Program-made: the position numbers and the translations under genes
Shown: piece after piece, positions 1-64,000 of the stretch
Numbering within the stretch: the first letter of the stretch is position 1
Layout of the letters: each line of letters opens with the position of its first letter
Notes under the pieces: generated by a model
Database searches by the model: none
What the model saw: only the letters and a program-made list of their open reading frames with translations
Told to the model about the DNA's origin: nothing
Source: Tenacibaculum gallaicum
Lineage (GTDB): Bacteria; Bacteroidota; Bacteroidia; Flavobacteriales; Flavobacteriaceae
Assembly (NCBI RefSeq): GCF_003387615.1
Contig: NZ_QUNS01000001.1
Span: forward strand, 288,241 to 352,240
Length of the DNA stretch: 64,000 nt
Direction: 5' to 3'

Positions 1-578
1 GCATTTCCAGACTCAGTAAAATCTAAGGCATTCCCTCCTGTCCTAATCCTTCCTCCTGATGTTATATTTTTTGCCACATTTACAGAATCATTACTTTGAA
101 TATATTCTGTATATAAGCTCGACCCAATGGTTTTAACACCTGTTATTGTTTGATTAGTATCAATCGTAACAAAATTTCCATTGGCTTCTCCTGATAGACT
201 ACTTAAATCTACTGTAAAAGTTGAGTTATCATCACGAGTAAATGTCGCTAACCCATTAGCATCTACAGTACCACTTACCAATCGTGCTAAATTAGTGTTA
301 TCCAAATAGGGTGTTAAATCAACTTGTGAGACACTTACTCCGTCTTTTAATAAATCAACCGTATTGGTTCCAGAAATTGGGGATAAGCTATATTCTGGAA
401 CTTGCTGTTCAGAAGCCACACTTACCTCTCCTGTTTCATCAATTACAAACCTTCGGTTTGCCTCTCCTTCGGGTTGTTTGGCATCAATATAACTATCAAT
501 TAAATCTGCATATTGTTGTTGTGTTGGCTTATCGCCTGTTTCAAAAAATTGTTTTAAGGTTTCTTTGTTTTGTTTCAT
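1..578 (-). CDS. Tail-fibre-like protein, copy 1 (3' end outside window)
   Basis: About 192 codons are visible from ATG 578; the C-terminus lies beyond position 1. The visible part aligns without a gap to the gene at 674-1957 (shift of 1379 bases, about 50 mismatches in 578 by hand count), so the two are tandem duplicates. The first 60 or so residues, beginning MKQNKETLKQFFETGDKPTQ, are shared by three consecutive genes and look like a common anchor. What follows is rich in Ser, Thr, Asn and Gly, with short beta-like repeats (for example NNTNLARLVSGTVDANG-type text), as in phage fibre shafts. The role as a receptor-binding or fibre protein is inferred from this layout and from the holin and cell-wall hydrolase next door. 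Divergence peaks around positions 241-420. Confidence 0.7.
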   Translation of the reverse strand, partial: MKQNKETLKQFFETGDKPTQQQYADLIDSYIDAKQPEGEANRRFVIDETGEVSVASEQQVPEYSLSPISGTNTVDLLKDGVSVSQVDLTPYLDNTNLARLVSGTVDANGLATFTRDDNSTFTVDLSSLSGEANGNFVTIDTNQTITGVKTIGSSLYTEYIQSNDSVNVAKNITSGGRIRTGGNALDFTESGN

Positions 579-615
579 TTTTTGTTCTTTTTTATCGTTT
601 TTATTTTTTTTTTTG

Positions 616-655
616 ATAAAAAAGAGCCGCTAAAAACTGTATTTTGCTAGTGGCT
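616..655 (-). terminator. Hairpin terminator between fibre genes 2 and 1
   Basis: Arms AGCCGCTA (625-632) and TAGTGGCT (648-655) pair with one G-U or A-C position. On the minus strand they are followed by a U-rich run (A run at 616-623). The same element recurs at 1996-2034 and 2720-2753, so it is part of each repeated cassette. It lies just after the stop of the 674-1957 gene. Confidence 0.65.
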
Positions 656-673
656 AGACTTTTGTTTTTTAAT

Positions 674-1957
674 TTATGAAGAGTATACGTTCGTCTGATA
701 AATACCCGAAACTTTTATAGAACCATCTGTAAATGAAACTGATGAGTAGTAATTCACCGGGTTTCCTACTGTCCCATTATCGTGTTTTAACACACGAAAT
801 TGATTGCTAGAAAACGGGCTAGTATATAACAGGTCGTAATTAACATTTCCCCCCGTAGAAATAATAATATTTGTGCTTTTTTCAACATCAAAAATGTTAA
901 AAATGTTAAAAGGAAATCCACCTATTATTAATTCTCCTGTTGGTGTTCCTGTTGTAGTTACATTATTAATACTATATGAAAAAGTTACACTATTTCCTAC
1001 TCTTGAATAAACACCTTGACCATTAAAAGCATAAGTTGCTCCTCCCCCTAGGTCAACTAAAGTAGGCGTAAATGTCCCTTCCTCATAAAAATTTGCTTTT
1101 TGCAAACCAGCATTCGTAGCATCAGCTAAAGGTAAAACTGCATCTGTTCCTGTGCTAGAAGCTACCGTTCTTGTGGCTGCATCATATGATAAATTTGTAG
1201 TTCCTCCGCTACCTGCTGTCGCATTAATTATAGGTTGTAGAGGGTCTGTAGCATCAATCGTAATGTTTGAACCTGCTTGTAATTGTGGGATATCATTTAA
1301 ATGAGCTATAATACCAGATTTACCTTGAAGTGTATGAACTGTGCTCCCTACAATATCTGCCTCAATGGTGGCTGAACCTCCATTTCCAGACTCAGTAAAA
1401 TCTAAGGCATTCCCTCCTGTCCTAATCCTTCCTCCTGATGTTATATTTTTTGCCACATTTACAGAATCATTACTTTGAATATATTCTGTATATAAACTCG
1501 ATTCAATGGTTTTAACACCTGTTATTGTTTGATTAGTATCAATCGTAACAAAATTTCCATTAACTCCTCCTGATAGACTACTTAAATCTACTGTAAAAGT
1601 TGAATTATCATCACGTGTAAAGGTTGCCAATCCATTAGCATCAACAGTACCTGATACTAATTGTGCTAAATTGGTATTGTCTAAATACGCTGTTAAATCA
1701 ATTTGTGAAACGCTTACTCCGCCTTTCAATAAATCAACGGTATTAGTTCCTGAAATAAGTGATAAGGTATATTCAGGTGCTTGTTGCTCAGAAGCCACAC
1801 TTACCTCTCCTGTTTCATCAATGACAAATCTGCGGTTGGCTTCTCCTTCGGGTTGTTTGGCATCGATATAGCTATCAATTAAATCGGCATATTGTTGTTG
1901 TGTAGGCTTGTCACCTGTTTCAAAAAATTGTTTTAAAGTTTCTTTGTTTTGTTTCAT
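674..1957 (-). CDS. Tail-fibre-like protein, copy 2
   Basis: Full-length 427-residue copy starting at ATG 1957. Residues 1 to about 60 match the other two fibre genes. Residues 60-270 are a Ser/Thr/Asn/Gly-rich region with fibre-like text such as ITGVKTIESSLYTEYIQS and QAGSNITIDATDPLQPIINA. From about residue 290 the segment EEGTFTPTLVDLGG followed by YSRVGNSVTFSYS resembles the C-terminal tip domain of many phage tail fibres, which commonly carry GT(F/W)TPTL and YTRVGN signatures. No signal peptide is seen, which suits a protein released by lysis or carried on a particle. Its target is unknown. No promoter is visible in front of it, so it probably depends on read-through from the lysis genes past a cassette hairpin. 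Confidence 0.75.
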   Translation of the reverse strand: MKQNKETLKQFFETGDKPTQQQYADLIDSYIDAKQPEGEANRRFVIDETGEVSVASEQQAPEYTLSLISGTNTVDLLKGGVSVSQIDLTAYLDNTNLAQLVSGTVDANGLATFTRDDNSTFTVDLSSLSGGVNGNFVTIDTNQTITGVKTIESSLYTEYIQSNDSVNVAKNITSGGRIRTGGNALDFTESGNGGSATIEADIVGSTVHTLQGKSGIIAHLNDIPQLQAGSNITIDATDPLQPIINATAGSGGTTNLSYDAATRTVASSTGTDAVLPLADATNAGLQKANFYEEGTFTPTLVDLGGGATYAFNGQGVYSRVGNSVTFSYSINNVTTTGTPTGELIIGGFPFNIFNIFDVEKSTNIIISTGGNVNYDLLYTSPFSSNQFRVLKHDNGTVGNPVNYYSSVSFTDGSIKVSGIYQTNVYSS

Positions 1958-1995
1958 TTTTTGTTCTTTTTTATCGTTTTTAAATTATTTTCCTG

Positions 1996-2034
1996 ATAAA
2001 AAAGAGCCGCTAAAAACTGGATTTGCTAGTGGCT
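1996..2034 (-). terminator. Hairpin terminator between fibre genes 3 and 2
   Basis: Arms AGCCGCTA (2005-2012) and TAGTGGCT (2027-2034) with a U-run on the minus strand (A run at about 1998-2003). It sits about 30 bases after the stop of the 2064-2681 gene and is nearly identical to the hairpin at 616-655. Confidence 0.65.
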
Positions 2035-2063
2035 ATACTTTTTGTTAATTATTTTTAATACAA

Positions 2064-2681
2064 CTAGCTTAATATCTCCTTTGATGTATATGAGAAGTTT
2101 ATGTATAACGTTTCATTATCCCAAACCCTATCTTTAATATTTACTCTTCCTAAATCATGTCTTACATAACAACCATAATTCTCATGAGCTTGTATATTAT
2201 AAACGGTTCCTGAGACAGATACACCAATGGGGAAACCATCAATGTTAGGTGCTATATATACTTCTCCATAAGTAGCTTGACCATCAGACGTTACACCTGA
2301 TAATATTATATCAACAAAAACACGGTCTCCAATAGTATAATACTCACCTTTTACTTGTTGCACTGAAAATGAAGATCCTGCAGCAAAAAAACTAGGTGTA
2401 AATACACCTTCTGTAATATTAACTCTAGGAGCTGCATTAATCACTGGTTGTAAAGGATCTGTTTCATCAATCATAATATTAGTTCCTGCTTGGTAAGTTG
2501 GAACTTGCTGTTCAGAAGCGACACTTACCTCTCCTAATTCATCAATTACAAACCTTCGGTTTGCTTCTCCTTCGGGTTGTTTGGCATCGATATAACTATC
2601 AATTAAATCGGAATACTGTTCTTGAGTAGGTTTATCTCCTGTTTCAAAAAATTGCTTTAATGTTTCTTTGTTTTGTTTCAT
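2064..2681 (-). CDS. Tail-fibre-like protein, copy 3 (short form)
   Basis: 205 residues from ATG 2681. The first 60 or so residues are almost identical to the other two fibre genes. It then jumps to a QAGTNIMIDETDPLQPVINA segment that corresponds to residues 230-250 of the 427-residue copy. It ends in a different tip beginning ITEGVFTPSFFAAG with GEYYTIGDRVFVDI. Relative to copy 2 it lacks most of the shaft and carries another tip. That mosaic suggests recombination between shared segments, with each gene offering a different binding tip. It is the first fibre gene after the holin. Confidence 0.75.
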   Translation of the reverse strand: MKQNKETLKQFFETGDKPTQEQYSDLIDSYIDAKQPEGEANRRFVIDELGEVSVASEQQVPTYQAGTNIMIDETDPLQPVINAAPRVNITEGVFTPSFFAAGSSFSVQQVKGEYYTIGDRVFVDIILSGVTSDGQATYGEVYIAPNIDGFPIGVSVSGTVYNIQAHENYGCYVRHDLGRVNIKDRVWDNETLYINFSYTSKEILS

Positions 2682-2719
2682 GTTTTGTTCTTTTTTATCG
2701 TTTTTAAATTTGTTTTTGA

Positions 2720-2753
2720 TAAAAAAGAGTCACTAAAAAGAGTGTTAGCGACT
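2720..2753 (-). terminator. Hairpin terminator after the holin gene
   Basis: Arms AGTCACTAA (2728-2736) and TTAGCGACT (2745-2753), one G-U pair, followed on the minus strand by a U-run (A run at 2721-2726). The arm overlaps the holin stop codon at 2752-2754. The sequence differs from the other two cassette hairpins but keeps the fold, which supports a real RNA structure. Confidence 0.65.
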
Positions 2754-3180
2754 AAACTTTTTCTTTGTCGTTGTTTTTTTGTTTTTCGGTTGTTTGCTCT
2801 AAGGTACCTTGCATACCCGCTTGTTTTAACAAACTGTGCAATGCTTTAAAGGGGTTTACTCCATAAATTTTGTTGTAGTTTTCTAAAATTGACTTAGTTT
2901 CGGTAATAGCTATAAATCCTGCTATTATTTTTAAAAAAGGAACTTCATTTACAATGTGTTTTTCTAAAAAATAAGCTGATATTATTACCAAGTTATAAAT
3001 AACAAACTTAGAAATGGTATGTCCAATTCGTTCGCTTTTTATAGGTATTTGTAATTTTAACGAGGCATAGGCTCCTGTAATAAAATCAACTACTATTAGT
3101 AACATCATGGTAGTTAACACTCCATTTAAAGGCGACAATAAAGCAAGCAACCAAAAAATGAAATGCGAAAATTTATCCAT
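2752..3180 (-). CDS. Phage-type holin (holin_4 / TcdE-like family)
   Basis: 142-residue membrane protein likely to permeabilise the inner membrane so that the neighbouring cell-wall hydrolase reaches peptidoglycan. Hydrophobic segments lie at about residues 7-35, 55-75 and 83-97. The text VVDFITGAYASLK (about 30-42) is typical of the holin_4_1 (TcdE/UtxA) family. The C-terminus (about 120-142) is a charged Lys/Glu/Asn tail, as in many holins. ATG 3180 overlaps the end of the hydrolase gene by eight bases, so the two are translationally coupled into a lysis cassette. Family assignment rests on motif and topology alone. Confidence 0.8.
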   Translation of the reverse strand: MDKFSHFIFWLLALLSPLNGVLTTMMLLIVVDFITGAYASLKLQIPIKSERIGHTISKFVIYNLVIISAYFLEKHIVNEVPFLKIIAGFIAITETKSILENYNKIYGVNPFKALHSLLKQAGMQGTLEQTTEKQKNNDKEKV

Positions 3181-3604
3181 TCTTTTTTAATTTTCTAAAG
3201 TCTAACACCCTTTTTTTAGGATATGCTTTAATGCTTACACTATTTCCTTGATTCCCTCCTAATAGATATACATATCGTTTGGTTTCTTTAATTAAAAAAC
3301 CAATATGTCCTTTCCAACTATTAGGATTTTCTCTCCATAAAACTACCACATCTCCTGGTTCTGGATTTGTAGTAGAGTCTCCTACCGACAACCAACTACG
3401 CGCTGTTAATTGGTTAGTGTGTTCATAACCGGCTTTTTTGGCTACCCAATTTGCAAAGGCACTGCACCAAGCGGTTTCATCTTTAAATTTTCCTCCATCA
3501 AAACCTAATGAAGTAAAATAGTTTATAATTTGAGGATGATCTTTTGAGCCTTTCACCTCTTTGACTCCGTATTGCGATAACGCTACTGATATTAAATTAT
3601 TCAT
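3173..3604 (-). CDS. TIGR02594-type cell-wall hydrolase (endolysin-like)
   Basis: 143 residues from ATG 3604. A longer reading from TTG 3640 is possible, but MNNLISVALSQYG matches the usual family start. The fold is NlpC/P60- or CHAP-like: Cys47 in ETAWCSAFANWV, His100 in WKGHIGFL and Asn118 in GGNQG form a plausible papain-like triad. TIGR02594 proteins are common in phages and act as presumed peptidoglycan endopeptidases or amidases. No signal peptide is present, so it would need the overlapping holin to reach the cell wall. It is the first gene behind promoter P2 (3762-3793), about 150 bases downstream of it. Confidence 0.8.
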   Translation of the reverse strand: MNNLISVALSQYGVKEVKGSKDHPQIINYFTSLGFDGGKFKDETAWCSAFANWVAKKAGYEHTNQLTARSWLSVGDSTTNPEPGDVVVLWRENPNSWKGHIGFLIKETKRYVYLLGGNQGNSVSIKAYPKKRVLDFRKLKKNG

Positions 3605-3741
3605 ACAAATGTTTAATTTTTTTAAAGCGCTTGCAGACAAAACTTGTAAGTTGTTGATTCTTTTTCTTTTTCTAGACCTGAAAGGGGTTAATCATAACTT
3701 TTTTTCGTTTCTGCTTACATTAAAGATTAATAAATAACAAT

Positions 3742-3759
3742 GAACTGTTAGAAAAGCAA
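3742..3759 (+). repeat. 18-base element shared with the P1 leader (inverted copy)
   Basis: GAACTGTTAGAAAAGCAA on the plus strand. The identical 18 bases occur on the minus strand at 11284-11301. Here the element lies at the 5' end of the P2 transcript, while the other copy lies inside the P1 transcript leader, so the two leaders would be complementary. Confidence 0.75.
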
Positions 3760-3761
3760 GA

Positions 3762-3793
3762 CAAATATATAACATATTACAATTAAAAACAAA
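3762..3793 (-). promoter_or_regulatory. P2: promoter with embedded operator for the lysis genes
   Basis: On the minus strand the order is TTTG (complement of 3790-3793), 20 bases, TATATTTG (complement of 3762-3769). This matches the Bacteroidota consensus TTTG-N19-21-TAnnTTTG. The spacer contains TGTAATATGTT (complement of 3771-3781). The block CAAATATAnAACATATTACA on the plus strand matches P1 (11468-11487) at 19 of 20 positions and in the same orientation, which marks a shared repressor site. Confidence 0.75.
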
Positions 3794-3849
3794 ACAAATT
3801 ACAAATATTTTGCATTATGTTTTAATTTAGAAATGTTCTCTGAAATTTT

Positions 3850-3887
3850 ATAAAAGAAAAACCAACTAAATTTAAATTTAGTTGGTT
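3850..3887 (-). terminator. Perfect palindrome terminator after the toxin-immunity unit
   Basis: A perfect 28-base palindrome at 3860-3887 (each arm AACCAACTAAATTT or its complement) is followed on the minus strand by a T-rich run (TTTTTCTTTTAT). It ends transcription from the immunity genes before P2 starts. Confidence 0.75.
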
Positions 3888-3970
3888 CCAATATTAATAC
3901 CTAATTTAGAAGGAAACTCACTAGATTACATTCTTTAAATAAAACTAATCTTCTATATTTTATATAAGTG

Positions 3971-4423
3971 CTAATAAAAAATTAACTCCTCAAAAGAATC
4001 ACAAATAAATTGTAATCCACTCCCATCCCAATAAAGTAGATAAACAACACCATAATCTTCACCTTTAGTAGAAATACAATATGTAGCTCCTCCAGAATTC
4101 TGTCCAAAAGGATACAAAAAATAGGTAACTCTTTATCATTAATCTGATAGTTATCTATAATTTCATTAACTGTCACTAAATCATCTATAGCATCCAATAC
4201 ATCTTTATCCTCATACTTTGAATCAATTGAGTAGAAAAAATCGAAATCAAACTCTAAATCTACTTTTTTAGAATAAAAAAGATTTATCTGGATAACCTCC
4301 ATTATGTTTTAAAATAAAATTCTTATAAGTGTCAGGTAGATTAAGATTAAACTCATTAAGAAAACTATTAAACTCTTCTAAACTAATTGATTTTTCACTT
4401 TCCGTTATTTTTATATCTTTCAT
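3971..4423 (-). pseudogene. Second SMI1/KNR4 immunity gene, broken by two frameshifts
   Basis: ATG 4423 begins MKDIKITESEKSISLEEF and continues through LPDTYKNFILKHNGGYPDKS to a stop just after the A6 tract at 4275-4280. The reading continues one frame over (SKKVDLEFDFDFFYSIDSKY through NDKELPIF). It returns to the first frame near the A6 tract at 4116-4121 as YPFGQNSGGATYCIS and SFEELIFY, ending at TAG 3973. The three pieces align in order to the intact immunity protein at 4429-4845 (LPETYKTHMLKFNGGAPDK, YDPGGNQICMDL, DSFEEFLNGL). The two shifts compensate, since 4423 and 3973 are in the same frame. Real decay, homopolymer phase variation and a sequencing error are all possible. Confidence 0.8.
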
Positions 4424-4428
4424 TTTAC

Positions 4429-4845
4429 TTAATAGTCATTATCTTCTGAAAGACCATTCAAAAACTCTTCAAAAGAATCCGCTAGAAGTTCAGGCTCAAT
4501 TTCTCCCATATCCATTGGCAAGTAATAAATTTTACCATAATTTTCTCCTTCGTTCAAATCCATACATATCTGATTTCCCCCTGGATCATAAGCAAAAGGA
4601 AGATAACCAATAGGTAAAAAATCTTTTAAGTCTTTAATGTTTTCTTCAAGAGTATCGTCTCCATTTTTTATTGGGTTAAAATGAGCTACATTTACGCCTT
4701 GAAAATAATCCTTATCTGGAGCCCCTCCGTTAAATTTCAACATATGTGTCTTATATGTTTCTGGTAAAGTGAATTTAAATTTTTCTTCAAAAGCTACTAA
4801 ATCTTCACTTATGATGTTTTTCTCTGTTAAAATAAAACTAATCAT
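4429..4845 (-). CDS. SMI1/KNR4-family immunity protein
   Basis: 138 residues, cytosolic, acidic. The family signatures are LPETYKTHMLKFNGGAPDK (about 28-46), FAYDPGGNQICMDLN (about 84-98) and DSFEEFLNGL near the C-terminus. SMI1/KNR4 proteins are the most common immunity partners of polymorphic nuclease toxins. Its ATG (4845-4843) overlaps the toxin stop TGA (4844-4842) in an ATGA junction, so toxin and antidote are translationally coupled. The expected role is to bind and block the WHH nuclease domain of the upstream toxin. A decayed paralogue follows five bases after its stop. Confidence 0.9.
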   Translation of the reverse strand: MISFILTEKNIISEDLVAFEEKFKFTLPETYKTHMLKFNGGAPDKDYFQGVNVAHFNPIKNGDDTLEENIKDLKDFLPIGYLPFAYDPGGNQICMDLNEGENYGKIYYLPMDMGEIEPELLADSFEEFLNGLSEDNDY

Positions 4846-7460
4846 GTTAAATATTTTGTTAATAGTATTGAAAATACAGATTGTCCTGCTGATCCAAAGT
4901 GTTTATACGTTGCTTTATGAGCCTTTCTTGAAACTAATTGCATTGTACACCCTAAATTTTCATCTAAATCATCTAAATGATGCCAGGTATAGTTTTTTAA
5001 AATAGCTTTTTGTTTTTTTCTATCAGTTATTCCCATTTTTTTGAATGATTCCTTAAAATCTAAATCCCTACTTCCTTTTATTTGGATTCTAACGATACTT
5101 TTATCATTATACAAATGAGAGGTACCTTTGAAGTCAGGAGATGTACCATTTTTACTCATAGGAATATCATATCCTTTTTTCTTTGCATTTTCAGGATTAT
5201 ACTTTGATGAACTAGCTCTGAGCCTTTTATTAACCTTTTCTATTATTTTTTTTCTCTCTTCTTTTGTCTTTTTTGTAAACTTAATAAAACTTTCAAAATC
5301 TTCTTTTGCAACTCTGAAAATTATGTTTCCAAACTCATCAAAAACATCAATATTAGTCTTAAGAAATACTTTTACATAATTTCCCTTAGCAATAATTGAT
5401 ATTTGCTTTTCATAAGCACCAATCTCCTCTAATTCATCCAAATACTTTTTAGCATCAGCCTCATTAAGTTTTTTTAGTTTCTCAGCAAGTTCTTCTACTT
5501 CTTTTTTTGTTCCCCTGAAAAGCTCTTTACCATCTTTTACTAAAGCATATAGATTTTCTCCAACAGGCACTGGAACACCACTTGCCAACACAGGTTGCTG
5601 TGGCACTTTTTTAATGGCTACATCAAGCTTTTCAAAAAGTGTATAAATATCATCCCTAAAAGTTCTGGTTGCCTTAGATAACCCTTCAAAAAACTCATCT
5701 AACCATTTTCTTAGTGTTTTAAGGTGTTTTGGAATGTTTTTTATAAAGTCTGCAATAATAGTACCTACCTTTACAAATGTATCGATACCAAATTGTACAG
5801 TATTCCCTAACGCTTTTGCTGCTTTTTTAGGTATTTCTGCTAACGCTTTATACGATCGTAACGTTTCTTTTAACGCTTTAGCAATCGTTCCCGTTCCTCC
5901 TGTTAAAAAGAAGGTAACTACCTCTGAAGCTACAAAACCAACAAAGAAACCAATATAATACCCTAAGGCTCCTGGATCTATTTTTACTTTTATATCTGAG
6001 GTTAAAAACCTAAATACAATTTTTACAGCATATGCTGGCATACTGGCTATAAAGCCAAAAATAGCTTTTAAGTTCTCTAGCGTAAACAGCGCTACAAAAC
6101 TATCCATAAGGTTTTCAAAACTCTCTGCAAACAAACTTAGGTAACTAGCTGGATTTTCAAAGAACTCAGTACTTTGTATGGCTGCGTTTAGCACATCAAA
6201 GAGCATTGCTAAAATATCAATAAACGATTTAACAAACTCTATAATACTGTTAATTAATCCTACTAAGAGTCCGTTGATGTACTCGTATAGGTTTAATAAA
6301 TGGTTTGATACGCTATCAAAAAAGTCTCGTAGCTGTGTAGGAATAGCATCCAATACCTCTATTACCTTACTAATATCAAATGGTATCAATTTTGCAAATC
6401 GTCTTTTTTTAAGCAGTAGTTTTGCTATTGAAGTGGCTTGTGTAGCTGCTGGTTGTATATAGGTTTTATAAACGTCGTTGCTAAACTTTTCTACATCAAA
6501 CAAATTATCTTCTCCTCGCAATTTGGGTAATAACGGATTGTATTTAGACCCAGATTCATCTTTAAAAGCCGTATTCCACCGTTCTTCTCCTAACTTTAAT
6601 TTGTTTACTTCTTTACTTGCGTTTTTTAACCCGCCTGATATATCTGTAAAAACATCTTTGGTAGACCATCGTATGATTCTTCCTCCTTTCAATAGCTTTT
6701 TGGTAACCAGCAAATAAAACACACTATCTTCCTCTGCTAATTCTTCTTTGATCATTTCAGAAAGGTCATTGGTTTGTACCTGAACTCCAAAAGCTTTTGC
6801 TACTTTAGAAAGAGTTAATCTATCTACCTCTGGTAAAGTTTTTACATTTTTCCCTTTATGAATTCTGAATACCGTACCAAAAGCATTCGTACCTCCACCA
6901 GATTCTATAAACACAACTATTTGATGTGTATTTACTTTGGTAATATTTTGGTATGCTCTTTCTAGTTTTGCTCCGTTATCTGAAACAAATACCGTAATAA
7001 ACGCATCGTATTCAATGCTGATTTCTTCTTTCTGTTTTGACTTTGAGCTGTTTTGAATCTCAAAAAAAACATCATCTTTAAGTATGTCTCCCCAAAGCTT
7101 TATATAAAACTTTTCGTTTATTTTATAATAGGAAATTTCTCCAAGACTAAAGTCATAATACGACTCTATAAACGCTGTGTTTTCTGGGCTTATATCGTAA
7201 TCAAAATCATTTAAAATTTCACCTACTGGTTGTGGATTTTCTTGCAAAAAAAAATCTCCATATTCTCCAGATAATGTACTATTGATATGTAAAAACCACT
7301 TATTGGGATTTTGTACTCCTTTTTCTATTTCTACATATATATTGGGGCTTGGAACTGTTGTTTCTTTTATTTTTTGTTGCTGAACATCTGAAAACACCAC
7401 CAATCCATTAAAATTGGTTTTGTGTTTAAAATGTTTGCTTCCATATTCATGAGCATGCAT
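4842..7460 (-). CDS. Polymorphic toxin with C-terminal WHH nuclease domain
   Basis: 872 residues from ATG 7460, no signal peptide. Residues 1-380 are a soluble region I do not recognise. Hydrophobic stretches lie at about 395-425, 462-485 and 495-523 (GALGYYIGFFVGFVASEVV), and a Lys/Glu-rich helical linker at 640-685. The last 110 residues carry the WHH-family HNH/endonuclease VII signature: GTSPDFKGTSHLY (about 770-783), RIQIKGSRDLDF, and NYTWHHLDDLDENLGCTMQLV's core with Trp826-His827-His828. The domain is known as a toxin tip in type VI, contact-dependent and other delivery systems and is expected to cleave DNA. The hydrophobic middle may serve membrane passage. The N-terminus shows no PAAR, VgrG, RHS or filamentous haemagglutinin signature, so the delivery route is unknown. 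Confidence 0.85.
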   Translation of the reverse strand: MHAHEYGSKHFKHKTNFNGLVVFSDVQQQKIKETTVPSPNIYVEIEKGVQNPNKWFLHINSTLSGEYGDFFLQENPQPVGEILNDFDYDISPENTAFIESYYDFSLGEISYYKINEKFYIKLWGDILKDDVFFEIQNSSKSKQKEEISIEYDAFITVFVSDNGAKLERAYQNITKVNTHQIVVFIESGGGTNAFGTVFRIHKGKNVKTLPEVDRLTLSKVAKAFGVQVQTNDLSEMIKEELAEEDSVFYLLVTKKLLKGGRIIRWSTKDVFTDISGGLKNASKEVNKLKLGEERWNTAFKDESGSKYNPLLPKLRGEDNLFDVEKFSNDVYKTYIQPAATQATSIAKLLLKKRRFAKLIPFDISKVIEVLDAIPTQLRDFFDSVSNHLLNLYEYINGLLVGLINSIIEFVKSFIDILAMLFDVLNAAIQSTEFFENPASYLSLFAESFENLMDSFVALFTLENLKAIFGFIASMPAYAVKIVFRFLTSDIKVKIDPGALGYYIGFFVGFVASEVVTFFLTGGTGTIAKALKETLRSYKALAEIPKKAAKALGNTVQFGIDTFVKVGTIIADFIKNIPKHLKTLRKWLDEFFEGLSKATRTFRDDIYTLFEKLDVAIKKVPQQPVLASGVPVPVGENLYALVKDGKELFRGTKKEVEELAEKLKKLNEADAKKYLDELEEIGAYEKQISIIAKGNYVKVFLKTNIDVFDEFGNIIFRVAKEDFESFIKFTKKTKEERKKIIEKVNKRLRASSSKYNPENAKKKGYDIPMSKNGTSPDFKGTSHLYNDKSIVRIQIKGSRDLDFKESFKKMGITDRKKQKAILKNYTWHHLDDLDENLGCTMQLVSRKAHKATYKHFGSAGQSVFSILLTKYLT

Positions 7461-7503
7461 ATTTTTTGTCTTTTATGATTAGTAAAAAACAAACCTCACC
7501 CTG

Positions 7504-7531
7504 CTCTTCTCTTTTAAAGCAAAGAGAAGAG
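7504..7531. repeat. 11-base-pair hairpin
   Basis: Arms CTCTTCTCTTT (7504-7514) and AAAGAGAAGAG (7521-7531) with a six-base loop, in the gap between the 1178-residue gene and the toxin gene. There is no clear U-run on the minus strand, so it may be an mRNA processing or stabilising structure rather than a terminator. Confidence 0.5.
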
Positions 7532-7593
7532 TATTAGAAGTGTTATTACGAGCTATACTTGGCAATCCTTTAGGTTTAAAACTCTTGATACAT

Positions 7594-7620
7594 AGATTGC
7601 TTCACTTTGTTCGCAATGAC
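7594..7620 (-). repeat. Dispersed intergenic repeat of the GTCATTGCGA type
   Basis: On the minus strand the text GTCATTGCGAACAAAGTGAA then GCAATCT has the form of a repeat I have often seen between genes in Flavobacteriia and some other bacteria. It contains ATTGC/GCAAT inverted ends (7596-7600, 7613-7617). Only one copy lies in this window, so the repeat call rests on recognition, not on a second copy here. Confidence 0.45.
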
Positions 7621-7659
7621 GTAAAAAATATAGGGTAAGATTTGTGACTGTGTGTATAG

Positions 7660-7686
7660 AAAAATGTTTGTTTAACAAACATTTTT
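7660..7686 (-). terminator. Terminator after the 1178-residue gene
   Basis: Near-perfect palindrome with arms AAAAATGTTTGTT and AACAAACATTTTT around one central base, eight bases after the stop at 7694. Read on the minus strand, the second arm ends in a U-run. Some read-through is likely, because no promoter is visible before the toxin gene. Confidence 0.65.
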
Positions 7687-7693
7687 ACTGCAC

Positions 7694-10600
7694 TTATGCT
7701 ACATTGTTGGTATCGCCTACAATATCGTAATCTACACCATCTGGTCCATCTCCTATCTTATAGGTACTTACATCAAATAAGCCTTGACCTTCACAGTCTG
7801 GATTACACGGCAAACCTCCTTCATTTAATACTACAGAATCTGCTTGTAACACAGTTAACGTTGTTGGCACACGGGTTTCCCAAGTGCCTTCCACTTCACC
7901 TTCAATGGTTTGCATTTCTTCTGCAACAGAAACATATAAATCGTCATCCATATCGGTAACCATTCCTTGACCATTCCAAATTTCACCAGTTTTCATATAC
8001 CAGTTTACAGCTTCTTCAAAACCTGGACGTACAGGTACTACTGATCTTGCCATACCACTTTGTAAAAAGGCTTGGAAAACAGGGTCGCTACCTTCGTTGT
8101 GCTCAAAATTAGCATCCCAATTACCTTCTGCTCCATAGAAATAAGGATAAAATGTGTACGCCATAATTTCCCAATCAAATGCTTGTTCAAAAAACTTAAC
8201 TGTTTCAGCATGCTTTTGAAATTTAGACGTTCTCGCTACATGCTTAGCATCCGCTTCTTTACCATTCTCTTTATAATTATCCTGAGCGGTAACAACATCA
8301 AAAGGTTTTGTCATTAAGTCGATAGCAATACGCTTTAACTCACGCTTTTCGATACTACGATTGATTTGAGAACTCAATTCTTTTTTCTTTTCATTTTGCT
8401 CGTTCTCTGTTGCCTGAGACTTTACAAAGTCATTGTATGCTAAGACCCTTTCATTATATGCATTTATTATAGCTTTATAAGCCTCGTTTTGCCATTTTCT
8501 CAATGCTTCGTTAGTCCTATTACACTTTACAACAACATTAAAATTTCCTGTTAATGAATCAAAGCTTGAGGCAGAAACAGCTAATAAGTTTTTTGCTCCT
8601 GAAAAACTAGTACCTGATTTAAACGAGAATTCTCCATCTCCTTTTGCTTCATTTTCTTGAATAGTATTACCCACTGCTATACGAAGTCTTCCTCCTATTT
8701 TACCTGAATCATGGGAATATAAATTACCTACCACCTCAAAAGATTCTGTAATATAATTTTCTAAAATTTCAATCTCATCAGCAACAACACTTCCTTCTTG
8801 ACCTTTTAAATCTTTAAAATCTAATTTATAAGATTTTGTTATAATAATCTCTTCCTCAGGATAATCAAAATGCTCAACTCCGTATCTAGATAAAACATTA
8901 GCATAATTATATTCATTTAAGCTAGAGGAAGTTATTATTTTCTCTGTCAATTCACTCGGATGTATCGGTTTTTTAGGAATAATTAACCCTTCAATAGTTT
9001 TTTCACTTCCTTCTCCATTTTTCAAATATGATTCAATATAAAACTTAGCTGGTTCTGGTAACGCAAATTCATACATTAAGCGCTTACCATAATTTATCAA
9101 CTTATTCTTATAAATCTTATCTACCCAACGATACACTCCTGTGACATGCTTATCTCCTTTACGGTTATCAAATCCATGAGTATTATTCTCTTCATACTCT
9201 CGCAATATACGAGACGTACGTTTGGTACTAATCTTCTTTACCACTCGTTCTAAGGCTCTTTCTGTTACCTCTTGCGCATACGTTTGTGCTTGTAGGTTTG
9301 AATCTGAAGAAGAATTAGAAGATGAAGTATTAAAGCTTGTTCCTAAACTTAAACCAAAACCAGAATAACTAGCATTAGCCCCAAAACTAGTAGCATTATC
9401 ACTATTTACAATAAACGACGCTTCGTTTTGCATTTCATTACGTTCTGTTGAGGTAGTGTCTGTTAGGTTTTCTACTTCTTTTTCTGTTGTTGTTTCCGTA
9501 GTTGTTTCTGAAACTCTTAAATCTCTAGTAGAACGCTCTTTATATTCGCGTGCCATGATATTTTCTATGTGTGACACTTCTCCAGGCACATAGCAATACA
9601 CTTCTTGTTCTACTCGTCTAAAATCTGCTACTCCTAATTGAGATATTCCATAAAGAACACCTTTTCCATCAGCACTTGTACCCCCTGAGTCATTGCCACT
9701 AACTATACATTGACCAACAAACTTGTTAGCAATTTCATAGTATCCATCATCAAACTTAACCTGAAACATAATGTTTTTAAACTCTAACGACACTCCGTTA
9801 CTTAAAACAAAACTACCGTCCAAACCAAATACAGGTCCTGAAATTAACTGCTCTAAATTTTCTGGAAATAATTCAATTCGTAACAATGTATCATCAAAAC
9901 TAGCAGGACTGCTTTTAAATGAAGTACCACTATACGGTACTTGAGCATCAATATCATCTAAAGTATAGTTTGCTTCTGTTACTCTTACATTAGTAGAATC
10001 TTCAACCTTTAAAAACATAATAATTTTTGATCCTTTCCCCATTTGACCAAAAACATCTCCCGAATAAGAGTACAATGGTGTACTTTTACTAAGGTTATAA
10101 TTTAGAGTACCTCCTTGAATAGAAACAGCTCTTACTTTTTCTGGAGTGTTTTCTAAAATTTTCTGATTCTCTTCTTTTATTTTTTGTCTAAGAACCGTTT
10201 TAGCCTCATAAAAATTATCATATAATTTGAGTCCTTCTGAATTTAATAAATCTTTAGTCTCTTCTGAATACTGAAAAGTAGTTGTCGTTGTACCATCCGC
10301 AGCTCTACTAATCTCTTCTGCTTTTTCAAATTCAAACTTAGGCAATTCTAAATCTGGATAAATTTCTAATCTTTTTTCAAATCCTGATTTAGCGTCTACA
10401 ATTGTTTGAATCGTTGGTTGAGCCGCATTTTTTATATCTTCTACAGCTAATTCATGAGCTTGTAATGCTTCTTTATATCGTACCTGCTCACTTTTATTAT
10501 AAACATACTCAGCTTTTTCAATTTCCTTTAAACCTAGCTCATATTGTTGTAAACGTGTTTTAGCCATCTCAACCTGTAAACTAGATGTCAAATACTCTGA

Positions 10601-11230
10601 TGAACTAGGGCTTATGTTTGTAGCTCCTCCTTCAAATTGCTGATCTGAGATAACCACATCTTTAGGCACAATAACACTTGCATTCGCTCTACGTACGAAT
10701 TCTTTTTCATTTTCTTCTGTAAAAACAATTTCCCCTTCTGTTTCTTGTGAAAAACTGTTAGTAAATACATTAAATGCTTTTAAAAACTTATTAGCTACCA
10801 ACATTTGAATCAGTCCTTCTCGAACAATAGTAGACTCCTTATTAATAGTTTGATGAAATAAGTTTTCCCATAATACTAACTCTTCATTAACAGTAAGTTC
10901 TTGTGCTGCAGATAAATTAGCATCAATACCAGCATACGATAATACTGTCTTATTGCGCACTAACCATCCTGAAAACTGATACAATGCTTCGTGTAAATTT
11001 TTAATTTCTACCCTACTCGCTATTGGTGTAAAATTCGTGCTGTAAGCCCCTTTTAAGGCTGTTTTTCTTTCTTCATCTGTAGTAGCTCCTTGTATTGCTT
11101 GAAAAGCTAAACTTTCTGCTTTTTTTTCTTCTGGAAATGAAACAAATCCAACTTCTTTGTCTTCAATTAATTGTGGACTACGTAATGTTACAAACCTAAA
11201 TAGGTTTGATTTGATTGGTTTTTTACTCAT
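7694..11230 (-). CDS. Large protein of unknown function, first gene of the toxin operon
   Basis: 1178 residues from ATG 11230, no signal peptide or membrane segment. I do not recognise a named domain. The start SNLFRFVTLRSPQLIEDK is followed by helical, Glu/Lys-rich text to about residue 370. A beta-rich middle (about 380-550) follows, then a Thr/Ser/Glu low-complexity stretch near 566-600 (SETTTETTTEKEVENL) and an Asn/Ser-rich patch near 640. A conserved-looking segment lies at about 693-735 (GVYRWVDKIYKNKLINYGKR, MYEFALPEPAKFYIE). The C-terminal 300 residues are aromatic-rich. Position directly behind P1 and upstream of the nuclease toxin suggests a structural, delivery or second effector protein; that is inference from context only. 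Confidence 0.7.
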   Translation of the reverse strand: MSKKPIKSNLFRFVTLRSPQLIEDKEVGFVSFPEEKKAESLAFQAIQGATTDEERKTALKGAYSTNFTPIASRVEIKNLHEALYQFSGWLVRNKTVLSYAGIDANLSAAQELTVNEELVLWENLFHQTINKESTIVREGLIQMLVANKFLKAFNVFTNSFSQETEGEIVFTEENEKEFVRRANASVIVPKDVVISDQQFEGGATNISPSSSEYLTSSLQVEMAKTRLQQYELGLKEIEKAEYVYNKSEQVRYKEALQAHELAVEDIKNAAQPTIQTIVDAKSGFEKRLEIYPDLELPKFEFEKAEEISRAADGTTTTTFQYSEETKDLLNSEGLKLYDNFYEAKTVLRQKIKEENQKILENTPEKVRAVSIQGGTLNYNLSKSTPLYSYSGDVFGQMGKGSKIIMFLKVEDSTNVRVTEANYTLDDIDAQVPYSGTSFKSSPASFDDTLLRIELFPENLEQLISGPVFGLDGSFVLSNGVSLEFKNIMFQVKFDDGYYEIANKFVGQCIVSGNDSGGTSADGKGVLYGISQLGVADFRRVEQEVYCYVPGEVSHIENIMAREYKERSTRDLRVSETTTETTTEKEVENLTDTTSTERNEMQNEASFIVNSDNATSFGANASYSGFGLSLGTSFNTSSSNSSSDSNLQAQTYAQEVTERALERVVKKISTKRTSRILREYEENNTHGFDNRKGDKHVTGVYRWVDKIYKNKLINYGKRLMYEFALPEPAKFYIESYLKNGEGSEKTIEGLIIPKKPIHPSELTEKIITSSSLNEYNYANVLSRYGVEHFDYPEEEIIITKSYKLDFKDLKGQEGSVVADEIEILENYITESFEVVGNLYSHDSGKIGGRLRIAVGNTIQENEAKGDGEFSFKSGTSFSGAKNLLAVSASSFDSLTGNFNVVVKCNRTNEALRKWQNEAYKAIINAYNERVLAYNDFVKSQATENEQNEKKKELSSQINRSIEKRELKRIAIDLMTKPFDVVTAQDNYKENGKEADAKHVARTSKFQKHAETVKFFEQAFDWEIMAYTFYPYFYGAEGNWDANFEHNEGSDPVFQAFLQSGMARSVVPVRPGFEEAVNWYMKTGEIWNGQGMVTDMDDDLYVSVAEEMQTIEGEVEGTWETRVPTTLTVLQADSVVLNEGGLPCNPDCEGQGLFDVSTYKIGDGPDGVDYDIVGDTNNVA

Positions 11231-11283
11231 TTTTATAAAATTTAATTAATTTTTTAATCAAGCTCAAAAAGAGCCCTGTTTAA

Positions 11284-11301
11284 TTGCTTTTCTAACAGTT
11301 C
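11284..11301 (-). repeat. 18-base element shared with the P2 region (inverted copy)
   Basis: On the minus strand this reads GAACTGTTAGAAAAGCAA, exactly the plus-strand sequence at 3742-3759. It lies in the 5' leader of the leftward operon, about 54 bases before the ATG at 11230. Confidence 0.75.
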
Positions 11302-11467
11302 TTTTTTCTTGATTTTTGGTTTTATTCAAAAAAATGTTTGAATAAACGAGTATAGATTTCAAAAAAGTGAAGAAAATCAAGTTGAAATCTTAAAAACACA
11401 ATCGCTAAAACCACACAAATGTTTGATTATTACAATTTTTTTGTATATTAGCAATTCATTAACGATG

Positions 11468-11499
11468 CAAATATAAAACATATTACACATTTAAACAAA
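11468..11499 (-). promoter_or_regulatory. P1: promoter with embedded operator for the toxin operon
   Basis: On the minus strand the order is TTTG (complement of 11496-11499), exactly 20 bases, TATATTTG (complement of 11468-11475). The spacer holds TGTAATATGTT (complement of 11477-11487). Repressor bound there would occlude RNA polymerase. The arrangement is the same as P2 down to the spacing. An inverted copy of the 10-base core lies at 11519-11528 in front of the divergent repressor gene. Confidence 0.75.
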
Positions 11500-11511
11500 C
11501 AAAAGTTTAAT

Positions 11512-11528
11512 TATTTTTGTAATATGTA
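11512..11528 (+). promoter_or_regulatory. Repressor promoter -7 box and operator half
   Basis: TATTTTTG at 11512-11519 fits TAnnTTTG; no good -33 TTTG is seen. TGTAATATGT (11519-11528) directly follows and is the inverted match of ACATATTACA at 11478-11487. A further AACAT-AAA-ATGTT inverted repeat (11531-11543) abuts the ATG at 11544. This layout fits autoregulation. Confidence 0.6.
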
Positions 11529-11543
11529 AAAACATAAAATGTT

Positions 11544-12344
11544 ATGGGAATTTCCGAAAAAATAGCAGCAATTAGAGATGCTTTTAACTTAAATAACTTT
11601 TCTTTTTCAAAAAAAATAGGTGTTACTGGCACCACTATAGATAGCATTATTAATGGGAGGCCTCAATCTAACGGTAGTAGAAAAAAAACAAAACCTGGTT
11701 ACGATGTTCTTACTTCTATTATTAATGAATTTAACATTAATCCTGACTATCTCTTTGGAAAAAGTGATATCATGCTAAAAACCAAACCTACTAATATTCA
11801 AACATATTCTGGAGTACCCCAGGTTGTTTCTGTGAATTCTTCAGGAAATGAAAATGTAGTTTATGTTCCTATACAAGCAAGAGCTGGTTATTTAAATGGT
11901 TACGGAGATTCAAATTACATAGAACAACTTCCTTCTTTTAACATGCCACATCTTAACAATGGCACTTTTCGTTGTTTTGAAGTACAAGGAAATTCTATGG
12001 TACGTACTTTTTTTGATGGGGATCTAGTTTTTGGAAAGTATGTAGAGGGCTTACGCGATATTAAAGACGGTCGTGTATATATAATTGTAAGCAAAAACGA
12101 TGGTATTGTTTTAAAGCGTGTAATTAATAGAATAGAAGAAAGAGGAAAGCTTATTTTAAAAAGCGATAATAAAGATGGTAATTACCCTACTTATACCATA
12201 AATGCAGAAGAAATTATGGAGGTTTGGTATGTAACTATGTTTGCGTCCAAACAAATGCCCGAGCCAATTGATGTTTACGACAGATTACACGATTTAGAAA
12301 GTAAAGTTGTGGAACTTGAAGAACAAATTAGTAGCAAAAACTAA
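11544..12344 (+). CDS. CI/LexA-type self-cleaving repressor (HTH plus peptidase S24)
   Basis: 266 residues. Residues 5-70 form an HTH_3/XRE-like DNA-binding domain (FSFSKKIGVTGTTIDSIING). The C-terminal half is a peptidase S24 domain with all parts needed for self-cleavage: Ala114-Gly115 in QARAGYLNG, Ser151 in VQGNSMVRTFFDGD and Lys191 in GIVLKRVINR. The spacing is close to lambda CI (111/112, 149, 192). A short coiled-coil tail (245-262) follows. It probably represses P1, P2 and itself through the ACATATTACA element and is inactivated by RecA after DNA damage. That induction is family knowledge and not shown by the sequence. The start is the first ATG after the operator. Confidence 0.9.
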   Translation: MGISEKIAAIRDAFNLNNFSFSKKIGVTGTTIDSIINGRPQSNGSRKKTKPGYDVLTSIINEFNINPDYLFGKSDIMLKTKPTNIQTYSGVPQVVSVNSSGNENVVYVPIQARAGYLNGYGDSNYIEQLPSFNMPHLNNGTFRCFEVQGNSMVRTFFDGDLVFGKYVEGLRDIKDGRVYIIVSKNDGIVLKRVINRIEERGKLILKSDNKDGNYPTYTINAEEIMEVWYVTMFASKQMPEPIDVYDRLHDLESKVVELEEQISSKN

Positions 12345-12351
12345 TTATTCT

Positions 12352-12972
12352 ATGCTTAAAAAGCTGCTTTTTTTAGTTCTTTTATTCCCTTTTTACACAT
12401 CCGCCCAATCCAACTGGCAACAGTTTAAAAAACTACAAGGAGCTCAAAAAACATGGGTACTACTCCACCCTTTTAAAGCTAAAAAAGCTTTTATTGTTTC
12501 ACGTGAAGCATCAAGAGTAAATGACTCTCTAAGAGTTTCTCCCCTACTAGATAGCGACCATGCAGGTGGACAAGTAGATGCATTTCGTCATGCTTTTTGG
12601 ATGACTTTATTACAACAAGAAATTGGAGAAAACGCAGCACGTTCACTTGGTAAAGCCCATGAAAAAGATAACCACAAAACATATAAAGAGAAAAAACTAG
12701 AAGACGGTGTTATTCCTGATAAGATTTCTTCTGAAATGGATTTATTTAACAACAAAGTTGGTTTAACACTTTCCAAAAAAGGTGGTAACCTTCCTAAAAA
12801 TGGATTGATTTACAGAGTAATCAACGTCATTCATCAAGGAAAATTAAAAATTATTAAAAAAGATAAAAACGGTAATTTTCTGACTTGTAATAATGAGGTT
12901 ATTTCAAAAAAATCATTAGTCGGAAAATGGGAAAACAACAAATGCTTAATTAATTCAAATTACAAAAGGTAA
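12352..12972 (+). CDS. Secreted DUF6973-like protein
   Basis: 206 residues from ATG 12352. A signal peptide (MLKKLLFLVLLFPFYTSAQ) probably leads to export. The body carries DSDHAGGQVDAFRHAFWMTL (residues 67-86), a downstream GKAHEKDNH (about 100-108) and EMDLFNN (128-134). This set of His and Asp/Asn motifs is what I associate with the DUF6973 domain, whose activity is not known. It starts seven bases after the repressor stop and ends directly against the hydrolase start, so it is co-transcribed with both. Whether it belongs to the toxin locus or to the host operon is open. Confidence 0.65.
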   Translation: MLKKLLFLVLLFPFYTSAQSNWQQFKKLQGAQKTWVLLHPFKAKKAFIVSREASRVNDSLRVSPLLDSDHAGGQVDAFRHAFWMTLLQQEIGENAARSLGKAHEKDNHKTYKEKKLEDGVIPDKISSEMDLFNNKVGLTLSKKGGNLPKNGLIYRVINVIHQGKLKIIKKDKNGNFLTCNNEVISKKSLVGKWENNKCLINSNYKR

Positions 12973-13659
12973 ATGCAAAAAGTATATGTAATTTCAGGTA
13001 CCATGTGTACGGTAGATTTATGGCAATTTGTTTTTTCCAAACTGAAAAACATACTTCCAGTTCACATTGATATTACTCTTGCAACTTCTTTTGAGGAAAT
13101 TAATCAAATCGTTCTCAATCATATTGAAGAACCTGCCACCATTATTGGTTTTTCTTTAGGTGGATTTTCTGCTATGAATTTTGCTATTCATTATCCTGAA
13201 AAAGTAAAAAAACTAGTCGTCGTAGCTGCCAATACTAATGGGCTGAATGACTCAGAGATTCAGTTACGAAAAAGTACGATTGCTTTTTTAGAAAAGCATA
13301 GCTATAAGGGAATTTCACAAGCTAGAATTCAACAATTTTTACACCCAGATAATCACAGTAATTCCAAAATTATTTCTATTATAAAAAAAATGGATTCTGA
13401 TTTAGGGAAAGATGTACTATTTCGTCAATTAAAAGCAACTTCAACTCGGTTAGATATTTCACAAAAAGTTTTAAAGCTAGACATTCCTATATTTTTTATT
13501 GCTGCTGAAAATGATGCACTCATCAATCCAAAAAAACTAAAAGAGTTTGCCAATAAAACTGAAAAAGGAATATATGTAATGATTAAGAATTGTGGTCATA
13601 TGATTCCTCTTGAAAAACCTGAAGAATTGGCATCAATACTGAACTTAACCATCAACTAA
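12973..13659 (+). CDS. Alpha/beta-fold hydrolase
   Basis: 228 residues, cytosolic. The nucleophile elbow GFSLGG places Ser61; Asp181 in AENDALI and His209 in NCGHMIPLEKPEE complete the triad. The oxyanion region near VISGTMCTVDLWQFV (5-20) is slightly unusual, with Gly-Thr-Met-Cys in place of the common HGxxG. The cap is small. The substrate cannot be told. ATG follows the upstream stop with no gap, and the next gene starts nine bases after its stop, so all are in one operon. Confidence 0.85.
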   Translation: MQKVYVISGTMCTVDLWQFVFSKLKNILPVHIDITLATSFEEINQIVLNHIEEPATIIGFSLGGFSAMNFAIHYPEKVKKLVVVAANTNGLNDSEIQLRKSTIAFLEKHSYKGISQARIQQFLHPDNHSNSKIISIIKKMDSDLGKDVLFRQLKATSTRLDISQKVLKLDIPIFFIAAENDALINPKKLKEFANKTEKGIYVMIKNCGHMIPLEKPEELASILNLTIN

Positions 13660-13668
13660 CAATATAAA

Positions 13669-14253
13669 ATGTCAACTAGTCTTAACAATGTTATCAGTTA
13701 CAGCCCTAATTTTTTAACTAAAAAAGAAGCTACAAAACTATTTCAGCAATTAACAAGCTTCTCTGAACTCACAAATATGATGGAAATGAAACTTCCATCC
13801 GATGAGGTAATTAAATATAATTTTGGTAAACTAATGTTTGTTGATTCTGATTTGATCAAGAAAAATGTTTTTCAAAAATCAGCCTGGGGAAACGTTATGA
13901 AATGGCCAGAATATATGCTACCGATAAAAAAACAAATTCAAGAGCATACTGGGTTAGAGTTTAAAACTTGTGTCTGTATTTATTATCCTGATGGAAACTC
14001 CGGTGTAAACTACCATTCAGATGAAATGGCTTTTGGAGATACGGACGTTATTCCTTCAATTAGTTTAGGAGAAGAACGCATGTTTTATCTTCGAGAAAAT
14101 AAAACAATGATTGAAAGCAAAATACTTCTAGAGCACGGAAGTTTGTTAGTTATGGAAGATGGTTGTCAAGAATACTACGAACATAGCCTGCCTGAAAACC
14201 CTAAATATTTAAACCCGAGAGTTAATTTAACTTTTAGAAAATATGGTTTTTAA
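13669..14253 (+). CDS. AlkB-like 2-oxoglutarate/Fe(II) dioxygenase
   Basis: 194 residues. The iron-binding motif is visible as YHSDEMAFGD (His-x-Asp at about 116-118) and the distal His in YEHSLPEN. NPRVNLTFRKYG at the C-terminus supplies the two Arg residues typical of AlkB enzymes, which bind 2-oxoglutarate and substrate. AlkB proteins reverse alkyl damage on DNA or RNA bases. It ends the operon started by the self-cleaving repressor, so a damage-linked function is plausible for the unit. The substrate remains unassigned. Confidence 0.8.
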   Translation: MSTSLNNVISYSPNFLTKKEATKLFQQLTSFSELTNMMEMKLPSDEVIKYNFGKLMFVDSDLIKKNVFQKSAWGNVMKWPEYMLPIKKQIQEHTGLEFKTCVCIYYPDGNSGVNYHSDEMAFGDTDVIPSISLGEERMFYLRENKTMIESKILLEHGSLLVMEDGCQEYYEHSLPENPKYLNPRVNLTFRKYGF

Positions 14254-14375
14254 AATCCAACTAACTTAGAAAACTATAGAATTATTACGTTTTTATCCTT
14301 AAATATTAAGAAAAATAGCTTTTAACAACTACTATTTAAACCCATTCTAAATATTTAAGAAAACAATTCGTAAAG

Positions 14376-14407
14376 TTTGTTCAAGTACTGTGTTCCTCTT
14401 AAATTTG
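14376..14407 (+). promoter_or_regulatory. Promoter of the succinate dehydrogenase operon
   Basis: TTTG (14376-14379), exactly 20 bases, TAAATTTG (14400-14407). This is a full match to the Bacteroidota consensus, 28 bases before the ATG at 14436. Confidence 0.7.
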
Positions 14408-14435
14408 TGCTATTATTTAATCAACAAACAAAATA

Positions 14436-15113
14436 ATGAGCGGATTACTAAAATCTTCTATCGGAAGAAAGTTTGCCATGGCACTTTCGGCATTCTTCCT
14501 GATGTTTTTCTTATTACAACATTTTGCAATTAACATTACTTCGATTTTTCCAGACAACGGAGCCACATTTAACAAAATGTCGCACTTTATGGGGACAAAT
14601 CCGTTAATTCAATATGTAATGCAACCAGTTTTAATTATTGGTGTAGTGTTTCACTTTGTAATGGGATTCATCTTAGAAATTAAAAACAAAAGTGCACGTA
14701 AGGTAAGCTATGCTAAAAATAACGGAGCTGCAAACTCTACTTGGATGAGTAGAAACATGATTTACAGTGGAGCTGCTATTTTAGCTTTTATTGTATTACA
14801 CTTTATCGATTTTTGGTTTCCAGAAATCAACACTAAATTTATTCAAGGTGATTGGAGTGGTTTGCACGATGGTGAGTTTAGGTACTTCCACGAATTACAA
14901 CACAAGTTTGTAAGCCCAATTAGAGTTGGCGCTTATGTGATTGCTTTTGTGTTCTTAGCATTACACTTATTACACGGATTTAACTCTGCTTTCCAATCAG
15001 TTGGAGCAAACAACAAATACACTAAAGGATTGAAAACTTTTGGTAAGCTTTACGCAATCTTAATTCCGTTAGGATTCGTAGTTATTGCATTATTTCATCA
15101 CTTCAATCATTAA
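14436..15113 (+). CDS. sdhC: Succinate dehydrogenase/fumarate reductase cytochrome b subunit
   Basis: 225 residues with five membrane segments (about 15-33, 60-82, 108-128, 155-180, 200-222), the layout of the cytochrome b558 family that serves type B succinate:quinone oxidoreductases. Histidines in LLQHFAIN, VVFHFVMGF, LHFIDFW and LHLLHGF are candidate ligands of two haems. It anchors the flavoprotein and iron-sulphur subunits encoded next. No separate SdhD is present, as expected for type B enzymes. First gene of the operon behind a consensus promoter. Confidence 0.93.
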   Translation: MSGLLKSSIGRKFAMALSAFFLMFFLLQHFAINITSIFPDNGATFNKMSHFMGTNPLIQYVMQPVLIIGVVFHFVMGFILEIKNKSARKVSYAKNNGAANSTWMSRNMIYSGAAILAFIVLHFIDFWFPEINTKFIQGDWSGLHDGEFRYFHELQHKFVSPIRVGAYVIAFVFLALHLLHGFNSAFQSVGANNKYTKGLKTFGKLYAILIPLGFVVIALFHHFNH

Positions 15114-15125
15114 TACGCAACAAGT

Positions 15126-17141
15126 ATGGCAACTTTAGATTCAAAAATTCCAAAAGGTCCATTAAAAGATAAATGGACAACTTATAAAGATAAAATTGAC
15201 TTGGTAAACCCTGCTAACAAGCGTTTAATTGACGTAATTGTAGTAGGAACTGGTTTAGCAGGTGGTTCTGCTTCTGCAACTTTAGCAGAGTTGGGCTACA
15301 ATGTTAAAGCATTTGCTTATCAAGATTCGCCCCGTCGTGCACACTCTATTGCTGCACAAGGAGGTATTAACGCAGCCAAAAACTATCAAGGTGATGGTGA
15401 TTCTTTTTACCGTTTATTTTATGATACTGTAAAAGGTGGAGATTACCGTTCTCGTGAAGCAAACGTTTACCGTTTAGCTGAGGTTTCTGCAAATATTATC
15501 GACCAATGTGTTGCTCAAGGTGTACCTTTTGCACGTGATTATGGTGGGCAATTAGATAACCGTTCGTTTGGTGGGGTATTAGTATCTCGTACCTTTTATG
15601 CGAAAGGACAAACAGGTCAGCAGTTATTATTAGGAGCTTATTCAGCAATGAACCGTCAAATTGCTCGTGGTAAGATTGAAATGTTCAATCGTCACGAAAT
15701 GTTAGATTTGGTAATTGTTGACGGAAAGGCTCGTGGTATTATTGCTCGTAACTTAGTTACTGGTGAAATTGAGCGTCACTCTGCACACGCAGTAGTAATT
15801 GCTTCTGGAGGTTACGGAAATGTATATTTCTTATCAACCAACGCAATGGGGTCTAACGCAACAGCAGCTTGGAAAGTTCATAAAAAAGGAGCATTCTTTG
15901 CAAACCCTTGTTACACACAAATTCACCCAACTTGTATTCCTCGTTCGGGAGATTATCAGTCTAAATTAACCTTAATGTCTGAATCGTTACGTAACGATGG
16001 TCGTATTTGGGTTCCGAAGAAAATGGAAGATGTATTAGCTATTAGAGAAGGAAAATTAAAACCTACTCAAATTGCTGAAGAAGATAGAGATTATTATTTA
16101 GAAAGAAGATATCCTGCCTTTGGTAACTTAGTTCCTCGTGATGTGGCTTCTCGTGCTGCAAAAGAGCGTTGTGATGCTGGTTATGGTGTAAATGCTACTG
16201 GTGAAGCTGTTTATTTAGATTTTAAATCGGCTATTGAGCGTTACGGTAGAGAGCAAGCAAAATTAAAGCATATTACCAACCCTAGTGCGAAAGAAGTATA
16301 CGATTTAGGAAAAGCGATTGTTGAAGCTAAATACGGAAACTTATTCCAAATGTACGAGAAGATTGTAGATGACAATCCGTATGAAACTCCAATGATGATT
16401 TACCCTGCAACTCACTATACTATGGGAGGAATTTGGGTAGATTATAACTTAATGACAACAATTAATGGTTGTTATGCTATTGGAGAAGCTAACTTCTCTG
16501 ATCACGGTGCAAACCGTTTAGGAGCATCAGCTTTAATGCAAGGTTTAGCTGACGGATACTTCGTATTACCTTATACAATAGGTAATTATTTATCAAACGA
16601 CATTCGTACAGGAAAAATTTCAACAGACACTAAAGAATTTGAGGAAGCAGAAAAATCGGTTAAAGATCGTATTGATTTCTTCATAAATAATAAAGGAGAG
16701 CATTCTGTAGATTACTACCACAAGAAGTTAGGAAAAATTATGTGGGAAAAATGTGGAATGGCACGTAATGAACAAGGTTTAAAAGAAGCTATGGCTGAAA
16801 TTAAAGAATTACGTGAAGATTTTTGGAAAAATGTAACAGTTCCTGGTGATCCAAATGAAATGAACCCAGAATTAGAAAAAGCAGGAAGAGTTGCTGATTT
16901 CTTAGAGCTAGGAGAATTATTTGCTAAAGATGCATTAGACAGAACTGAATCTTGTGGAGGTCACTTTAGAGAAGAATCTGTTGAATTAGACGGACCACAA
17001 AAAGGTGAAGCAAAACGTGACGATGCTAATTTTGCGTACGTTTCTGCTTGGGAATATAAAGGTGAACCAGCGGATGCTGTTTTACACAAAGAAGAATTAG
17101 AGTTTAACGATATTGAATTAAAACAACGTTCATACAAATAA
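15126..17141 (+). CDS. sdhA: Succinate dehydrogenase/fumarate reductase flavoprotein subunit
   Basis: 671 residues, the length usual for the Bacteroidota type B enzyme. The FAD-binding [17 protein letters not shown] is at 41-57. [20 protein letters not shown] follows, with His73 the likely covalent FAD site. Catalytic-site text includes [20 protein letters not shown], and the [16 protein letters not shown] motif lies near 455-470. Oxidises succinate to fumarate in the TCA cycle at the cytoplasmic face of the membrane. It starts 12 bases after sdhC and is followed by sdhB after nine bases. Codon use is of a highly expressed gene compared with the accessory region. Confidence 0.96.
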
Positions 17142-17150
17142 GAGAAAATT

Positions 17151-17897
17151 ATGAATTTAACACTTAAAATTTGGCGTCAGAAAAACGCAAGTGATAAAGG
17201 AAAAATGGTTGATTATAAGGTGACCGATATTTCTGAGCATATGTCTTTCTTAGAAATGATGGACGTATTAAACGAACAATTGGTAAATTCTGGAGAAGAA
17301 CCTGTAGCGTTTGACCATGATTGTCGTGAAGGAATTTGCGGTATGTGTTCAATGTACATAAATGGTGAAGCTCACGGACCAGACCGTGGTGTAACTACTT
17401 GTCAGTTACACATGCGTATGTTTAAAGATGGTGATACCATTACGATTGAACCATTTAGAGCTGCTGCTTTCCCTGTAATTAAAGATTTAGTTGTTGATAG
17501 AAGTTCTTTTGAAAGAATTCAACAATCAGGAGGTTATATTTCAGTAAACACGTCTGGTAACACTACAGATGCAAATGCTATTTTAGTTCCTAAAGAAAAC
17601 GCAGACCAAGCTATGGATGCTGCAACGTGTATTGGTTGTGGTGCTTGTGTAGCTACTTGTAAAAACTCATCTGCAATGCTATTTGTAGGAGCTAAAGTGT
17701 CTCAATATGCTTTGTTACCACAAGGACAGGTTGAAGCGACTGAGCGTGTTAAAAACATGGTTGCTCAAATGGATTTAGAAGGTTTTGGTAACTGTACAAA
17801 TACAGGAGCTTGTGAAATTGAATGTCCAAAAGGAATTTCTTTAGAAAACATTGCTCGTATGAACTCAGAGTACTTAAAAGCGAGTTTTAAAGGATAA
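17151..17897 (+). CDS. sdhB: Succinate dehydrogenase/fumarate reductase iron-sulphur subunit
   Basis: 248 residues. The N-terminal plant-ferredoxin-like domain binds the 2Fe-2S cluster ([10 protein letters not shown] with Cys58, 63, 66, and Cys84 in VTTCQ). The C-terminal domain carries [13 protein letters not shown] and [15 protein letters not shown] for the 3Fe-4S and 4Fe-4S clusters. It passes electrons from the flavoprotein to the haem subunit and menaquinone. Last gene of the operon; a strong terminator follows. Confidence 0.96.
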
Positions 17898-17916
17898 AAT
17901 AGATCTTATATAACAT

Positions 17917-17947
17917 AAAAAACGAAGCACTTGCTTCGTTTTTTTTA
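17917..17947 (+). terminator. Terminator of the sdhCAB operon
   Basis: Arms AACGAAGC (17921-17928) and GCTTCGTT (17933-17940) with loop ACTT and a T7-8 run. Confidence 0.85.
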
Positions 17948-18002
17948 TGCTCGATATTTACACACTCATGCCTTTTTTTAATTTAAAAAAATAAAAAGAA
18001 TA

Positions 18003-18117
18003 TACATTTGTCGCCGATGATTACAATATGATAATCTGTGGGGGACTATCTATTTACTAAATCAATCATATCTCAAATGAGATAAGAAAGCCTGAGTTTA
18101 AAAACTCAGGCTTTTAA
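18003..18117 (+). ncRNA. Possible small RNA between sdhB and the DUF1573 gene
   Basis: TACATTTG (18003-18010) fits the -7 consensus, though no -33 TTTG is seen. About 100 bases further on there are two hairpins, TATCTC/GAGATA (18069-18084) and AAGCCTGAGTTT/AAACTCAGGCTT (18088-18113), the second followed by a T-rich run. The interval holds no convincing reading frame. The last hairpin may instead serve only the convergent DUF1573 gene. Confidence 0.3.
18088..18117. terminator. Terminator of the DUF1573 gene, possibly bidirectional
   Basis: Perfect 12-base-pair stem AAGCCTGAGTTT/AAACTCAGGCTT with a two-base centre, five bases after the stop of the minus-strand gene at 18122. T-rich sequence follows on both strands. 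Confidence 0.75.
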
Positions 18118-18121
18118 TTTA

Positions 18122-18505
18122 TTAAACCTTATCTTTTTCTTTCCCTTTTTCTACATATCCCTTTATCTTAAGCATTTTTCTGGATGCTTTAGCATTTGAT
18201 ATAATAGTAATAGCTTTTGAAAACCCTCCTAATCTCTTCGTGTCATATGACACTTCTATTTGCCCTATTTCACCTGGCATAATTGGCTTTTCAGGTTTCT
18301 TTGGAATAGTACATCCACAAGTGGATTTAATATCTTTTATAATTAATGGTACTTTACCAATATTTTTAAATTCAAACACACGAACACCGCTTTCGCCCTG
18401 GTTAATTTTTCCATAATCAATTGATACCGTATCAAATTGAAATTCTTGTGCATTAACTGATACTGCTATTAAGCATACAGCTACTAATAATACAATTGCT
18501 CTCAT
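18122..18505 (-). CDS. DUF1573 secreted protein
   Basis: 127 residues from ATG 18505. A signal peptide (about 1-19, cleaved near VNAQ) is followed by a DUF1573 domain: IDYGKINQGESGVRVFEFKN, GKVPLIIKDIKSTCGCTIPK, and MPGEIGQIEVSYDTKRLGGF. The TCGCT core with two Cys residues is characteristic. The domain has an Ig-like (ASPM/Hydin-type) fold and is common in Bacteroidota; no enzymatic activity is known. The C-terminus is a short Lys/Glu tail. Single gene, convergent with sdhB. Confidence 0.88.
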   Translation of the reverse strand: MRAIVLLVAVCLIAVSVNAQEFQFDTVSIDYGKINQGESGVRVFEFKNIGKVPLIIKDIKSTCGCTIPKKPEKPIMPGEIGQIEVSYDTKRLGGFSKAITIISNAKASRKMLKIKGYVEKGKEKDKV

Positions 18506-18622
18506 TTTTATTGTTTTTTAAGTTAGTATACATTTTTATGTTTTCGAAATTAATCGGTTTATTTTCTACGTAAAAACTATTAGTACACACTACTTTAAAA
18601 CATATACGAACAACTTATACTA

Positions 18623-18655
18623 GGTTATTGGTACAGAGCAAAAGGTAATTGGTAC
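18623..18655 (+). promoter_or_regulatory. Direct repeat, likely LytTR binding site
   Basis: GGTTATTGGTAC (18623-18634) and GGTAATTGGTAC (18644-18655) match at 11 of 12 positions. They are spaced 21 bases start to start, two helical turns, and lie 47 bases before the kinase ATG. LytTR regulators typically bind pairs of direct repeats with this phasing. Confidence 0.5.
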
Positions 18656-18702
18656 TTTATTTTTTGATTACACCTTATATTTTGTTTACTTTGAAATACA
18701 CC

Positions 18703-19674
18703 ATGAGCTTTATAAAAAAACATAGCGTAGAAATACTAATCCATTTACTTTTTTGGACTTTATTTGTTTTCATTTCTCTTTTTGTATTTACACCTTACTA
18801 CTGGACTGAGAATCCATTTTCTCAATATTTCTTTATTCTAATCATCATAGTATATACAAACAATCAACTGTTACTACCTCTTTTTGTTAAGAAAAAATGG
18901 TATATGCTATACGGGATAGTTTTTATATTTATTTCAGTCCTAGCAACACAATTATATTGTAATATTTTTGCTCGTTGTGGATGTTCTATCATTAAATGTT
19001 TGAGTGATTATTTATGGCAGACATTGGTTCCTTTATTATTTTTCTCTTTTATATGGATGTTATTTAAGTTTATAAATGAACAAGAAAAACTTGTAAAAAT
19101 AACTCAAGAGCGAACAGAAATGGAACTAAAGTTTTTAAAGTCTCAGATAGACCCACATGTTTTATTAAATAATTTAAACACGATTTACGCGTACTCTATC
19201 GATAAACCTAACCAAACCCCTAATTTAATCTTAAAACTCTCTGAAAACCTAAAACACGTACTTTATGAAACTAGCAATGAGCTGATTTCTCTTGAAAAAG
19301 AGTTACAGTTTATAGAAAATTATATTGATTTTCAAAAAATACGAACTGAAGGGGTAAAAGAGGTTAATTATCAATGTAAATTTGATAGCGATGAATACCG
19401 TATTGCTCCACTTCTTTTAATTACCATTATTGAAAATGCTTTTAAGCATAGCATTATACATAGCAAAATTGATATTACAATCAATGTGGAGAATTATCAT
19501 TTGCATTTAAAAAGCAGCAATTTGTTTTATAGTACAAAAAATGAAAATTCTCAAACTATTGGCCTAGAAAACCTAAAAAAGAGGTTGCTTTTAATTTATC
19601 CTAATAACCATTCCCTTTCTATACATAAGCAAAAAAATATTTTTACCATAGAACTTAAAATAGATCAATTATGA
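18703..19674 (+). CDS. LytS/YehU-type sensor histidine kinase
   Basis: 323 residues from ATG 18703; an upstream TTG at 18649 is unlikely, as it lies inside the direct repeat. Four membrane segments (about 13-34, 44-63, 70-88, 108-123) precede a His_kinase (PF06580) domain. The phosphoacceptor region reads LKSQIDPHVLLNNLNTIYAY with His152; the usual consensus is QINPHFLFN. IIENAFKHSI forms the N-box of the ATPase domain. The ATP lid is short, as usual for the family. It overlaps the regulator gene by four bases (ATGA). The stimulus is unknown. Confidence 0.88.
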   Translation: MSFIKKHSVEILIHLLFWTLFVFISLFVFTPYYWTENPFSQYFFILIIIVYTNNQLLLPLFVKKKWYMLYGIVFIFISVLATQLYCNIFARCGCSIIKCLSDYLWQTLVPLLFFSFIWMLFKFINEQEKLVKITQERTEMELKFLKSQIDPHVLLNNLNTIYAYSIDKPNQTPNLILKLSENLKHVLYETSNELISLEKELQFIENYIDFQKIRTEGVKEVNYQCKFDSDEYRIAPLLLITIIENAFKHSIIHSKIDITINVENYHLHLKSSNLFYSTKNENSQTIGLENLKKRLLLIYPNNHSLSIHKQKNIFTIELKIDQL

Positions 19675-20360
19675 AGTGTATAATTATTGAAGATGAATTG
19701 CCTGCACAAGCTATTTTAAAAAAGTATTTTGGTAAAATTCCAGATATGCTACTTATAAACTCATTTCAAACAGCCACACAAGCCAATGAGTTTTTAAAAA
19801 ATAATACTGTTGATGTTGTTTTTTTAGATATTAACTTACCTGATATTTTTGGTTTAGATTTCATAAAGACTGTTAAAAACCCTCCTAAAGTTGTTATTAC
19901 CACTGCTTATCCTGATTATGCTGTAAGTAGTTTTGAACTAGATACCATCGTGGACTATTTAGTAAAACCTTTTTCTTTCGATCGTTTTTTAAAAGCTGTA
20001 AATAAGGTAGAGAAACAATTGAACAAACCTAATACTACTGATAGTAATGTTATTTATCTCAATATTGATAAAAGTATTCATAGGATTAACTTAGAAGCTG
20101 TTTTATACATAGAATCTGATCGAAACTATTTGAATTTTATTACTTCTACTAAGAAATTGACAATTATTGATTCTTTGAAGAACTGGAAAGAAACCCTTAA
20201 TTCTAATCAATTTATACAAGTACATAAATCGTACATAGTCAATTTTACAAAAATTGAAAAGTTTACAGGAACATCTCTTCATTTTGAAACCAGAAAAGTC
20301 CCTATTGGAAGAACTTATAAAAATAACCTATTAACTCTTTTAAAAGCAAAGAGTCAATAG
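19671..20360 (+). CDS. LytTR-family response regulator
   Basis: 229 residues. The receiver domain (1-120) has acidic residues at 7-9 (IEDEL), Asp53 in VFLDINLPD as phosphoacceptor and Lys99 in YLVKPF. The LytTR DNA-binding domain (about 130-225) shows VLYIESDRNYLNF, FIQVHKSYIVNF and VPIGRTYKN. Works with the overlapping kinase gene. The direct repeat at 18623-18655 suggests that it controls its own operon. Confidence 0.93.
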   Translation: MKCIIIEDELPAQAILKKYFGKIPDMLLINSFQTATQANEFLKNNTVDVVFLDINLPDIFGLDFIKTVKNPPKVVITTAYPDYAVSSFELDTIVDYLVKPFSFDRFLKAVNKVEKQLNKPNTTDSNVIYLNIDKSIHRINLEAVLYIESDRNYLNFITSTKKLTIIDSLKNWKETLNSNQFIQVHKSYIVNFTKIEKFTGTSLHFETRKVPIGRTYKNNLLTLLKAKSQ

Positions 20361-20369
20361 GTTTTGAGG

Positions 20370-21500
20370 TTATTTCCAAGTGTTTTCAGCTTCAGTTGTA
20401 TTCCATATTACTGTAGCTAAATACGGATTATCTATAAACGGATTTCTATTTCCTTGTTCGTTAGCCACAACATTATTACGTTGTATCTCTAAATCTGATA
20501 CTGGATCTTCCGCGTTCCATTCTAACAATAAGTTAACCATATTACTATCAGAGGTTGCAATTGACCCAACTGTAACATTTTTAGGTAAACATTGGCTCCC
20601 ATAACGTACATACATATACATTATCATACGTGCTACATCACCTTTCCATTCATCTCCAGGGTACCAATTGCCTGAAACATCTCCTGCGTTACCAGAACTT
20701 GTAGCAAATTTTTTACTTGACCTGTCATTATTAAATCTTACGTCAGAAGGTCTTAAGTGATGTGCATCTGCCCCTGGGCCTGATGTTCCTAAATTTGGAT
20801 TTCCTAAGGCCTTAGGGTATACATGCTCTCTATTCCAATCTCTTGTATTTCCACCATTAACATCTTTATCACGAGTTCTATCTGTTACGTAATTTCCATC
20901 GGTATCATCATAACCATAAATTAAAACCACTTTACTGTTATCATTAAGGTCTAAATCTGATTGTTTTAATACATCCCAAACATCAGGAGTATATGATAAA
21001 TTAGTTGTGTGAGTACTAATTATCGTTGTAGCTAAGGCATCTTTTAAAGAAGCTCCTGTTAACGTAAAATCTACATCTTTATAATACTCTGATAGTTCAG
21101 AAGGAATCTTAAAACTACCTGAGTTTCCTTCTGGTATATCTTTTACATTAATTATTACTGTAGCTGTAGAACAGCTATTAGGTGTAATCGTACTACAAAT
21201 AGTGTACTTAAAAGAATCTGTACCTACAAAATCTTGCGCTGGAATATACGTAAATGTATTGTTGCTCTCTGTAATACTTCCATTTCTTGCTGAAGAGACC
21301 TCAAACGTTACTTTTATTTTTCCTGATGTATATGTGTCATTTGTTAAAAAACTAGGGAGTTCTGTTTCTTTATTTTCTTTTGCTTCAAAAGAGTCGTCAA
21401 CTGCAACTACTTTATCTTCTGCTGGTATAACTACATTGTCACTACCTCCACAATTAATAAACAACACTATGATTGCTATTGCTCCTATTATTTTCTTCAT
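20370..21500 (-). CDS. Endonuclease I family lipoprotein with Ig-like domain
   Basis: 376 residues. The lipoprotein signal ends at Cys17 (IVLFINCGGSD). Residues 31-118 form a cadherin/Ig-like module (VDDSFEAKENKETELPSFLT to YTICST) of the type found in surface proteins. Residues 130-376 are an endonuclease I domain with NREHVYPK (223-230), GADAHHLRPSD (243-253) and GNWYPGDEWKGDVARMI (277-293), the catalytic His and metal sites of the EndA family. It is expected to degrade extracellular nucleic acid for nutrition or biofilm turnover. Last gene of a MarC-oxidoreductase-nuclease group. Confidence 0.88.
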   Translation of the reverse strand: MKKIIGAIAIIVLFINCGGSDNVVIPAEDKVVAVDDSFEAKENKETELPSFLTNDTYTSGKIKVTFEVSSARNGSITESNNTFTYIPAQDFVGTDSFKYTICSTITPNSCSTATVIINVKDIPEGNSGSFKIPSELSEYYKDVDFTLTGASLKDALATTIISTHTTNLSYTPDVWDVLKQSDLDLNDNSKVVLIYGYDDTDGNYVTDRTRDKDVNGGNTRDWNREHVYPKALGNPNLGTSGPGADAHHLRPSDVRFNNDRSSKKFATSSGNAGDVSGNWYPGDEWKGDVARMIMYMYVRYGSQCLPKNVTVGSIATSDSNMVNLLLEWNAEDPVSDLEIQRNNVVANEQGNRNPFIDNPYLATVIWNTTEAENTWK

Positions 21501-21523
21501 ATTTTTTAATAAAATAATTAGCC

Positions 21524-22132
21524 TTATTTATGTTTATCATGCACCTTTGTTGGTACATTCTCATTCCACACAGTTAAAATATCAGTAGCTACACTTGCGC
21601 CACTTCCTGCAGCGATAGCAAACTGACTTCTCCAACCTGCTAAAGTTCCACAAACATACAAACCTTCTCTAATTAAGTGATTAAAGTTTCGTAATTGAAT
21701 TCTATCTTTCATAACGTTTGCACGTGTATGTCTTTCTACATATTGCTCTAAACCTGCTATATCAAATGGTTTAGAGTAATTAAGCGCTATAACTACATTT
21801 TTGCTATGGTACTCTTTTTTATTTGTAACAACTTTATAATTATCTTCTTCTTCCAAAACAGCTATTACTTTCTCGTTATCTATTTGAGAAACCTCAGGGT
21901 ATAATTGCTCTAACTGGTCTCTACCTTCTTCTAGAATATCTTTTCCTAAAGTTCCTGGAGTAAGTCCAAGAACATTATTAAACAATGCATCTTGTAAATG
22001 AGAAGAACGTTGGTGCATAATGATACCTACTTTTTTGTCTTTTGCATACTCTTTGGTAAGCGCAGAACCTAAAACTAAAGCACATTGCATACCTGATACC
22101 CCACCTCCAATAATAAGTGTGTCAAAAACCAT
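21524..22132 (-). CDS. Short FAD/NAD(P)-binding oxidoreductase, thioredoxin-reductase-like
   Basis: 202 residues. The Rossmann GGGVSGMQCALVLG (about 9-22) binds FAD, and the C-terminal GLYVCGTLAGWRSQFAIAAGSG closes the FAD site as in thioredoxin reductases. It lacks both the CxxC redox pair and a separate NAD(P)H domain, and is about 100 residues shorter than a thioredoxin reductase, so the activity is probably different. The start lies one base after the marC stop, and the nuclease gene follows after 23 bases. Confidence 0.75.
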   Translation of the reverse strand: MVFDTLIIGGGVSGMQCALVLGSALTKEYAKDKKVGIIMHQRSSHLQDALFNNVLGLTPGTLGKDILEEGRDQLEQLYPEVSQIDNEKVIAVLEEEDNYKVVTNKKEYHSKNVVIALNYSKPFDIAGLEQYVERHTRANVMKDRIQLRNFNHLIREGLYVCGTLAGWRSQFAIAAGSGASVATDILTVWNENVPTKVHDKHK

Positions 22133-22133
22133 A

Positions 22134-22715
22134 TTACGCTATTAACATTTTAAAATTAGCTGCAAATAATTTAACTGCAATGGCTAATAAGATTACACCA
22201 AATATTTTTCTAATAATTTTAATTCCGTTCGGTCCAATCACTTTTTCAATTTTTGTAGAAGTTTTTAACACGATATAAATTACAATTACATTTAATAAAA
22301 CAGCTACAATAATATTCTCAAGGTTAAATTCAGCACGTAATGAAAGTAATGTTGTTAAACTACCTGGACCTGCTATTAATGGGAATGCTAACGGAAAAAC
22401 GGTTGCACTAATTGCCTCTTCTTCATCGTCTCTATACAGAGTAATTCCTAGTATCATTTCTAATGCTAGAAAAAATAAAATAAAAGCACCTGCTACCGCA
22501 AATGAGTGTACATCTATACCTATTAAGTTTAATAGTCGCTGTCCTAAAAACAAAAACAGAATCATAATAAAACCTGCTATTACTGAGGCTTTTTCTGATT
22601 GAATGTGTCCTACTTTTTTACGTAAATCAATAATGATAGGAATATTTCCAACAATATCAATTACCGCAAACAATACCATAAAGGCTGTAAAAATTTCTTT
22701 GAAGTTAAAGTCCAT
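22134..22715 (-). CDS. MarC-family integral membrane protein
   Basis: 193 residues with about six membrane segments. Family text includes AVIDIVGNIPIIIDL (about 17-31), GQRLLNLIGI, FPLAFPLIAGPGSLTTLL (about 107-124) and PNGIKIIRKIFGVILLAIAV. MarC proteins were once linked to multiple antibiotic resistance, but that role is not supported and the function is unknown. First gene of the leftward group. Confidence 0.9.
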   Translation of the reverse strand: MDFNFKEIFTAFMVLFAVIDIVGNIPIIIDLRKKVGHIQSEKASVIAGFIMILFLFLGQRLLNLIGIDVHSFAVAGAFILFFLALEMILGITLYRDDEEEAISATVFPLAFPLIAGPGSLTTLLSLRAEFNLENIIVAVLLNVIVIYIVLKTSTKIEKVIGPNGIKIIRKIFGVILLAIAVKLFAANFKMLIA

Positions 22716-22824
22716 AGTTGCTATATTTTCGCGTGCAAAATTATATAAGTAATGTTACAATCTAGTATTTTTGCATTTAAATTTACAGGAAGTTACTATA
22801 AACTTCCATTTTTAAACACAAATT

Positions 22825-23397
22825 ATGTTTCAATTAGGAAAAACCATTGTTTCAGAAGACCTTATAGAAAAAGAGTTTGTCTGTAACCTGTCTGCGTGTA
22901 AAGGAGCTTGTTGTATAGATGGTGATGCAGGTGCTCCTCTGGAAAAAGAGGAAACAAAAATTTTGGAAGAAATTTACCCTAAGATAAAACCATTTTTACG
23001 AAAAGAAGGAATTGAAGCTATTGAAAAACAAGGCACTTGGGTTACCAGTGATTTTGGAGAGCTAGAAACTCCTTTAATTAATGACGCAGATTGTGCCTAT
23101 GTTATTTTTGATGACAAAGGTACTGCCTTATGTGCTATTGAAGAAGCATATAATCAAGGAGTTGTAGATTGGAAAAAACCAATTTCTTGCCATTTATACC
23201 CTGTTCGCGTAAAAGACTATAGTGAGTTTGCTGCTGTAAACTATCATAAGTGGGAGATTTGTGACGATGCGTGCTCTTTAGGTAAAGAGTTGAGTGTTCC
23301 TGTGTATAAATTTGTAAAACAAGCGTTAATCAGGAAGTTTGGACAAAATTGGTATGATGAACTTGAAAAGGTAGCCGAAAAGCACTTGAAAAAATAA
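22825..23397 (+). CDS. DUF3109 family protein
   Basis: 190 residues, cytosolic. Cys-rich N-terminus: EFVCNLSACKGACCIDGDAG (Cys20, 25, 29, 30) followed by further Cys in NDADCAY, TALCAIE, ISCHLYPVRV and EICDDACSLG. The pattern resembles the YkgJ/DUF3109 type of zinc- or iron-sulphur-binding proteins. The function is unknown. A -7-like TATTTTTG lies at 22766-22773 upstream, and a perfect terminator follows the gene. Confidence 0.85.
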   Translation: MFQLGKTIVSEDLIEKEFVCNLSACKGACCIDGDAGAPLEKEETKILEEIYPKIKPFLRKEGIEAIEKQGTWVTSDFGELETPLINDADCAYVIFDDKGTALCAIEEAYNQGVVDWKKPISCHLYPVRVKDYSEFAAVNYHKWEICDDACSLGKELSVPVYKFVKQALIRKFGQNWYDELEKVAEKHLKK

Positions 23398-23400
23398 GAC

Positions 23401-23431
23401 AAAAAACGACGCTAGATAGCGTCGTTTTTTA
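23401..23431. terminator. Terminator after the DUF3109 gene
   Basis: Stem AAACGACGCTA/TAGCGTCGTTT around two bases (23403-23426), with A run before and T run after, so it can serve both converging genes. Confidence 0.85.
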
Positions 23432-23448
23432 TTTTATGTAGTGAGTTA

Positions 23449-24789
23449 TTAACTAATATTTCCCATTATTTTTCTATGCAAACGAATAGCATACCCATCA
23501 GATAAGCCTGCAACGTAACTAGAAATTTGCATAATTCTATCATATAAATTTTCTTTGTTATGTTGGTATTCTTGTGGAATTAAATTCAGTACTAATTTAT
23601 CATAGTTAGATTGTTTACTGTCAAACTTATTATTTAAAGCCGTTACAAAAACATCTAGTAAATCAGCAATAATTTTATATCCTGCAACTTCTTTCTCAAC
23701 AACTTCTTTACTTCTGTAAATCTTATCGATACTTATTTTGATAATGTCATTAATTTGTGCTTCATATTTACATTTATCCAATAAACCTTTATCAAATGTC
23801 CCTTTTAAAATAGCTTCTTCATTATCTAAAAATATAGCTACTGCTTCGTTAATTAACACTCCTATGGCTAAAGCGCGTAGATAACTTACACGGTCTTTTG
23901 TATGTTGCAATGAATGATATTTCTTGCTATCAATGGTGTCTTTCACCAATTTAATCATATACTCTAAGGCATAATCTTCTTCAATTAAACCTAGATTGAT
24001 ACCATCTTCAAAATCGATAATTGTATAACAAATATCATCAGCTGCTTCTACTAAATACGCTAATGGATGACGATAATAAGAAACACCTCCAGATTCTTTT
24101 TTTAATAAACCTAAATCTTGTGCTACATCTAAAAAAGCTTCTTTTTCTGACTGAAAAAACCCGTATTTTTTATCTACTATATGGGTGGTAGGTTTCTTTG
24201 GCAAACTCTCTTTAGGATACTTTAAAAAAGCTCCTAGGGTTGCATACGACAAACGTAAACCTCCTTGAACTCCATCTCTATTTTCTGTAAGGATTTTAAA
24301 TCCGTTGGCGTTTCCTTCAAAATCTATTAGGTCTTGGTATTCTGAATCGGTTAATTGATTTTTATACTGAAGCCCTTTTCCTGTTTTAAAATATTCTCCA
24401 ATCGCTTTTTCTCCTGAATGTCCAAATGGTGGATTCCCAATATCATGCATTACAGATGCAGCAGCTAAAATCGCTCCAAAATCGTTAAAGGTATACCCTA
24501 ACTCTTTTAAATGTGGATGACGTTCTAACAGCTCCTTACCTACTCTACGCCCCAACGTACGCCCTACAACCGATACTTCTAAACTGTGGGTTAAACGTGT
24601 ATGAACAAAATCAGTTTTTGATAATGGGATTACCTGTGTTTTATCTTGTAGGCTACGAAAAGCCGATGAAAATATAATTCTATCAAAATCTACCTCAAAA
24701 CCTAAACGTGTTTCATCTTGTTGTGCACGTTCACGTTTTTGGATATCACCAAAACGTTTTAAAGAAAGGAGTTGTTCCCAGTTCATCAT
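23449..24789 (-). CDS. dgt: Deoxyguanosinetriphosphate triphosphohydrolase-like protein
   Basis: 446 residues. HD-domain metal site: RLTHSLEV (His68), ASVMHDIGNPPFGHSGE (His115-Asp116) and later YLVEAADDICYTIID (about 246-260). The N-terminal RIIFSSAFRSLQDKTQV is typical of dGTPases. Family members split dGTP, or dNTPs generally, to deoxynucleoside and triphosphate, affecting dNTP pools and sometimes phage resistance. It lies next to the ribonucleotide reductase genes on the same strand but behind a terminator. Confidence 0.9.
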   Translation of the reverse strand: MMNWEQLLSLKRFGDIQKRERAQQDETRLGFEVDFDRIIFSSAFRSLQDKTQVIPLSKTDFVHTRLTHSLEVSVVGRTLGRRVGKELLERHPHLKELGYTFNDFGAILAAASVMHDIGNPPFGHSGEKAIGEYFKTGKGLQYKNQLTDSEYQDLIDFEGNANGFKILTENRDGVQGGLRLSYATLGAFLKYPKESLPKKPTTHIVDKKYGFFQSEKEAFLDVAQDLGLLKKESGGVSYYRHPLAYLVEAADDICYTIIDFEDGINLGLIEEDYALEYMIKLVKDTIDSKKYHSLQHTKDRVSYLRALAIGVLINEAVAIFLDNEEAILKGTFDKGLLDKCKYEAQINDIIKISIDKIYRSKEVVEKEVAGYKIIADLLDVFVTALNNKFDSKQSNYDKLVLNLIPQEYQHNKENLYDRIMQISSYVAGLSDGYAIRLHRKIMGNIS

Positions 24790-24818
24790 TAGAGTAAAAT
24801 TTTTTCGAAAATACTAAA

Positions 24819-24844
24819 AAAGAGAAGTCCTTCAACTTCTCTTT
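24819..24844 (-). terminator. Terminator of nrdA
   Basis: AAAGAGAAG (24819-24827) and CTTCTCTTT (24836-24844) pair; on the minus strand a U-run follows (A run before 24819). Lies between nrdA and dgt. Confidence 0.75.
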
Positions 24845-24867
24845 ATCACTTTTGATTTATTTTTGGC

Positions 24868-27252
24868 TTAAGATCCACACATTAAACAATCATCTGGGCC
24901 TGCTTCTTTAGAAGCTTCAACCATGGCCTTAAATTCTTCTGGGCTCATTGGTTTTTCCTCTTCTTTCTTTTCTATATTTAATGTGAATTGCTTCGCGTTT
25001 ACTGCAGATTTTGTACGTAAGTAGTACATTCCTGTTTTTAATCCAGATTTCCAAGCATAGAAATGCATAGAGGTTAGCTTTGCATAATCAGGATCTTGCA
25101 TGAATAAGTTCAACGATTGAGATTGATCGATAAAATATCCTCTATGGCGCGCCATATCAATAATATCTTTCATACTCATCTCCCAAACAGTTCTATATAA
25201 ATCTTTTAACTCTTGTGGAATAGCTTCAATATGTTGGATAGATCCATTGGCACGCATAATATCTTCTTTCATATTATTATCCCATAAATCTAACTCAACT
25301 AAATCTTCTAGTAAGTGCTTATTCACTACAATAAACTCTCCTGATAATACTCTACGTGTGTAGATATTAGAAGTATATGGTTCAAAAGCTTCATTGTTTC
25401 CTAAAATTTGAGATGTAGATGCTGTAGGCATTGGTGCTACTAACAATGAATTACGAACTCCGTGTTTTTTTACCTCTTTACGTAACTTCGCCCAATCCCA
25501 ACGACCGCTTAATTCTTCATCTTTAATTCCCCACATATTGTGTTGAAATTCTCCTTGTGACATTGGTGATCCTTCGTAAGTTGAATAGGCTCCTTTGTTT
25601 TTTGCTACTTCCATCGATGAGGTTACTGAAGCAAAATATAAGGTTTCAAAGATTTCTTGATTTAACTTCTTCGCTTCTTCTGAAGTGAATGGTAAACGCA
25701 ACATAATAAAAGCATCTGCTAATCCTTGAATCCCTAATCCTACTGGACGGTGACGATAGTTAGAGTTTTCTGCTTCTTTTACAGGGTAATAGTTACGATC
25801 AATTACCGTATCTAAGTTTCTGATAACCTTTTTAGTTACTTTAAATAACTTTTTGTGGTCAAAAAACTTATTTCCATTTTCATCTTCAGCAACAAACATT
25901 GGTATTGCAATAGAAGCTAGGTTACATACTGCTACTTCATCATCAGCAGTATACTCCATAATCTCAGTACATAAGTTTGAAGAACGGATTGTTCCTAAAT
26001 TCTTTTGATTTGACTTACGGTTTGCTGCATCTTTATATAACATGTACGGAGTACCTGTTTCTATTTGTGATTCTAAGATTTTCTCCCATAAATCACGTGC
26101 TTTAATGGTTTTTCTTCCTTTACCAGCTGCTTCGTAACTTGTATACAAACGCTCAAATTCTTCACCATACGTGTCATATAAATGAGGACACTCGTGTGGA
26201 CACATTAACGTCCAGTCAGCATCTTCTTGTACACGTTTCATAAATAAATCTGAAATCCACATAGCATAGAATAAATCACGTGCACGCATTTCTTCTTTAC
26301 CATGGTTTTTCTTTAAGTCCAAGAAATCATAAATATCAGCATGCCAAGGCTCTAAATACATTGCGAAAGAACCTTTACGTTTTCCTCCTCCTTGATCTAC
26401 ATAACGTGCTGTATCGTTAAATACACGTAGCATTGGTACAATTCCGTTTGAAGTTCCGTTAGTACCTGCAATATAACTTCCTGTAGCACGGATATTATGA
26501 ATAGATAAACCTATACCTCCTGCTGATTGTGAAATTTTTGCTGTTTGCTTTAAGGTATCGTAAATTCCATCAATACTATCATCCTGCATTTGTAGTAAGA
26601 AACAAGATGACATTTGTGGTTTTGGTGTACCTGAGTTGAATAACGTTGGTGTTGCATGAGTAAAGTATTTTTTACTCATTAATTCGTATGTAGCAATTGC
26701 TTCGTCGATATCTTCTTTATGAATCCCTATAGCAACACGCATTAACATTTGTTGTGGTCGCTCAACAATGTTTCCGTTTAGCTTTAATAAATAAGATCTT
26801 TCTAATGTTTTAAAACCAAAATAATCGTAGTTAAAATCACGACTATAAATAATTGTCGAATCTAACTTATCAGCGTTATCCATAATAATTTTATACACAT
26901 CATCTGATAATAAAGGAGCTTTATTTTCTGTACGTGGATTGATGTATTCGTATAAATCGGTCATTGTATCCGAAAACGATTTTTTGGTGTTCTTATGTAA
27001 GTTAGATACGGCAATTCTCGCTGCTAATTTCGCATAATCAGGATGTGCAGTTGTCATTGTAGCAGCAATTTCTGCCGCTAAATTATCTAATTCAGAAGTA
27101 GTTACCCCATCATACAGCCCTTCAATAACACGCATTGCTACTTTTACTGGATCAACAATCTTGTTTAATCCATAACACATTTTTCTAACCCTTGCTGTGA
27201 TTTTATCGAACATCACAGGCTCTTTTCTGCCGTCTCTTTTTACTACATACAT
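24868..27252 (-). CDS. nrdA: Class Ia ribonucleoside-diphosphate reductase, alpha subunit
   Basis: 794 residues from ATG 27252 ([17 protein letters not shown], the usual ATP-cone start); an in-frame ATG at 27309 would add 19 poorly conserved residues. The ATP-cone covers 1-95. The barrel contains the active-site set SSCFLLQM, the [20 protein letters not shown] region and [19 protein letters not shown]. The C-terminal CLMCGS supplies the redox-active Cys pair that takes electrons from thioredoxin. Reduces ribonucleoside diphosphates for DNA synthesis together with NrdB encoded just upstream. A thioredoxin gene lies in the same group. Confidence 0.95.
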
Positions 27253-27424
27253 ATTGATATTGGTTTTTTGGTTAATAGCGTCGTCAAAACATAGTTGTTT
27301 AGACAACATGTAAAATGTTAATACTAGTTTGTTTCTTTTTGAAACGATTATAACGCTAAAGCACTAGAAAAAGTGCTCTAGCTGAGTAATACTGCATGTA
27401 GGGGAAATAGCAGTTTATTGGTTC

Positions 27425-28396
27425 CTAAAAATCTGCATCAAAGCTGATGCTTCCTGTACCACCAGATTTTACTCCGGCTTTTTGGTACTCTGATACTCTT
27501 TTTTCAAAAAAGTTAGTTTTCCCTTCCAATGAAATCATTTCCATAAAATCAAATGGATTGGTAGACTCATACTCTTTTTCACATCCGAATTCTAAAAGTA
27601 GTCTATCGGTAACATACTCTAAATATTGTGTCATTAACGTAGCATTCATACCTATTAAACTCACAGGTAAAGATTCGGTAATAAACTCTCTTTCAATATT
27701 TAAAGCAGAAATAATAATTTCTTTAATTCTTTCTTTTGGCACTTTATTTACTAAGTGATTGTTGTGTAAGTGTACAGCAAAATCACAGTGCATACCCTCA
27801 TCACGAGAAATTAACTCGTTTGAGAATGTTAATCCAGGTAATAATCCACGCTTCTTTAACCAAAAAATTGAACAAAACGATCCTGAAAAGAAAATTCCTT
27901 CAACTGCTGCAAAAGCAATTAAACGCTCAGCAAACGAATCAGATTCTATCCACTTTAATGCCCAATCTGCTTTCTTTTTTATGGCAGGAAAAACATCAAT
28001 TGCTTTAAACAACTTGTCTTTCTCTTCTTCATCCTTAATATACGTGTCAATTAATAATGAATACGTTTCAGAATGAATATTCTCCATCATGATTTGAAAA
28101 CCATAAAAGAATTTTGCTTCTGAATATTGAACTTCATTTACAAAGTTTTCCGCTAAGTTTTCGTTTACAATTCCATCAGATGCCGCAAAAAATGCTAAAA
28201 CATGCTTAATAAAGTAACGTTCATCGTCTGTTAATTTAGAATTCCAATCCGTTAAGTCTGAATGTAAGTCAATTTCTTCTGCAGTCCAAAAACATGCTTG
28301 TTGCTTTTTATACCATTCCCATAAGTCGTTATGTTGAATTGGAAAAATTACAAATCTGTCTTTATTTTCTTGTAAAATTGGTTCAATCGATGCCAT
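27425..28396 (-). CDS. nrdB: Class Ia ribonucleoside-diphosphate reductase, beta subunit
   Basis: 323 residues. Di-iron ligand motifs are visible in [20 protein letters not shown] and later [15 protein letters not shown]. The C-terminal tail ([11 protein letters not shown]) binds the alpha subunit. It carries the tyrosyl-radical type cofactor and starts catalysis in NrdA. Its stop is about 170 bases before the nrdA start, and both lie on the same strand. Confidence 0.95.
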
Positions 28397-28701
28397 GCTT
28401 TTTAAGCTCTTTTTAGTGTGTTATTTTTTATTCCCTGAGATAGAAACAAAGATTGGAAAAATTGCTAAATTCTGAAAGCTATACTTATTCACAAATCCCT
28501 TGAAGTTTTTAACAAATTACTTTTCCTTCTTCAATTTACAACATTTTTATGTTTTTACAAAAACTTTAAAATCAATACTTTAAAATTTAAAAAAACGCTT
28601 GATAAGTGATACTCACTGAGTTTCTTATTTTGTGTTTTTACATAAAAAAAGTGACACAAAATGTGTCACTTTTTAAACTCTTATATTCTTCTTTTTTAAG
28701 G
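28397..28701. other. AT-rich intergenic region upstream of nrdB
   Basis: 305 bases. The only structure I see is the terminator of the thioredoxin gene at 28647-28674 (AGTGACACA/TGTGTCACT stem followed by T run). I looked for an NrdR-type box and found none. The nrdB promoter should lie here but I cannot place it with confidence. Confidence 0.6.
28647..28674. terminator. Terminator of the thioredoxin gene
   Basis: Stem GTGACACA/TGTGTCAC with flanking A and T runs, about 28 bases after the stop of the minus-strand thioredoxin gene. Confidence 0.8.
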
Positions 28702-29061
28702 TTATTTTTCAACCTTTAAAACGTCTTCAATTATTTGTTCAATTTGTTTTTTTGGTAACGCTCCATGAGCCATTTGAGGATCCTCGTTAGCAGGACAAAA
28801 TAACATAGAAGGAATGCTTCTTATTCCAAAAGCAGCAGATAATTCTTGTTCTGCTTCTGTATCAATTTTATAAATATTAATTTTTCCTTCGTACTCTGCA
28901 CTTAATTCTTCTAAAACAGGAGCAAGTGCTTTACATGGTCCGCACCAATCAGCATAAAAATCAATTACAGCAGGTAGTCCTCCTTCAAATTTCCACTCTT
29001 TGTTTTCTTCATAGTTAAAAACCTTTTTTAAAAAAGCTTCTTTGTTTAAATTTTCAGTCAT
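28702..29061 (-). CDS. Thioredoxin
   Basis: 119 residues, single thioredoxin fold with the WCGPCK active site (Cys40, Cys43), VIDFYADWC before it and the cis-proline loop IRSIPSMLF. No signal peptide, so cytosolic. Likely reductant of the ribonucleotide reductase encoded downstream and of other proteins. The N-terminal extension of about 25 residues is slightly longer than in E. coli TrxA. Confidence 0.92.
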   Translation of the reverse strand: MTENLNKEAFLKKVFNYEENKEWKFEGGLPAVIDFYADWCGPCKALAPVLEELSAEYEGKINIYKIDTEAEQELSAAFGIRSIPSMLFCPANEDPQMAHGALPKKQIEQIIEDVLKVEK

Positions 29062-29205
29062 GTTTATTTCAATATTGTAGTTAGGTAAAGGTAGTCGTTT
29101 TTATTTCAATAGGTTTACACGGCTGTTTTTGTTAAAATCGTCTTAAAATCAATAGCTATGATTGTTTTTCTTCTAACTTTGGTCAAATTAACCAATTTTT
29201 TAATC

Positions 29206-31365
29206 ATGAGAAAAATCCTTCTTCCCATTATTTGTGCAGGAACAATTTTAGTTTCTTGTAAAGAAGAAAAGCAACCTAAAAACAATATTAGTGTGAACTA
29301 TCCAGAAACAGCTAAAAAACCTGTTGTAGATGAATATTTTGATACTAAAGTAACCGATAACTATCGTTGGTTAGAAGACGATAGAAGTGACGAAACTGAA
29401 GCTTGGGTAAAAGCAGAAAATGAAGTTACTTTCGATTACTTAGACAAAATTCCATATCGCGAGCAATTAAAAAACCGTTTATCTGAGTTATGGAACTACG
29501 AAAAAGTAGGGACTCCATTTAAAGAAGGTGATTATACTTATTTTTATAAAAACAACGGACTACAAAACCAATATGTTTTATATAGAAAAGATAAAGATGG
29601 TAAAGAAGAGGTTTTCTTAGACCCTAACACTTTTGCTGAAGATGGAACAACATCATTAGGTTCTGTAAGTTTTACCAAAGATGGAAAAACTGTAGCCTAC
29701 GCAATTTCTGAAGGAGGTAGTGATTGGAGAAAGGTTATTGTTATGGACGCAGAGACTAAACAAATCAAAGAAGATACTTTAGTAGATGTAAAGTTTTCTG
29801 GAATTGCTTGGAAAGGAAACGAAGGTTTTTACTACTCTAGTTATGATAAACCTAAAGGAAGTGAATTATCTGCAAAAACAGATCAACACAAACTATACTT
29901 TCATAAATTAGGAACCCCACAAAGTTCTGATGAGGTTATTTTTGGGGCTACTCCAGAAGAAAAACACCGTTATGTTGGTGGATATTTAACTGAGGATAAT
30001 AAATACTTATTAGTATCTGCTTCTACCTCAACTTCTGGAAACAAGTTATTCATTAAAGATTTAACCAGTTCAAACAGTAAATTAACTCCTATCATTGACA
30101 ATTTTGATAGCGATACTGGTGTAATTGATAGCAAAGGAAGTAAACTATACTTAGTAACCAACTTAAATGCACCTAACAAAAAAATTGTTACCGTAGATGC
30201 TTCAAACCCTACACCAGAAAACTGGGTAGATTTTATTCCTGAAACAGAAAATGTACTATCTCCTTCAACAGGAGCTGGATATTTCTTTGCAAAGTATATG
30301 GTAGATGCTGTTTCAAAAGTAGTACAATATGATTTCGACGGAAAACTAATCCGTGAAGTAAAATTACCAGGAGTGGGAACTGCTGGTGGTTTCGGTGGAA
30401 AAACTGACGCTAAAGAATTATATTTCTCTTTTACCAACTACAACACCCCAGGTTCTTCATACAAGTTCAATCCAGAAGATGGAACCTATGAATTATACTG
30501 GAAACCTGCTATTTCATTCAACTCAGATAATTATGAAAGCAAGCAAGTATTTTACACTTCAAAAGACGGAACGAAAGTTCCTATGATTATCACTTATAAA
30601 AAAGGTTTAGAATTAAACGGTAAAAATCCAACTATTTTATATGGTTACGGAGGATTCAATGTAAGTTTAACACCTAGCTTTAGTATTGCAAATGCAGTTT
30701 GGATGGAACAAGGTGGTGTGTATGCTGTACCAAACCTACGTGGTGGTGGTGAATATGGTAAAAAATGGCACAATGCAGGTACACAATTAAAAAAACAAAA
30801 TGTATTTGACGATTTTATTGCTGCTGCTGAATACTTAATCAAAGAAAACTATACTTCATCTGATTATTTAGCAATTAGAGGAGGCTCTAACGGAGGTTTA
30901 TTAGTAGGCGCTGCGATGACGCAACGTCCTGATTTAATGAAAGTAGCTTTACCTGCGGTAGGAGTACTAGATATGTTACGTTATCACACATTTACAGCAG
31001 GAGCTGGTTGGGCTTATGACTATGGAACTTCTGAGCAAAGCAAAGAAATGTTTGAATATTTAAAAGGATATTCACCTGTACATAACGTGAAAGAAAATAC
31101 TCAGTATCCAGCAACCATGATAACAACTGGAGATCATGATGATCGTGTAGTACCAGCGCACAGTTTTAAGTTTGCTGCTGAATTACAAGACAAGCAACAA
31201 GGAAACAATCCTATTTTAATTAGAATTGAAACCAATGCTGGTCACGGAGCAGGAACTCCTGTAGCAAAAACTATTGAACAATACTCTGATATTTTTGGTT
31301 TCACCTTGTTTAATATGGGGTTTGAATCGTTACCTAATGCACCAAAATCTAAAATAAAAAGTTAA
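29206..31365 (+). CDS. Prolyl oligopeptidase family lipoprotein (S9A)
   Basis: 719 residues from ATG 29206, where a lipoprotein signal ([18 protein letters not shown]) begins; the longer reading from 29158 would bury it. The N-terminal [20 protein letters not shown] and DNYRWLEDD are typical, and a seven-bladed propeller covers about 90-440. The catalytic domain has GGSNGG with Ser561, the Asp of [12 protein letters not shown], and His in NAGHGAGTP. Cleaves short peptides after proline, probably in the periplasm. Confidence 0.93.
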
Positions 31366-31413
31366 AAACTGTAACAATTTTATAAAAATACACTCTTATT
31401 TAGAGTAAATTTA

Positions 31414-31445
31414 CTACCTCGAGGCAAAATCCTCGAGGTAGTTTG
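31414..31445 (+). terminator. Terminator after the prolyl oligopeptidase gene
   Basis: Stem CTACCTCGAGG (31414-31424) / CCTCGAGGTAG (31431-31441) with a short T run. Confidence 0.75.
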
Positions 31446-31478
31446 TTAAAATTAAGATTCATTCAAAAAACATTAAAA

Positions 31479-33581
31479 ATGAAAACCATTCAAAAAATGC
31501 TGTTTACTACTGCAGTTGCTTCTTTAGGGGTTATTGCATGTAAAACAGACAAAAAGCCTGAAGAGAAAGTACAGGCAATTGTTTTAGAAAACATGGATAC
31601 CTCGGTTAAACCAACCGATGATTTCTTTAGATATGTTAACGGTTCTTGGATTGACAATACCGAAATTCCTGCAGATGAAACTTCTTGGGGAGGGTTTAAT
31701 CAATTAAGAAAAACTACTACCAAAGATGTATTAGCTATCTTAAACAAAGCTATTGAAGAAGGTAACTTCCCAAAAGTAAAAGATGCTGAAGGAAAAGAGA
31801 TAGATTCTGACCAAGAAAAAGCGGTAAACTACTACGAAACCATTATGGATACCGTAGCTAGAAACAATGCTGGTAAAGCTCCAGTACAACCTTTTCTTGA
31901 AAAAATTGAAGAAATTAAAGACTTAAACGACGTACAAACATTCATTACCAACATGGCTCCTTATGGGGGTGCTGGTTTTTATGGTTTTGGTGTGTTTAAC
32001 GACCTTAAGAACAGTAGTATGAATGCTGGTTACATGGGAGCTGGTGGACTTGGTTTATCAAGAGATTACTATGTAGATGAAAAGGTAAAAGACAAACTTG
32101 AAAAATATGAAGTATTTGTAGCTAAAATGTTACAAGAGTTTGGTGATGATGAGGCTACAGCTAAAGAAAATGCAGCTACTATAGTTGCTTTCGAAAAAAG
32201 TTTAGCAGAGCCTAGAATGACTAAAGAAGAACGTAGAGATACACGTAAAATTTACAACCCAATGACCATTGCTGAATTAACTGAGTTAGCTCCAGTAATC
32301 GATTGGGAAGCTCATTTAAAAGGAATTGGTGTTGATCTTGAAGGGTTAGATGGTGCTAAAGGTCTTGAAAAGATTATTGTTACAGATCCAGGTTACTTCA
32401 AAGCAATGAATGATGTTCTTAAGAATAGTCCTATTGAAACGGTTAAATTATCATTACGTTGGAACGCTATTAACAACTCATTAGGTTTATTATCTACCGA
32501 TTTAGAAACTGCAAACTGGGAATTTTACAGCAAAGAAATGCGTGGTGCTAAACAACAACGCCCAAGAAACGAGCGTGCTTTAGCAAACTTAAATGGAGCT
32601 ATTGGTGAGGCTTTAGGTAAATTATATGTAGATGAAAAGTTTCCACCTGAAGCGAAGCAAAAAGCTAAGGAAATGATTGACAACGTAATGTTAGGTTTCG
32701 AAAAACGTATTGCGCAATTACCATGGATGAGTGAAGAAACAAAAGAAAAAGCTTTAGAAAAATTACACAAATTAACTGTTAAGATTGCATACCCTGATAA
32801 ATGGAAAGACTACTCTGCTTTACTTGTTAAAGGATTAGATGAAGGTGGTACATATTTTGACAATGCTGTAAACGTTCGTAAGTGGAACTTTGAAAAAGAT
32901 ATGGCTAAGTTAGGTAAAGAAGTGGATAGAACTGAATGGGGAATGTCTCCTCAAACAGTAAACGCTTACTTTAACCCTGTAAACAATGAAATCGTATTCC
33001 CAGCAGCAATTTTACAACCTCCTTTCTATAACTACAAAGCTGATGAAGCTGTAAATTATGGAGGAATTGGAGCTGTTATTGGTCATGAAATCTCTCATAG
33101 TTTTGATGATTCTGGTGCTCGTTTTGATGGTGATGGAAACCTTAAAAACTGGTGGACAGAAGAGGATTCTGAAAAATTTAAAATAGCAGGTGCTAAATTA
33201 ATAAAACAATACAGTGATATTATTGCTATTGATAGCATGCATTTAAATGGAGAATATACTTTAGGAGAAAATATTGGTGATTTAGGGGGTGTACAAGCTG
33301 CCTATGAAGGATTACAGGTTTTCTTAGGAAAAAATGGTCGTCCAGAAAAAATTGATGGATATACACCTGAACAACGTTTCTTCCTTTCTTGGGGAACTAT
33401 TTGGAGAACAAAAATGCGTGATGAAGCTCTTAAAAACTTGATTATGACAAATACACATGCTCCAGGGCAATACAGAGCCTATATGCCTCTTAAAAACGTA
33501 GATGCTTTCTATGAAGCATTTGATGTTAAAGAAGGAGATAAAATGTATTTAAAACCAGAAGATCGTGTAAGAATTTGGTAA
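31479..33581 (+). CDS. M13 family metallopeptidase (neprilysin-like) lipoprotein
   Basis: 700 residues from ATG 31479; a TTG at 31443 is less likely, since the lipoprotein signal (MKTIQKMLFTTAVASLGVIAC) starts here. Zinc site VIGHEISHSFDDSGARFD with His536, Glu537 and His540; the third ligand Glu is in GENIGDLGGVQAA. NAYFNPVNNEIVFPAAILQP is the M13 substrate-binding text. Expected to degrade peptides in the periplasm or at the surface, like the peptidase gene before it. Confidence 0.94.
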   Translation: MKTIQKMLFTTAVASLGVIACKTDKKPEEKVQAIVLENMDTSVKPTDDFFRYVNGSWIDNTEIPADETSWGGFNQLRKTTTKDVLAILNKAIEEGNFPKVKDAEGKEIDSDQEKAVNYYETIMDTVARNNAGKAPVQPFLEKIEEIKDLNDVQTFITNMAPYGGAGFYGFGVFNDLKNSSMNAGYMGAGGLGLSRDYYVDEKVKDKLEKYEVFVAKMLQEFGDDEATAKENAATIVAFEKSLAEPRMTKEERRDTRKIYNPMTIAELTELAPVIDWEAHLKGIGVDLEGLDGAKGLEKIIVTDPGYFKAMNDVLKNSPIETVKLSLRWNAINNSLGLLSTDLETANWEFYSKEMRGAKQQRPRNERALANLNGAIGEALGKLYVDEKFPPEAKQKAKEMIDNVMLGFEKRIAQLPWMSEETKEKALEKLHKLTVKIAYPDKWKDYSALLVKGLDEGGTYFDNAVNVRKWNFEKDMAKLGKEVDRTEWGMSPQTVNAYFNPVNNEIVFPAAILQPPFYNYKADEAVNYGGIGAVIGHEISHSFDDSGARFDGDGNLKNWWTEEDSEKFKIAGAKLIKQYSDIIAIDSMHLNGEYTLGENIGDLGGVQAAYEGLQVFLGKNGRPEKIDGYTPEQRFFLSWGTIWRTKMRDEALKNLIMTNTHAPGQYRAYMPLKNVDAFYEAFDVKEGDKMYLKPEDRVRIW

Positions 33582-33606
33582 ATTCAATAAAAAAATAAGT
33601 ACCTTT

Positions 33607-33636
33607 AAACCAGTGTATAAGCACTGGTTTTTTTAT
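33607..33636 (+). terminator. Terminator after the M13 peptidase gene
   Basis: Stem AAACCAGTG (33607-33615) / CACTGGTTT (33622-33630) followed by T run. Confidence 0.85.
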
Positions 33637-33709
33637 TTTAAAAAATTAATAATAGAGTATTGTATATTTCAAAAAATAGTAAGTAATTCGCTCACCTTAA
33701 TTTTAAAAA

Positions 33710-34123
33710 ATGAGACTAATTGGAAGGGTTGAAAAAATATCCTTTTTAAACTGGGAAATAGAAGATTTGCCCGTAAAGATTGATACAGGAGCTTATACTT
33801 CTGCGATACACTGCAAACATATTGAAGAAAAAGACGGTGTATTAGAGTTTATACTATTATGTCCTAAGACAGAAAGATATAATAATAAATTGCTCCAAAC
33901 AACAAAATATAAAGTTAAAAGCATAAGAAGCTCAAATGGAAAAAAACAAAAAAGGTATGTTGTTTCCACCTCCGCTATTTTTTATGGAAAAAAATATAAA
34001 ATAAAGCTATCGCTATCAGATAGAGGTAAAATGAATTATCCAGTATTAATTGGTAGAAAATTTTTAAACAAAAAATTTATTGTGGACGTTTCACAAAAAA
34101 ACATCACATCAAAAGAAATATAA
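33710..34123 (+). CDS. RimK-associated aspartyl-protease-like protein (PF05618)
   Basis: 137 residues. VKIDTGAYTSAIH (about 23-35) holds the Asp-Thr-Gly of a retropepsin-like fold, and YPVLIGRKFLNKKFIVDV is the matching C-terminal strand. The family is annotated as an ATP-dependent zinc protease or RimB-like and is often encoded beside RimK. Three bases separate its stop from the rimK start, so the two are co-transcribed. It may trim or process the glutamate tails that RimK adds; that role is inferred from family pairing. Confidence 0.85.
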   Translation: MRLIGRVEKISFLNWEIEDLPVKIDTGAYTSAIHCKHIEEKDGVLEFILLCPKTERYNNKLLQTTKYKVKSIRSSNGKKQKRYVVSTSAIFYGKKYKIKLSLSDRGKMNYPVLIGRKFLNKKFIVDVSQKNITSKEI

Positions 34124-34126
34124 AAA

Positions 34127-34999
34127 ATGAAAATTGTTGTTCTTTCTAGAAACCCTAAATTATATTCAACTAAACGCTTAGTAGAAGCGGGCGAAAAAAG
34201 AGGGCATGAAATGGTCGTATTAGACCATACTAAATGTGACCTTATTATTGAAAAAAAGAAGCCTGCTATAGTGTACAATCATGAACTTATAACTGATGTT
34301 GATGCTATTATACCACGTATTGGTGCTTCAGTTACTTTTTATGGTACTGCTGTAGTACGTCAATTCGAAATGATGAAGGTGTTTTCTGCTGTAGAATCTC
34401 AGGCTTTAGTACGATCTAGAGATAAACTGAGCAGTTTACAGGTGCTTTCAAGAGCAAATTTAGGGCTACCAAAAACCGTTTTTACCAATTACTCTAAAGA
34501 TACTTCTGAAATCATCAAAAAAGTAGGAGGAGCTCCTTTAATTGTTAAACTTTTAGAAGGAACACAAGGTTTAGGTGTTGTGTTAGCAGAAACCAAAAAA
34601 GCTGCAGAATCTGTTATAGAAGCTTTTAACGGCTTACAAGCTCGTGTAATTGTTCAAGAATATATTAAAGAAGCTAAAGGAGCAGATATTCGTGTTTTTG
34701 TTGTGGATGGTGTTGTTGTTGGAGCTATGAAGCGTCAAGGAAAGGAAGGAGAGTTCAGATCAAACTTACATAGAGGAGGAACTTCAGAAATTATAGAGTT
34801 AACTGATGAAGAAGAAAACGCTGCTTTAAAAGCTGTAAAAGCAATGAAATTAGGTATTGCTGGTGTAGATATGTTACAGTCAGATAGAGGTCCGTTAATT
34901 TTAGAAGTCAATTCTTCTCCTGGTTTAGAAGGTATAGAAAAAGCTACAGAAAAAGATGTAGCAAAAAGCATTATACGTTACGTAGAAAGAAGCGCTTAA
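34127..34999 (+). CDS. rimK: RimK-type glutamate ligase (ATP-grasp)
   Basis: 290 residues. N-terminal domain [20 protein letters not shown] to [11 protein letters not shown], then an ATP-grasp fold: [15 protein letters not shown] (about 144-158), [20 protein letters not shown], and the metal-binding [15 protein letters not shown] near the C-terminus. RimK adds glutamate residues to ribosomal protein S6; relatives ligate amino acids to other targets. Length and text fit RimK proper. A strong terminator follows at 35004. Confidence 0.93.
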
Positions 35000-35003
35000 A
35001 AAC

Positions 35004-35033
35004 AAAACCGATACAGAGAGTATCGGTTTTTTG
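35004..35033 (+). terminator. Terminator after rimK
   Basis: Perfect 11-base-pair stem AAAACCGATAC/GTATCGGTTTT (35004-35014, 35020-35030) with T run. Confidence 0.85.
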
Positions 35034-35062
35034 TTTATAACTAAACAATTACTTTTGTAGCT

Positions 35063-35998
35063 ATGCTACAAGTAAACAATATTTCATTCACTTATCCGTC
35101 AAAAGAAAAAACTTTAGAAAACATCCAATTTACACTTCAAAAAGGAGAGCATCTCTGTGTAATGGGTGAAAGCGGTTGTGGGAAATCTACCCTTTTAAAA
35201 ATTGTATATGGATTACTCGATGTTGATCATGGAAGTTTACACTGGAACGATACACAAATATTAGGGCCTGAACATTACCTTGTTCCTGGTATGGAGTTTT
35301 TTAAATACGTAGCGCAAGATTTCGATCTAATGCCTTTTACCTCGGTAAGCGAAAACATTAAGAAATTTTTATCTAGATTTTACCCAAAAGAAGCAGAAAA
35401 CAGAACTCAAGAATTACTTGAAGTTATTGAAATGACTGAATTGGCTAACGAAAAAGTTAAAAACTTAAGTGGCGGACAGCAACAACGAGTAGCCATAGCA
35501 AGGGCTCTTGCAAAAGAACCTAAATTATTATTGTTAGATGAACCTTTTAGTCAAATAGACAACTTTAAAAAAAACTCTTTAAGAAGACGGTTATTTGCTT
35601 ATTTAAAAAAGAAAAGCATTGCCTGCATTGTTGCAACACACGACGGAAATGATGCACTTTCTTTTGCTGATACTATGATGGTAATTCGCAACCATCAAAT
35701 CATTGCATACAACAGTCCATCAAACCTATACAAACATCCTAATGAAAAATATATTGCATCATTATTTGATGATGTAAATGAACTTACTATTAACAAGCAA
35801 ACACTACTGCTATACCCAAATTTACTTGAGATTACTCAAGAGTCATCAAAATTAAAAGGAACTGTACTAAAATCTTATTTTAAAGGAGGATATTGGCTAA
35901 TTGAAGTTGCTTATAATAACCAATCAATTTTTATAAATCACTTTGAGAGTATTGAGTATAAAAAAAGAATCTCTTTTAAGTTAAAAGAGATTCTTTAA
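35063..35998 (+). CDS. ABC transporter ATP-binding protein
   Basis: 311 residues. Walker A GESGCGKST (35-43), Q-loop AQDFDLMPF, signature LSGGQQQRVAIARAL, Walker B LLLLDEPF and the switch His in VATHDGNDAL. The C-terminal 80 residues form an extra domain, as in CysA/PotA-type importer ATPases. No permease or binding protein gene is adjacent, so its partner must be encoded elsewhere. A TACTTTTG -7-like box lies just before the ATG. Confidence 0.88.
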   Translation: MLQVNNISFTYPSKEKTLENIQFTLQKGEHLCVMGESGCGKSTLLKIVYGLLDVDHGSLHWNDTQILGPEHYLVPGMEFFKYVAQDFDLMPFTSVSENIKKFLSRFYPKEAENRTQELLEVIEMTELANEKVKNLSGGQQQRVAIARALAKEPKLLLLDEPFSQIDNFKKNSLRRRLFAYLKKKSIACIVATHDGNDALSFADTMMVIRNHQIIAYNSPSNLYKHPNEKYIASLFDDVNELTINKQTLLLYPNLLEITQESSKLKGTVLKSYFKGGYWLIEVAYNNQSIFINHFESIEYKKRISFKLKEIL

Positions 35999-36183
35999 AC
36001 CAATAATAACTATCTCAATAATTATTACTCAACTATCTTAAAATAAATTGCTTAAAAAAAATACACCCTTACCGTCTAAACACCAAAAGATAAAAGTGTA
36101 TTATAGCTTCTTTTTCTGTTCTGGTTATAACAACCTTTCCTGCATTTAGAACAAGTAGTTTTTATTTTACCCTACCTTATGCT

Positions 36184-36636
36184 TTAAAAAACTTTTTTAA
36201 TGGTACTTTTCCCTCCGTTAAACTCAAAAGACTCTCCTTCTTTTTTTCCTAAGATTAACTTTCCTATGGGTGAAGATGGAGATACAGCAAAGTATTTTTT
36301 ATTTTCAACAACTAACAAACCTACACTTACACTAATAAAATAATTTATGGCTGAGTTGGTTATAACCACACTACCTAAATGAGCATTTTTTGAAGTCATC
36401 TCTGTATTAATTTTAGCTAGTGTTTCTTTCATTTGAGAAATTCCACTAAGTTGCTGACTCGCTTTTTCCATTTCTAACTGTAGCATTGCTCTACCTGTTT
36501 CATGTTTATCTCCTGCAGAACTCTTTGTTTCTGATTGCAAAGCTTTTTGATGAGAGGTAATCGTTTCTTCTACTGTTTGTAAACGTTTATTCACATACAA
36601 CTCACATTGTTTATATAATTCTTCTTTAATATTCAT
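36184..36636 (-). CDS. GreA/GreB-like C-terminal domain protein
   Basis: 150 residues. An N-terminal helical part (about 1-70) is followed by a GreA/GreB-type C-terminal domain: GSVVITNSAINYFISVSVG and SPSSPIGKLILGKKEGESF. The short N-terminus does not show the acidic tip of true GreA, so a role in transcript cleavage is doubtful. Proteins like this are common in Flavobacteriia and are often left unnamed. It follows the oxidoreductase gene after 22 bases, on the same strand. Confidence 0.7.
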   Translation of the reverse strand: MNIKEELYKQCELYVNKRLQTVEETITSHQKALQSETKSSAGDKHETGRAMLQLEMEKASQQLSGISQMKETLAKINTEMTSKNAHLGSVVITNSAINYFISVSVGLLVVENKKYFAVSPSSPIGKLILGKKEGESFEFNGGKSTIKKVF

Positions 36637-36658
36637 TTTTTTACCTCTCTAAACAACA

Positions 36659-37774
36659 TTAATCCATAAGTTCGGCTAGCTCCTTCCCTACCAAACTTCC
36701 TATAGCAACCCCCATTCCACCTAAACGAACTCCACAAAAAACATTATTTGAAAGCTGTTTTACTATGGTTTTTTTTTGATTTCCAACTCCCATAATTCCG
36801 CTCCAACGATGTTCAATTTCAACTTTGGTATTTGGTAGGATTGTCGTTTTTAAAATTTCCTCTAACTTGTTTTGAATAAGTACTGTCTGTCCAAAATCAG
36901 TAGTTTCTTCACCTTTGAAATCAAGATTCCTCCCTCCTCCAAACAAAACTCTATCATCAATATTTCTAAAATAATAATACCCTTTATCTAAGTGAAAGGT
37001 TCCTTTGATATGTAAATTTTCAATTGGCTTGGTAATTAGTACCTGTGCTCTTGCTGGTTGCACTTTTTCGTTTAATAGCTGATTTGCAAACCCGTTGGTA
37101 GCAATAAATAGCTTTTTGGTATTAAACGTTATTTGATTTGTTTTTACTGCAACTTGCTCATTGTTTTCAATAAAGTTTTCAACATGAATAGTATTAATGA
37201 TTTTGATTCCTGAAGACAACACTTTTTCTAACAACTTTGCAGCCATTTTACCTGTATCAATCTGACCTTCAAAATTATTGGTAATATAGTTTCGATAAAT
37301 CTTTTTAAAATGAAATTTATTATCATCAACAGTAAAAACATCTGAAGAAAATAACGGTTGTAAAAGCTTATTTATAGCTTCTTTTTTATGCAAACACGAT
37401 TCATATAACTCGCTTGTTAAAAACAATTCATATCCTTTATTTTGTTGAAAATTGATGTTTTTATCACCTAGTATAGTTCTTAAAAGTTGTAAGCCTTCCC
37501 ATCGTTTTTTTACCAAATTAAAAACTTCATCCTCAGTATGTGTTTCTAAATCATCAATTAACTCTGATAAACTCCCAAAACAAGCAAATCCTGCATTTTT
37601 AGTACTAGCTCCTTGCGGTAATACTCCTTTTTCAAGAATAAGAATTTTGGCTTTCGGGTAATTTTTACTCAGTTGTAATGCACAATTTAGCCCTACAATT
37701 CCACTTCCAACTACAGTAAAATCAACATTTGTAAACCATTCTTTTAATTCCCAATAACTGAAATTCAACTTCAT
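36659..37774 (-). CDS. FAD-dependent oxidoreductase (DAO family)
   Basis: 371 residues from ATG 37774 (MKLNFSYWELKEWF); an ATG at 37831 would add 19 residues that do not look conserved. FAD-binding VVGSGIVGLNCALQLSKNYP (about 21-40), PQGASTKNAGFACFGS, and the C-terminal FAD-closing GVRLGGMGVAIGSLVGKELA. Family members oxidise amines or amino acids such as glycine, sarcosine or D-amino acids. The substrate is unknown. Confidence 0.85.
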   Translation of the reverse strand: MKLNFSYWELKEWFTNVDFTVVGSGIVGLNCALQLSKNYPKAKILILEKGVLPQGASTKNAGFACFGSLSELIDDLETHTEDEVFNLVKKRWEGLQLLRTILGDKNINFQQNKGYELFLTSELYESCLHKKEAINKLLQPLFSSDVFTVDDNKFHFKKIYRNYITNNFEGQIDTGKMAAKLLEKVLSSGIKIINTIHVENFIENNEQVAVKTNQITFNTKKLFIATNGFANQLLNEKVQPARAQVLITKPIENLHIKGTFHLDKGYYYFRNIDDRVLFGGGRNLDFKGEETTDFGQTVLIQNKLEEILKTTILPNTKVEIEHRWSGIMGVGNQKKTIVKQLSNNVFCGVRLGGMGVAIGSLVGKELAELMD

Positions 37775-37845
37775 ATAAATCTGATTATATTTGTGACTTG
37801 GCACACTCCTTGAATATCTAAATGTAAACATTAAAAAACAACTCT

Positions 37846-38319
37846 ATGAAATTAATTGGAATCTTAATTTTAGCTTTAAGTTTTACGAAATGCGCAAGTG
37901 TAAAAATGGAAAACAATCATCCTTTCAAAATAGAATCAGCAAGTTATTCTCATGTAACTGGTGGTGTAAAAGGTAGCTACAGCTCTACTAACTTAATTAT
38001 TTATTTTGCTACTGAAGAGTCTGTTGATTTTCAAAAAGTATATTTTCAAAATAGAGTTACCAAAGCTGTTGTTGAACAGCATAATGATAAAAAGTTTATC
38101 GCTGCACGCTATAAAACCTCACTTGGTGATGATCGAAAAGATATTATTTTACATGCTGATCCTAAAAAAGAGTTTGGAAACACCCCAAATGCTCCAACAG
38201 AAGAATTTCCCTTTAATTTAAAAGAAAATGAAGCAATGGTTTCTTATGTAATAGGTGAGAAAATACACTATGTAAAAGTAGAAAACATTGTAAAAAAAGA
38301 CAACGTCTTTATGCAATAA
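37846..38319 (+). CDS. Hypothetical lipoprotein
   Basis: 157 residues. Lipoprotein signal ending at Cys16 (LALSFTKCASVK). The mature part is a small beta-rich domain with no motif I recognise (SYSHVTGGVKGSYSSTNLII, YVIGEKIHYVKVENIV). Divergent from the oxidoreductase gene, with a terminator directly after it, so it is a single-gene unit. Confidence 0.7.
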   Translation: MKLIGILILALSFTKCASVKMENNHPFKIESASYSHVTGGVKGSYSSTNLIIYFATEESVDFQKVYFQNRVTKAVVEQHNDKKFIAARYKTSLGDDRKDIILHADPKKEFGNTPNAPTEEFPFNLKENEAMVSYVIGEKIHYVKVENIVKKDNVFMQ

Positions 38320-38339
38320 AACCTTATTAAAAAGTAATA

Positions 38340-38368
38340 AAAAACACCTCAAAAAGAGGTGTTTTTTA
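38340..38368 (+). terminator. Terminator after the lipoprotein gene
   Basis: AAAACACCTC/GAGGTGTTTT (38341-38350, 38356-38365) with loop AAAAA and T run. Confidence 0.85.
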
Positions 38369-38414
38369 TTTTTGGCACGTAATTTGAAAACTTATTAGCA
38401 TAATCATAAAACGA

Positions 38415-39338
38415 ATGCTTATGAAACGTATAAAATTACTTTTAGTACTACTTATTAGTGGTGTAACACTTACGTCGTGTGTTGTAAGAAATGATATTGT
38501 AGATGATAGTTTTTCATTACATCAATATATTTCAAGTTATGATTTATGGTATGTAGATTATCACAGAACTACAGGTAGTGGCGAAGTACCTTTTTTATCA
38601 AGAGCTTTTACCATTTCTTTTTTAAACGGAACCATGTATGCGAATAACAATATTGTTGATGTTGGTAAAACAGGCAACGGACTAGGGGTTATCGTTGGTA
38701 ATTATGATACTTATGGTACAGTTTTAGAAACTCGACACAATATTGATGGTCGTTTTGATTTTGATGTTGTTCAACTTTCTAGTAATGAAATTAGAATTGA
38801 TGATTTGTCTCAAAATGTGAGTTATTATCTAGTAGGATACCAAGTAGATACATTTGATTATGACATGTTATTTTATGACAATATTGAATATTTTTTACAA
38901 GAGTTTAAAGCTTGGGAAAGAACTGATGAAGCTGGAGGTACACCAACCCCTTTTGATAACGAGCATTATTTAAAGTTTACCCATGAAAATGATGTGACAT
39001 TCTATTCATCACACGACCCTTTTGGCACAAATGTTGATTACATAAGTTGGGACTTTGAAGGAAGCTATATTGTCAGAAATGTTACAGGTGAAAACAACCT
39101 AAAATATTTAACACTTAATTATGATAACGGAGATACTGAAGAGTTTGATTTAACCGTTATAAATGACGAAACAATACGATTAAAACACGTAAGTTCAAGA
39201 ACAACATATATTTTTTCTGGTATAGAATTTATACAATATTTAAAAGGAGAAAAAACAAGTACTACAAAACCAGCTGTAAGGAATAGCGGTAGAAAGCGTA
39301 CTAAAATAGAAAGAGAAACAGTTCCGAAAAGGAAATAA
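38415..39338 (+). CDS. Hypothetical lipoprotein
   Basis: 307 residues from ATG 38415 or 38421. Lipoprotein signal with Cys at LISGVTLTSCVVRND. The mature protein is rich in Tyr, Asp and Asn (SSYDLWYVDYHRTTGSGEVP, DYISWDFEGSYIV) and looks like an all-beta surface protein. It ends in a basic tail (SGRKRTKIERETVPKRK). I do not recognise a named domain. Similar proteins occur widely in Flavobacteriia. Single-gene unit with its own terminator. Confidence 0.7.
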   Translation: MLMKRIKLLLVLLISGVTLTSCVVRNDIVDDSFSLHQYISSYDLWYVDYHRTTGSGEVPFLSRAFTISFLNGTMYANNNIVDVGKTGNGLGVIVGNYDTYGTVLETRHNIDGRFDFDVVQLSSNEIRIDDLSQNVSYYLVGYQVDTFDYDMLFYDNIEYFLQEFKAWERTDEAGGTPTPFDNEHYLKFTHENDVTFYSSHDPFGTNVDYISWDFEGSYIVRNVTGENNLKYLTLNYDNGDTEEFDLTVINDETIRLKHVSSRTTYIFSGIEFIQYLKGEKTSTTKPAVRNSGRKRTKIERETVPKRK

Positions 39339-39390
39339 AGATAAAGTTTGGTTAGTTGATTTTTGGTTGGTGTAGTAGCCAACTGAAAAG

Positions 39391-39418
39391 AACCGCCCTT
39401 CACAGGGCGGTTTTTCAT
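39391..39418 (+). terminator. Terminator after the 307-residue lipoprotein gene
   Basis: GC-rich stem AACCGCCCT/AGGGCGGTT around TCAC with T run. Confidence 0.88.
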
Positions 39419-39472
39419 TTTATAATAGTAGCTTAACATAAAAAAGTTTACCTTTATACAAAACAAAAAACC

Positions 39473-40228
39473 ATGCAACAAACTGCTTTAATTACTGGAG
39501 CAACTTCAGGTATTGGTAAGGCAACCGCTCAGCTTTTTGCAAAAAAAAGCATCGACTTAATTATTTGTGGTAGGCGTATTGAAAAACTACAACAATTACA
39601 ACAAGAACTATCACAATTCACCAAGGTACATATACTTCAGTTTGATGTTCGTTATAATAAAGAAGTACAGAAAGCAATCAATAGCTTACCTAACGACTTT
39701 AAACATGTTGATATTCTTATTAATAATGCTGGAAATGCCCATGGATTAAATAGCATTCAAAATGGAAATATTGATGATTGGGATGCTATGATAGATGGAA
39801 ACGTTAAAGGACTCTTATACGTTTCAAAAGCAATTATTCCTCAAATGGTGGAACGTAGTAATGGGTTCATCTTAAATATCGGCTCTATTGCAGGAAAAGA
39901 TGTATACCCTAACGGAAATGTGTATTGTGCATCAAAGTTCGCTGTAAACGCCTTAAACAAAGGAATGCGTATTGATTTGAATCAACATAACATTCGTGTA
40001 TGTGCTATTCATCCCGGGTTGGTAGAAACTGAATTTTCTGATGTTCGTTTTAAAGGAGATTCTGAAAGAGCTAAAACCGTATATCAAGGCTACAAAGCAC
40101 TACAACCTGAAGATATTGCAGATATTATTCACTTTGTAGTTACTCGTCCGTACCATGTTAATATTGAAGATTTAATTGTATACCCTACGGCGCAAGCCAG
40201 TGCAACTATTGTGAATAAAAACGCTTAA
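39473..40228 (+). CDS. Short-chain dehydrogenase/reductase
   Basis: 251 residues. Classical SDR: TGATSGIG (8-15), NNAGNAHG (84-91), Ser138, and YCASK with Tyr151 and Lys155. NAG then AHGLNSI and GKDVYPNGNVYCASKF are typical of the YdfG-like group acting on serine or 3-hydroxy acids; the exact substrate is not settled. The AlbA-domain gene starts three bases after its stop. Confidence 0.9.
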   Translation: MQQTALITGATSGIGKATAQLFAKKSIDLIICGRRIEKLQQLQQELSQFTKVHILQFDVRYNKEVQKAINSLPNDFKHVDILINNAGNAHGLNSIQNGNIDDWDAMIDGNVKGLLYVSKAIIPQMVERSNGFILNIGSIAGKDVYPNGNVYCASKFAVNALNKGMRIDLNQHNIRVCAIHPGLVETEFSDVRFKGDSERAKTVYQGYKALQPEDIADIIHFVVTRPYHVNIEDLIVYPTAQASATIVNKNA

Positions 40229-40231
40229 GTT

Positions 40232-41371
40232 GTGATTAACAAACGTCTTTTAATTAAAAACTTACTGTCTCATAACGACGAGAATAGTTTTTATGATAAA
40301 AAGCAAAAGCTATCTTTAGGTTCTAAAGAGGGAAAAGCTAAGTTTATAAAGCACGTTTGTGCACTTTCTAATTCTAACCCTAACAACAACTCCTATATTG
40401 TTATTGGTATTGAAGATGAAGAAAATAAAATTATTGGAGTCGATTTTTACGATGATAGTAAAATCCAGAATCTGGTAAATGCTTACCTTAAAAACCCTCC
40501 AAAAATAGAATATGAAAATGTTCCTTTTCCGCGTTTACAACGTCATAAAGTAATTGGTTTAGTAACTATTTATCCTACTAAATTAATTACCTCTTTAGCT
40601 AAAAATGCGTGGAAATATCGTAGAGGAACTATTTTTTATCGCAGAGGTAGTAACTCTATGCCTACCGAAGATAGTTTTATACTTAAAAACAACAATAAAG
40701 CTATTGTTGAAGCTATTGAAAAAAATGCCAGTAACAATATCCAACTTACACTCGACGGTGTTTTTGATTTTATTGATAGGCACAAACCAGAATATAACCC
40801 GCAGTACAAAGTATTTAACGAACAATTTGTGCTTTGTTGGGCTGGAAAAAAGAAAATTATAAATGATGAAGAGTTTTTTACACGGGTTGATATTGAATTG
40901 ATAAACGAGCAAGTTCGTTTATTTTTTTCTTCGTTAGATGATGTACAAATTAGTTATAACGAACAATCATTTATTATTACTGAATATATTGTTTTAGGAA
41001 TTGATAAGAGTGAAAAACGCTATCCGTTAGAAAAAACCATTATCAACTTTAAAGATAACGGAAAGCATGATATTGTAACGGAATTTCTCTTTGAAGCTCC
41101 TCAATATCATAACGATATATTACAGCTTATTTATAAAAACAATAATAGTATTGTTGCAAAAATTGTAAAAAAGAAGCCCCTTTCAGTTACTGAGCATGAA
41201 GATGTGTATCGATTACCCACCTCCTATTTAATTTGTTATTTAAACGGTTTTGAAAGTGCTCCTCTACAACTTAAAAAAGCAAAAAGTTATATCAAAAACT
41301 TAGAAGATAAAACTACCTATATTAAATACAAAGAAGCCATGCGCGTAATACGTAAGGTGAAGTATAGTTAG
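40232..41371 (+). CDS. AlbA_2 (Schlafen-type) domain protein
   Basis: 379 residues from GTG 40232. The N-terminal 130 residues are an AlbA_2 domain (PF04326): FIKHVCALSNSNPNNNSYIV, IGIEDEENKIIGVD, and the AWKYRRGTIFYRRGSNSMP end. This domain binds nucleic acid in Schlafen-like and divergent-AAA proteins. The rest (140-379) has no motif I know. The GTG start three bases after the SDR stop implies translational coupling. Bacterial AlbA_2 proteins are sometimes regulators or defence components; nothing here decides. Confidence 0.75.
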   Translation: MINKRLLIKNLLSHNDENSFYDKKQKLSLGSKEGKAKFIKHVCALSNSNPNNNSYIVIGIEDEENKIIGVDFYDDSKIQNLVNAYLKNPPKIEYENVPFPRLQRHKVIGLVTIYPTKLITSLAKNAWKYRRGTIFYRRGSNSMPTEDSFILKNNNKAIVEAIEKNASNNIQLTLDGVFDFIDRHKPEYNPQYKVFNEQFVLCWAGKKKIINDEEFFTRVDIELINEQVRLFFSSLDDVQISYNEQSFIITEYIVLGIDKSEKRYPLEKTIINFKDNGKHDIVTEFLFEAPQYHNDILQLIYKNNNSIVAKIVKKKPLSVTEHEDVYRLPTSYLICYLNGFESAPLQLKKAKSYIKNLEDKTTYIKYKEAMRVIRKVKYS

Positions 41372-41896
41372 AATATTTTAATTAGAAATAATTATCACAA
41401 TTTCAACCTTAATCTATCTTTTCAAATTTTTGAGAATACCCTTCGTTAGAAACAAAATTTAAAACCAGATATTGGTTCTTTAGTTCAAAAAAACAATTGC
41501 TATATTAGGGTTTTGACAACCTGTAGCTATGGTATTGTTGTCATAAGTTCCATTACTTTTAAACTCAATGGTTTTATTACTTTCAGGGGTTGGAAGGTTC
41601 CACTCCCATCCTCTGGATCAGCTAAAACCCCAATTAATTTCCACTTTCCTATCAATTATATTTCTTGACCTTCTTGATTATTACTACATGAGAACATAAG
41701 TCCAATGGCTACTAAAAGTAAAATTTTCTTTTTTATGTTTTTTAATTTACCCACTGATAATAAGATATTTAATTATGTAAAAGGCTACGTCAAATTTACA
41801 AACAACATGATTTTAGACACATTAATCGACAAATAAAAGATGGCTGTAATCCCTAAAACTGAATAACAATATGAAGTTTATATCTTTCATCGTTTT
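41372..41896. other. Region holding only a decayed lipoprotein gene
   Basis: 525 bases between the AlbA-domain gene and the cyclase. Apart from the pseudogene at 41409-41754 I see no intact frame, RNA or promoter that I can support. Confidence 0.6.
41409..41754 (-). pseudogene. Decayed lipocalin-like lipoprotein gene
   Basis: Read on the minus strand from about 41754 (GTG, or a lost ATG), a lipoprotein signal KKKILLLVAIGLMFSCSNNQ is followed by an in-frame TAA. The frame goes on as LIGKWKLIGVLADPEDGSGT, shifts frame near a CCCC tract to PESNKTIEFKSNGTYDNNTI. It shifts again at a T7 tract to ELKNQYLVLNFVSNEGYSQK and ends FEKID. IGKWKLI with an ADP-x-DGSGTF follow-on is typical of small lipocalin-like lipoproteins of Flavobacteriia. 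Three separate lesions point to decay and away from a single sequencing error. Confidence 0.75.
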
Positions 41897-42658
41897 TTAT
41901 TCTAACATCGCAACCACTCTTGCAGGTGCGGCAGAAGCTCCTACAATTTTTAACGGAAATACCGCTACTTTAAATCCAGCTAAGGGTAATACATCTAAGT
42001 TTACCAACTGTTCCATATGACAATACTCCTTGTTTTGTCCTACCAAATGCCCTTCCCAAAACAATTCAGAATTGTTGGTTTCTTTTGCTTTTTGAATCAT
42101 ATACGGAAGTGGTAAATCCCAACCCCAAGCATCAATACCCATCACTTTAATTCCTTGGTCAATTAACCATTCCGTAGCTTTTGCACTTACTCCCGTACCT
42201 TTTTTATGAAAATCTTTTGTTCCGTTAAATTTATCGCGTCCTGTTTTAATTAATACAATCATGTTCGGTTGAATTTCTAACTGATTGTTTTTTAAAAATT
42301 GTTGAATATCTTCTACGGTAATCGGATCAAAATCTACTTTATGTTTCATATCAATCACAATACCTTCTCCAAAACACCAGTCTAACGGAACTTCATCTAT
42401 TGTTTTTGCCCTTTCTCCGTTTACGATTGGTGAATAGTGCCAAGGAGCATCAATATGGGTTGTAGAGTGTACGCCCATTTTATGAATCGTATCGTCCGCC
42501 CAACCTGTAAAGTTTTTTGGGAAAAGCTTAAATGGTAACCCTAATATTCTAATTAACCATTTTGCTTTATGGTGTGGTTTATGTTTTATTTTAACTTTCA
42601 TAAACCAAGGATCCTGCTTATTGTATTGAATAGGTTTGGATAGATCTATAATTTTCAT
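41897..42658 (-). CDS. Cyclase family protein (kynurenine-formamidase-like)
   Basis: 253 residues from ATG 42658 (MKIIDLSKPIQYNKQDPW), eight codons inside a longer reading. Metal-binding motif HSTTHIDAPWHYSP (about 65-78), the family form of HxGTHxDxPxH, plus LIKTGRDKF and MGIDAWGWDLP. Relatives hydrolyse formyl-kynurenine or cyclic amides and lactones. The substrate is unknown. No partner genes of tryptophan breakdown are nearby. Confidence 0.85.
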   Translation of the reverse strand: MKIIDLSKPIQYNKQDPWFMKVKIKHKPHHKAKWLIRILGLPFKLFPKNFTGWADDTIHKMGVHSTTHIDAPWHYSPIVNGERAKTIDEVPLDWCFGEGIVIDMKHKVDFDPITVEDIQQFLKNNQLEIQPNMIVLIKTGRDKFNGTKDFHKKGTGVSAKATEWLIDQGIKVMGIDAWGWDLPLPYMIQKAKETNNSELFWEGHLVGQNKEYCHMEQLVNLDVLPLAGFKVAVFPLKIVGASAAPARVVAMLE

Positions 42659-42692
42659 AGTACCGTTAGTTGTTCCAAACAAAGATAAAAGA

Positions 42693-42719
42693 AAATCCCT
42701 CGCTAATTGCGAGGGGTTT
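42693..42719 (-). terminator. Terminator of the GH92 gene
   Basis: Stem CCCTCGC (42697-42703) / GCGAGGG (42709-42715) with loop TAATT, nine bases after the GH92 stop on the minus strand, followed by a short T run. Confidence 0.75.
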
Positions 42720-42726
42720 ATATCGT

Positions 42727-45048
42727 TTATTTGTTGCTCATTTCGAAGACAATTTCACCACCATTAACAATATCTTGATGATTCAATAAAAAATCGTCTA
42801 GCTTTTTACCATTAACGGTTACGCTTTTTACATATATGTTTTCTTTACCTTGGTTTTTAGTTATAACTTTAAGTGTTTTCCCATTTTCTAAATGAATGGT
42901 CGCTTCTTTTACGTTAGGACTTCCTATAGCATAATAAGGCGACCCTGGAGTTACCGGGTAAAAGCCTAGGCTACTAAAAATATACCAAGCACTCATTTGA
43001 CCCGCATCGTCATTTCCGCATAAACCTTCCACAGTATCTTCATACATCGTGTTCATTATCATACGAACGCGTTGTTGTGTTTTTTCTGGGTTTCCTGTCC
43101 AGTTATATAAATACGGAATATGATGTCCAGGCTCATTACCATGAACATAGTTACCTATAATACCATCTCTCGTAATATCTTCATGATGCGCAATATATTT
43201 ATCCTCTATTTCTGTTGTAAATAATTCATCTAATTGTTTGCTAAATTTTTCTTTGCCTCCCATCATTTCAATCATATTATCAATATTTTGAGGCACATAT
43301 AATCCATAATTCCAAGCATTTCCTTCAATAAACCCTTGACCGTGTGTATCCATCGGATCAAAATTCTCTCTAAAATTTCCATTAGATAATTTAGGACGCA
43401 TAAAACCTATGGTTGGGTCATATACGTTTTTATAATATTCTGATCTTGCCAAATACTCTTTTTCTGTAGCTTCTTTTCCTGCTTTATTTGCTATTTGTGC
43501 AATACACCAATCGTTGTACGCATATTCTAATGTTTTTGAAACCGATGAACCGCTTTTATCTTCTGGAACATATTTGTAATTTATATAATCTCCTAATCCA
43601 TCAAAATATCTAACTGTAGCAGTATTAGTGGATGCTTTTAAAGCATTATTTACATCAAAATCTCCCACATTTTTTGCCAATGCATCTGCAATTACAGAGG
43701 TTGCATGATAACCAATCATACACCAGTTTTCGTTGGCATAATGGCTCCAAATAGGTAACATTTTATGAACGCTTTGATCATGATGTGCTAACATCGATTT
43801 TATCATATCGTTATTTCGCTGTGGTTGAGTAATGTTATATAATGGATGTAAGGCTCTATAGGTGTCCCAAAGTGAAAAAATAGTATAGTTTGTAAAGCCT
43901 TCTGAAGTATAAATATTTTGATCTAATCCACGGTATTTTCCATCAACATCTTCATATAAAATTGGAGATAAATTTGTGTGATATAAGGCTGTATAGAATG
44001 TTGTTTTATCCTTTTCTGAAATGGTTTCTACATCAATTTTATTAAGCTCTTTATTCCACTTATTCTTAGTTTCTTCTTTTGTTTTACTGAAATTCCAATG
44101 AGGGATTTCAGTTTTTAAATTATTGAATGCTCCATTAGTACTTACCGGTGATAATGCAAATTTCACCTTAATTTTCTCTCCTTCTTTTGTATCAAAATTA
44201 AAATAAGCTCTAATGTCTTTTCCTGCCATTTCAGGAAAATTTTCATCTTGTTTAAACTTTCTATAAAAGCCATCATAAGTTTCTTTATTATATTTTTTAT
44301 GCCCATAGCTTTTAAATGGCTTAGAAAACTGCATAGCAAAGAACACTTTTTTTGTTCTCGCCCATCCTTTTGTTTGTCTATACCCCGTTACCAAAGTATC
44401 GTTCTCTACTCTAATAAAAGTCCAAACATTTTTATTATCGTGGTGATATACATTATACACTAAATCTAAAAGAATGTGTGCGTTGTCTGATTTTGGAAAT
44501 GTATATTGATGAAAACCTACTCGCTCACTCGCTGTAAGTTCAGCTTTAATATTATAACTATCTAAGTTTACTTCATAAAACCCTGGTGAAGCTTTTTCTG
44601 TATCATGTGAAAAAGTAGAATAAAAACCTTTGGTTCCTTCTTTTGTTTTTAATGGATCTAGAATTAAGTCACCAGTAGTTGGCATTACTAAAAAATCTCC
44701 AAGGTCTGCATGTCCTGTACCACTAAAGTTTGTGTGCGCAAAACCAATAATGGTTGAATCTTTGTATTGGTATCCTGCACAATATTCATATGTTTCTTTA
44801 TTATACTTCCCATCTTGATTAAACATTACCTCAAAGTTTGTTTGAGGGCTTAATTGTACCATACCAAAAGGGGCAGTTGCACCCGGAAAAACATGTCCCA
44901 TTTTACTAGTTCCTATTAATGGGTTTACATATTTTGTATAATCTTTTAAATCTGTACTTTTTTCTGTTGGTGTTTTCGAGTCTTTATTACATTTTACAGT
45001 TAATAAAAGTGTAAAAAAAAGAAGTGATAAGCTTATTATTTTTTTCAT
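42727..45048 (-). CDS. GH92 family glycosyl hydrolase (alpha-mannosidase) lipoprotein
   Basis: 773 residues from ATG 45048, where the lipoprotein signal (MKKIISLSLLFFTLLLTVKC) begins. Family text: YVNPLIGTSKMGHVFPGATA (N-terminal substrate loop), GFAHTNFSGTGHADLGDFLV, FSLWDTYRALHPLYNI, and the catalytic GLCGNDDAGQMSAWYIFSSL near the C-terminus. GH92 enzymes are calcium-dependent exo-mannosidases of Bacteroidota that trim N-glycans or mannans. No SusC/SusD pair lies beside it, so it is not part of a visible polysaccharide utilisation locus. Confidence 0.93.
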   Translation of the reverse strand: MKKIISLSLLFFTLLLTVKCNKDSKTPTEKSTDLKDYTKYVNPLIGTSKMGHVFPGATAPFGMVQLSPQTNFEVMFNQDGKYNKETYEYCAGYQYKDSTIIGFAHTNFSGTGHADLGDFLVMPTTGDLILDPLKTKEGTKGFYSTFSHDTEKASPGFYEVNLDSYNIKAELTASERVGFHQYTFPKSDNAHILLDLVYNVYHHDNKNVWTFIRVENDTLVTGYRQTKGWARTKKVFFAMQFSKPFKSYGHKKYNKETYDGFYRKFKQDENFPEMAGKDIRAYFNFDTKEGEKIKVKFALSPVSTNGAFNNLKTEIPHWNFSKTKEETKNKWNKELNKIDVETISEKDKTTFYTALYHTNLSPILYEDVDGKYRGLDQNIYTSEGFTNYTIFSLWDTYRALHPLYNITQPQRNNDMIKSMLAHHDQSVHKMLPIWSHYANENWCMIGYHATSVIADALAKNVGDFDVNNALKASTNTATVRYFDGLGDYINYKYVPEDKSGSSVSKTLEYAYNDWCIAQIANKAGKEATEKEYLARSEYYKNVYDPTIGFMRPKLSNGNFRENFDPMDTHGQGFIEGNAWNYGLYVPQNIDNMIEMMGGKEKFSKQLDELFTTEIEDKYIAHHEDITRDGIIGNYVHGNEPGHHIPYLYNWTGNPEKTQQRVRMIMNTMYEDTVEGLCGNDDAGQMSAWYIFSSLGFYPVTPGSPYYAIGSPNVKEATIHLENGKTLKVITKNQGKENIYVKSVTVNGKKLDDFLLNHQDIVNGGEIVFEMSNK

Positions 45049-45209
45049 ATCCTTAATAAATACAATTGATGTCACTAAAAAAATAAAAAAAAGTAAGAAA
45101 TATGGATTTGAATTTTTAAATTCATAAAAAGATATAATTATAAACTTATTGTCTCTTTTTGTTTTATACTAAACAAGTAACCTTCCTGAAAAATTACAAT
45201 AGGTGTTAG

Positions 45210-45749
45210 TTATTTTTCCTTTTTACCATCTAAATTATCTTGCAAATTTTTAAGTTCTTGCCATTTACCTTCGTAAGCTAATTTTGCTTGTTTGGGCCAT
45301 GTATTAGGTTTATGAACTCTATAACGATCTCCTCCACTTTTTAATACTTCTTGACATTTTTCTACAGACGTTTCTGCTAACAACTTCCAACTATTTATAC
45401 TAAAATTATGGAAAAGTTCTTCAATTTTAGGTCCAATTCCTTCAACTATTTTTAAGTCATTCTTTTTTATTTTTCTGCCAAAAATCTTTTTAACTTCATC
45501 TATATTGAATGATGTTTGTTTTTCATGTATAGATGATGCCATACTAGATTTTGCTAATTTTAAATCAGTTTCTAGTACTGACTTACTTTCTTTACAGTTC
45601 CTTAAACTAGACTCTAATTTTGCTATTTTATTCTTTAAAAGAACTATTTCGTCTTTCCTAATATTTTTACTCGATAGTTTTCCTAATAAATAGCCTAAAA
45701 TAGCGGCAATTACTGCTACTGCTAATGAAATTAATATACACCAATTCAT
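45210..45749 (-). CDS. Membrane protein with helix-hairpin-helix domain
   Basis: 179 residues. An N-terminal membrane helix (about 3-24, small residues AVAVIAAILGYLLG) is followed by a coiled coil (35-70) and a helix-hairpin-helix-like domain (about 95-179) with NDLKIVEGIGPKIEELFHNF, SGGDRYRVHKPNTWPKQAKL and GKWQELKNLQDNLDG. GIGPKIEELL is the HhH core. Such proteins are widespread in Flavobacteriia and of unknown function. The C-terminal domain might bind nucleic acid or protein. Confidence 0.75.
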   Translation of the reverse strand: MNWCILISLAVAVIAAILGYLLGKLSSKNIRKDEIVLLKNKIAKLESSLRNCKESKSVLETDLKLAKSSMASSIHEKQTSFNIDEVKKIFGRKIKKNDLKIVEGIGPKIEELFHNFSINSWKLLAETSVEKCQEVLKSGGDRYRVHKPNTWPKQAKLAYEGKWQELKNLQDNLDGKKEK

Positions 45750-45932
45750 GATTTAATTATTCGGTTAATAGTTAGTTAAATTACTGATTTTTAATTTATT
45801 AAAAAATATTAAATCTGTTAAGAGATTTTTAAGAGCTTATCTTAAATAATTGTTAAGTCTATGTATTTGTTGAAACGTTTTGTTTTTATAGGCGTCTTTT
45901 AGCTGTAACCTAATCATAAAAAACTTAACATC

Positions 45933-46316
45933 ATGAAAAAATTTGTATTAACTGCTTTAGCAATCGCTTTATCTTTCGGAACTATTACTGCTGCTTCAAC
46001 TTCATATGAAGCACCTGTGAAAACTAATCTAGAATACCCTAATGTAAGTACTTTTTGTAAGTTAATTAGAGCTGGAAACTTTGAGGCTGTAAAAGCTATG
46101 GTTGAAAACGGAACAGATATTAACAGAAAATCTACTGGATTAACTCCTTTAATGTTTGCTGCTAGATATAACAAAGTAGACATCGTTAAACTTTTAATTG
46201 ATAACGGAGCAAAATTAAAAACAAAGTCTGAAAGAGGATATACTGCCTTAGAATATGCTAAAATGTCGAAAGCACATGAGGCCTATAAAGTTATTTCTGT
46301 TGCTTTAGAAAAATAA
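45933..46316 (+). CDS. Secreted ankyrin-repeat protein
   Basis: 127 residues. Signal peptide (about 1-21, cleavage near ITAAS). Two to three ankyrin repeats: NFEAVKAMVENGTDINRKST, GLTPLMFAARYNKVDIVKLL, and RGYTALEYAKMSKAHEAYKV. Ankyrin repeats bind proteins. Periplasmic single-domain forms are common in Bacteroidota, with no known partner here. Single gene with its own terminator. Confidence 0.85.
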   Translation: MKKFVLTALAIALSFGTITAASTSYEAPVKTNLEYPNVSTFCKLIRAGNFEAVKAMVENGTDINRKSTGLTPLMFAARYNKVDIVKLLIDNGAKLKTKSERGYTALEYAKMSKAHEAYKVISVALEK

Positions 46317-46336
46317 TATAAAACTTGTTTAAAAGC

Positions 46337-46367
46337 AAAAAGTCTCATCTTTCGATGAGACTTTTTT
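46337..46367. terminator. Terminator between the ankyrin and aldehyde dehydrogenase genes
   Basis: AAAAGTCTCATC/GATGAGACTTTT stem with loop TTTC; A and T runs on either side let it serve both converging genes. Confidence 0.85.
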
Positions 46368-46389
46368 ATATTTAGAAAACTATGTTTTC

Positions 46390-47931
46390 TTATAAATCGA
46401 ACTTAATTCCTTGTGCTAAAGGTAATTCATCAGAATAGTTTACAGTATTTGTCTGACGACGCATGTATACTTTCCAAGCATCAGATCCAGACTCACGTCC
46501 ACCACCTGTTTCTTTTTCACCACCAAAAGCTCCTCCAATTTCAGCACCTGAGGTACCAATGTTTACATTTGCAATACCACAATCAGATCCTGCAAACGAT
46601 AAGAATTTTTCAGCTTCTTTCATTTCACTTGTCATGATTGAAGAAGATAACCCTTGCGCAACTCCGTTTTGTAATTCAATCGCGTTTTCAACCTCTCCAG
46701 AATACTTCATTAAGTATAAGATTGGAGCAAATGTTTCGTGTTGAACGATTTCAAAATGGTTTTCAGCTTCAATAATCGCTGGCTTCACATAACAACCACT
46801 TTCGTAACCTTCTCCTTCTAAAACTCCACCTTCAACTAATACGTTTCCTCCTTCAGCTTTCGCTTTTTCAATAGCTGCTAAATATGTATTTACAGAATCT
46901 TTATCAATTAATGGTCCAACGTGATTATTTTCATCTAATGGATTTCCTATTTTAATTTGACCATAAGCCCCAACAATAGCGTCTCTTACTTTATCATACA
47001 CAGATTCGTGAATAATTAAACGACGTGTTGATGTACAACGTTGACCACATGTACCTACAGCTCCAAATACAGCTCCAGGAACTACTACTTTTAAATCAGC
47101 AGTTGGAGTAATTATAATTGCATTATTTCCTCCTAATTCTAATAAAGATTTACCAAAACGCTCAGCAACTTTAGCACCAACAATACGTCCCATTCTTGTA
47201 GAACCAGTAGCAGAAACTAAAGGAATACGTGTATCTTCAGTAAGATATTCACCCACTTTATAATCTCCATTAACAATACAAGAAATTCCTTCTGGTAAAT
47301 TATTATCTTTTAAAACCTCTGCAATGATATTTTGACAAGCTACTGAACATAAAGGTGCTTTTTCTGAACCTTTCCATACACATACGTTACCACAAATCCA
47401 AGCCAACGCTGTATTCCAAGCCCAAACAGCCACAGGAAAGTTAAATGCTGATATAATACCAACAACACCTATTGGGTGCCATTGCTCTCTCATTACGTGT
47501 TCTGGTCTTTCAGATGGAATTACTTGTCCGTTTAACTGACGAGATAAACCTACAGCAAAATCACAGATATCAATCATTTCTTGCACCTCACCTAAACCTT
47601 CTTGGTAAGATTTACCCATTTCGTAAGAAACTAATTTACCTAACGGTTCTTTTAACTCTCTTAATTTGTTTCCAAATTGACGAACAATTTCTCCACGTTG
47701 AGGTGCAGGCATAGTTCTCCAAGTTTTAAATGCTGAAGTAGCAGCATCCATCACCTTTTCGTAATCTTCTTTGGTAGAAGCTTTTACTTTTCCTATTAAC
47801 TTTCCATCTACTGGTGAGTATGATTCAATAATTTCACCGTTTGAAAAGTTTACTGAACCTATTGAAGTTCCTTCATTTATTTCTTGTAAGCCTAAAGTAG
47901 CTAACGCTTCTTTAATACCAAAATCTGCCAT
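46390..47931 (-). CDS. Aldehyde dehydrogenase, ALDH7 (aminoadipate-semialdehyde) type
   Basis: 513 residues from ATG 47931 (MADFGIKEALATLGLQE); an upstream ATG at 48039 would add 36 unlikely residues. ALDH7 text: GVVGIISAFNFPVAVWAWNT, SATGSTRMGRIVGAKVAERF, LELGGNNAIII with the catalytic Glu region, and VFGAVGTCGQRCTSTRRL with the catalytic Cys. ANVNIGTSGAEIGGAFGGEK closes the NAD site. The likely role is oxidation of alpha-aminoadipate semialdehyde in lysine breakdown or of related aldehydes. No lysine-pathway genes are nearby. Confidence 0.9.
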   Translation of the reverse strand: MADFGIKEALATLGLQEINEGTSIGSVNFSNGEIIESYSPVDGKLIGKVKASTKEDYEKVMDAATSAFKTWRTMPAPQRGEIVRQFGNKLRELKEPLGKLVSYEMGKSYQEGLGEVQEMIDICDFAVGLSRQLNGQVIPSERPEHVMREQWHPIGVVGIISAFNFPVAVWAWNTALAWICGNVCVWKGSEKAPLCSVACQNIIAEVLKDNNLPEGISCIVNGDYKVGEYLTEDTRIPLVSATGSTRMGRIVGAKVAERFGKSLLELGGNNAIIITPTADLKVVVPGAVFGAVGTCGQRCTSTRRLIIHESVYDKVRDAIVGAYGQIKIGNPLDENNHVGPLIDKDSVNTYLAAIEKAKAEGGNVLVEGGVLEGEGYESGCYVKPAIIEAENHFEIVQHETFAPILYLMKYSGEVENAIELQNGVAQGLSSSIMTSEMKEAEKFLSFAGSDCGIANVNIGTSGAEIGGAFGGEKETGGGRESGSDAWKVYMRRQTNTVNYSDELPLAQGIKFDL

Positions 47932-48045
47932 ATTTTTATATTCTAATTTTAGTTGTTTAAATTTAAAGCTCAAAACTACGAATAATTTTACAATTAATAA
48001 ATTAAACAAACACAGTTGTTTTTGTTTAAAAATTAACAAATAATC

Positions 48046-49098
48046 ATGAAAAACATTTATTACTTTCTATCTTTACTGGTAACATTAACAGCTTGTAATT
48101 CGCCTAAAACAACTTCAAATAAACAAAATGATACTCCTGTAAATGAGTTCGCTATTATTATTCATGGAGGAGCTGGAACTATTCTGAAAAAGAATATGAC
48201 CCCTGAAAAAGAAGCTGCTTATAAAGCTAAACTAGAAGAAGCTATAAAAACAGGATATAAAATTTTAAAAAATGGCGGTTCTAGTGGTGATGCTGTTGTA
48301 AAAACTATTCAAGTAATGGAAGAATCTCCTCTGTTTAATGCGGGGAAAGGAGCTGTGTTTACCCATGATGAAACGAATGAACTTGATGCCTCTTTTATGG
48401 ATGGAAAAACATTGAATGCGGGAGCTGTAGCAGGTGTAAGTACTATTAAGAGTCCAATTGAGGCTGCTAGGACTGTAATGACAAATTCTGACCATGTGAT
48501 GTTATCTGGAAAAGGAGCTTCTCAATTTGCTAAAGAACAAGGATTGAAAATTGTAGATCCAAGTTATTTTTATACTGAAAGTCGTTTCAAATCTTTACAA
48601 CGAATTAAGGACAAAGAAAAAACAGCATTAGACCATGATGATAAAGAAGCTGCTTTTTATAATGCTGATATTAAAAATAGTAAGTTTGGTACTGTTGGTT
48701 GTGTGGCTTTAGATAAAAATGGAAATATTACTGCGGGAACTTCTACCGGTGGTATGACTAATAAACGTTGGGGGCGTATTGGAGATTCTCCTATTATTGG
48801 TTCGGGTACCTATGCTAATAATAAAACTTGCGGTGTTTCTTCTACTGGTTGGGGTGAATATTTTATACGATCACAAGTAGCTTACGATATTTCTGCACAA
48901 ATGGAATATCAACAAAAATCATTAAAAGAAGCTACCAAAGATGTTATTCAAAACAAACTAACCAAACTTGGTGGAACTGGTGGTGTGGTTGCACTTGATA
49001 AAAACGGTAATATGTCTTTTGAATTTAATACTTCGGGAATGTACAGGGCATCAATGAATGATAAAGGTGATTTGATTATAAAAATTTACAACGATTAA
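48046..49098 (+). CDS. Isoaspartyl peptidase / L-asparaginase (Ntn hydrolase)
   Basis: 350 residues. Lipoprotein-like signal (LLVTLTACNSPK). IIIHGGAGT (37-45) begins the alpha chain, and GTVGCVALDKNGNITAGTST contains the nucleophile Thr216, exposed by self-cleavage after Gly215. KRWGRIGDSPIIGSGTYA forms the substrate pocket. The enzyme cleaves isoaspartyl dipeptides and asparagine. Its 3' end overlaps the convergent anti-sigma gene by four bases. Confidence 0.92.
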   Translation: MKNIYYFLSLLVTLTACNSPKTTSNKQNDTPVNEFAIIIHGGAGTILKKNMTPEKEAAYKAKLEEAIKTGYKILKNGGSSGDAVVKTIQVMEESPLFNAGKGAVFTHDETNELDASFMDGKTLNAGAVAGVSTIKSPIEAARTVMTNSDHVMLSGKGASQFAKEQGLKIVDPSYFYTESRFKSLQRIKDKEKTALDHDDKEAAFYNADIKNSKFGTVGCVALDKNGNITAGTSTGGMTNKRWGRIGDSPIIGSGTYANNKTCGVSSTGWGEYFIRSQVAYDISAQMEYQQKSLKEATKDVIQNKLTKLGGTGGVVALDKNGNMSFEFNTSGMYRASMNDKGDLIIKIYND

Positions 49099-50453
49099 AA
49101 CTGGTAGTTTATACCTGTATAAACTCCTATAAAATAAGGTTGAAACCCATTTGAATCATTTTTAAATGTATTTAACTGGGTTTTTAGCATCGGGTTTATA
49201 TTTAAAGACCATTTTTTGCTAAACTTATAGCTAAAGTCTACCCCTAAATTTCCACTAAAATTAATACTATTTAAATTACTAGCTTCTCCTGAAGTTGAAA
49301 AAACAGTAGTTTTTAAATCTACTTCATTCTTATTTAAAAATAAGGAACTAAAACCAACTACTAATTGTGTTTTTAACTTTTTTCCTTCTATTACGCTATA
49401 TTTAACTTCCACCGGAACTTCAATATATCCGTAACTTTGGTTTAACTCACCATCAAGGCTTCCTGAACTTATAGATACAGAGTTTGTACTAAAATCTGTT
49501 TGAGAAGTATCATTTAATGTATAATTCTCTCCAGAACTAAAGGCTACATTAGAGCTGCTTGATTCTACAGGGTTTACAGCTACATTAGTATTAGAATACC
49601 CCATTTCTTGTAAATGTATCCCCGATTGAAGTGTCCATTTTTTATTTAATTGATATGCTACTTGTATTCCGTAGGAATAACTTGTATTTCCTTTTGTAGT
49701 GTTTGATAAATTTACATCTATAGGGGATGATTCAGAAAATGAATTAGAGTTTAATACAGCTACAGTTGGTGAAACAGTCCACAGTTTCTTTTTTTCTTCC
49801 TCTTCTTTTTTGTTTTCTTCACCATTTACAACTGCTAAAAAGTCTTTTTTAGGTTTTACAACCTTATAAATTGTATCCTTTTCTTTTTTAAGAACTGGCA
49901 AGCTATTTTCAAGCTTGCCAGTAGAGTTTTCTTCTTTCACAACATCTTTTTTAGCCAGTAAAGCCCCTTCAACTACTCTACTTGACACATTATTGCTATC
50001 TTTTTCTTGCAACTCTTTTTTGCTAACCTTCACAACATGATTAGCGGTTAAAACTCCATTTTCATGAAGCTTTTCTTTCAATACTTTTTTCTTTTTCGTT
50101 TCTTCTTTTACGATAGGTGTTTCTCTTATATTTTCTTTTGTTGGTTTTATCAATAAATTATCTTTTAATTCCTCTTTTTTATTTTCTTGATCTTCTGGTA
50201 CTGGTTTTGGCGATTCAACGAGAATTGCATCTGTATCCTCTATATTTTCTTGTTCATTAGCAAAGGGATAAAGCAAAAGACCTAAAACAAGTATAGCAGC
50301 AACCCCTCCAGAAAACCACCAAATAGGAAAAACACGTTGTTTTTTCTTTTTTTGTAGTTTTTCTTCAATAGCATTCCATACGCTTTCATTAGGAGTTACC
50401 TCCAAATCTTTAAGTTTTTCTTGAAATAGTCTATCGATGTTTTTTTCTTCCAT
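49095..50453 (-). CDS. Anti-sigma-like membrane protein with C-terminal beta-barrel
   Basis: 452 residues. Residues 1-40 resemble the cytoplasmic part of anti-sigma factors (IDRLFQEKLKDLEVTPNESV), one membrane helix follows at about 44-62, then a long Lys/Glu-rich linker (65-215). The last 210 residues look like an outer-membrane beta-barrel (SYGIQVAYQLNKKWTLQSGI, YGYIEVPVEVKYSVI, FSYKFSKKWSLNINPMLKTQ). An inner-membrane anti-sigma end and a barrel end joined by a linker could span the periplasm. It starts three bases after the sigma gene and probably regulates that sigma factor. Confidence 0.75.
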   Translation of the reverse strand: MEEKNIDRLFQEKLKDLEVTPNESVWNAIEEKLQKKKKQRVFPIWWFSGGVAAILVLGLLLYPFANEQENIEDTDAILVESPKPVPEDQENKKEELKDNLLIKPTKENIRETPIVKEETKKKKVLKEKLHENGVLTANHVVKVSKKELQEKDSNNVSSRVVEGALLAKKDVVKEENSTGKLENSLPVLKKEKDTIYKVVKPKKDFLAVVNGEENKKEEEEKKKLWTVSPTVAVLNSNSFSESSPIDVNLSNTTKGNTSYSYGIQVAYQLNKKWTLQSGIHLQEMGYSNTNVAVNPVESSSSNVAFSSGENYTLNDTSQTDFSTNSVSISSGSLDGELNQSYGYIEVPVEVKYSVIEGKKLKTQLVVGFSSLFLNKNEVDLKTTVFSTSGEASNLNSINFSGNLGVDFSYKFSKKWSLNINPMLKTQLNTFKNDSNGFQPYFIGVYTGINYQF

Positions 50454-50456
50454 CAG

Positions 50457-50999
50457 TTATGCGTTTTCCTCTTTTGCTTGATACCGTTCCATTTCCTTTT
50501 TCAATATCTGTCTTGCTCGTGATAAATTTGATTTTGATGTTCCTACAGAAATATTTAATAGTTCTGCTATTTCTTTATGTGAGTAATTATCTAATACATA
50601 TAAATTAAAAACTAAACGATACCTGTCTGGTAAATTTTGAATTAAATCTAACAAAACATCAATATTAACATTTTCTGTTTCAAGGGCTACTTCTTCAACT
50701 ATTTCCTCATCAGGAGCTTCTGAAACTAAGTGTAAAGGTGATTTTTCTCTATACTTTTGTAATGCTGTATTTATGGTTATTCTTTTCATCCACCCTTCAA
50801 AAGAACCTTTATGTTGATATTGAGGCATCTTTTTAAAAATAGTTAAAAAACTATCTTGTAAAGTATCTTCCGCATCTTGATAATTACGAGAGTACTTTAA
50901 ACAAAGTGCAAAAAGTTTACCAGAAAATAACTGGTAAACTTGAGCTTGCGCTGTGATATTTTGATGACAGCATCCTTGTATGAGTTTTTCTAAATTGAT
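50457..50999 (-). CDS. ECF sigma factor with non-standard start
   Basis: Region 2 text (NLEKLIQGC, VYQLFSGKLFALCLKYSRNY, QDAEDTLQDSFLTIFKKM) lies upstream of the first ATG at 50828. Region 4 (RYRLVFNLYVLDNYSHKEIA, ELLNISVGTSKSNLSRARQI) completes a normal ECF factor of about 180 residues. Between the in-frame stop just upstream and ATG 50828 there is no ATG, GTG or TTG. Comparison with the common MNLEKLI start points to ATC at 50999-50997 (or ATT slightly upstream) as start codon. A mutated start or a base error are the alternatives. It sits one base after the stop of the upstream lipoprotein gene and three bases before the anti-sigma gene. Confidence 0.75.
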   Translation of the reverse strand: MNLEKLIQGCCHQNITAQAQVYQLFSGKLFALCLKYSRNYQDAEDTLQDSFLTIFKKMPQYQHKGSFEGWMKRITINTALQKYREKSPLHLVSEAPDEEIVEEVALETENVNIDVLLDLIQNLPDRYRLVFNLYVLDNYSHKEIAELLNISVGTSKSNLSRARQILKKEMERYQAKEENA

Positions 51000-51000
51000 G

Positions 51001-51405
51001 TTACAAATTTACTGGAATTACCACTTCTTCGTATACATCTTCTCCTTCATCATTTTTACCTTTCCAAAACTTAAAAACATAATCTTCTTCCTGAGTTGCC
51101 TCAACAGGAAAAGCATATTCTTCTTGTCTCTCTTCTTCAGTACAAGCAACATCAAGAGCTACTATTGCTGTACCAGCTACAATTCTGGTTGTATCTACTT
51201 TTTGGTAGTATAATCCATCAAAAGAATAACAACTATTAGGCAACGTATACTTTATCTTAATTGTATCAACTTCTCCGAATGTAAAACTTTCAGGAGTTGT
51301 AGCACTATCAACCTTTAAAAACTCATACCTAACATTAGGGCCGTCATCATCTAAACAAGAATAAAACGTAAATACACTTAAAAAAAGAATTAAAATTTTT
51401 TTCAT
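51001..51405 (-). CDS. Hypothetical lipoprotein
   Basis: 134 residues. Lipoprotein signal with Cys at TFYSCLDDDGP. A small beta-rich mature domain follows (FGEVDTIKIKYTLPNSCYSF, GTAIVALDVACTEEERQEEY, YVFKFWKGKNDEGEDVYEEV). No known domain. It lies directly upstream of the ECF sigma gene on the same strand with one base between them, so it may be the first gene of that operon. Confidence 0.7.
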   Translation of the reverse strand: MKKILILFLSVFTFYSCLDDDGPNVRYEFLKVDSATTPESFTFGEVDTIKIKYTLPNSCYSFDGLYYQKVDTTRIVAGTAIVALDVACTEEERQEEYAFPVEATQEEDYVFKFWKGKNDEGEDVYEEVVIPVNL

Positions 51406-51512
51406 GACATATATAATTGGGGTTATTATTATTTTAATTTTCTATGGTTTATATACTAGATGAAAAAAAATTAAAAAGGTTGCGTCGAATACTCTTACTT
51501 TTGTAGAAGTTT

Positions 51513-52487
51513 ATGAAAAACACCATTTTTAACATACAGTCTACAGAAGATTTCAATAAAACTGCACTACAAGTTTTTAAACATCAGTTTACAAACAACA
51601 AGGTGTATCGTTCTTTTTGCGATTTAATATATGTTCATCCATCTGATGTAAACACTATTGAACAAATTCCGTTTTTACCTATTCAGTTTTTTAAAACTCG
51701 TGAGGTACTTTCTTCTACCGAAGAAATTCAAGAAACTTTTACAAGTTCAGGAACTACAGGAAGTACAACCAGTAAGCATTTAGTTACTGATTTATCTTGG
51801 TACGAAACCAGTTACTTAAAAGGGTTTGATTATTTTTATGGAAATATAGAGGACTATGTAGTATTAGCTTTATTACCTAATTATTTAGAACGTAAAGGAT
51901 CCTCTTTAATTTATATGGTAGATGATTTAATTAAACGTTCTAAAAACCCTGAAAGTGGATTTTACCTCAACAATTTAGATGAACTTGCTCAAAAGCTTAC
52001 ACATATAGATTCACAAGGAAAAAAAGTATTACTTATAGGTGTTTCTTTCGCTTTGTTAGATTTAATAGAACAATATGATTTCAATCTTTCTAATACTATC
52101 ATTATGGAAACTGGTGGAATGAAAGGAAGAAGAAAAGAACTTATTCGTAACGAACTACATACTATTTTAAGTAACGGATTTGGTGTAAATGAAATTCATT
52201 CTGAATATGGAATGACAGAATTATTAAGTCAAGGATATTCAAAAGGAAATAGTGTTTTTTACTGTCCACCTTGGATGCAAATCTTAACTCGTGATACTGA
52301 AGATGCTTTAACGATTTTACCTAAAGGAAAATCAGGCGGAATTAATGTTATTGATTTGGCAAACTATAATTCTTGTTCTTTCATAGCTACGCAAGATTTA
52401 GGAAAGGTATACCACAAGAATCGTTTTGAAATTATTGGTCGTTTTGATAACTCTGATATTAGAGGTTGTAATTTAATGGTTTTATAA
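51513..52487 (+). CDS. LuxE-like acyl-protein synthetase
   Basis: 324 residues. FTSSGTTGSTTSKH (76-89) is the AMP/acyl-binding loop of the adenylate-forming superfamily in the LuxE form, and GVNEIHSEYGMTELLSQGYS is the second motif. LuxE proteins activate fatty acids. No other lux genes are present, so a role in light production is excluded; solo copies in Flavobacteriia may activate acyl groups for lipid or secondary metabolism. TACTTTTG just before the ATG is a -7-like box. Confidence 0.82.
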   Translation: MKNTIFNIQSTEDFNKTALQVFKHQFTNNKVYRSFCDLIYVHPSDVNTIEQIPFLPIQFFKTREVLSSTEEIQETFTSSGTTGSTTSKHLVTDLSWYETSYLKGFDYFYGNIEDYVVLALLPNYLERKGSSLIYMVDDLIKRSKNPESGFYLNNLDELAQKLTHIDSQGKKVLLIGVSFALLDLIEQYDFNLSNTIIMETGGMKGRRKELIRNELHTILSNGFGVNEIHSEYGMTELLSQGYSKGNSVFYCPPWMQILTRDTEDALTILPKGKSGGINVIDLANYNSCSFIATQDLGKVYHKNRFEIIGRFDNSDIRGCNLMVL

Positions 52488-52545
52488 TCCTTTTTATTTT
52501 TTTGCTATCTTACCTTGCTATTAACCTCTATTAGTTCAAGGTATT

Positions 52546-53832
52546 ATGAAAAACTGGGCAGAAAATGTACAGTGGAATCCATCAACTGTTGCTTTCCCTC
52601 ATTCAGAAAATGAAATTCAACAACTTGTTTTAAAAGCGATTCGATTTAATCAAAAAATTCGGGTTATTGGTTCAGGTCATTCCTTTACTTCGCTATGTAG
52701 TACTGATGAAATATTGGTGACTCTCGATAATTTTCAAGGAATTATTTCGGTAAACAAAGAAAAAAATCAAGCCACTGTAAAAGCAGGAACAAAGCTTTCA
52801 TTATTAGGAGAATTGTTATTTAATAAAGGACTAGCTATGGAAAACATGGGAGATATCAACGTTCAATCAATTGCAGGAGCTATTAGTACAGGAACACACG
52901 GAACAGGTGTCGGACTTAAATCCATCAGCAACCAAGTAATCGGATTAAAATTTGTGAATGGAAAGGGTGAAATTATGGAGTGTTCTACCTCAAAAAACAC
53001 AGAGCTATTCAAAGCAGCACAAGTGTCTTTAGGATGCTTAGGAATTATTACAGAGGTTACTTTACAATGTGTGCCAACCTACAAACTAAAGCTTCAAAAC
53101 AAAAAAGAAAAATTAAGTGATGTTTTGACAACCTTGGACGAAAGAAACTCTCAAAATAGAAATTTTGAATTTTACTGGATTCCTTATACCAATACTGCTT
53201 GGACAAAAACTTCAAACGTTGTAGAAGATTCTGAACCCGATAAAGTGAATTTTTTCAACTACTGGACTGAATATATACTAGAAAACCATGTTTTTAAACT
53301 CATGTGTGAATATGCTAATCTTTTTCCATCACAAAATAAAACAGTAGCTAACATCACTGCGGCCAGTATAAGCAACGTGAAAAAAGTATATCACAGCCAT
53401 AAAGTATATGCCACCCAACGAATGGTAAAATTTCATGAAATGGAATACAATATTCCTGCAGAAGCTTATCATGATGTGTTTAAAGATGTGCAAAAAATTG
53501 TCAACTCTAAGAAATTCAATATTCATTTTCCTATTGAGAATCGCTGGGTTAAAGGTGATGATGTATACATGAGCCCTGCTTACAATAGAGACTCTGCTTA
53601 TATCGCATGCCATGTCTACAATAAAAAAGATAGCAGTGCTTATTTTGCTGCTTTAGAAGAAGTTTTTAAAGCTTATGATGGAAGACCTCACTGGGGTAAA
53701 ATGAATACGTTTAATACAGAAGAAATTGCAAAAGCATATCCAAAATTTACGGAGTTTATGACTTTTAGAAAAGAACACGATCCAAAAAATATATTTGTGA
53801 ATCCATATATTCAAAAACTGTTAAGTATTTAA
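52546..53832 (+). CDS. FAD-linked oxidoreductase (sugar-lactone oxidase-like)
   Basis: 428 residues. FAD_binding_4 domain at 1-170 with VIGSGHSFTSLCSTDEILVT and SIAGAISTGTHGTGVGLKSI, followed by an ALO (D-arabinono-1,4-lactone oxidase) domain ending in GRPHWGKMNTF and FRKEHDPKNIFVNPY. Enzymes of this group oxidise sugar lactones or alditols with oxygen or another acceptor. No signal peptide. The D-threonine-aldolase-like gene begins four bases after the stop, so the two are coupled. Confidence 0.87.
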   Translation: MKNWAENVQWNPSTVAFPHSENEIQQLVLKAIRFNQKIRVIGSGHSFTSLCSTDEILVTLDNFQGIISVNKEKNQATVKAGTKLSLLGELLFNKGLAMENMGDINVQSIAGAISTGTHGTGVGLKSISNQVIGLKFVNGKGEIMECSTSKNTELFKAAQVSLGCLGIITEVTLQCVPTYKLKLQNKKEKLSDVLTTLDERNSQNRNFEFYWIPYTNTAWTKTSNVVEDSEPDKVNFFNYWTEYILENHVFKLMCEYANLFPSQNKTVANITAASISNVKKVYHSHKVYATQRMVKFHEMEYNIPAEAYHDVFKDVQKIVNSKKFNIHFPIENRWVKGDDVYMSPAYNRDSAYIACHVYNKKDSSAYFAALEEVFKAYDGRPHWGKMNTFNTEEIAKAYPKFTEFMTFRKEHDPKNIFVNPYIQKLLSI

Positions 53833-53836
53833 TTCT

Positions 53837-55015
53837 ATGGATATGTATTTTAAAACCCTAAATAAAGAACTAAAAAACTACCAACGAGCGATTCCTTGTT
53901 TGTTAGTAGATTTAGATATTTTAGATGAAAATATTGCAGAAGCGCTTTCTAATTTTAGAAATAATGCTTCACTCAGAGTTGTAGTAAAATCATTGCCCTC
54001 AGTTCAATTGATTGATTATATCTTACAAAAAACAAACTCTAATAAGTTGATGGTATTTCATCAACCTTTTTTATCCGATTTAGCTGCTCGATTAAATAAC
54101 AAAGCAAATATTTTATTGGGCAAACCCATGCCTATAAAAACAGCGGAGTATTTTTATAACAACTTACCTCAACTACATAACGGATTAAATCCGTACACGC
54201 AAATTCAATGGTTGGTAGATACCGAAAAAAGAATTAAAGAATACATCAACTTAGCCAAACAACTCAATCAAAAATTACGATTAAACATTGAAATTGATGT
54301 GGGATTACATCGCGGTGGATTTTCTTCCGTACAAACCTTAAAAAAAGGATTATCATTGATTCAAAAAAATCAAGAATTTGTGGAGTTTTCAGGATTTATG
54401 GGCTACGATCCTCATGTGGTAAAACTTCCAACAATTATTCGTTCTGAAAAAAAGGCATTGCAGTTAGCCAATCAGTTTTATGAACAATGTAAAAATTTGC
54501 TTCAAAAAGAATTCCCTTTATTATGGAACGAGAGTTTAACTTTTAACGGAGCCGGAAGCCCAACCTTAAACTTACATAAAGAACAAAATTCTCCAATAAA
54601 CGATATTGCCATTGGCTCATGCTTTGTAAAACCTACAACTTTTGACATTCCTTCTTTAAAAAACTACATTCCTGCAGCTTTTATTGCCACACCTGTTTTA
54701 AAAACTTTTTCAAACACTACGTTACCAGGATTAGAAGCTTTAAAGAATCTATTCACTAAAAAATCAGCCTTTATTTATGGTGGTTTTTGGAAAGCTAACT
54801 ATTACTATCCTAAAGGAATAAAACAGAATAATTTGTTTGGAGCATCTACCAATCAAACCATGATTAATATTCCTAAAAATGCATCTTTACAGGTAGATGA
54901 TTTTGTGTTTTTAAGACCACACCAAAGTGAATTTGTTTTTCTTCAATTCGGAGAAATTTTACCCATTAGAAAAGATAAAATTCAACAGCCTTGGCAATTA
55001 TTAAACAATTCCTAG
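53837..55015 (+). CDS. D-threonine-aldolase-like PLP enzyme
   Basis: 392 residues. Alanine-racemase-like N-terminal barrel: IPCLLVDLDILDENIAEAL with the PLP Lys51 in VVVKSLPSVQL, and NIEIDVGLHRGGFSSVQTLK. The C-terminal DSD1-like domain (about 280-392) contains RPHQSEFVFLQFGEILPI, whose His supplies the metal site of D-threonine aldolases and D-serine dehydratases. The true substrate is not known. Probably co-transcribed with the upstream oxidase. Confidence 0.85.
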   Translation: MDMYFKTLNKELKNYQRAIPCLLVDLDILDENIAEALSNFRNNASLRVVVKSLPSVQLIDYILQKTNSNKLMVFHQPFLSDLAARLNNKANILLGKPMPIKTAEYFYNNLPQLHNGLNPYTQIQWLVDTEKRIKEYINLAKQLNQKLRLNIEIDVGLHRGGFSSVQTLKKGLSLIQKNQEFVEFSGFMGYDPHVVKLPTIIRSEKKALQLANQFYEQCKNLLQKEFPLLWNESLTFNGAGSPTLNLHKEQNSPINDIAIGSCFVKPTTFDIPSLKNYIPAAFIATPVLKTFSNTTLPGLEALKNLFTKKSAFIYGGFWKANYYYPKGIKQNNLFGASTNQTMINIPKNASLQVDDFVFLRPHQSEFVFLQFGEILPIRKDKIQQPWQLLNNS

Positions 55016-55069
55016 CTGTAATTGTAATGTTCATTGTTTTTCATCGACTACTCATAAAATCTACAAACA

Positions 55070-55525
55070 ATGAAAAACTTTTTTACACTGCTTTTGGTAG
55101 TAATTTCTACTGCATTGTACGCTCAAAAAACTGATTATAATACCAAAAAAGGCTACGTGTCCGAAGGTTACGACGTTGTTTCTTACTTTACAAATAGTGA
55201 ACCTATTGAAGGAAAAAAGAAGTTTCAAACAACTTACGACGGAGCAAAATTTAAATTTTCTTCGGAAAAAAACTTAGTGCTCTTCAAAGAAAACCCAACA
55301 AAATATATTCCTCAATATGGTGGGTATTGTGCTTACGCGGTAGCCGCTAAAAAAACAAAAATGTATATAGATGCTGAGGCTTATGAAATTAGAGATGGTA
55401 AATTATATCTTTTTTATAGTTCGTGGATTTCTAGTAAACTTGATGATTGGAAAAATGGTGATACTAAAAAATTACAAGCTCAAGGAGATAAAAATTGGGA
55501 AGAACTAAAACATAAAAAGGATTAA
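55070..55525 (+). CDS. Secreted YHS-domain protein, copy 1
   Basis: 151 residues. Signal peptide (about 1-18, ALYAQ). YHS domain text: GYDVVSYFTNSEPIEGKKKF, FKFSSEKNLVLFKENPTKYI and PQYGGYCAYAVAAKKT. YHS domains are often linked to metal or redox proteins. The function is unknown. The next gene is a close paralogue one base downstream, so this is a tandem duplication within one transcript. Confidence 0.85.
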   Translation: MKNFFTLLLVVISTALYAQKTDYNTKKGYVSEGYDVVSYFTNSEPIEGKKKFQTTYDGAKFKFSSEKNLVLFKENPTKYIPQYGGYCAYAVAAKKTKMYIDAEAYEIRDGKLYLFYSSWISSKLDDWKNGDTKKLQAQGDKNWEELKHKKD

Positions 55526-55526
55526 A

Positions 55527-55961
55527 ATGAAACATTTTTTTATCTTCTTTCTATTTTTTTCAAGTATTGTCTTCTCACAAGAATACAATACTAAAAACGG
55601 AGTAGTCGCTAAAGGCTATGATGTAGTAAGTTATTTTAATAATAAAGCCGAAAAAGGAAATAAAAAACTTGCGACTAAATACAACGGTGTTTCTTTTCGT
55701 TTTTCATCAAAAGAAAATTTAGCTACCTTTCTTAAAAATCCTGAAAAATACAATCCTCAATATGGTGGATATTGTGCTTATGCCATTGGTAAAACAGGTG
55801 AAAAAGTAGATATTGATCCAAAAACTTTTGAAATACGAAATGGTAAACTGTATTTATTTTATAATTCTTGGGGTACCAATACATTAAAAATGTGGTTAAA
55901 AGAAAATCCTGAAGAACTCAAAAAACAAGCAGATATAAATTGGAAAAAATTAAATCGTTAG
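55527..55961 (+). CDS. Secreted YHS-domain protein, copy 2
   Basis: 144 residues with a signal peptide (about 1-17) and the same YHS layout as copy 1 (GYDVVSYFNNKAEKGNKKLA, FRFSSKENLATFLKNPEKYN, PQYGGYCAYAIGKTGEKVDI). Identity with copy 1 is roughly half by eye, so the duplication is old. Confidence 0.85.
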   Translation: MKHFFIFFLFFSSIVFSQEYNTKNGVVAKGYDVVSYFNNKAEKGNKKLATKYNGVSFRFSSKENLATFLKNPEKYNPQYGGYCAYAIGKTGEKVDIDPKTFEIRNGKLYLFYNSWGTNTLKMWLKENPEELKKQADINWKKLNR

Positions 55962-56072
55962 TTTAGATTTAATAGTTGCGGGGGCGACTTCTGAAAGGGC
56001 TGATAATTTCAGCTCTTTTTTTATACCTATCGTTTCTTTTTATTCTTATTTTTGGTTGATAAAAACAGCTCT

Positions 56073-57719
56073 ATGAATAATTTCTCTTCTTTCAATAGAA
56101 AAAACATTCAACAAGAATTACAAACAACAGAATTTGATATTCTAGTAATTGGCGGTGGTATTACTGGTGCAGGTATTGCTTTAGATGCAGCATCACGCGG
56201 AATGAAAGTTGCCTTAATAGAAAAAAATGACTTTGCTTCGGGTACTTCAAGTAAATCTACCAAACTAATTCATGGAGGTTTACGCTACTTAAAACAGTTT
56301 GATTTTTGGTTGGTGAAAGAAGTAGGTACTGAACGTGCTATTGTTCATAAACTAGCTCCGCACTTGGTAATTCCTGAAAAAATGATTTTACCATTAATTG
56401 ACGGCGGAACTTACGGTTCATGGTTAACATCTATCGGATTAAAAGTATATGATGTACTAGCTTCTGTTGAAGGAGATGATAAACGTAAAATGCTTGATAA
56501 AAAGGAAGCATTAGAAAAAGAACCTTTGTTACCTGAAAGTATTTTAAATGGCGCTGGTTTTTATGCTGAATATCGTACGGATGACGCTCGTTTAACTATT
56601 GAAGTTTTAAAAACTGCTAGCCAATACGATGCACAAATACTTAACTATACGCACGCAGACGAATTTATTTACGAAAATAAACGTGTCGTAGGTGCTAAGG
56701 TAACTGATACTTTTACTGATGAAAGTTACGATATCAAAGCTAAATATGTAGTAAATGCAGCAGGCCCTTGGGTAGATGAATTACGTCAAATAAACAATTC
56801 AAAAATTGGAAAGCGTTTACATTTAACCAAAGGAGTTCACTTGGTTGTACCGCATGAAAAATTACCTGTAAAACAATCGGTGTATTTTGATATTCCTGAT
56901 GGTCGTATGATGTTTGCTATTCCTCGTGGAAAAGTAACCTATTTCGGAACTACAGACACCAATTATCAACAAGACAAAGATTCCGTTGAAACTTCAATGG
57001 TAGATGCTTTATATTTAATTGAAGCGGTAAATAATATGTTTCCTGATATCCAATTAACTATGGATGATATTCAATCATCTTGGGCAGGATTACGTCCGTT
57101 AATTCATGAAGAAGGAAAATCGGCTTCGGAATTGTCTCGTAAAGATGAAATTTTTGTGTCTGATACCAAATTAATTTCTATTGCAGGGGGTAAATTAACG
57201 GGTTACAGAAAAATGGCAGAACGTATTGTAGATATTGTTGCTAAAAAAATGAAACGTCGCTTTGAAGTAGAATTTGACCCAATTCAAACTGAAGAAATTG
57301 TTTTATCAGGAGGACCTTTTCAAAATTATAAATCAGTAAAATTATATAGTAATCAGGTTTATAAACGTATAAAATCATTTGGTTTTTCAGAAAAAGATGC
57401 TAGCTATTTAGTGCACAACTATGGTAAACAAACTGAGCTTATTTTAGATAAGTTTGATGAGCTAAATGAAAAAAATATACAAGAACGTTTATTAAAAGCT
57501 GAGGTATGGTTTACTATAAAACATGAAATGACCTGTACTCCTACTGACTTTTTTATGCGAAGAACAGGTCGTTTGTTTTTTGATAAACCAAGTGTAGATC
57601 TATACAAAAACTTTGTTATTCAAGAGTTTACAGAACGTTTTAATTGGACTAAAAACACAACTTTAAAGCACAAACAAGAGTTGGATAAAAAAATAGCTTT
57701 AACTTTAAATTTTAACTAG
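56073..57719 (+). CDS. glpD: Glycerol-3-phosphate dehydrogenase, aerobic type
   Basis: 548 residues from ATG 56073; a TTG at 56052 is less likely. FAD-binding VIGGGITGAGIALDAASRGM, SGTSSKSTKLIHGGLRYLKQ, and the later SIAGGKLTGYRKMAERIVD and RPLIHEEGKSASELSR motifs are diagnostic. The C-terminal helical domain (400-548) is present. Oxidises glycerol-3-phosphate to dihydroxyacetone phosphate, feeding electrons to quinone. The reverse-direction NAD enzyme gpsA lies about 3 kb away in this window. Confidence 0.93.
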   Translation: MNNFSSFNRKNIQQELQTTEFDILVIGGGITGAGIALDAASRGMKVALIEKNDFASGTSSKSTKLIHGGLRYLKQFDFWLVKEVGTERAIVHKLAPHLVIPEKMILPLIDGGTYGSWLTSIGLKVYDVLASVEGDDKRKMLDKKEALEKEPLLPESILNGAGFYAEYRTDDARLTIEVLKTASQYDAQILNYTHADEFIYENKRVVGAKVTDTFTDESYDIKAKYVVNAAGPWVDELRQINNSKIGKRLHLTKGVHLVVPHEKLPVKQSVYFDIPDGRMMFAIPRGKVTYFGTTDTNYQQDKDSVETSMVDALYLIEAVNNMFPDIQLTMDDIQSSWAGLRPLIHEEGKSASELSRKDEIFVSDTKLISIAGGKLTGYRKMAERIVDIVAKKMKRRFEVEFDPIQTEEIVLSGGPFQNYKSVKLYSNQVYKRIKSFGFSEKDASYLVHNYGKQTELILDKFDELNEKNIQERLLKAEVWFTIKHEMTCTPTDFFMRRTGRLFFDKPSVDLYKNFVIQEFTERFNWTKNTTLKHKQELDKKIALTLNFN

Positions 57720-57811
57720 TTTTTATCTAGAAAATTAATCGAGTATTATATCTTTGGCGACTGCAAAATTTAGCTACAAAAAAGGTTTGTACAATTAATT
57801 TTTTAAGTGAT

Positions 57812-58303
57812 ATGAAACAACTAGTACTAGTATTTTTTCTATTAACCACTCTTATAGCAAAAAGTCAAACTAATATTATTTCTAATTCAGATTTTGATAA
57901 TATTAAAATAAATAATATTGCTTTAACTGATATAAAAAAGACCTTTGGAAAACAAGCAAAAGTAGAATCTTTATTAGGTGCAACTACTTCTTATGAAGAT
58001 AACGGTTTTTACTACTATTTTAGATTTAATGGATTAAAACTTGATTTTTCTACATCTGGAAGAAAGCCTTACATCGAGTCTTTAGATGTTTTAAGTAATG
58101 AAGCCTCTTTTACAATTAAAGGAATTACAGTTGCTGTAGGGGATTCTATTAGTAAATTAGGTGATGTTACCTTAAGCACTGGTAGAAATGGATCTAAAAG
58201 TATTTTATATGCCGAGTGTGATAGTTGTGATGTCTTTATTAACATAGATTTTGATCAAGCAACTAAAAAAATTACAAAAATCAATTATTTTGATATGTCA
58301 TAA
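57812..58303 (+). CDS. Secreted hypothetical protein
   Basis: 163 residues. Signal peptide MKQLVLVFFLLTTLIAKSQ. The rest is a small alpha/beta domain (LTDIKKTFGKQAKVESLLGA, GFYYYFRFNGLKLDFSTSGR, SISKLGDVTLSTGR, AECDSCDVFINIDFD) that I cannot name. TATCTTTG (57749-57756) upstream fits the -7 consensus. A terminator follows. Confidence 0.72.
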   Translation: MKQLVLVFFLLTTLIAKSQTNIISNSDFDNIKINNIALTDIKKTFGKQAKVESLLGATTSYEDNGFYYYFRFNGLKLDFSTSGRKPYIESLDVLSNEASFTIKGITVAVGDSISKLGDVTLSTGRNGSKSILYAECDSCDVFINIDFDQATKKITKINYFDMS

Positions 58304-58323
58304 TTGATTTACTTATTAAAAAT

Positions 58324-58360
58324 AAAATGCCCAGAAACATAGCTTCTGGGCATTTTTATT
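58324..58360. terminator. Terminator between convergent genes near 58340
   Basis: Stem AAAATGCCCAGAA/TTCTGGGCATTTT with a seven-base loop and a T run. Confidence 0.85.
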
Positions 58361-58385
58361 TTATTCTACTCAAATAGTTAACTTG

Positions 58386-59654
58386 TTATTCTTCCTTCTC
58401 ATGCTCTTCTAAATCTTTAGTTAAATCTAACTTTCGTAACGTTGGGTTTAAAACTCCCGTAGTAATAACGGTAATTAAGGTCATGGTACCACCAAAAACA
58501 ACAGCTGTAACGGTACCCATTAATTTTGCTGTTACACCACTTTCAAAAGCTCCTAATTCGTTAGAAGAACCAACAAACATAGAGTTTACTGAAGCTACTC
58601 TACCACGCATATGATCTGGTGTTTTTAATTGTAATATTGTTTGGCGAATCACCATCGAAACTCCATCAGTTACACCACTAAAAAATAGCGCTACAATTGA
58701 AATCCAGAAAACAGAAGACAATCCAAATACGATAATACAAATTCCAAAACCAAATATAGCTGCTAAAAGCTTCATTCCTGCATTTCTACTAATAGGTATG
58801 TAAGCAGTTATTAACATTGTTAAAAAAGCTCCTATGGCTGGTGCAGCACGTAAAGCGCCAAAACCTTCCGGTCCTACTTTTAATATATCTTGAGCATATA
58901 CTGGAAGCAATGCTACTGCCCCACCAAATAATACTGAAATCATATCTAACGTAAGCGCTCCTAAAATAGCTTTTGTTTTATACACAAAACGTACTCCTTC
59001 TTTTAAACTTTTCATCACTGGCTCACCAATTTTAGGGTTTAAAATTGGTTTCTTTTTAATGAAAAATACTGTTAGAAATGATATAGATACTAAACCAAAT
59101 ACAACACATAATGACCAATGTACTCCAATCCAAGAAATGGTAAATCCTGCAAAAGCAGGTCCTAGTACAGAAGCTATTTGCCATGTTGAACTACTCCAAG
59201 TTGCTGCGTTTGGGTATAATTTTTTAGGTACTATTAATGCAATTAATGAAAATATAGTTGGTCCAAAAAATGAACGTAACAATCCACCAAAAAATACCAA
59301 AGCATAAATAGCGTATAGTACTGTGTTCTTATTCCATCCTTCAATAAAACTAGGTAGGGTTAAAAAGAATAGTCCTAAGCTAATTAGTGAAAATAACCCA
59401 ATGCACAGCGCTAATAAATTCCTCTTTTCTTTTTGATCTACAATATGACCTGCAAACAGCGCCATAGATACTGCTGGAATTACCTCCATTAGACCTATAA
59501 TTCCTAGTGATAATGGATTTTTAGTGATACTATATACTTGCCATTCTATAATAATAAATTGCATAGACCATGCAAATACTAGGGCAAATCGTACTAAAAG
59601 AAAAATATTAAACTCTTTGATTCTTAGGGAAGCGTAGGGATCTTTTTTTTCCAT
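58386..59654 (-). CDS. MFS transporter
   Basis: 422 residues with about 12 membrane helices. The loop between helices 2 and 3 reads GHIVDQKEKRNLLALCIG, a form of the MFS A-motif, and the second half has a corresponding RGRVASVNSMFVG. It resembles the EntS/DHA3-type exporters. The substrate is unknown. It starts three bases after the ACT-like gene, so the two are co-transcribed. Confidence 0.88.
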   Translation of the reverse strand: MEKKDPYASLRIKEFNIFLLVRFALVFAWSMQFIIIEWQVYSITKNPLSLGIIGLMEVIPAVSMALFAGHIVDQKEKRNLLALCIGLFSLISLGLFFLTLPSFIEGWNKNTVLYAIYALVFFGGLLRSFFGPTIFSLIALIVPKKLYPNAATWSSSTWQIASVLGPAFAGFTISWIGVHWSLCVVFGLVSISFLTVFFIKKKPILNPKIGEPVMKSLKEGVRFVYKTKAILGALTLDMISVLFGGAVALLPVYAQDILKVGPEGFGALRAAPAIGAFLTMLITAYIPISRNAGMKLLAAIFGFGICIIVFGLSSVFWISIVALFFSGVTDGVSMVIRQTILQLKTPDHMRGRVASVNSMFVGSSNELGAFESGVTAKLMGTVTAVVFGGTMTLITVITTGVLNPTLRKLDLTKDLEEHEKEE

Positions 59655-59657
59655 TAA

Positions 59658-60317
59658 TTAATTTAGTTTCAAATCCATTAAAATGGCAAATGTTTCATTA
59701 ACATCTCTTTCTTTTACCACTATGGTCATTTCATGTGTCGTAGAAATTACTTCTTGTACCGCTATATTTGCCCAAGCAAATTGTTTTAAAATGAAATAAT
59801 AAATACCTGATTGATCTAAGTTTCCTTTTGGAAGTTTTATGGTTATAGAAGCTAAATCGTTTACATTATTAATTAGTGCTTCTTTCTTAAAAATTTCTTC
59901 AACAAAAGGTTTTAAATTTTTACTTGTAACAATATTTGTTTCAAAAATACCTTGAGAAACCGTTAAAAAATAATCTTTACTATCAGCTGATTTACTTAAA
60001 ATTTTAGCAATTTCTTTTAGTAATGATGTGGTATTTTTAAAAGTGAAATCGCACAAATCTGAACGTACAATTACATCTCCTAAATTCAATGCAAGTCGTT
60101 TAATATTTTTACGAACTCTCAATTCGTTTGCTGGAGATAACCTATTAATAGCCATCATAACTGCACCAACTTTTACTTCTTTTTTTAACAATTTAGAAAC
60201 TTCTGGTAAAATTTCTCTTGCTAACGATGATACATTAATTAACTTCTCATTTAAAGCCTCTTCTATAAAAGGAGTTTTTCTGATGGTAATTTCAACAGCT
60301 TCTTGAATTGTTTTCAT
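59658..60317 (-). CDS. ACT-domain-like regulatory protein
   Basis: 219 residues. An N-terminal helical part (1-90, TIQEAVEITIRKTPFIEEAL, VGAVMMAINRLSP) and two ACT-like beta-alpha-beta units (about 95-145 and 155-219, QSGIYYFILKQFAWANIAVQ, HEMTIVVKERDVNETFAILM) resemble the regulatory end of aspartate kinases. The kinase domain is absent. Such stand-alone proteins are common in Flavobacteriia, frequently labelled aspartate kinase, which cannot be right for this length. It lies directly upstream of the MFS gene. Confidence 0.7.
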   Translation of the reverse strand: MKTIQEAVEITIRKTPFIEEALNEKLINVSSLAREILPEVSKLLKKEVKVGAVMMAINRLSPANELRVRKNIKRLALNLGDVIVRSDLCDFTFKNTTSLLKEIAKILSKSADSKDYFLTVSQGIFETNIVTSKNLKPFVEEIFKKEALINNVNDLASITIKLPKGNLDQSGIYYFILKQFAWANIAVQEVISTTHEMTIVVKERDVNETFAILMDLKLN

Positions 60318-60430
60318 ACTTGTTTAATTTTAAACTAAAAGTAACAAAAATACAATTAAAAGTGAATTTATACTCTATTTTTAATTTGTAATATATTTAA
60401 TTAAAAACTTTGTTAATCAGATTTTTAAAC

Positions 60431-60525
60431 TAAATTTGTTACTATTGTATCTTGTATACAAGACCTATACACAACTCAATTTATTAGAAGCGATTGATGG
60501 GGCTTCTTAATTATATATTAAGAAG
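60431..60525 (+). promoter_or_regulatory. Possible regulatory element between gpsA and the ACT gene
   Basis: TAAATTTG (60431-60438), a perfect 14-base palindrome TCTTGTATACAAGA (60450-60463), and two hairpins that exclude each other: AGAAGC/GCTTCT (60486-60491, 60502-60507) and CTTCTTAAT/ATTAAGAAG (60503-60511, 60517-60525). No gene lies downstream on the plus strand before dut. This may be a small RNA or chance structure in AT-rich DNA. Confidence 0.3.
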
Positions 60526-60549
60526 GATTATTTGTACAAATGCAAACAA

Positions 60550-61545
60550 CTAATCTAATCTATTTGTTAACTTTAAAAACTCATCTTTCGCTTCTTTTTT
60601 GTCGTACAATACGTTATAAACAGCGTCGATTATTGGAGTTTTAGCTTTGTTTTTTTGATTGATTTTATAGGCACTTTTTGTTGCGTAATACCCTTCAGCA
60701 ACCATACTCATTTCTAACATTGCAGATTTCACAGTGTACCCTTTACCTATCATGTTTCCAAACATTCTATTTCTACTAAATGTTGAATAGCCTGTAACTA
60801 ATAAGTCACCTAAGTATGCTGAGTTATTAATATTACGCTTCATTTTGTGAATCTTTTTAATAAAGCGTTTCATTTCACGAATACCGTTACTCATTAATAC
60901 TGCTTGAAAATTATCTCCATATCCTAAACCATGAGCAATTCCAGCTGCTATGGCATAGATATTTTTTAACATCGCTGCGTATTCAGTACCAATAATATCA
61001 TCAGATATTTTAGTTTTAATATAGCGTCCTGCTATACCTTTACTAAGGTTTTTTGCTTTATCTTCATCTTGACACGCCAATGTTAAATACGATAAGCGCT
61101 CCATTGCCACTTCTTCTGCATGACAGGGTCCTGATATTACTCCAATATTTTCATATGGAATATTATATGATGTATGAAAATGTTCACCAACAATTAATCC
61201 TGATTCAGGAACTATTCCTTTGATAGCTGAAAAAATAATTTTTCCCTCTAAAGAAGTTGTTAGTTTTTCTAGCTCGGTGTTTAAAAAAGCAGATGGGATA
61301 GCAAAAATTAACACATCGTAATTTTCAATAATATAGTTTATATCTTCAGACAAATCTAATTTCTCTGGGTGTAATTCTGCAGAACTTAAATAACTAGGAT
61401 TATGCTTGTTACGTTTAATATGTTCAATAGCATATATGCTACGCATATACCAACCAATAGTTTCTAAGTTTTCAGATAACATTTTAACAATAGCTGTTGC
61501 CCAACTTCCTCCTCCTAAAACGGCTATTCTAGTTTGATTGCTCAT
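60550..61545 (-). CDS. gpsA: NAD(P)H-dependent glycerol-3-phosphate dehydrogenase
   Basis: 331 residues. Rossmann motif VLGGGSWATAIVKML (about 9-23), VISGPCHAEEVAMERLSYLT, and the catalytic-lysine segment TEYAAMLKNIYAIAAGIAHG (about 187-206). It makes glycerol-3-phosphate for phospholipid synthesis. Length and motifs are normal. Confidence 0.93.
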   Translation of the reverse strand: MSNQTRIAVLGGGSWATAIVKMLSENLETIGWYMRSIYAIEHIKRNKHNPSYLSSAELHPEKLDLSEDINYIIENYDVLIFAIPSAFLNTELEKLTTSLEGKIIFSAIKGIVPESGLIVGEHFHTSYNIPYENIGVISGPCHAEEVAMERLSYLTLACQDEDKAKNLSKGIAGRYIKTKISDDIIGTEYAAMLKNIYAIAAGIAHGLGYGDNFQAVLMSNGIREMKRFIKKIHKMKRNINNSAYLGDLLVTGYSTFSRNRMFGNMIGKGYTVKSAMLEMSMVAEGYYATKSAYKINQKNKAKTPIIDAVYNVLYDKKEAKDEFLKLTNRLD

Positions 61546-61639
61546 AAGTAGTATTTGTTTGTATTACAAAATTAAGAAATCTATAAACGACTCTCTAAAC
61601 TTAAAGGTTATTATATTTGAAAATTGAAAATCAAGAATT

Positions 61640-62071
61640 ATGAATGTACAAATCATAAACAAATCAAAACACCAAACTCCAACGTATGAAACCGAAGGTT
61701 CTGCAGGTATGGATTTGCGTGCAAATATAGATGCTGCTATTACTTTAAAACCTTTAGAGAGAGCTATTATAAAAACAGGTTTATTTATTGCTCTTCCTGT
61801 TGGATATGAAGCTCAAGTTCGACCACGTAGTGGACTTGCAGCTAAAAAAGGAATTACTGTATTAAACTCTCCTGGTACTGTTGATGCGGATTACCGTGGT
61901 GAAATTGGTGTTATTTTAGTGAACTTATCTAATGAAGAGTTTATTATAAATGATGGTGAACGTATTGCACAATTGGTCATTGCAAAGCATGAACGTGTAA
62001 ACTGGAAAGAAGTAGAAGTTTTAAACGAAACTGAACGTGGTGCTGGTGGTTTTGGAAGCACGGGAGTTTAA
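61640..62071 (+). CDS. dut: dUTP diphosphatase
   Basis: 143 residues, trimeric dUTPase. All five motifs are present: [11 protein letters not shown] (22-32), [41 protein letters not shown], and the C-terminal [11 protein letters not shown] arm. Removes dUTP and supplies dUMP for thymidylate synthesis. TATATTTG (61612-61619) upstream fits the -7 consensus. The 3' end overlaps the convergent acetyltransferase gene by four bases. Confidence 0.96.
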
Positions 62072-62607
62072 ATAAGTCTTTTATATACTTGACTCATTTT
62101 TCTAACTTCATCAAACAATAATTCAAAGTTTAAAAAACAATGTGAATGATACTGGTACCCAAGTTTTTTATAGAATTCAAAAGCTTGCGGTTGCTCATCC
62201 ATAGTATCTAACCATATTAATTCATATTGTTTTTTTCTAGCTTCCTCTTCTAACCAAGCTAATAATTGTTTACCAACACCTTTACCTTGGGTGCTTTTAT
62301 GTAAATAAATTCGATGGAGTTTTAATGATTTTTTATTCTCAAGCCCTGATAATTTTTCTTCCCATAGAATTCTAAAAACCCCTATTATTTCTCCGTTGTA
62401 AAGAATAAAATAGTAGCTTGTTTTATCTTCTAATAATTCTTTTTCTAAATTACTTTTAGAGAATTGAGTTTGCACATACCAACTACCTGCATCTTTCCAA
62501 AAATGACTGTATGCTGCAGGATATATTTCTTCCATTAAATTAAAAAGAGATGTTGAATCGGAACTCAAAATCTCTTTTAATTGTATGCTTTTAGATACAT
62601 TAATCAT
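62068..62607 (-). CDS. GNAT-family N-acetyltransferase
   Basis: 179 residues. The acetyl-CoA motif reads [20 protein letters not shown] (about 97-116), followed by [20 protein letters not shown], the usual motif B. The acceptor (small molecule or protein N-terminus) is unknown. Convergent with dut. Confidence 0.88.
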
Positions 62608-62708
62608 TGTCTTTTTAAATACAAAATTACTTATAAAAACAGTATAATTATTTACTAGTTTAGATTTACACTAAATCTTCTTTTTATATAATTTTCAAAA
62701 CAATTTAT

Positions 62709-64000
62709 TTATTTACTTTCATATATTTCTTTACCATTAAAAACCGTTAAAACTACTTTAGTTGTTTTAATTGTATTTGATGAAATTGTAAAAATATCTT
62801 GATTAAGAACGATGAAGTCAGCTAGTTTTCCTGCCTTTAAAGACCCTACTTTATCTTCTTGACGCATTACATAAGCTCCATTAATTGTATACGCTTTTAC
62901 AGCTTCTTTTAACGATATATTTTGTGGTGCCCTTGTAACTGCATTCTGAATTCCTACAAACGGGTTTAAAGTACTTACGTTCCAATCACTACTCAATGTT
63001 ATCCTAGCTCCAGCTTCTTTTAATGATTTTATTGGAACTTGATTGTCAGATAATTCTGCACCTAGTAAATGATTGTTTTCATGCCAATATTGTGGTTGGG
63101 TAAAATCTCCAGCTACTTGAGCATCAGCTGTTACATTTAATTGTTTAAACCTAATTAAATCAGAATTGTTTATCATTTCTACATGCGTTAATCGGTGTCT
63201 TCCTTTTGAGGTTCCACTTTGTTCAATGGCATTTAAAGCTTCTGTTACCCCTCTATTTCCTATAGCATGAATGTGAAAATCAAATCCAACCGATTCTAGT
63301 TCTTCAATATACTTTGCAATCCTTTCTTGTGTAAAATAATTAAGTCCGTTATTTGTTTTTAATCCAAAAAAGTCTTCTTTGTAGTTTGAATGTAACGCTG
63401 CTGTGGTATTATGTGTTATTCCGTCTGAATATAACTTTATCTGATTAATTTTTAATAGGCTATTTTCATCATTAGAAAACAATGATTTTAGCGATACTAA
63501 TTGTTCTTTATCATTTTCGGTTGGATATGCCCATAAACCTAAATTAAATCGAGCAGTTAATTTACCATCATTAGCTAAATCTTTCCAAGTTTTATGTTGT
63601 TTTCTTTTCCAGTAAGTTCTTGCATCAGAAACTGATGTTATACCGTATTTTGCTAATTCAGGTAGTACATAAGAAACCATTCCGTCATACTCACCATCTG
63701 TATCTTTTAATGATTCTACTGCTTGCTGAAAAACTACATTGCCTGCATTATCTATTAAAATTCCTAATAATTTCCCTCCTTCTTTCATAATAATTCCACC
63801 TTGAGGATTCTTTGTAGAATTCGTAATTCCTTCTAACTCTAAACCTTTAGAATTTATCCACATTGAGTGTGATGTTTGTTCCATAATAATTACAGGTCTG
63901 TCTGAAACTGCTTCATCTATAATTTCTAATGGATTTCTTTTTGCATTAAATAGTGTATTTATAGAATGTCCAAAACCAATTAACCACTCAACATTTGGAT
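62709..64000 (-). CDS. Amidohydrolase, YtcJ-like (5' end outside window)
   Basis: The reading frame is open from the right edge (64000) to the stop at 62709, about 430 codons; the ATG at 63884 is internal, because conserved text (GFGHSINTLF, DRPVIIMEQTSHSMWINSKG) runs across it. Later motifs are FHIHAIGNRGVTEALNAIEQ, RLTHVEMINNSD, SSDWNVSTLNPF and a C-terminal GSLKAGKLADFIVLNQD. The N-terminal metal-binding His pair lies beyond the window. The family hydrolyses amides or related bonds; substrate unknown. Confidence 0.87.
   Translation of the reverse strand, partial: PNVEWLIGFGHSINTLFNAKRNPLEIIDEAVSDRPVIIMEQTSHSMWINSKGLELEGITNSTKNPQGGIIMKEGGKLLGILIDNAGNVVFQQAVESLKDTDGEYDGMVSYVLPELAKYGITSVSDARTYWKRKQHKTWKDLANDGKLTARFNLGLWAYPTENDKEQLVSLKSLFSNDENSLLKINQIKLYSDGITHNTTAALHSNYKEDFFGLKTNNGLNYFTQERIAKYIEELESVGFDFHIHAIGNRGVTEALNAIEQSGTSKGRHRLTHVEMINNSDLIRFKQLNVTADAQVAGDFTQPQYWHENNHLLGAELSDNQVPIKSLKEAGARITLSSDWNVSTLNPFVGIQNAVTRAPQNISLKEAVKAYTINGAYVMRQEDKVGSLKAGKLADFIVLNQDIFTISSNTIKTTKVVLTVFNGKEIYESK

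What the first reader, a model, noticed from the sequence alone, without database searches (positions are those of the whole stretch)
1..2760. Tandem fibre cassettes with a fixed head, variable tip and repeated hairpin
Three consecutive genes share the first 60 residues and the intergenic hairpin block (616-655, 1996-2034, 2720-2753), while shafts and tips differ. Copies 1 and 2 align without a gap for 578 bases. Copy 3 lacks most of the shaft and joins the head directly to a late segment with another tip. The fixed segments are long enough for homologous recombination, so this may be a reservoir for switching receptor specificity. The hairpins may grade expression along the array.
Basis: partly seen in the sequence, partly recalled or inferred. 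Interest (0 to 1): 0.62.

Follow-up and report, generated by a model that had tools for sequence, protein, structure and literature searches.

The report
Swappable fibre genes in toxin island
Three neighbouring genes of a marine bacterium make phage-like attachment fibres with the same base but different tips, inside a gene island that also carries a toxin, its antidote and cell-bursting genes; related species have exchanged the tips, which probably sets which bacteria are reached.

Summary
Three minus-strand genes share a head and a repeated hairpin and differ in shaft and tip. Copy 1 is cut because the window starts just after a 98-N assembly gap; its tip lies left of the window and the array ends there, so it has three genes.

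They are phage-type receptor-binding fibres: a tip model matches a phage tailspike head, and relatives lie in Tenacibaculum phages. They are not in a recognisable phage or tailocin but in a ~14 kb chromosomal island: S24 repressor, 1178-aa unknown protein (P1178), nuclease toxin, SUKH immunity, endolysin, holin, fibres, spanin-like gene. Full-length P1178 with fibre heads occurs in 24 of 166 genomes of the genus; one relative shows the clean empty site. Main arrays hold 1-7 fibres.

Tip replacement between species is clear (tips 99.5% identical where P1178 is 81%; heads and shafts 97-98% identical ending abruptly at different tips). Switching within a strain is not shown; no invertase was found. 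The hairpins are array-specific and terminator-like; graded expression is untested.

Best reading: interchangeable targeting fibres of a lysis-released bacteriocin-like system. The carrier is unknown, and 5 of 24 carriers show no such toxin.

The parts
3..578 (-). fibre gene copy 1 (last in transcription), N-terminal 192 aa only; the rest lies left of the window beyond a 98-N gap
618..655 (-). terminator-like hairpin between copies 2 and 1
674..1957 (-). fibre gene copy 2, 427 aa: head, shaft, receptor-binding-type tip
1998..2034 (-). terminator-like hairpin between copies 3 and 2
2064..2681 (-). fibre gene copy 3 (first in transcription), 205 aa; short shaft; last 420 nt 95-98% identical in four related species
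2721..2753 (-). terminator-like hairpin overlapping the holin stop codon, before the first fibre
2752..3180 (-). holin, PF05105
3173..3640 (-). endolysin-like protein, TIGR02594 / CHAP
4429..4845 (-). SUKH (SMI1/KNR4) immunity protein
4842..7460 (-). 872-aa polymorphic toxin: conserved N-terminal 680 aa, WHH nuclease C-terminus
7694..11230 (-). 1178-aa protein of unknown family (called P1178 here), marker of the island
11544..12344 (+). CI/S24-type repressor, divergent from the operon

Best explanation
The three genes are the targeting part of a repressor-controlled, lysis-released, bacteriocin-like island. The common head anchors each fibre to a shared carrier; the tip binds a surface receptor of target bacteria, most likely other Tenacibaculum or Flavobacteriaceae. 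On induction the cell would make P1178, toxin cargo with immunity (where present), lysis proteins and all fibres from one operon, then burst and release them. New target ranges arise when recombination in the nearly fixed hairpin-leader-head-shaft segments replaces a tip or adds a cassette. Shown: anatomy, association, tip fold, tip replacement between species, hairpin conservation. Inferred: one operon, release by lysis, killing, head docking, simultaneous display.
For: Tip model matches the Dettilon phage tailspike C-terminal domain (Z 12.7, rmsd 2.5, 121 aligned, 26% identity); other viral receptor-binding heads follow, down to the R1 pyocin fibre (Z 5.2). Viral-model ranks 1 and 3 are Tenacibaculum phages, rank 2 has no name (the alignment folded held a Gundel_1 row). 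Copies 1 and 2 match Tenacibaculum phage Gundel_1 at 38-39% over about 190-200 aa. Island order recurs in the genus (output partly cut); 24 of 24 genomes with full-length P1178 have the head against 6 of the other 142. Toxins: 16 from 15 genomes keep the N-terminus (23% in one, 45-96% in 15), while the C-terminus aligns in 1 of 16. Tip exchange: G250_f2/G209_f3 tips 99.5% identical, P1178 81%; OWN_f2 and G234_f3 97% for 882 nt and G346_f3 and G202_f4 98% for 768 nt, then different tips. Empty site in G213: island replaced by 84 bp. Purifying selection: holin dN 0-0.003, endolysin 0.014-0.015, dS 0.06-0.23.
Against: No sheath, tube or baseplate gene was recognised in the island, so the carrier is unknown. 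P1178 has no family and its most conserved part, about 513-750, is not modelled. A toxin-like ORF of the window's type was recognised in 19 of 24 carriers, weakly (22-24%) in G288, G314 and G348; G202, G346, G222, G233 and G269 show none, and in the first four only 1.0-2.4 kb separate P1178 from the endolysin. So fibres, P1178 and lysis genes occur without this toxin. Conversely L047 has P1178, toxin and lysis genes but no head-type fibre between holin and spanin-like gene. Toxin activity, lysis and killing are untested. Carriers are enriched for contractile sheaths encoded elsewhere, which points to a rival.
Confidence: 0.55

Rival explanations
1. The fibres arm a contractile particle (eCIS or tailocin) encoded elsewhere in the genome, and the island supplies fibres, lysis and perhaps cargo in trans.
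For: An eCIS-type sheath occurs in 21 of 24 island carriers against 17 of 142 others (Fisher 2e-13, not corrected for kinship). The window genome has such a cluster on contig 8. In one IMG/VR contig a P1178 homologue, head-type fibres (by eye) and lysis genes lie with a DUF2586 tail sheath and baseplate-hub genes. Head-type ORFs lie within 20 kb of a DUF2586 sheath on the same contig in seven genomes. In the island itself the endolysin's best PHROG match is a part of a baseplate hub/tail lysozyme family (6e-30), and the toxin's middle weakly matches tape-measure families (8e-5).
Against: Three carriers (G233, G242, G349) gave no eCIS-type sheath match and 18 of 24 no DUF2586 match. In the window genome no head was found at the eCIS locus; the 3 found are in the array. 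The association may follow kinship.
Confidence: 0.25
2. A switching reservoir: recombination between cassettes changes the expressed tip within a strain.
For: Long near-identical head and shaft segments; heads resemble those of the same genome more than chance: 43 of 74 nearest heads are in the same genome, shuffles mean 2.6, maximum 9.
Against: No recombinase among the nine proteins scanned and no inverted repeat over 30 nt in window 1-6000; each cassette has its own start and leader; no strain-level data.
Confidence: 0.1
3. A decaying prophage or tailocin remnant without present function.
For: Phage-type repressor, holin, endolysin and fibres without recognised head or tail genes.
Against: Similar order and open frames in many species; purifying selection on lysis genes and on the first fibre (dN 0.013-0.022, dS 0.15-0.16).
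Confidence: 0.07

Closest known systems
R-type tailocin tail-fibre loci, e.g. carotovoricin of Pectobacterium (PMC13195805; abstract and the section on recombination read)
   Same: Fixed fibre N-terminus, variable C-terminus, fibre exchange by homologous recombination across a genus
   Different: No recognised tail genes in the island and no invertase found; several complete fibre genes in tandem with repeated hairpins; a polymorphic nuclease toxin and immunity gene beside them
Tailocin clusters with multiple tail fibre genes in Pseudomonas (PMC10598620; passages read)
   Same: Several fibre genes, suggested to broaden the target range
   Different: Those clusters encode the contractile particle; here the carrier is not identified
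Colicins / S-type (modular) bacteriocins (PMC6240691 passages read; otherwise recalled)
   Same: Nuclease toxin, immunity gene, lysis function
   Different: Colicins carry receptor binding and toxin on one chain (recalled); here phage-type endolysin and holin, separate fibres, and the large unknown P1178
Tail fibres of Tenacibaculum phages Gundel_1, JQ and PTm1/PTm5
   Same: Part of copy 2 is 36-44% identical over the aligned stretch (51-201 aa)
   Different: Genes of true phages, annotated as hypothetical; the match covers shaft end and tip, not the head

Membership tests
phage-type receptor-binding fibre | tip with a viral receptor-binding fold | tested here: met
   6f7d Z 12.7; BFVD ranks 1 and 3 are Tenacibaculum phages
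phage-type receptor-binding fibre | tail-fibre family match by sequence | tested here: met
   phrog_22284 tail fiber, 2e-10, residues 64-134 of copy 2; copy 3 only 0.035; head 1-35 matches a Flavobacterium phage structural protein
phage-type receptor-binding fibre | binds a cell-surface receptor | not testable with these tools
   needs binding assays
R-type tailocin | sheath, tube and baseplate genes in the cluster | tested here: not met
   nine island proteins scanned, none identified as sheath, tube or baseplate; but P1178 is unidentified, the endolysin matches a baseplate-hub lysozyme family and the toxin weakly a tape-measure family
R-type tailocin | lysis cassette and fibre genes | tested here: met
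   holin, endolysin, fibres; the spanin-like gene matches no family and is named from position and by eye
polymorphic toxin system | conserved N-terminus, exchanged C-terminal toxin domain, adjacent immunity gene | tested here: met
colicin-like bacteriocin | receptor binding, translocation and toxin domains on one chain | tested here: inconclusive
   the toxin N-terminal 680 aa match no curated family above cut-off
invertible (shufflon-type) fibre switch | site-specific invertase and inverted repeats | tested here: not met
   fibre repeats are direct; inverted repeats in window 1-6000 are at most 30 nt; no recombinase among the nine proteins scanned
intrinsic terminator | stem-loop followed by a T run | tested here: met
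   present in all 71 kept sequences, but the scan itself required at least 7 of 8 pairs and CTTTT. Within that, 34 double-change cells against 8.7 in shuffles. In this genome two of four fold little better than shuffles (z -0.9, -1.3) and two well (z -4.3, -4.1)
intrinsic terminator | ends transcription | not testable with these tools
   needs RNA 3'-end mapping

The most novel reading that the evidence does not exclude
A tail-less, fibre-guided delivery system: P1178, whose conserved core could be a membrane-active or assembly segment, is the carrier; it displays several interchangeable phage-type fibres through a common head and delivers a separate, optional polymorphic toxin, all released by a dedicated phage lysis cassette, with both warhead and tips exchanged by recombination.
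Probability: 0.22. Interest if true: 0.85.

Novelty: new variant of a known kind. Interest (0 to 1): 0.6.

Why it matters
It points to a chromosomal weapon-like island, of which I saw no description in the listings searched, in a marine genus that includes fish pathogens (recalled). It shows fibre tips evolving as exchangeable cassettes outside a recognisable phage or tailocin. If P1178 is the carrier, it would be a new kind of targeted delivery. If the fibres serve an eCIS, it would show a mobile fibre supply for contractile injection systems. Either is testable by deletions and particle purification.

Tried and rejected
P1178 identification: Pfam, PHROGs and NCBIfam, PDB by sequence and PDB by fold gave nothing usable. 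The model is weak (mean pLDDT 61), and the second look is filled by one jelly-roll at 791-906 (best Z 9.6, to proteins of many kinds), so I claim no fold. No P1178 match among 50,697 phage records; one locus among viral contigs. A PDB sequence search with copy 2 gave nothing.

Hairpins as recombination sites of integron type: considered, not pursued; the T run and position favour terminators. My first pattern was too strict (2 hits) and was replaced (79 sense, 21 antisense hits). Of the 79, 8 were left out by eye as unlike the family, misframed or away from fibres (71 kept). Because the scan demanded a stem of at least 7 of 8 pairs, the 92.9% paired cells are largely by selection, and the covariation count leans the same way; the placement before fibres is the more independent evidence.

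Heads: 74 of 87 were used (13 without the IDSY motif or with N left out); the script gave 43 or 44 of 74 depending on ties.

G309, whose eCIS sheath is 99% identical to that of the window genome, was to serve as an empty site, but its contig starts at the island edge, so it is not used.

Literature: searches; I saw titles and abstract starts of capped listings, and read parts of three papers only. None of what I saw describes this island. Subscription papers and preprints were not searched.

Full report
What was checked. The window is bases 288,241-352,240 of contig 1 of an unnamed 3.42-Mb genome. Its nearest named relative among those found by the 1178-aa protein is Tenacibaculum larymnensis, 85%; very near records may be left out of that search. 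The three genes of the finding are real and lie on the minus strand, with long direct repeats between them. The window starts just after a 98-N run whose two sides share 97 identical bases. Left of the gap come its tip, a last hairpin, a 199-aa spanin-like gene and then other chromosomal genes. The array has three fibres.

Surroundings. Upstream in transcription lie a holin (PF05105), an endolysin-like protein (TIGR02594/CHAP), a SUKH immunity protein, an 872-aa protein ending in a WHH nuclease domain, an 1178-aa protein of unknown family (P1178) and a divergent S24 repressor. In genome G213 the whole stretch from the spanin-like gene to the repressor (about 14.2 kb) is absent, with 84 bp in its place between matching flanks. 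The island is thus gained or lost as a unit.

Distribution. P1178 gives a match in 29 of 166 genomes of the genus; I count 24 as full length (best piece 50% identity or more) and leave out five distant or partial ones (G131, G275, G277, G294, G338). The fibre head is found in 30 of 166 genomes, including all 24. In a family-wide sample the counts are 11 of 199 for P1178 and 5 of 199 for the head. At least two arrangements exist: A, endolysin-holin-fibres-spanin-like, as in the window; B, fibres between toxin and endolysin, closely packed (for example G241, G201, G349). G269 has its fibres upstream of the repressor, and in G356 they lie about 75 kb from P1178. Fibres per main array run from 1 (G233) to 7 (G345).

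Toxin. An ORF of more than 600 aa like the window's toxin was recognised in 19 of the 24 carriers, in three of them (G288, G314, G348) only at 22-24% identity. In 16 toxins from 15 genomes chosen for a match from the N-terminus on, the N-terminal 680 aa are kept and the C-terminus aligns in one. G202, G346, G222, G233 and G269 show no such toxin; in the first four only 1.0-2.4 kb lie between P1178 and the endolysin. The toxin therefore looks like optional cargo, and P1178, lysis genes and fibres like the more constant set.

Fixed head, variable tip. Within arrays, 111 pairs of fibres (secondary arrays and arrays without P1178 included) average 89% identity over the first 30 residues (lowest 63%); 9 pairs have tips alignable over 90 residues or more, and none exceeds 47.3%. 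Heads are also similar between species, so the head alone shows only constraint.

Tip exchange. 25 cross-genome tip pairs align over at least 300 of 420 nt. The strongest case is G250_f2 and G209_f3: tips 99.5% identical while P1178 of the two genomes is 81% over the aligned 2.8 kb, and mid-shaft windows fall to 47-75%. The next four are the first fibre of G209 against the window clade (93-95% against 81-82%). In the other direction, OWN_f2 (window copy 2) follows G234_f3 at 97% for 882 nt and then carries a different tip (DNA windows 35-65%), while the tip of G234_f3 has its counterpart in OWN_f3 (window copy 1, 94%). G346_f3 and G202_f4 agree at 98% for 768 nt and then differ. The close pair OWN-G226 shares 1 of G226's 4 tips, and G235-G265 none of 3. 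The first fibre is the stable one in the window clade. Against a simple picture: 12 of the 25 pairs have tips at most 2 points above, or below, the P1178 value, as vertical descent would give, and the P1178 figures cover aligned parts only.

Tip function. An AlphaFold model of the last 200 residues of copy 2 (mean pLDDT 68; 80-91 in its best blocks) matches the C-terminal domain of the Dettilon phage tailspike (Z 12.7; next a Noumeavirus protein at 10.4, then reovirus attachment heads at 7-8.5). Viral-model ranks 1 and 3 are Tenacibaculum phages; one row of the folded alignment came from such a phage. By sequence, 17 phage records match copy 2, of which 6 are Tenacibaculum phage records including duplicates. 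A separate viral contig has the same tip on a fibre upstream of lysis genes (named by eye). Receptors on the same host genus are likely, by inference.

Hairpins. A scan of 29 loci (475 kb) finds the hairpin within 260 nt upstream of 61 of 87 fibre genes, against 1 of 25 endolysin, 0 of 21 holin, 0 of 23 P1178, 0 of 23 SUKH and 1 of 23 toxin-N matches; antisense hits number 21. 10 of 18 spanin-like genes also have one, mostly the hairpin that closes the array. In 71 retained sequences (56 distinct) 92.9% of cells pair and 5 of 8 pairs show changes on both sides, but the scan itself required at least 7 of 8 pairs. Two columns pair poorly (20 and 12 of 56 unpaired). In the window genome, hairpin 2721-2753 and the closing one fold well (z -4.3, -4.1), the two inner ones weakly (z -0.9, -1.3). 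The degenerate 3' half is found 4 times in the genome, all here. The arrays of arrangement B lack the hairpin, so it is not needed for multi-fibre arrays as such.

Carrier. No sheath, tube or baseplate gene was identified in the island, though the endolysin's best PHROG match is a baseplate-hub lysozyme family and the toxin's middle weakly matches tape-measure families. An eCIS-type sheath is present in 21 of 24 carriers against 17 of 142 others, and a DUF2586 sheath in 6 of 24 against 11 of 142. These figures ignore kinship. One IMG/VR contig carries a P1178 homologue (40%) together with fibres, lysis genes, a DUF2586 sheath and baseplate-hub genes; a further protein there matches tail and major-head families about equally. 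The fibres may thus have come from, or still serve, a contractile particle. L047 has the P1178-toxin-lysis core without head-type fibres in the matching place.

Verdict. Within-strain switching and graded expression are open. The larger finding is the island that the array belongs to.

Noticed in passing
L103 12822-18242 and L104 1-19771 (contig 8 of the window genome): A separate eCIS-type cluster (sheath of 653 aa, tube-like, baseplate-like and large further proteins). Names are from memory of such clusters, except for the weak PF04984 match.
   Followed up: partly
L069 (G356) 8622-18110 in the reading direction of the operon: Downstream of the toxin lie several orphan C-terminal pieces that share toxin residues about 547-680 and then diverge, between SUKH-type immunity genes: the toxin has a cassette array of its own.
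   Followed up: no
window 3982-4302 and 4268-4423: Beside the intact immunity gene, a second SUKH-like gene appears to be broken into two frames.
   Followed up: no
L059 8765-14717: In Pseudoflavitalea a distant P1178-like protein (32% over part) is followed by a 922-aa protein that resembles arginine deiminases (motif recalled, not tested); no fibre or lysis gene was noticed nearby by eye.
   Followed up: no
L063 2151-5330: G226 (T. larymnensis) has a second group of three head-bearing genes about 180 kb from the island.
   Followed up: no
window 2752-3640 and L005 6301-6900, against G234, G250, G226: Synonymous divergence from the three nearest relatives is lower in holin and endolysin (dS 0.06-0.23) than in the spanin-like gene (0.45-0.50), so lysis genes may have been exchanged too.
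   Followed up: no
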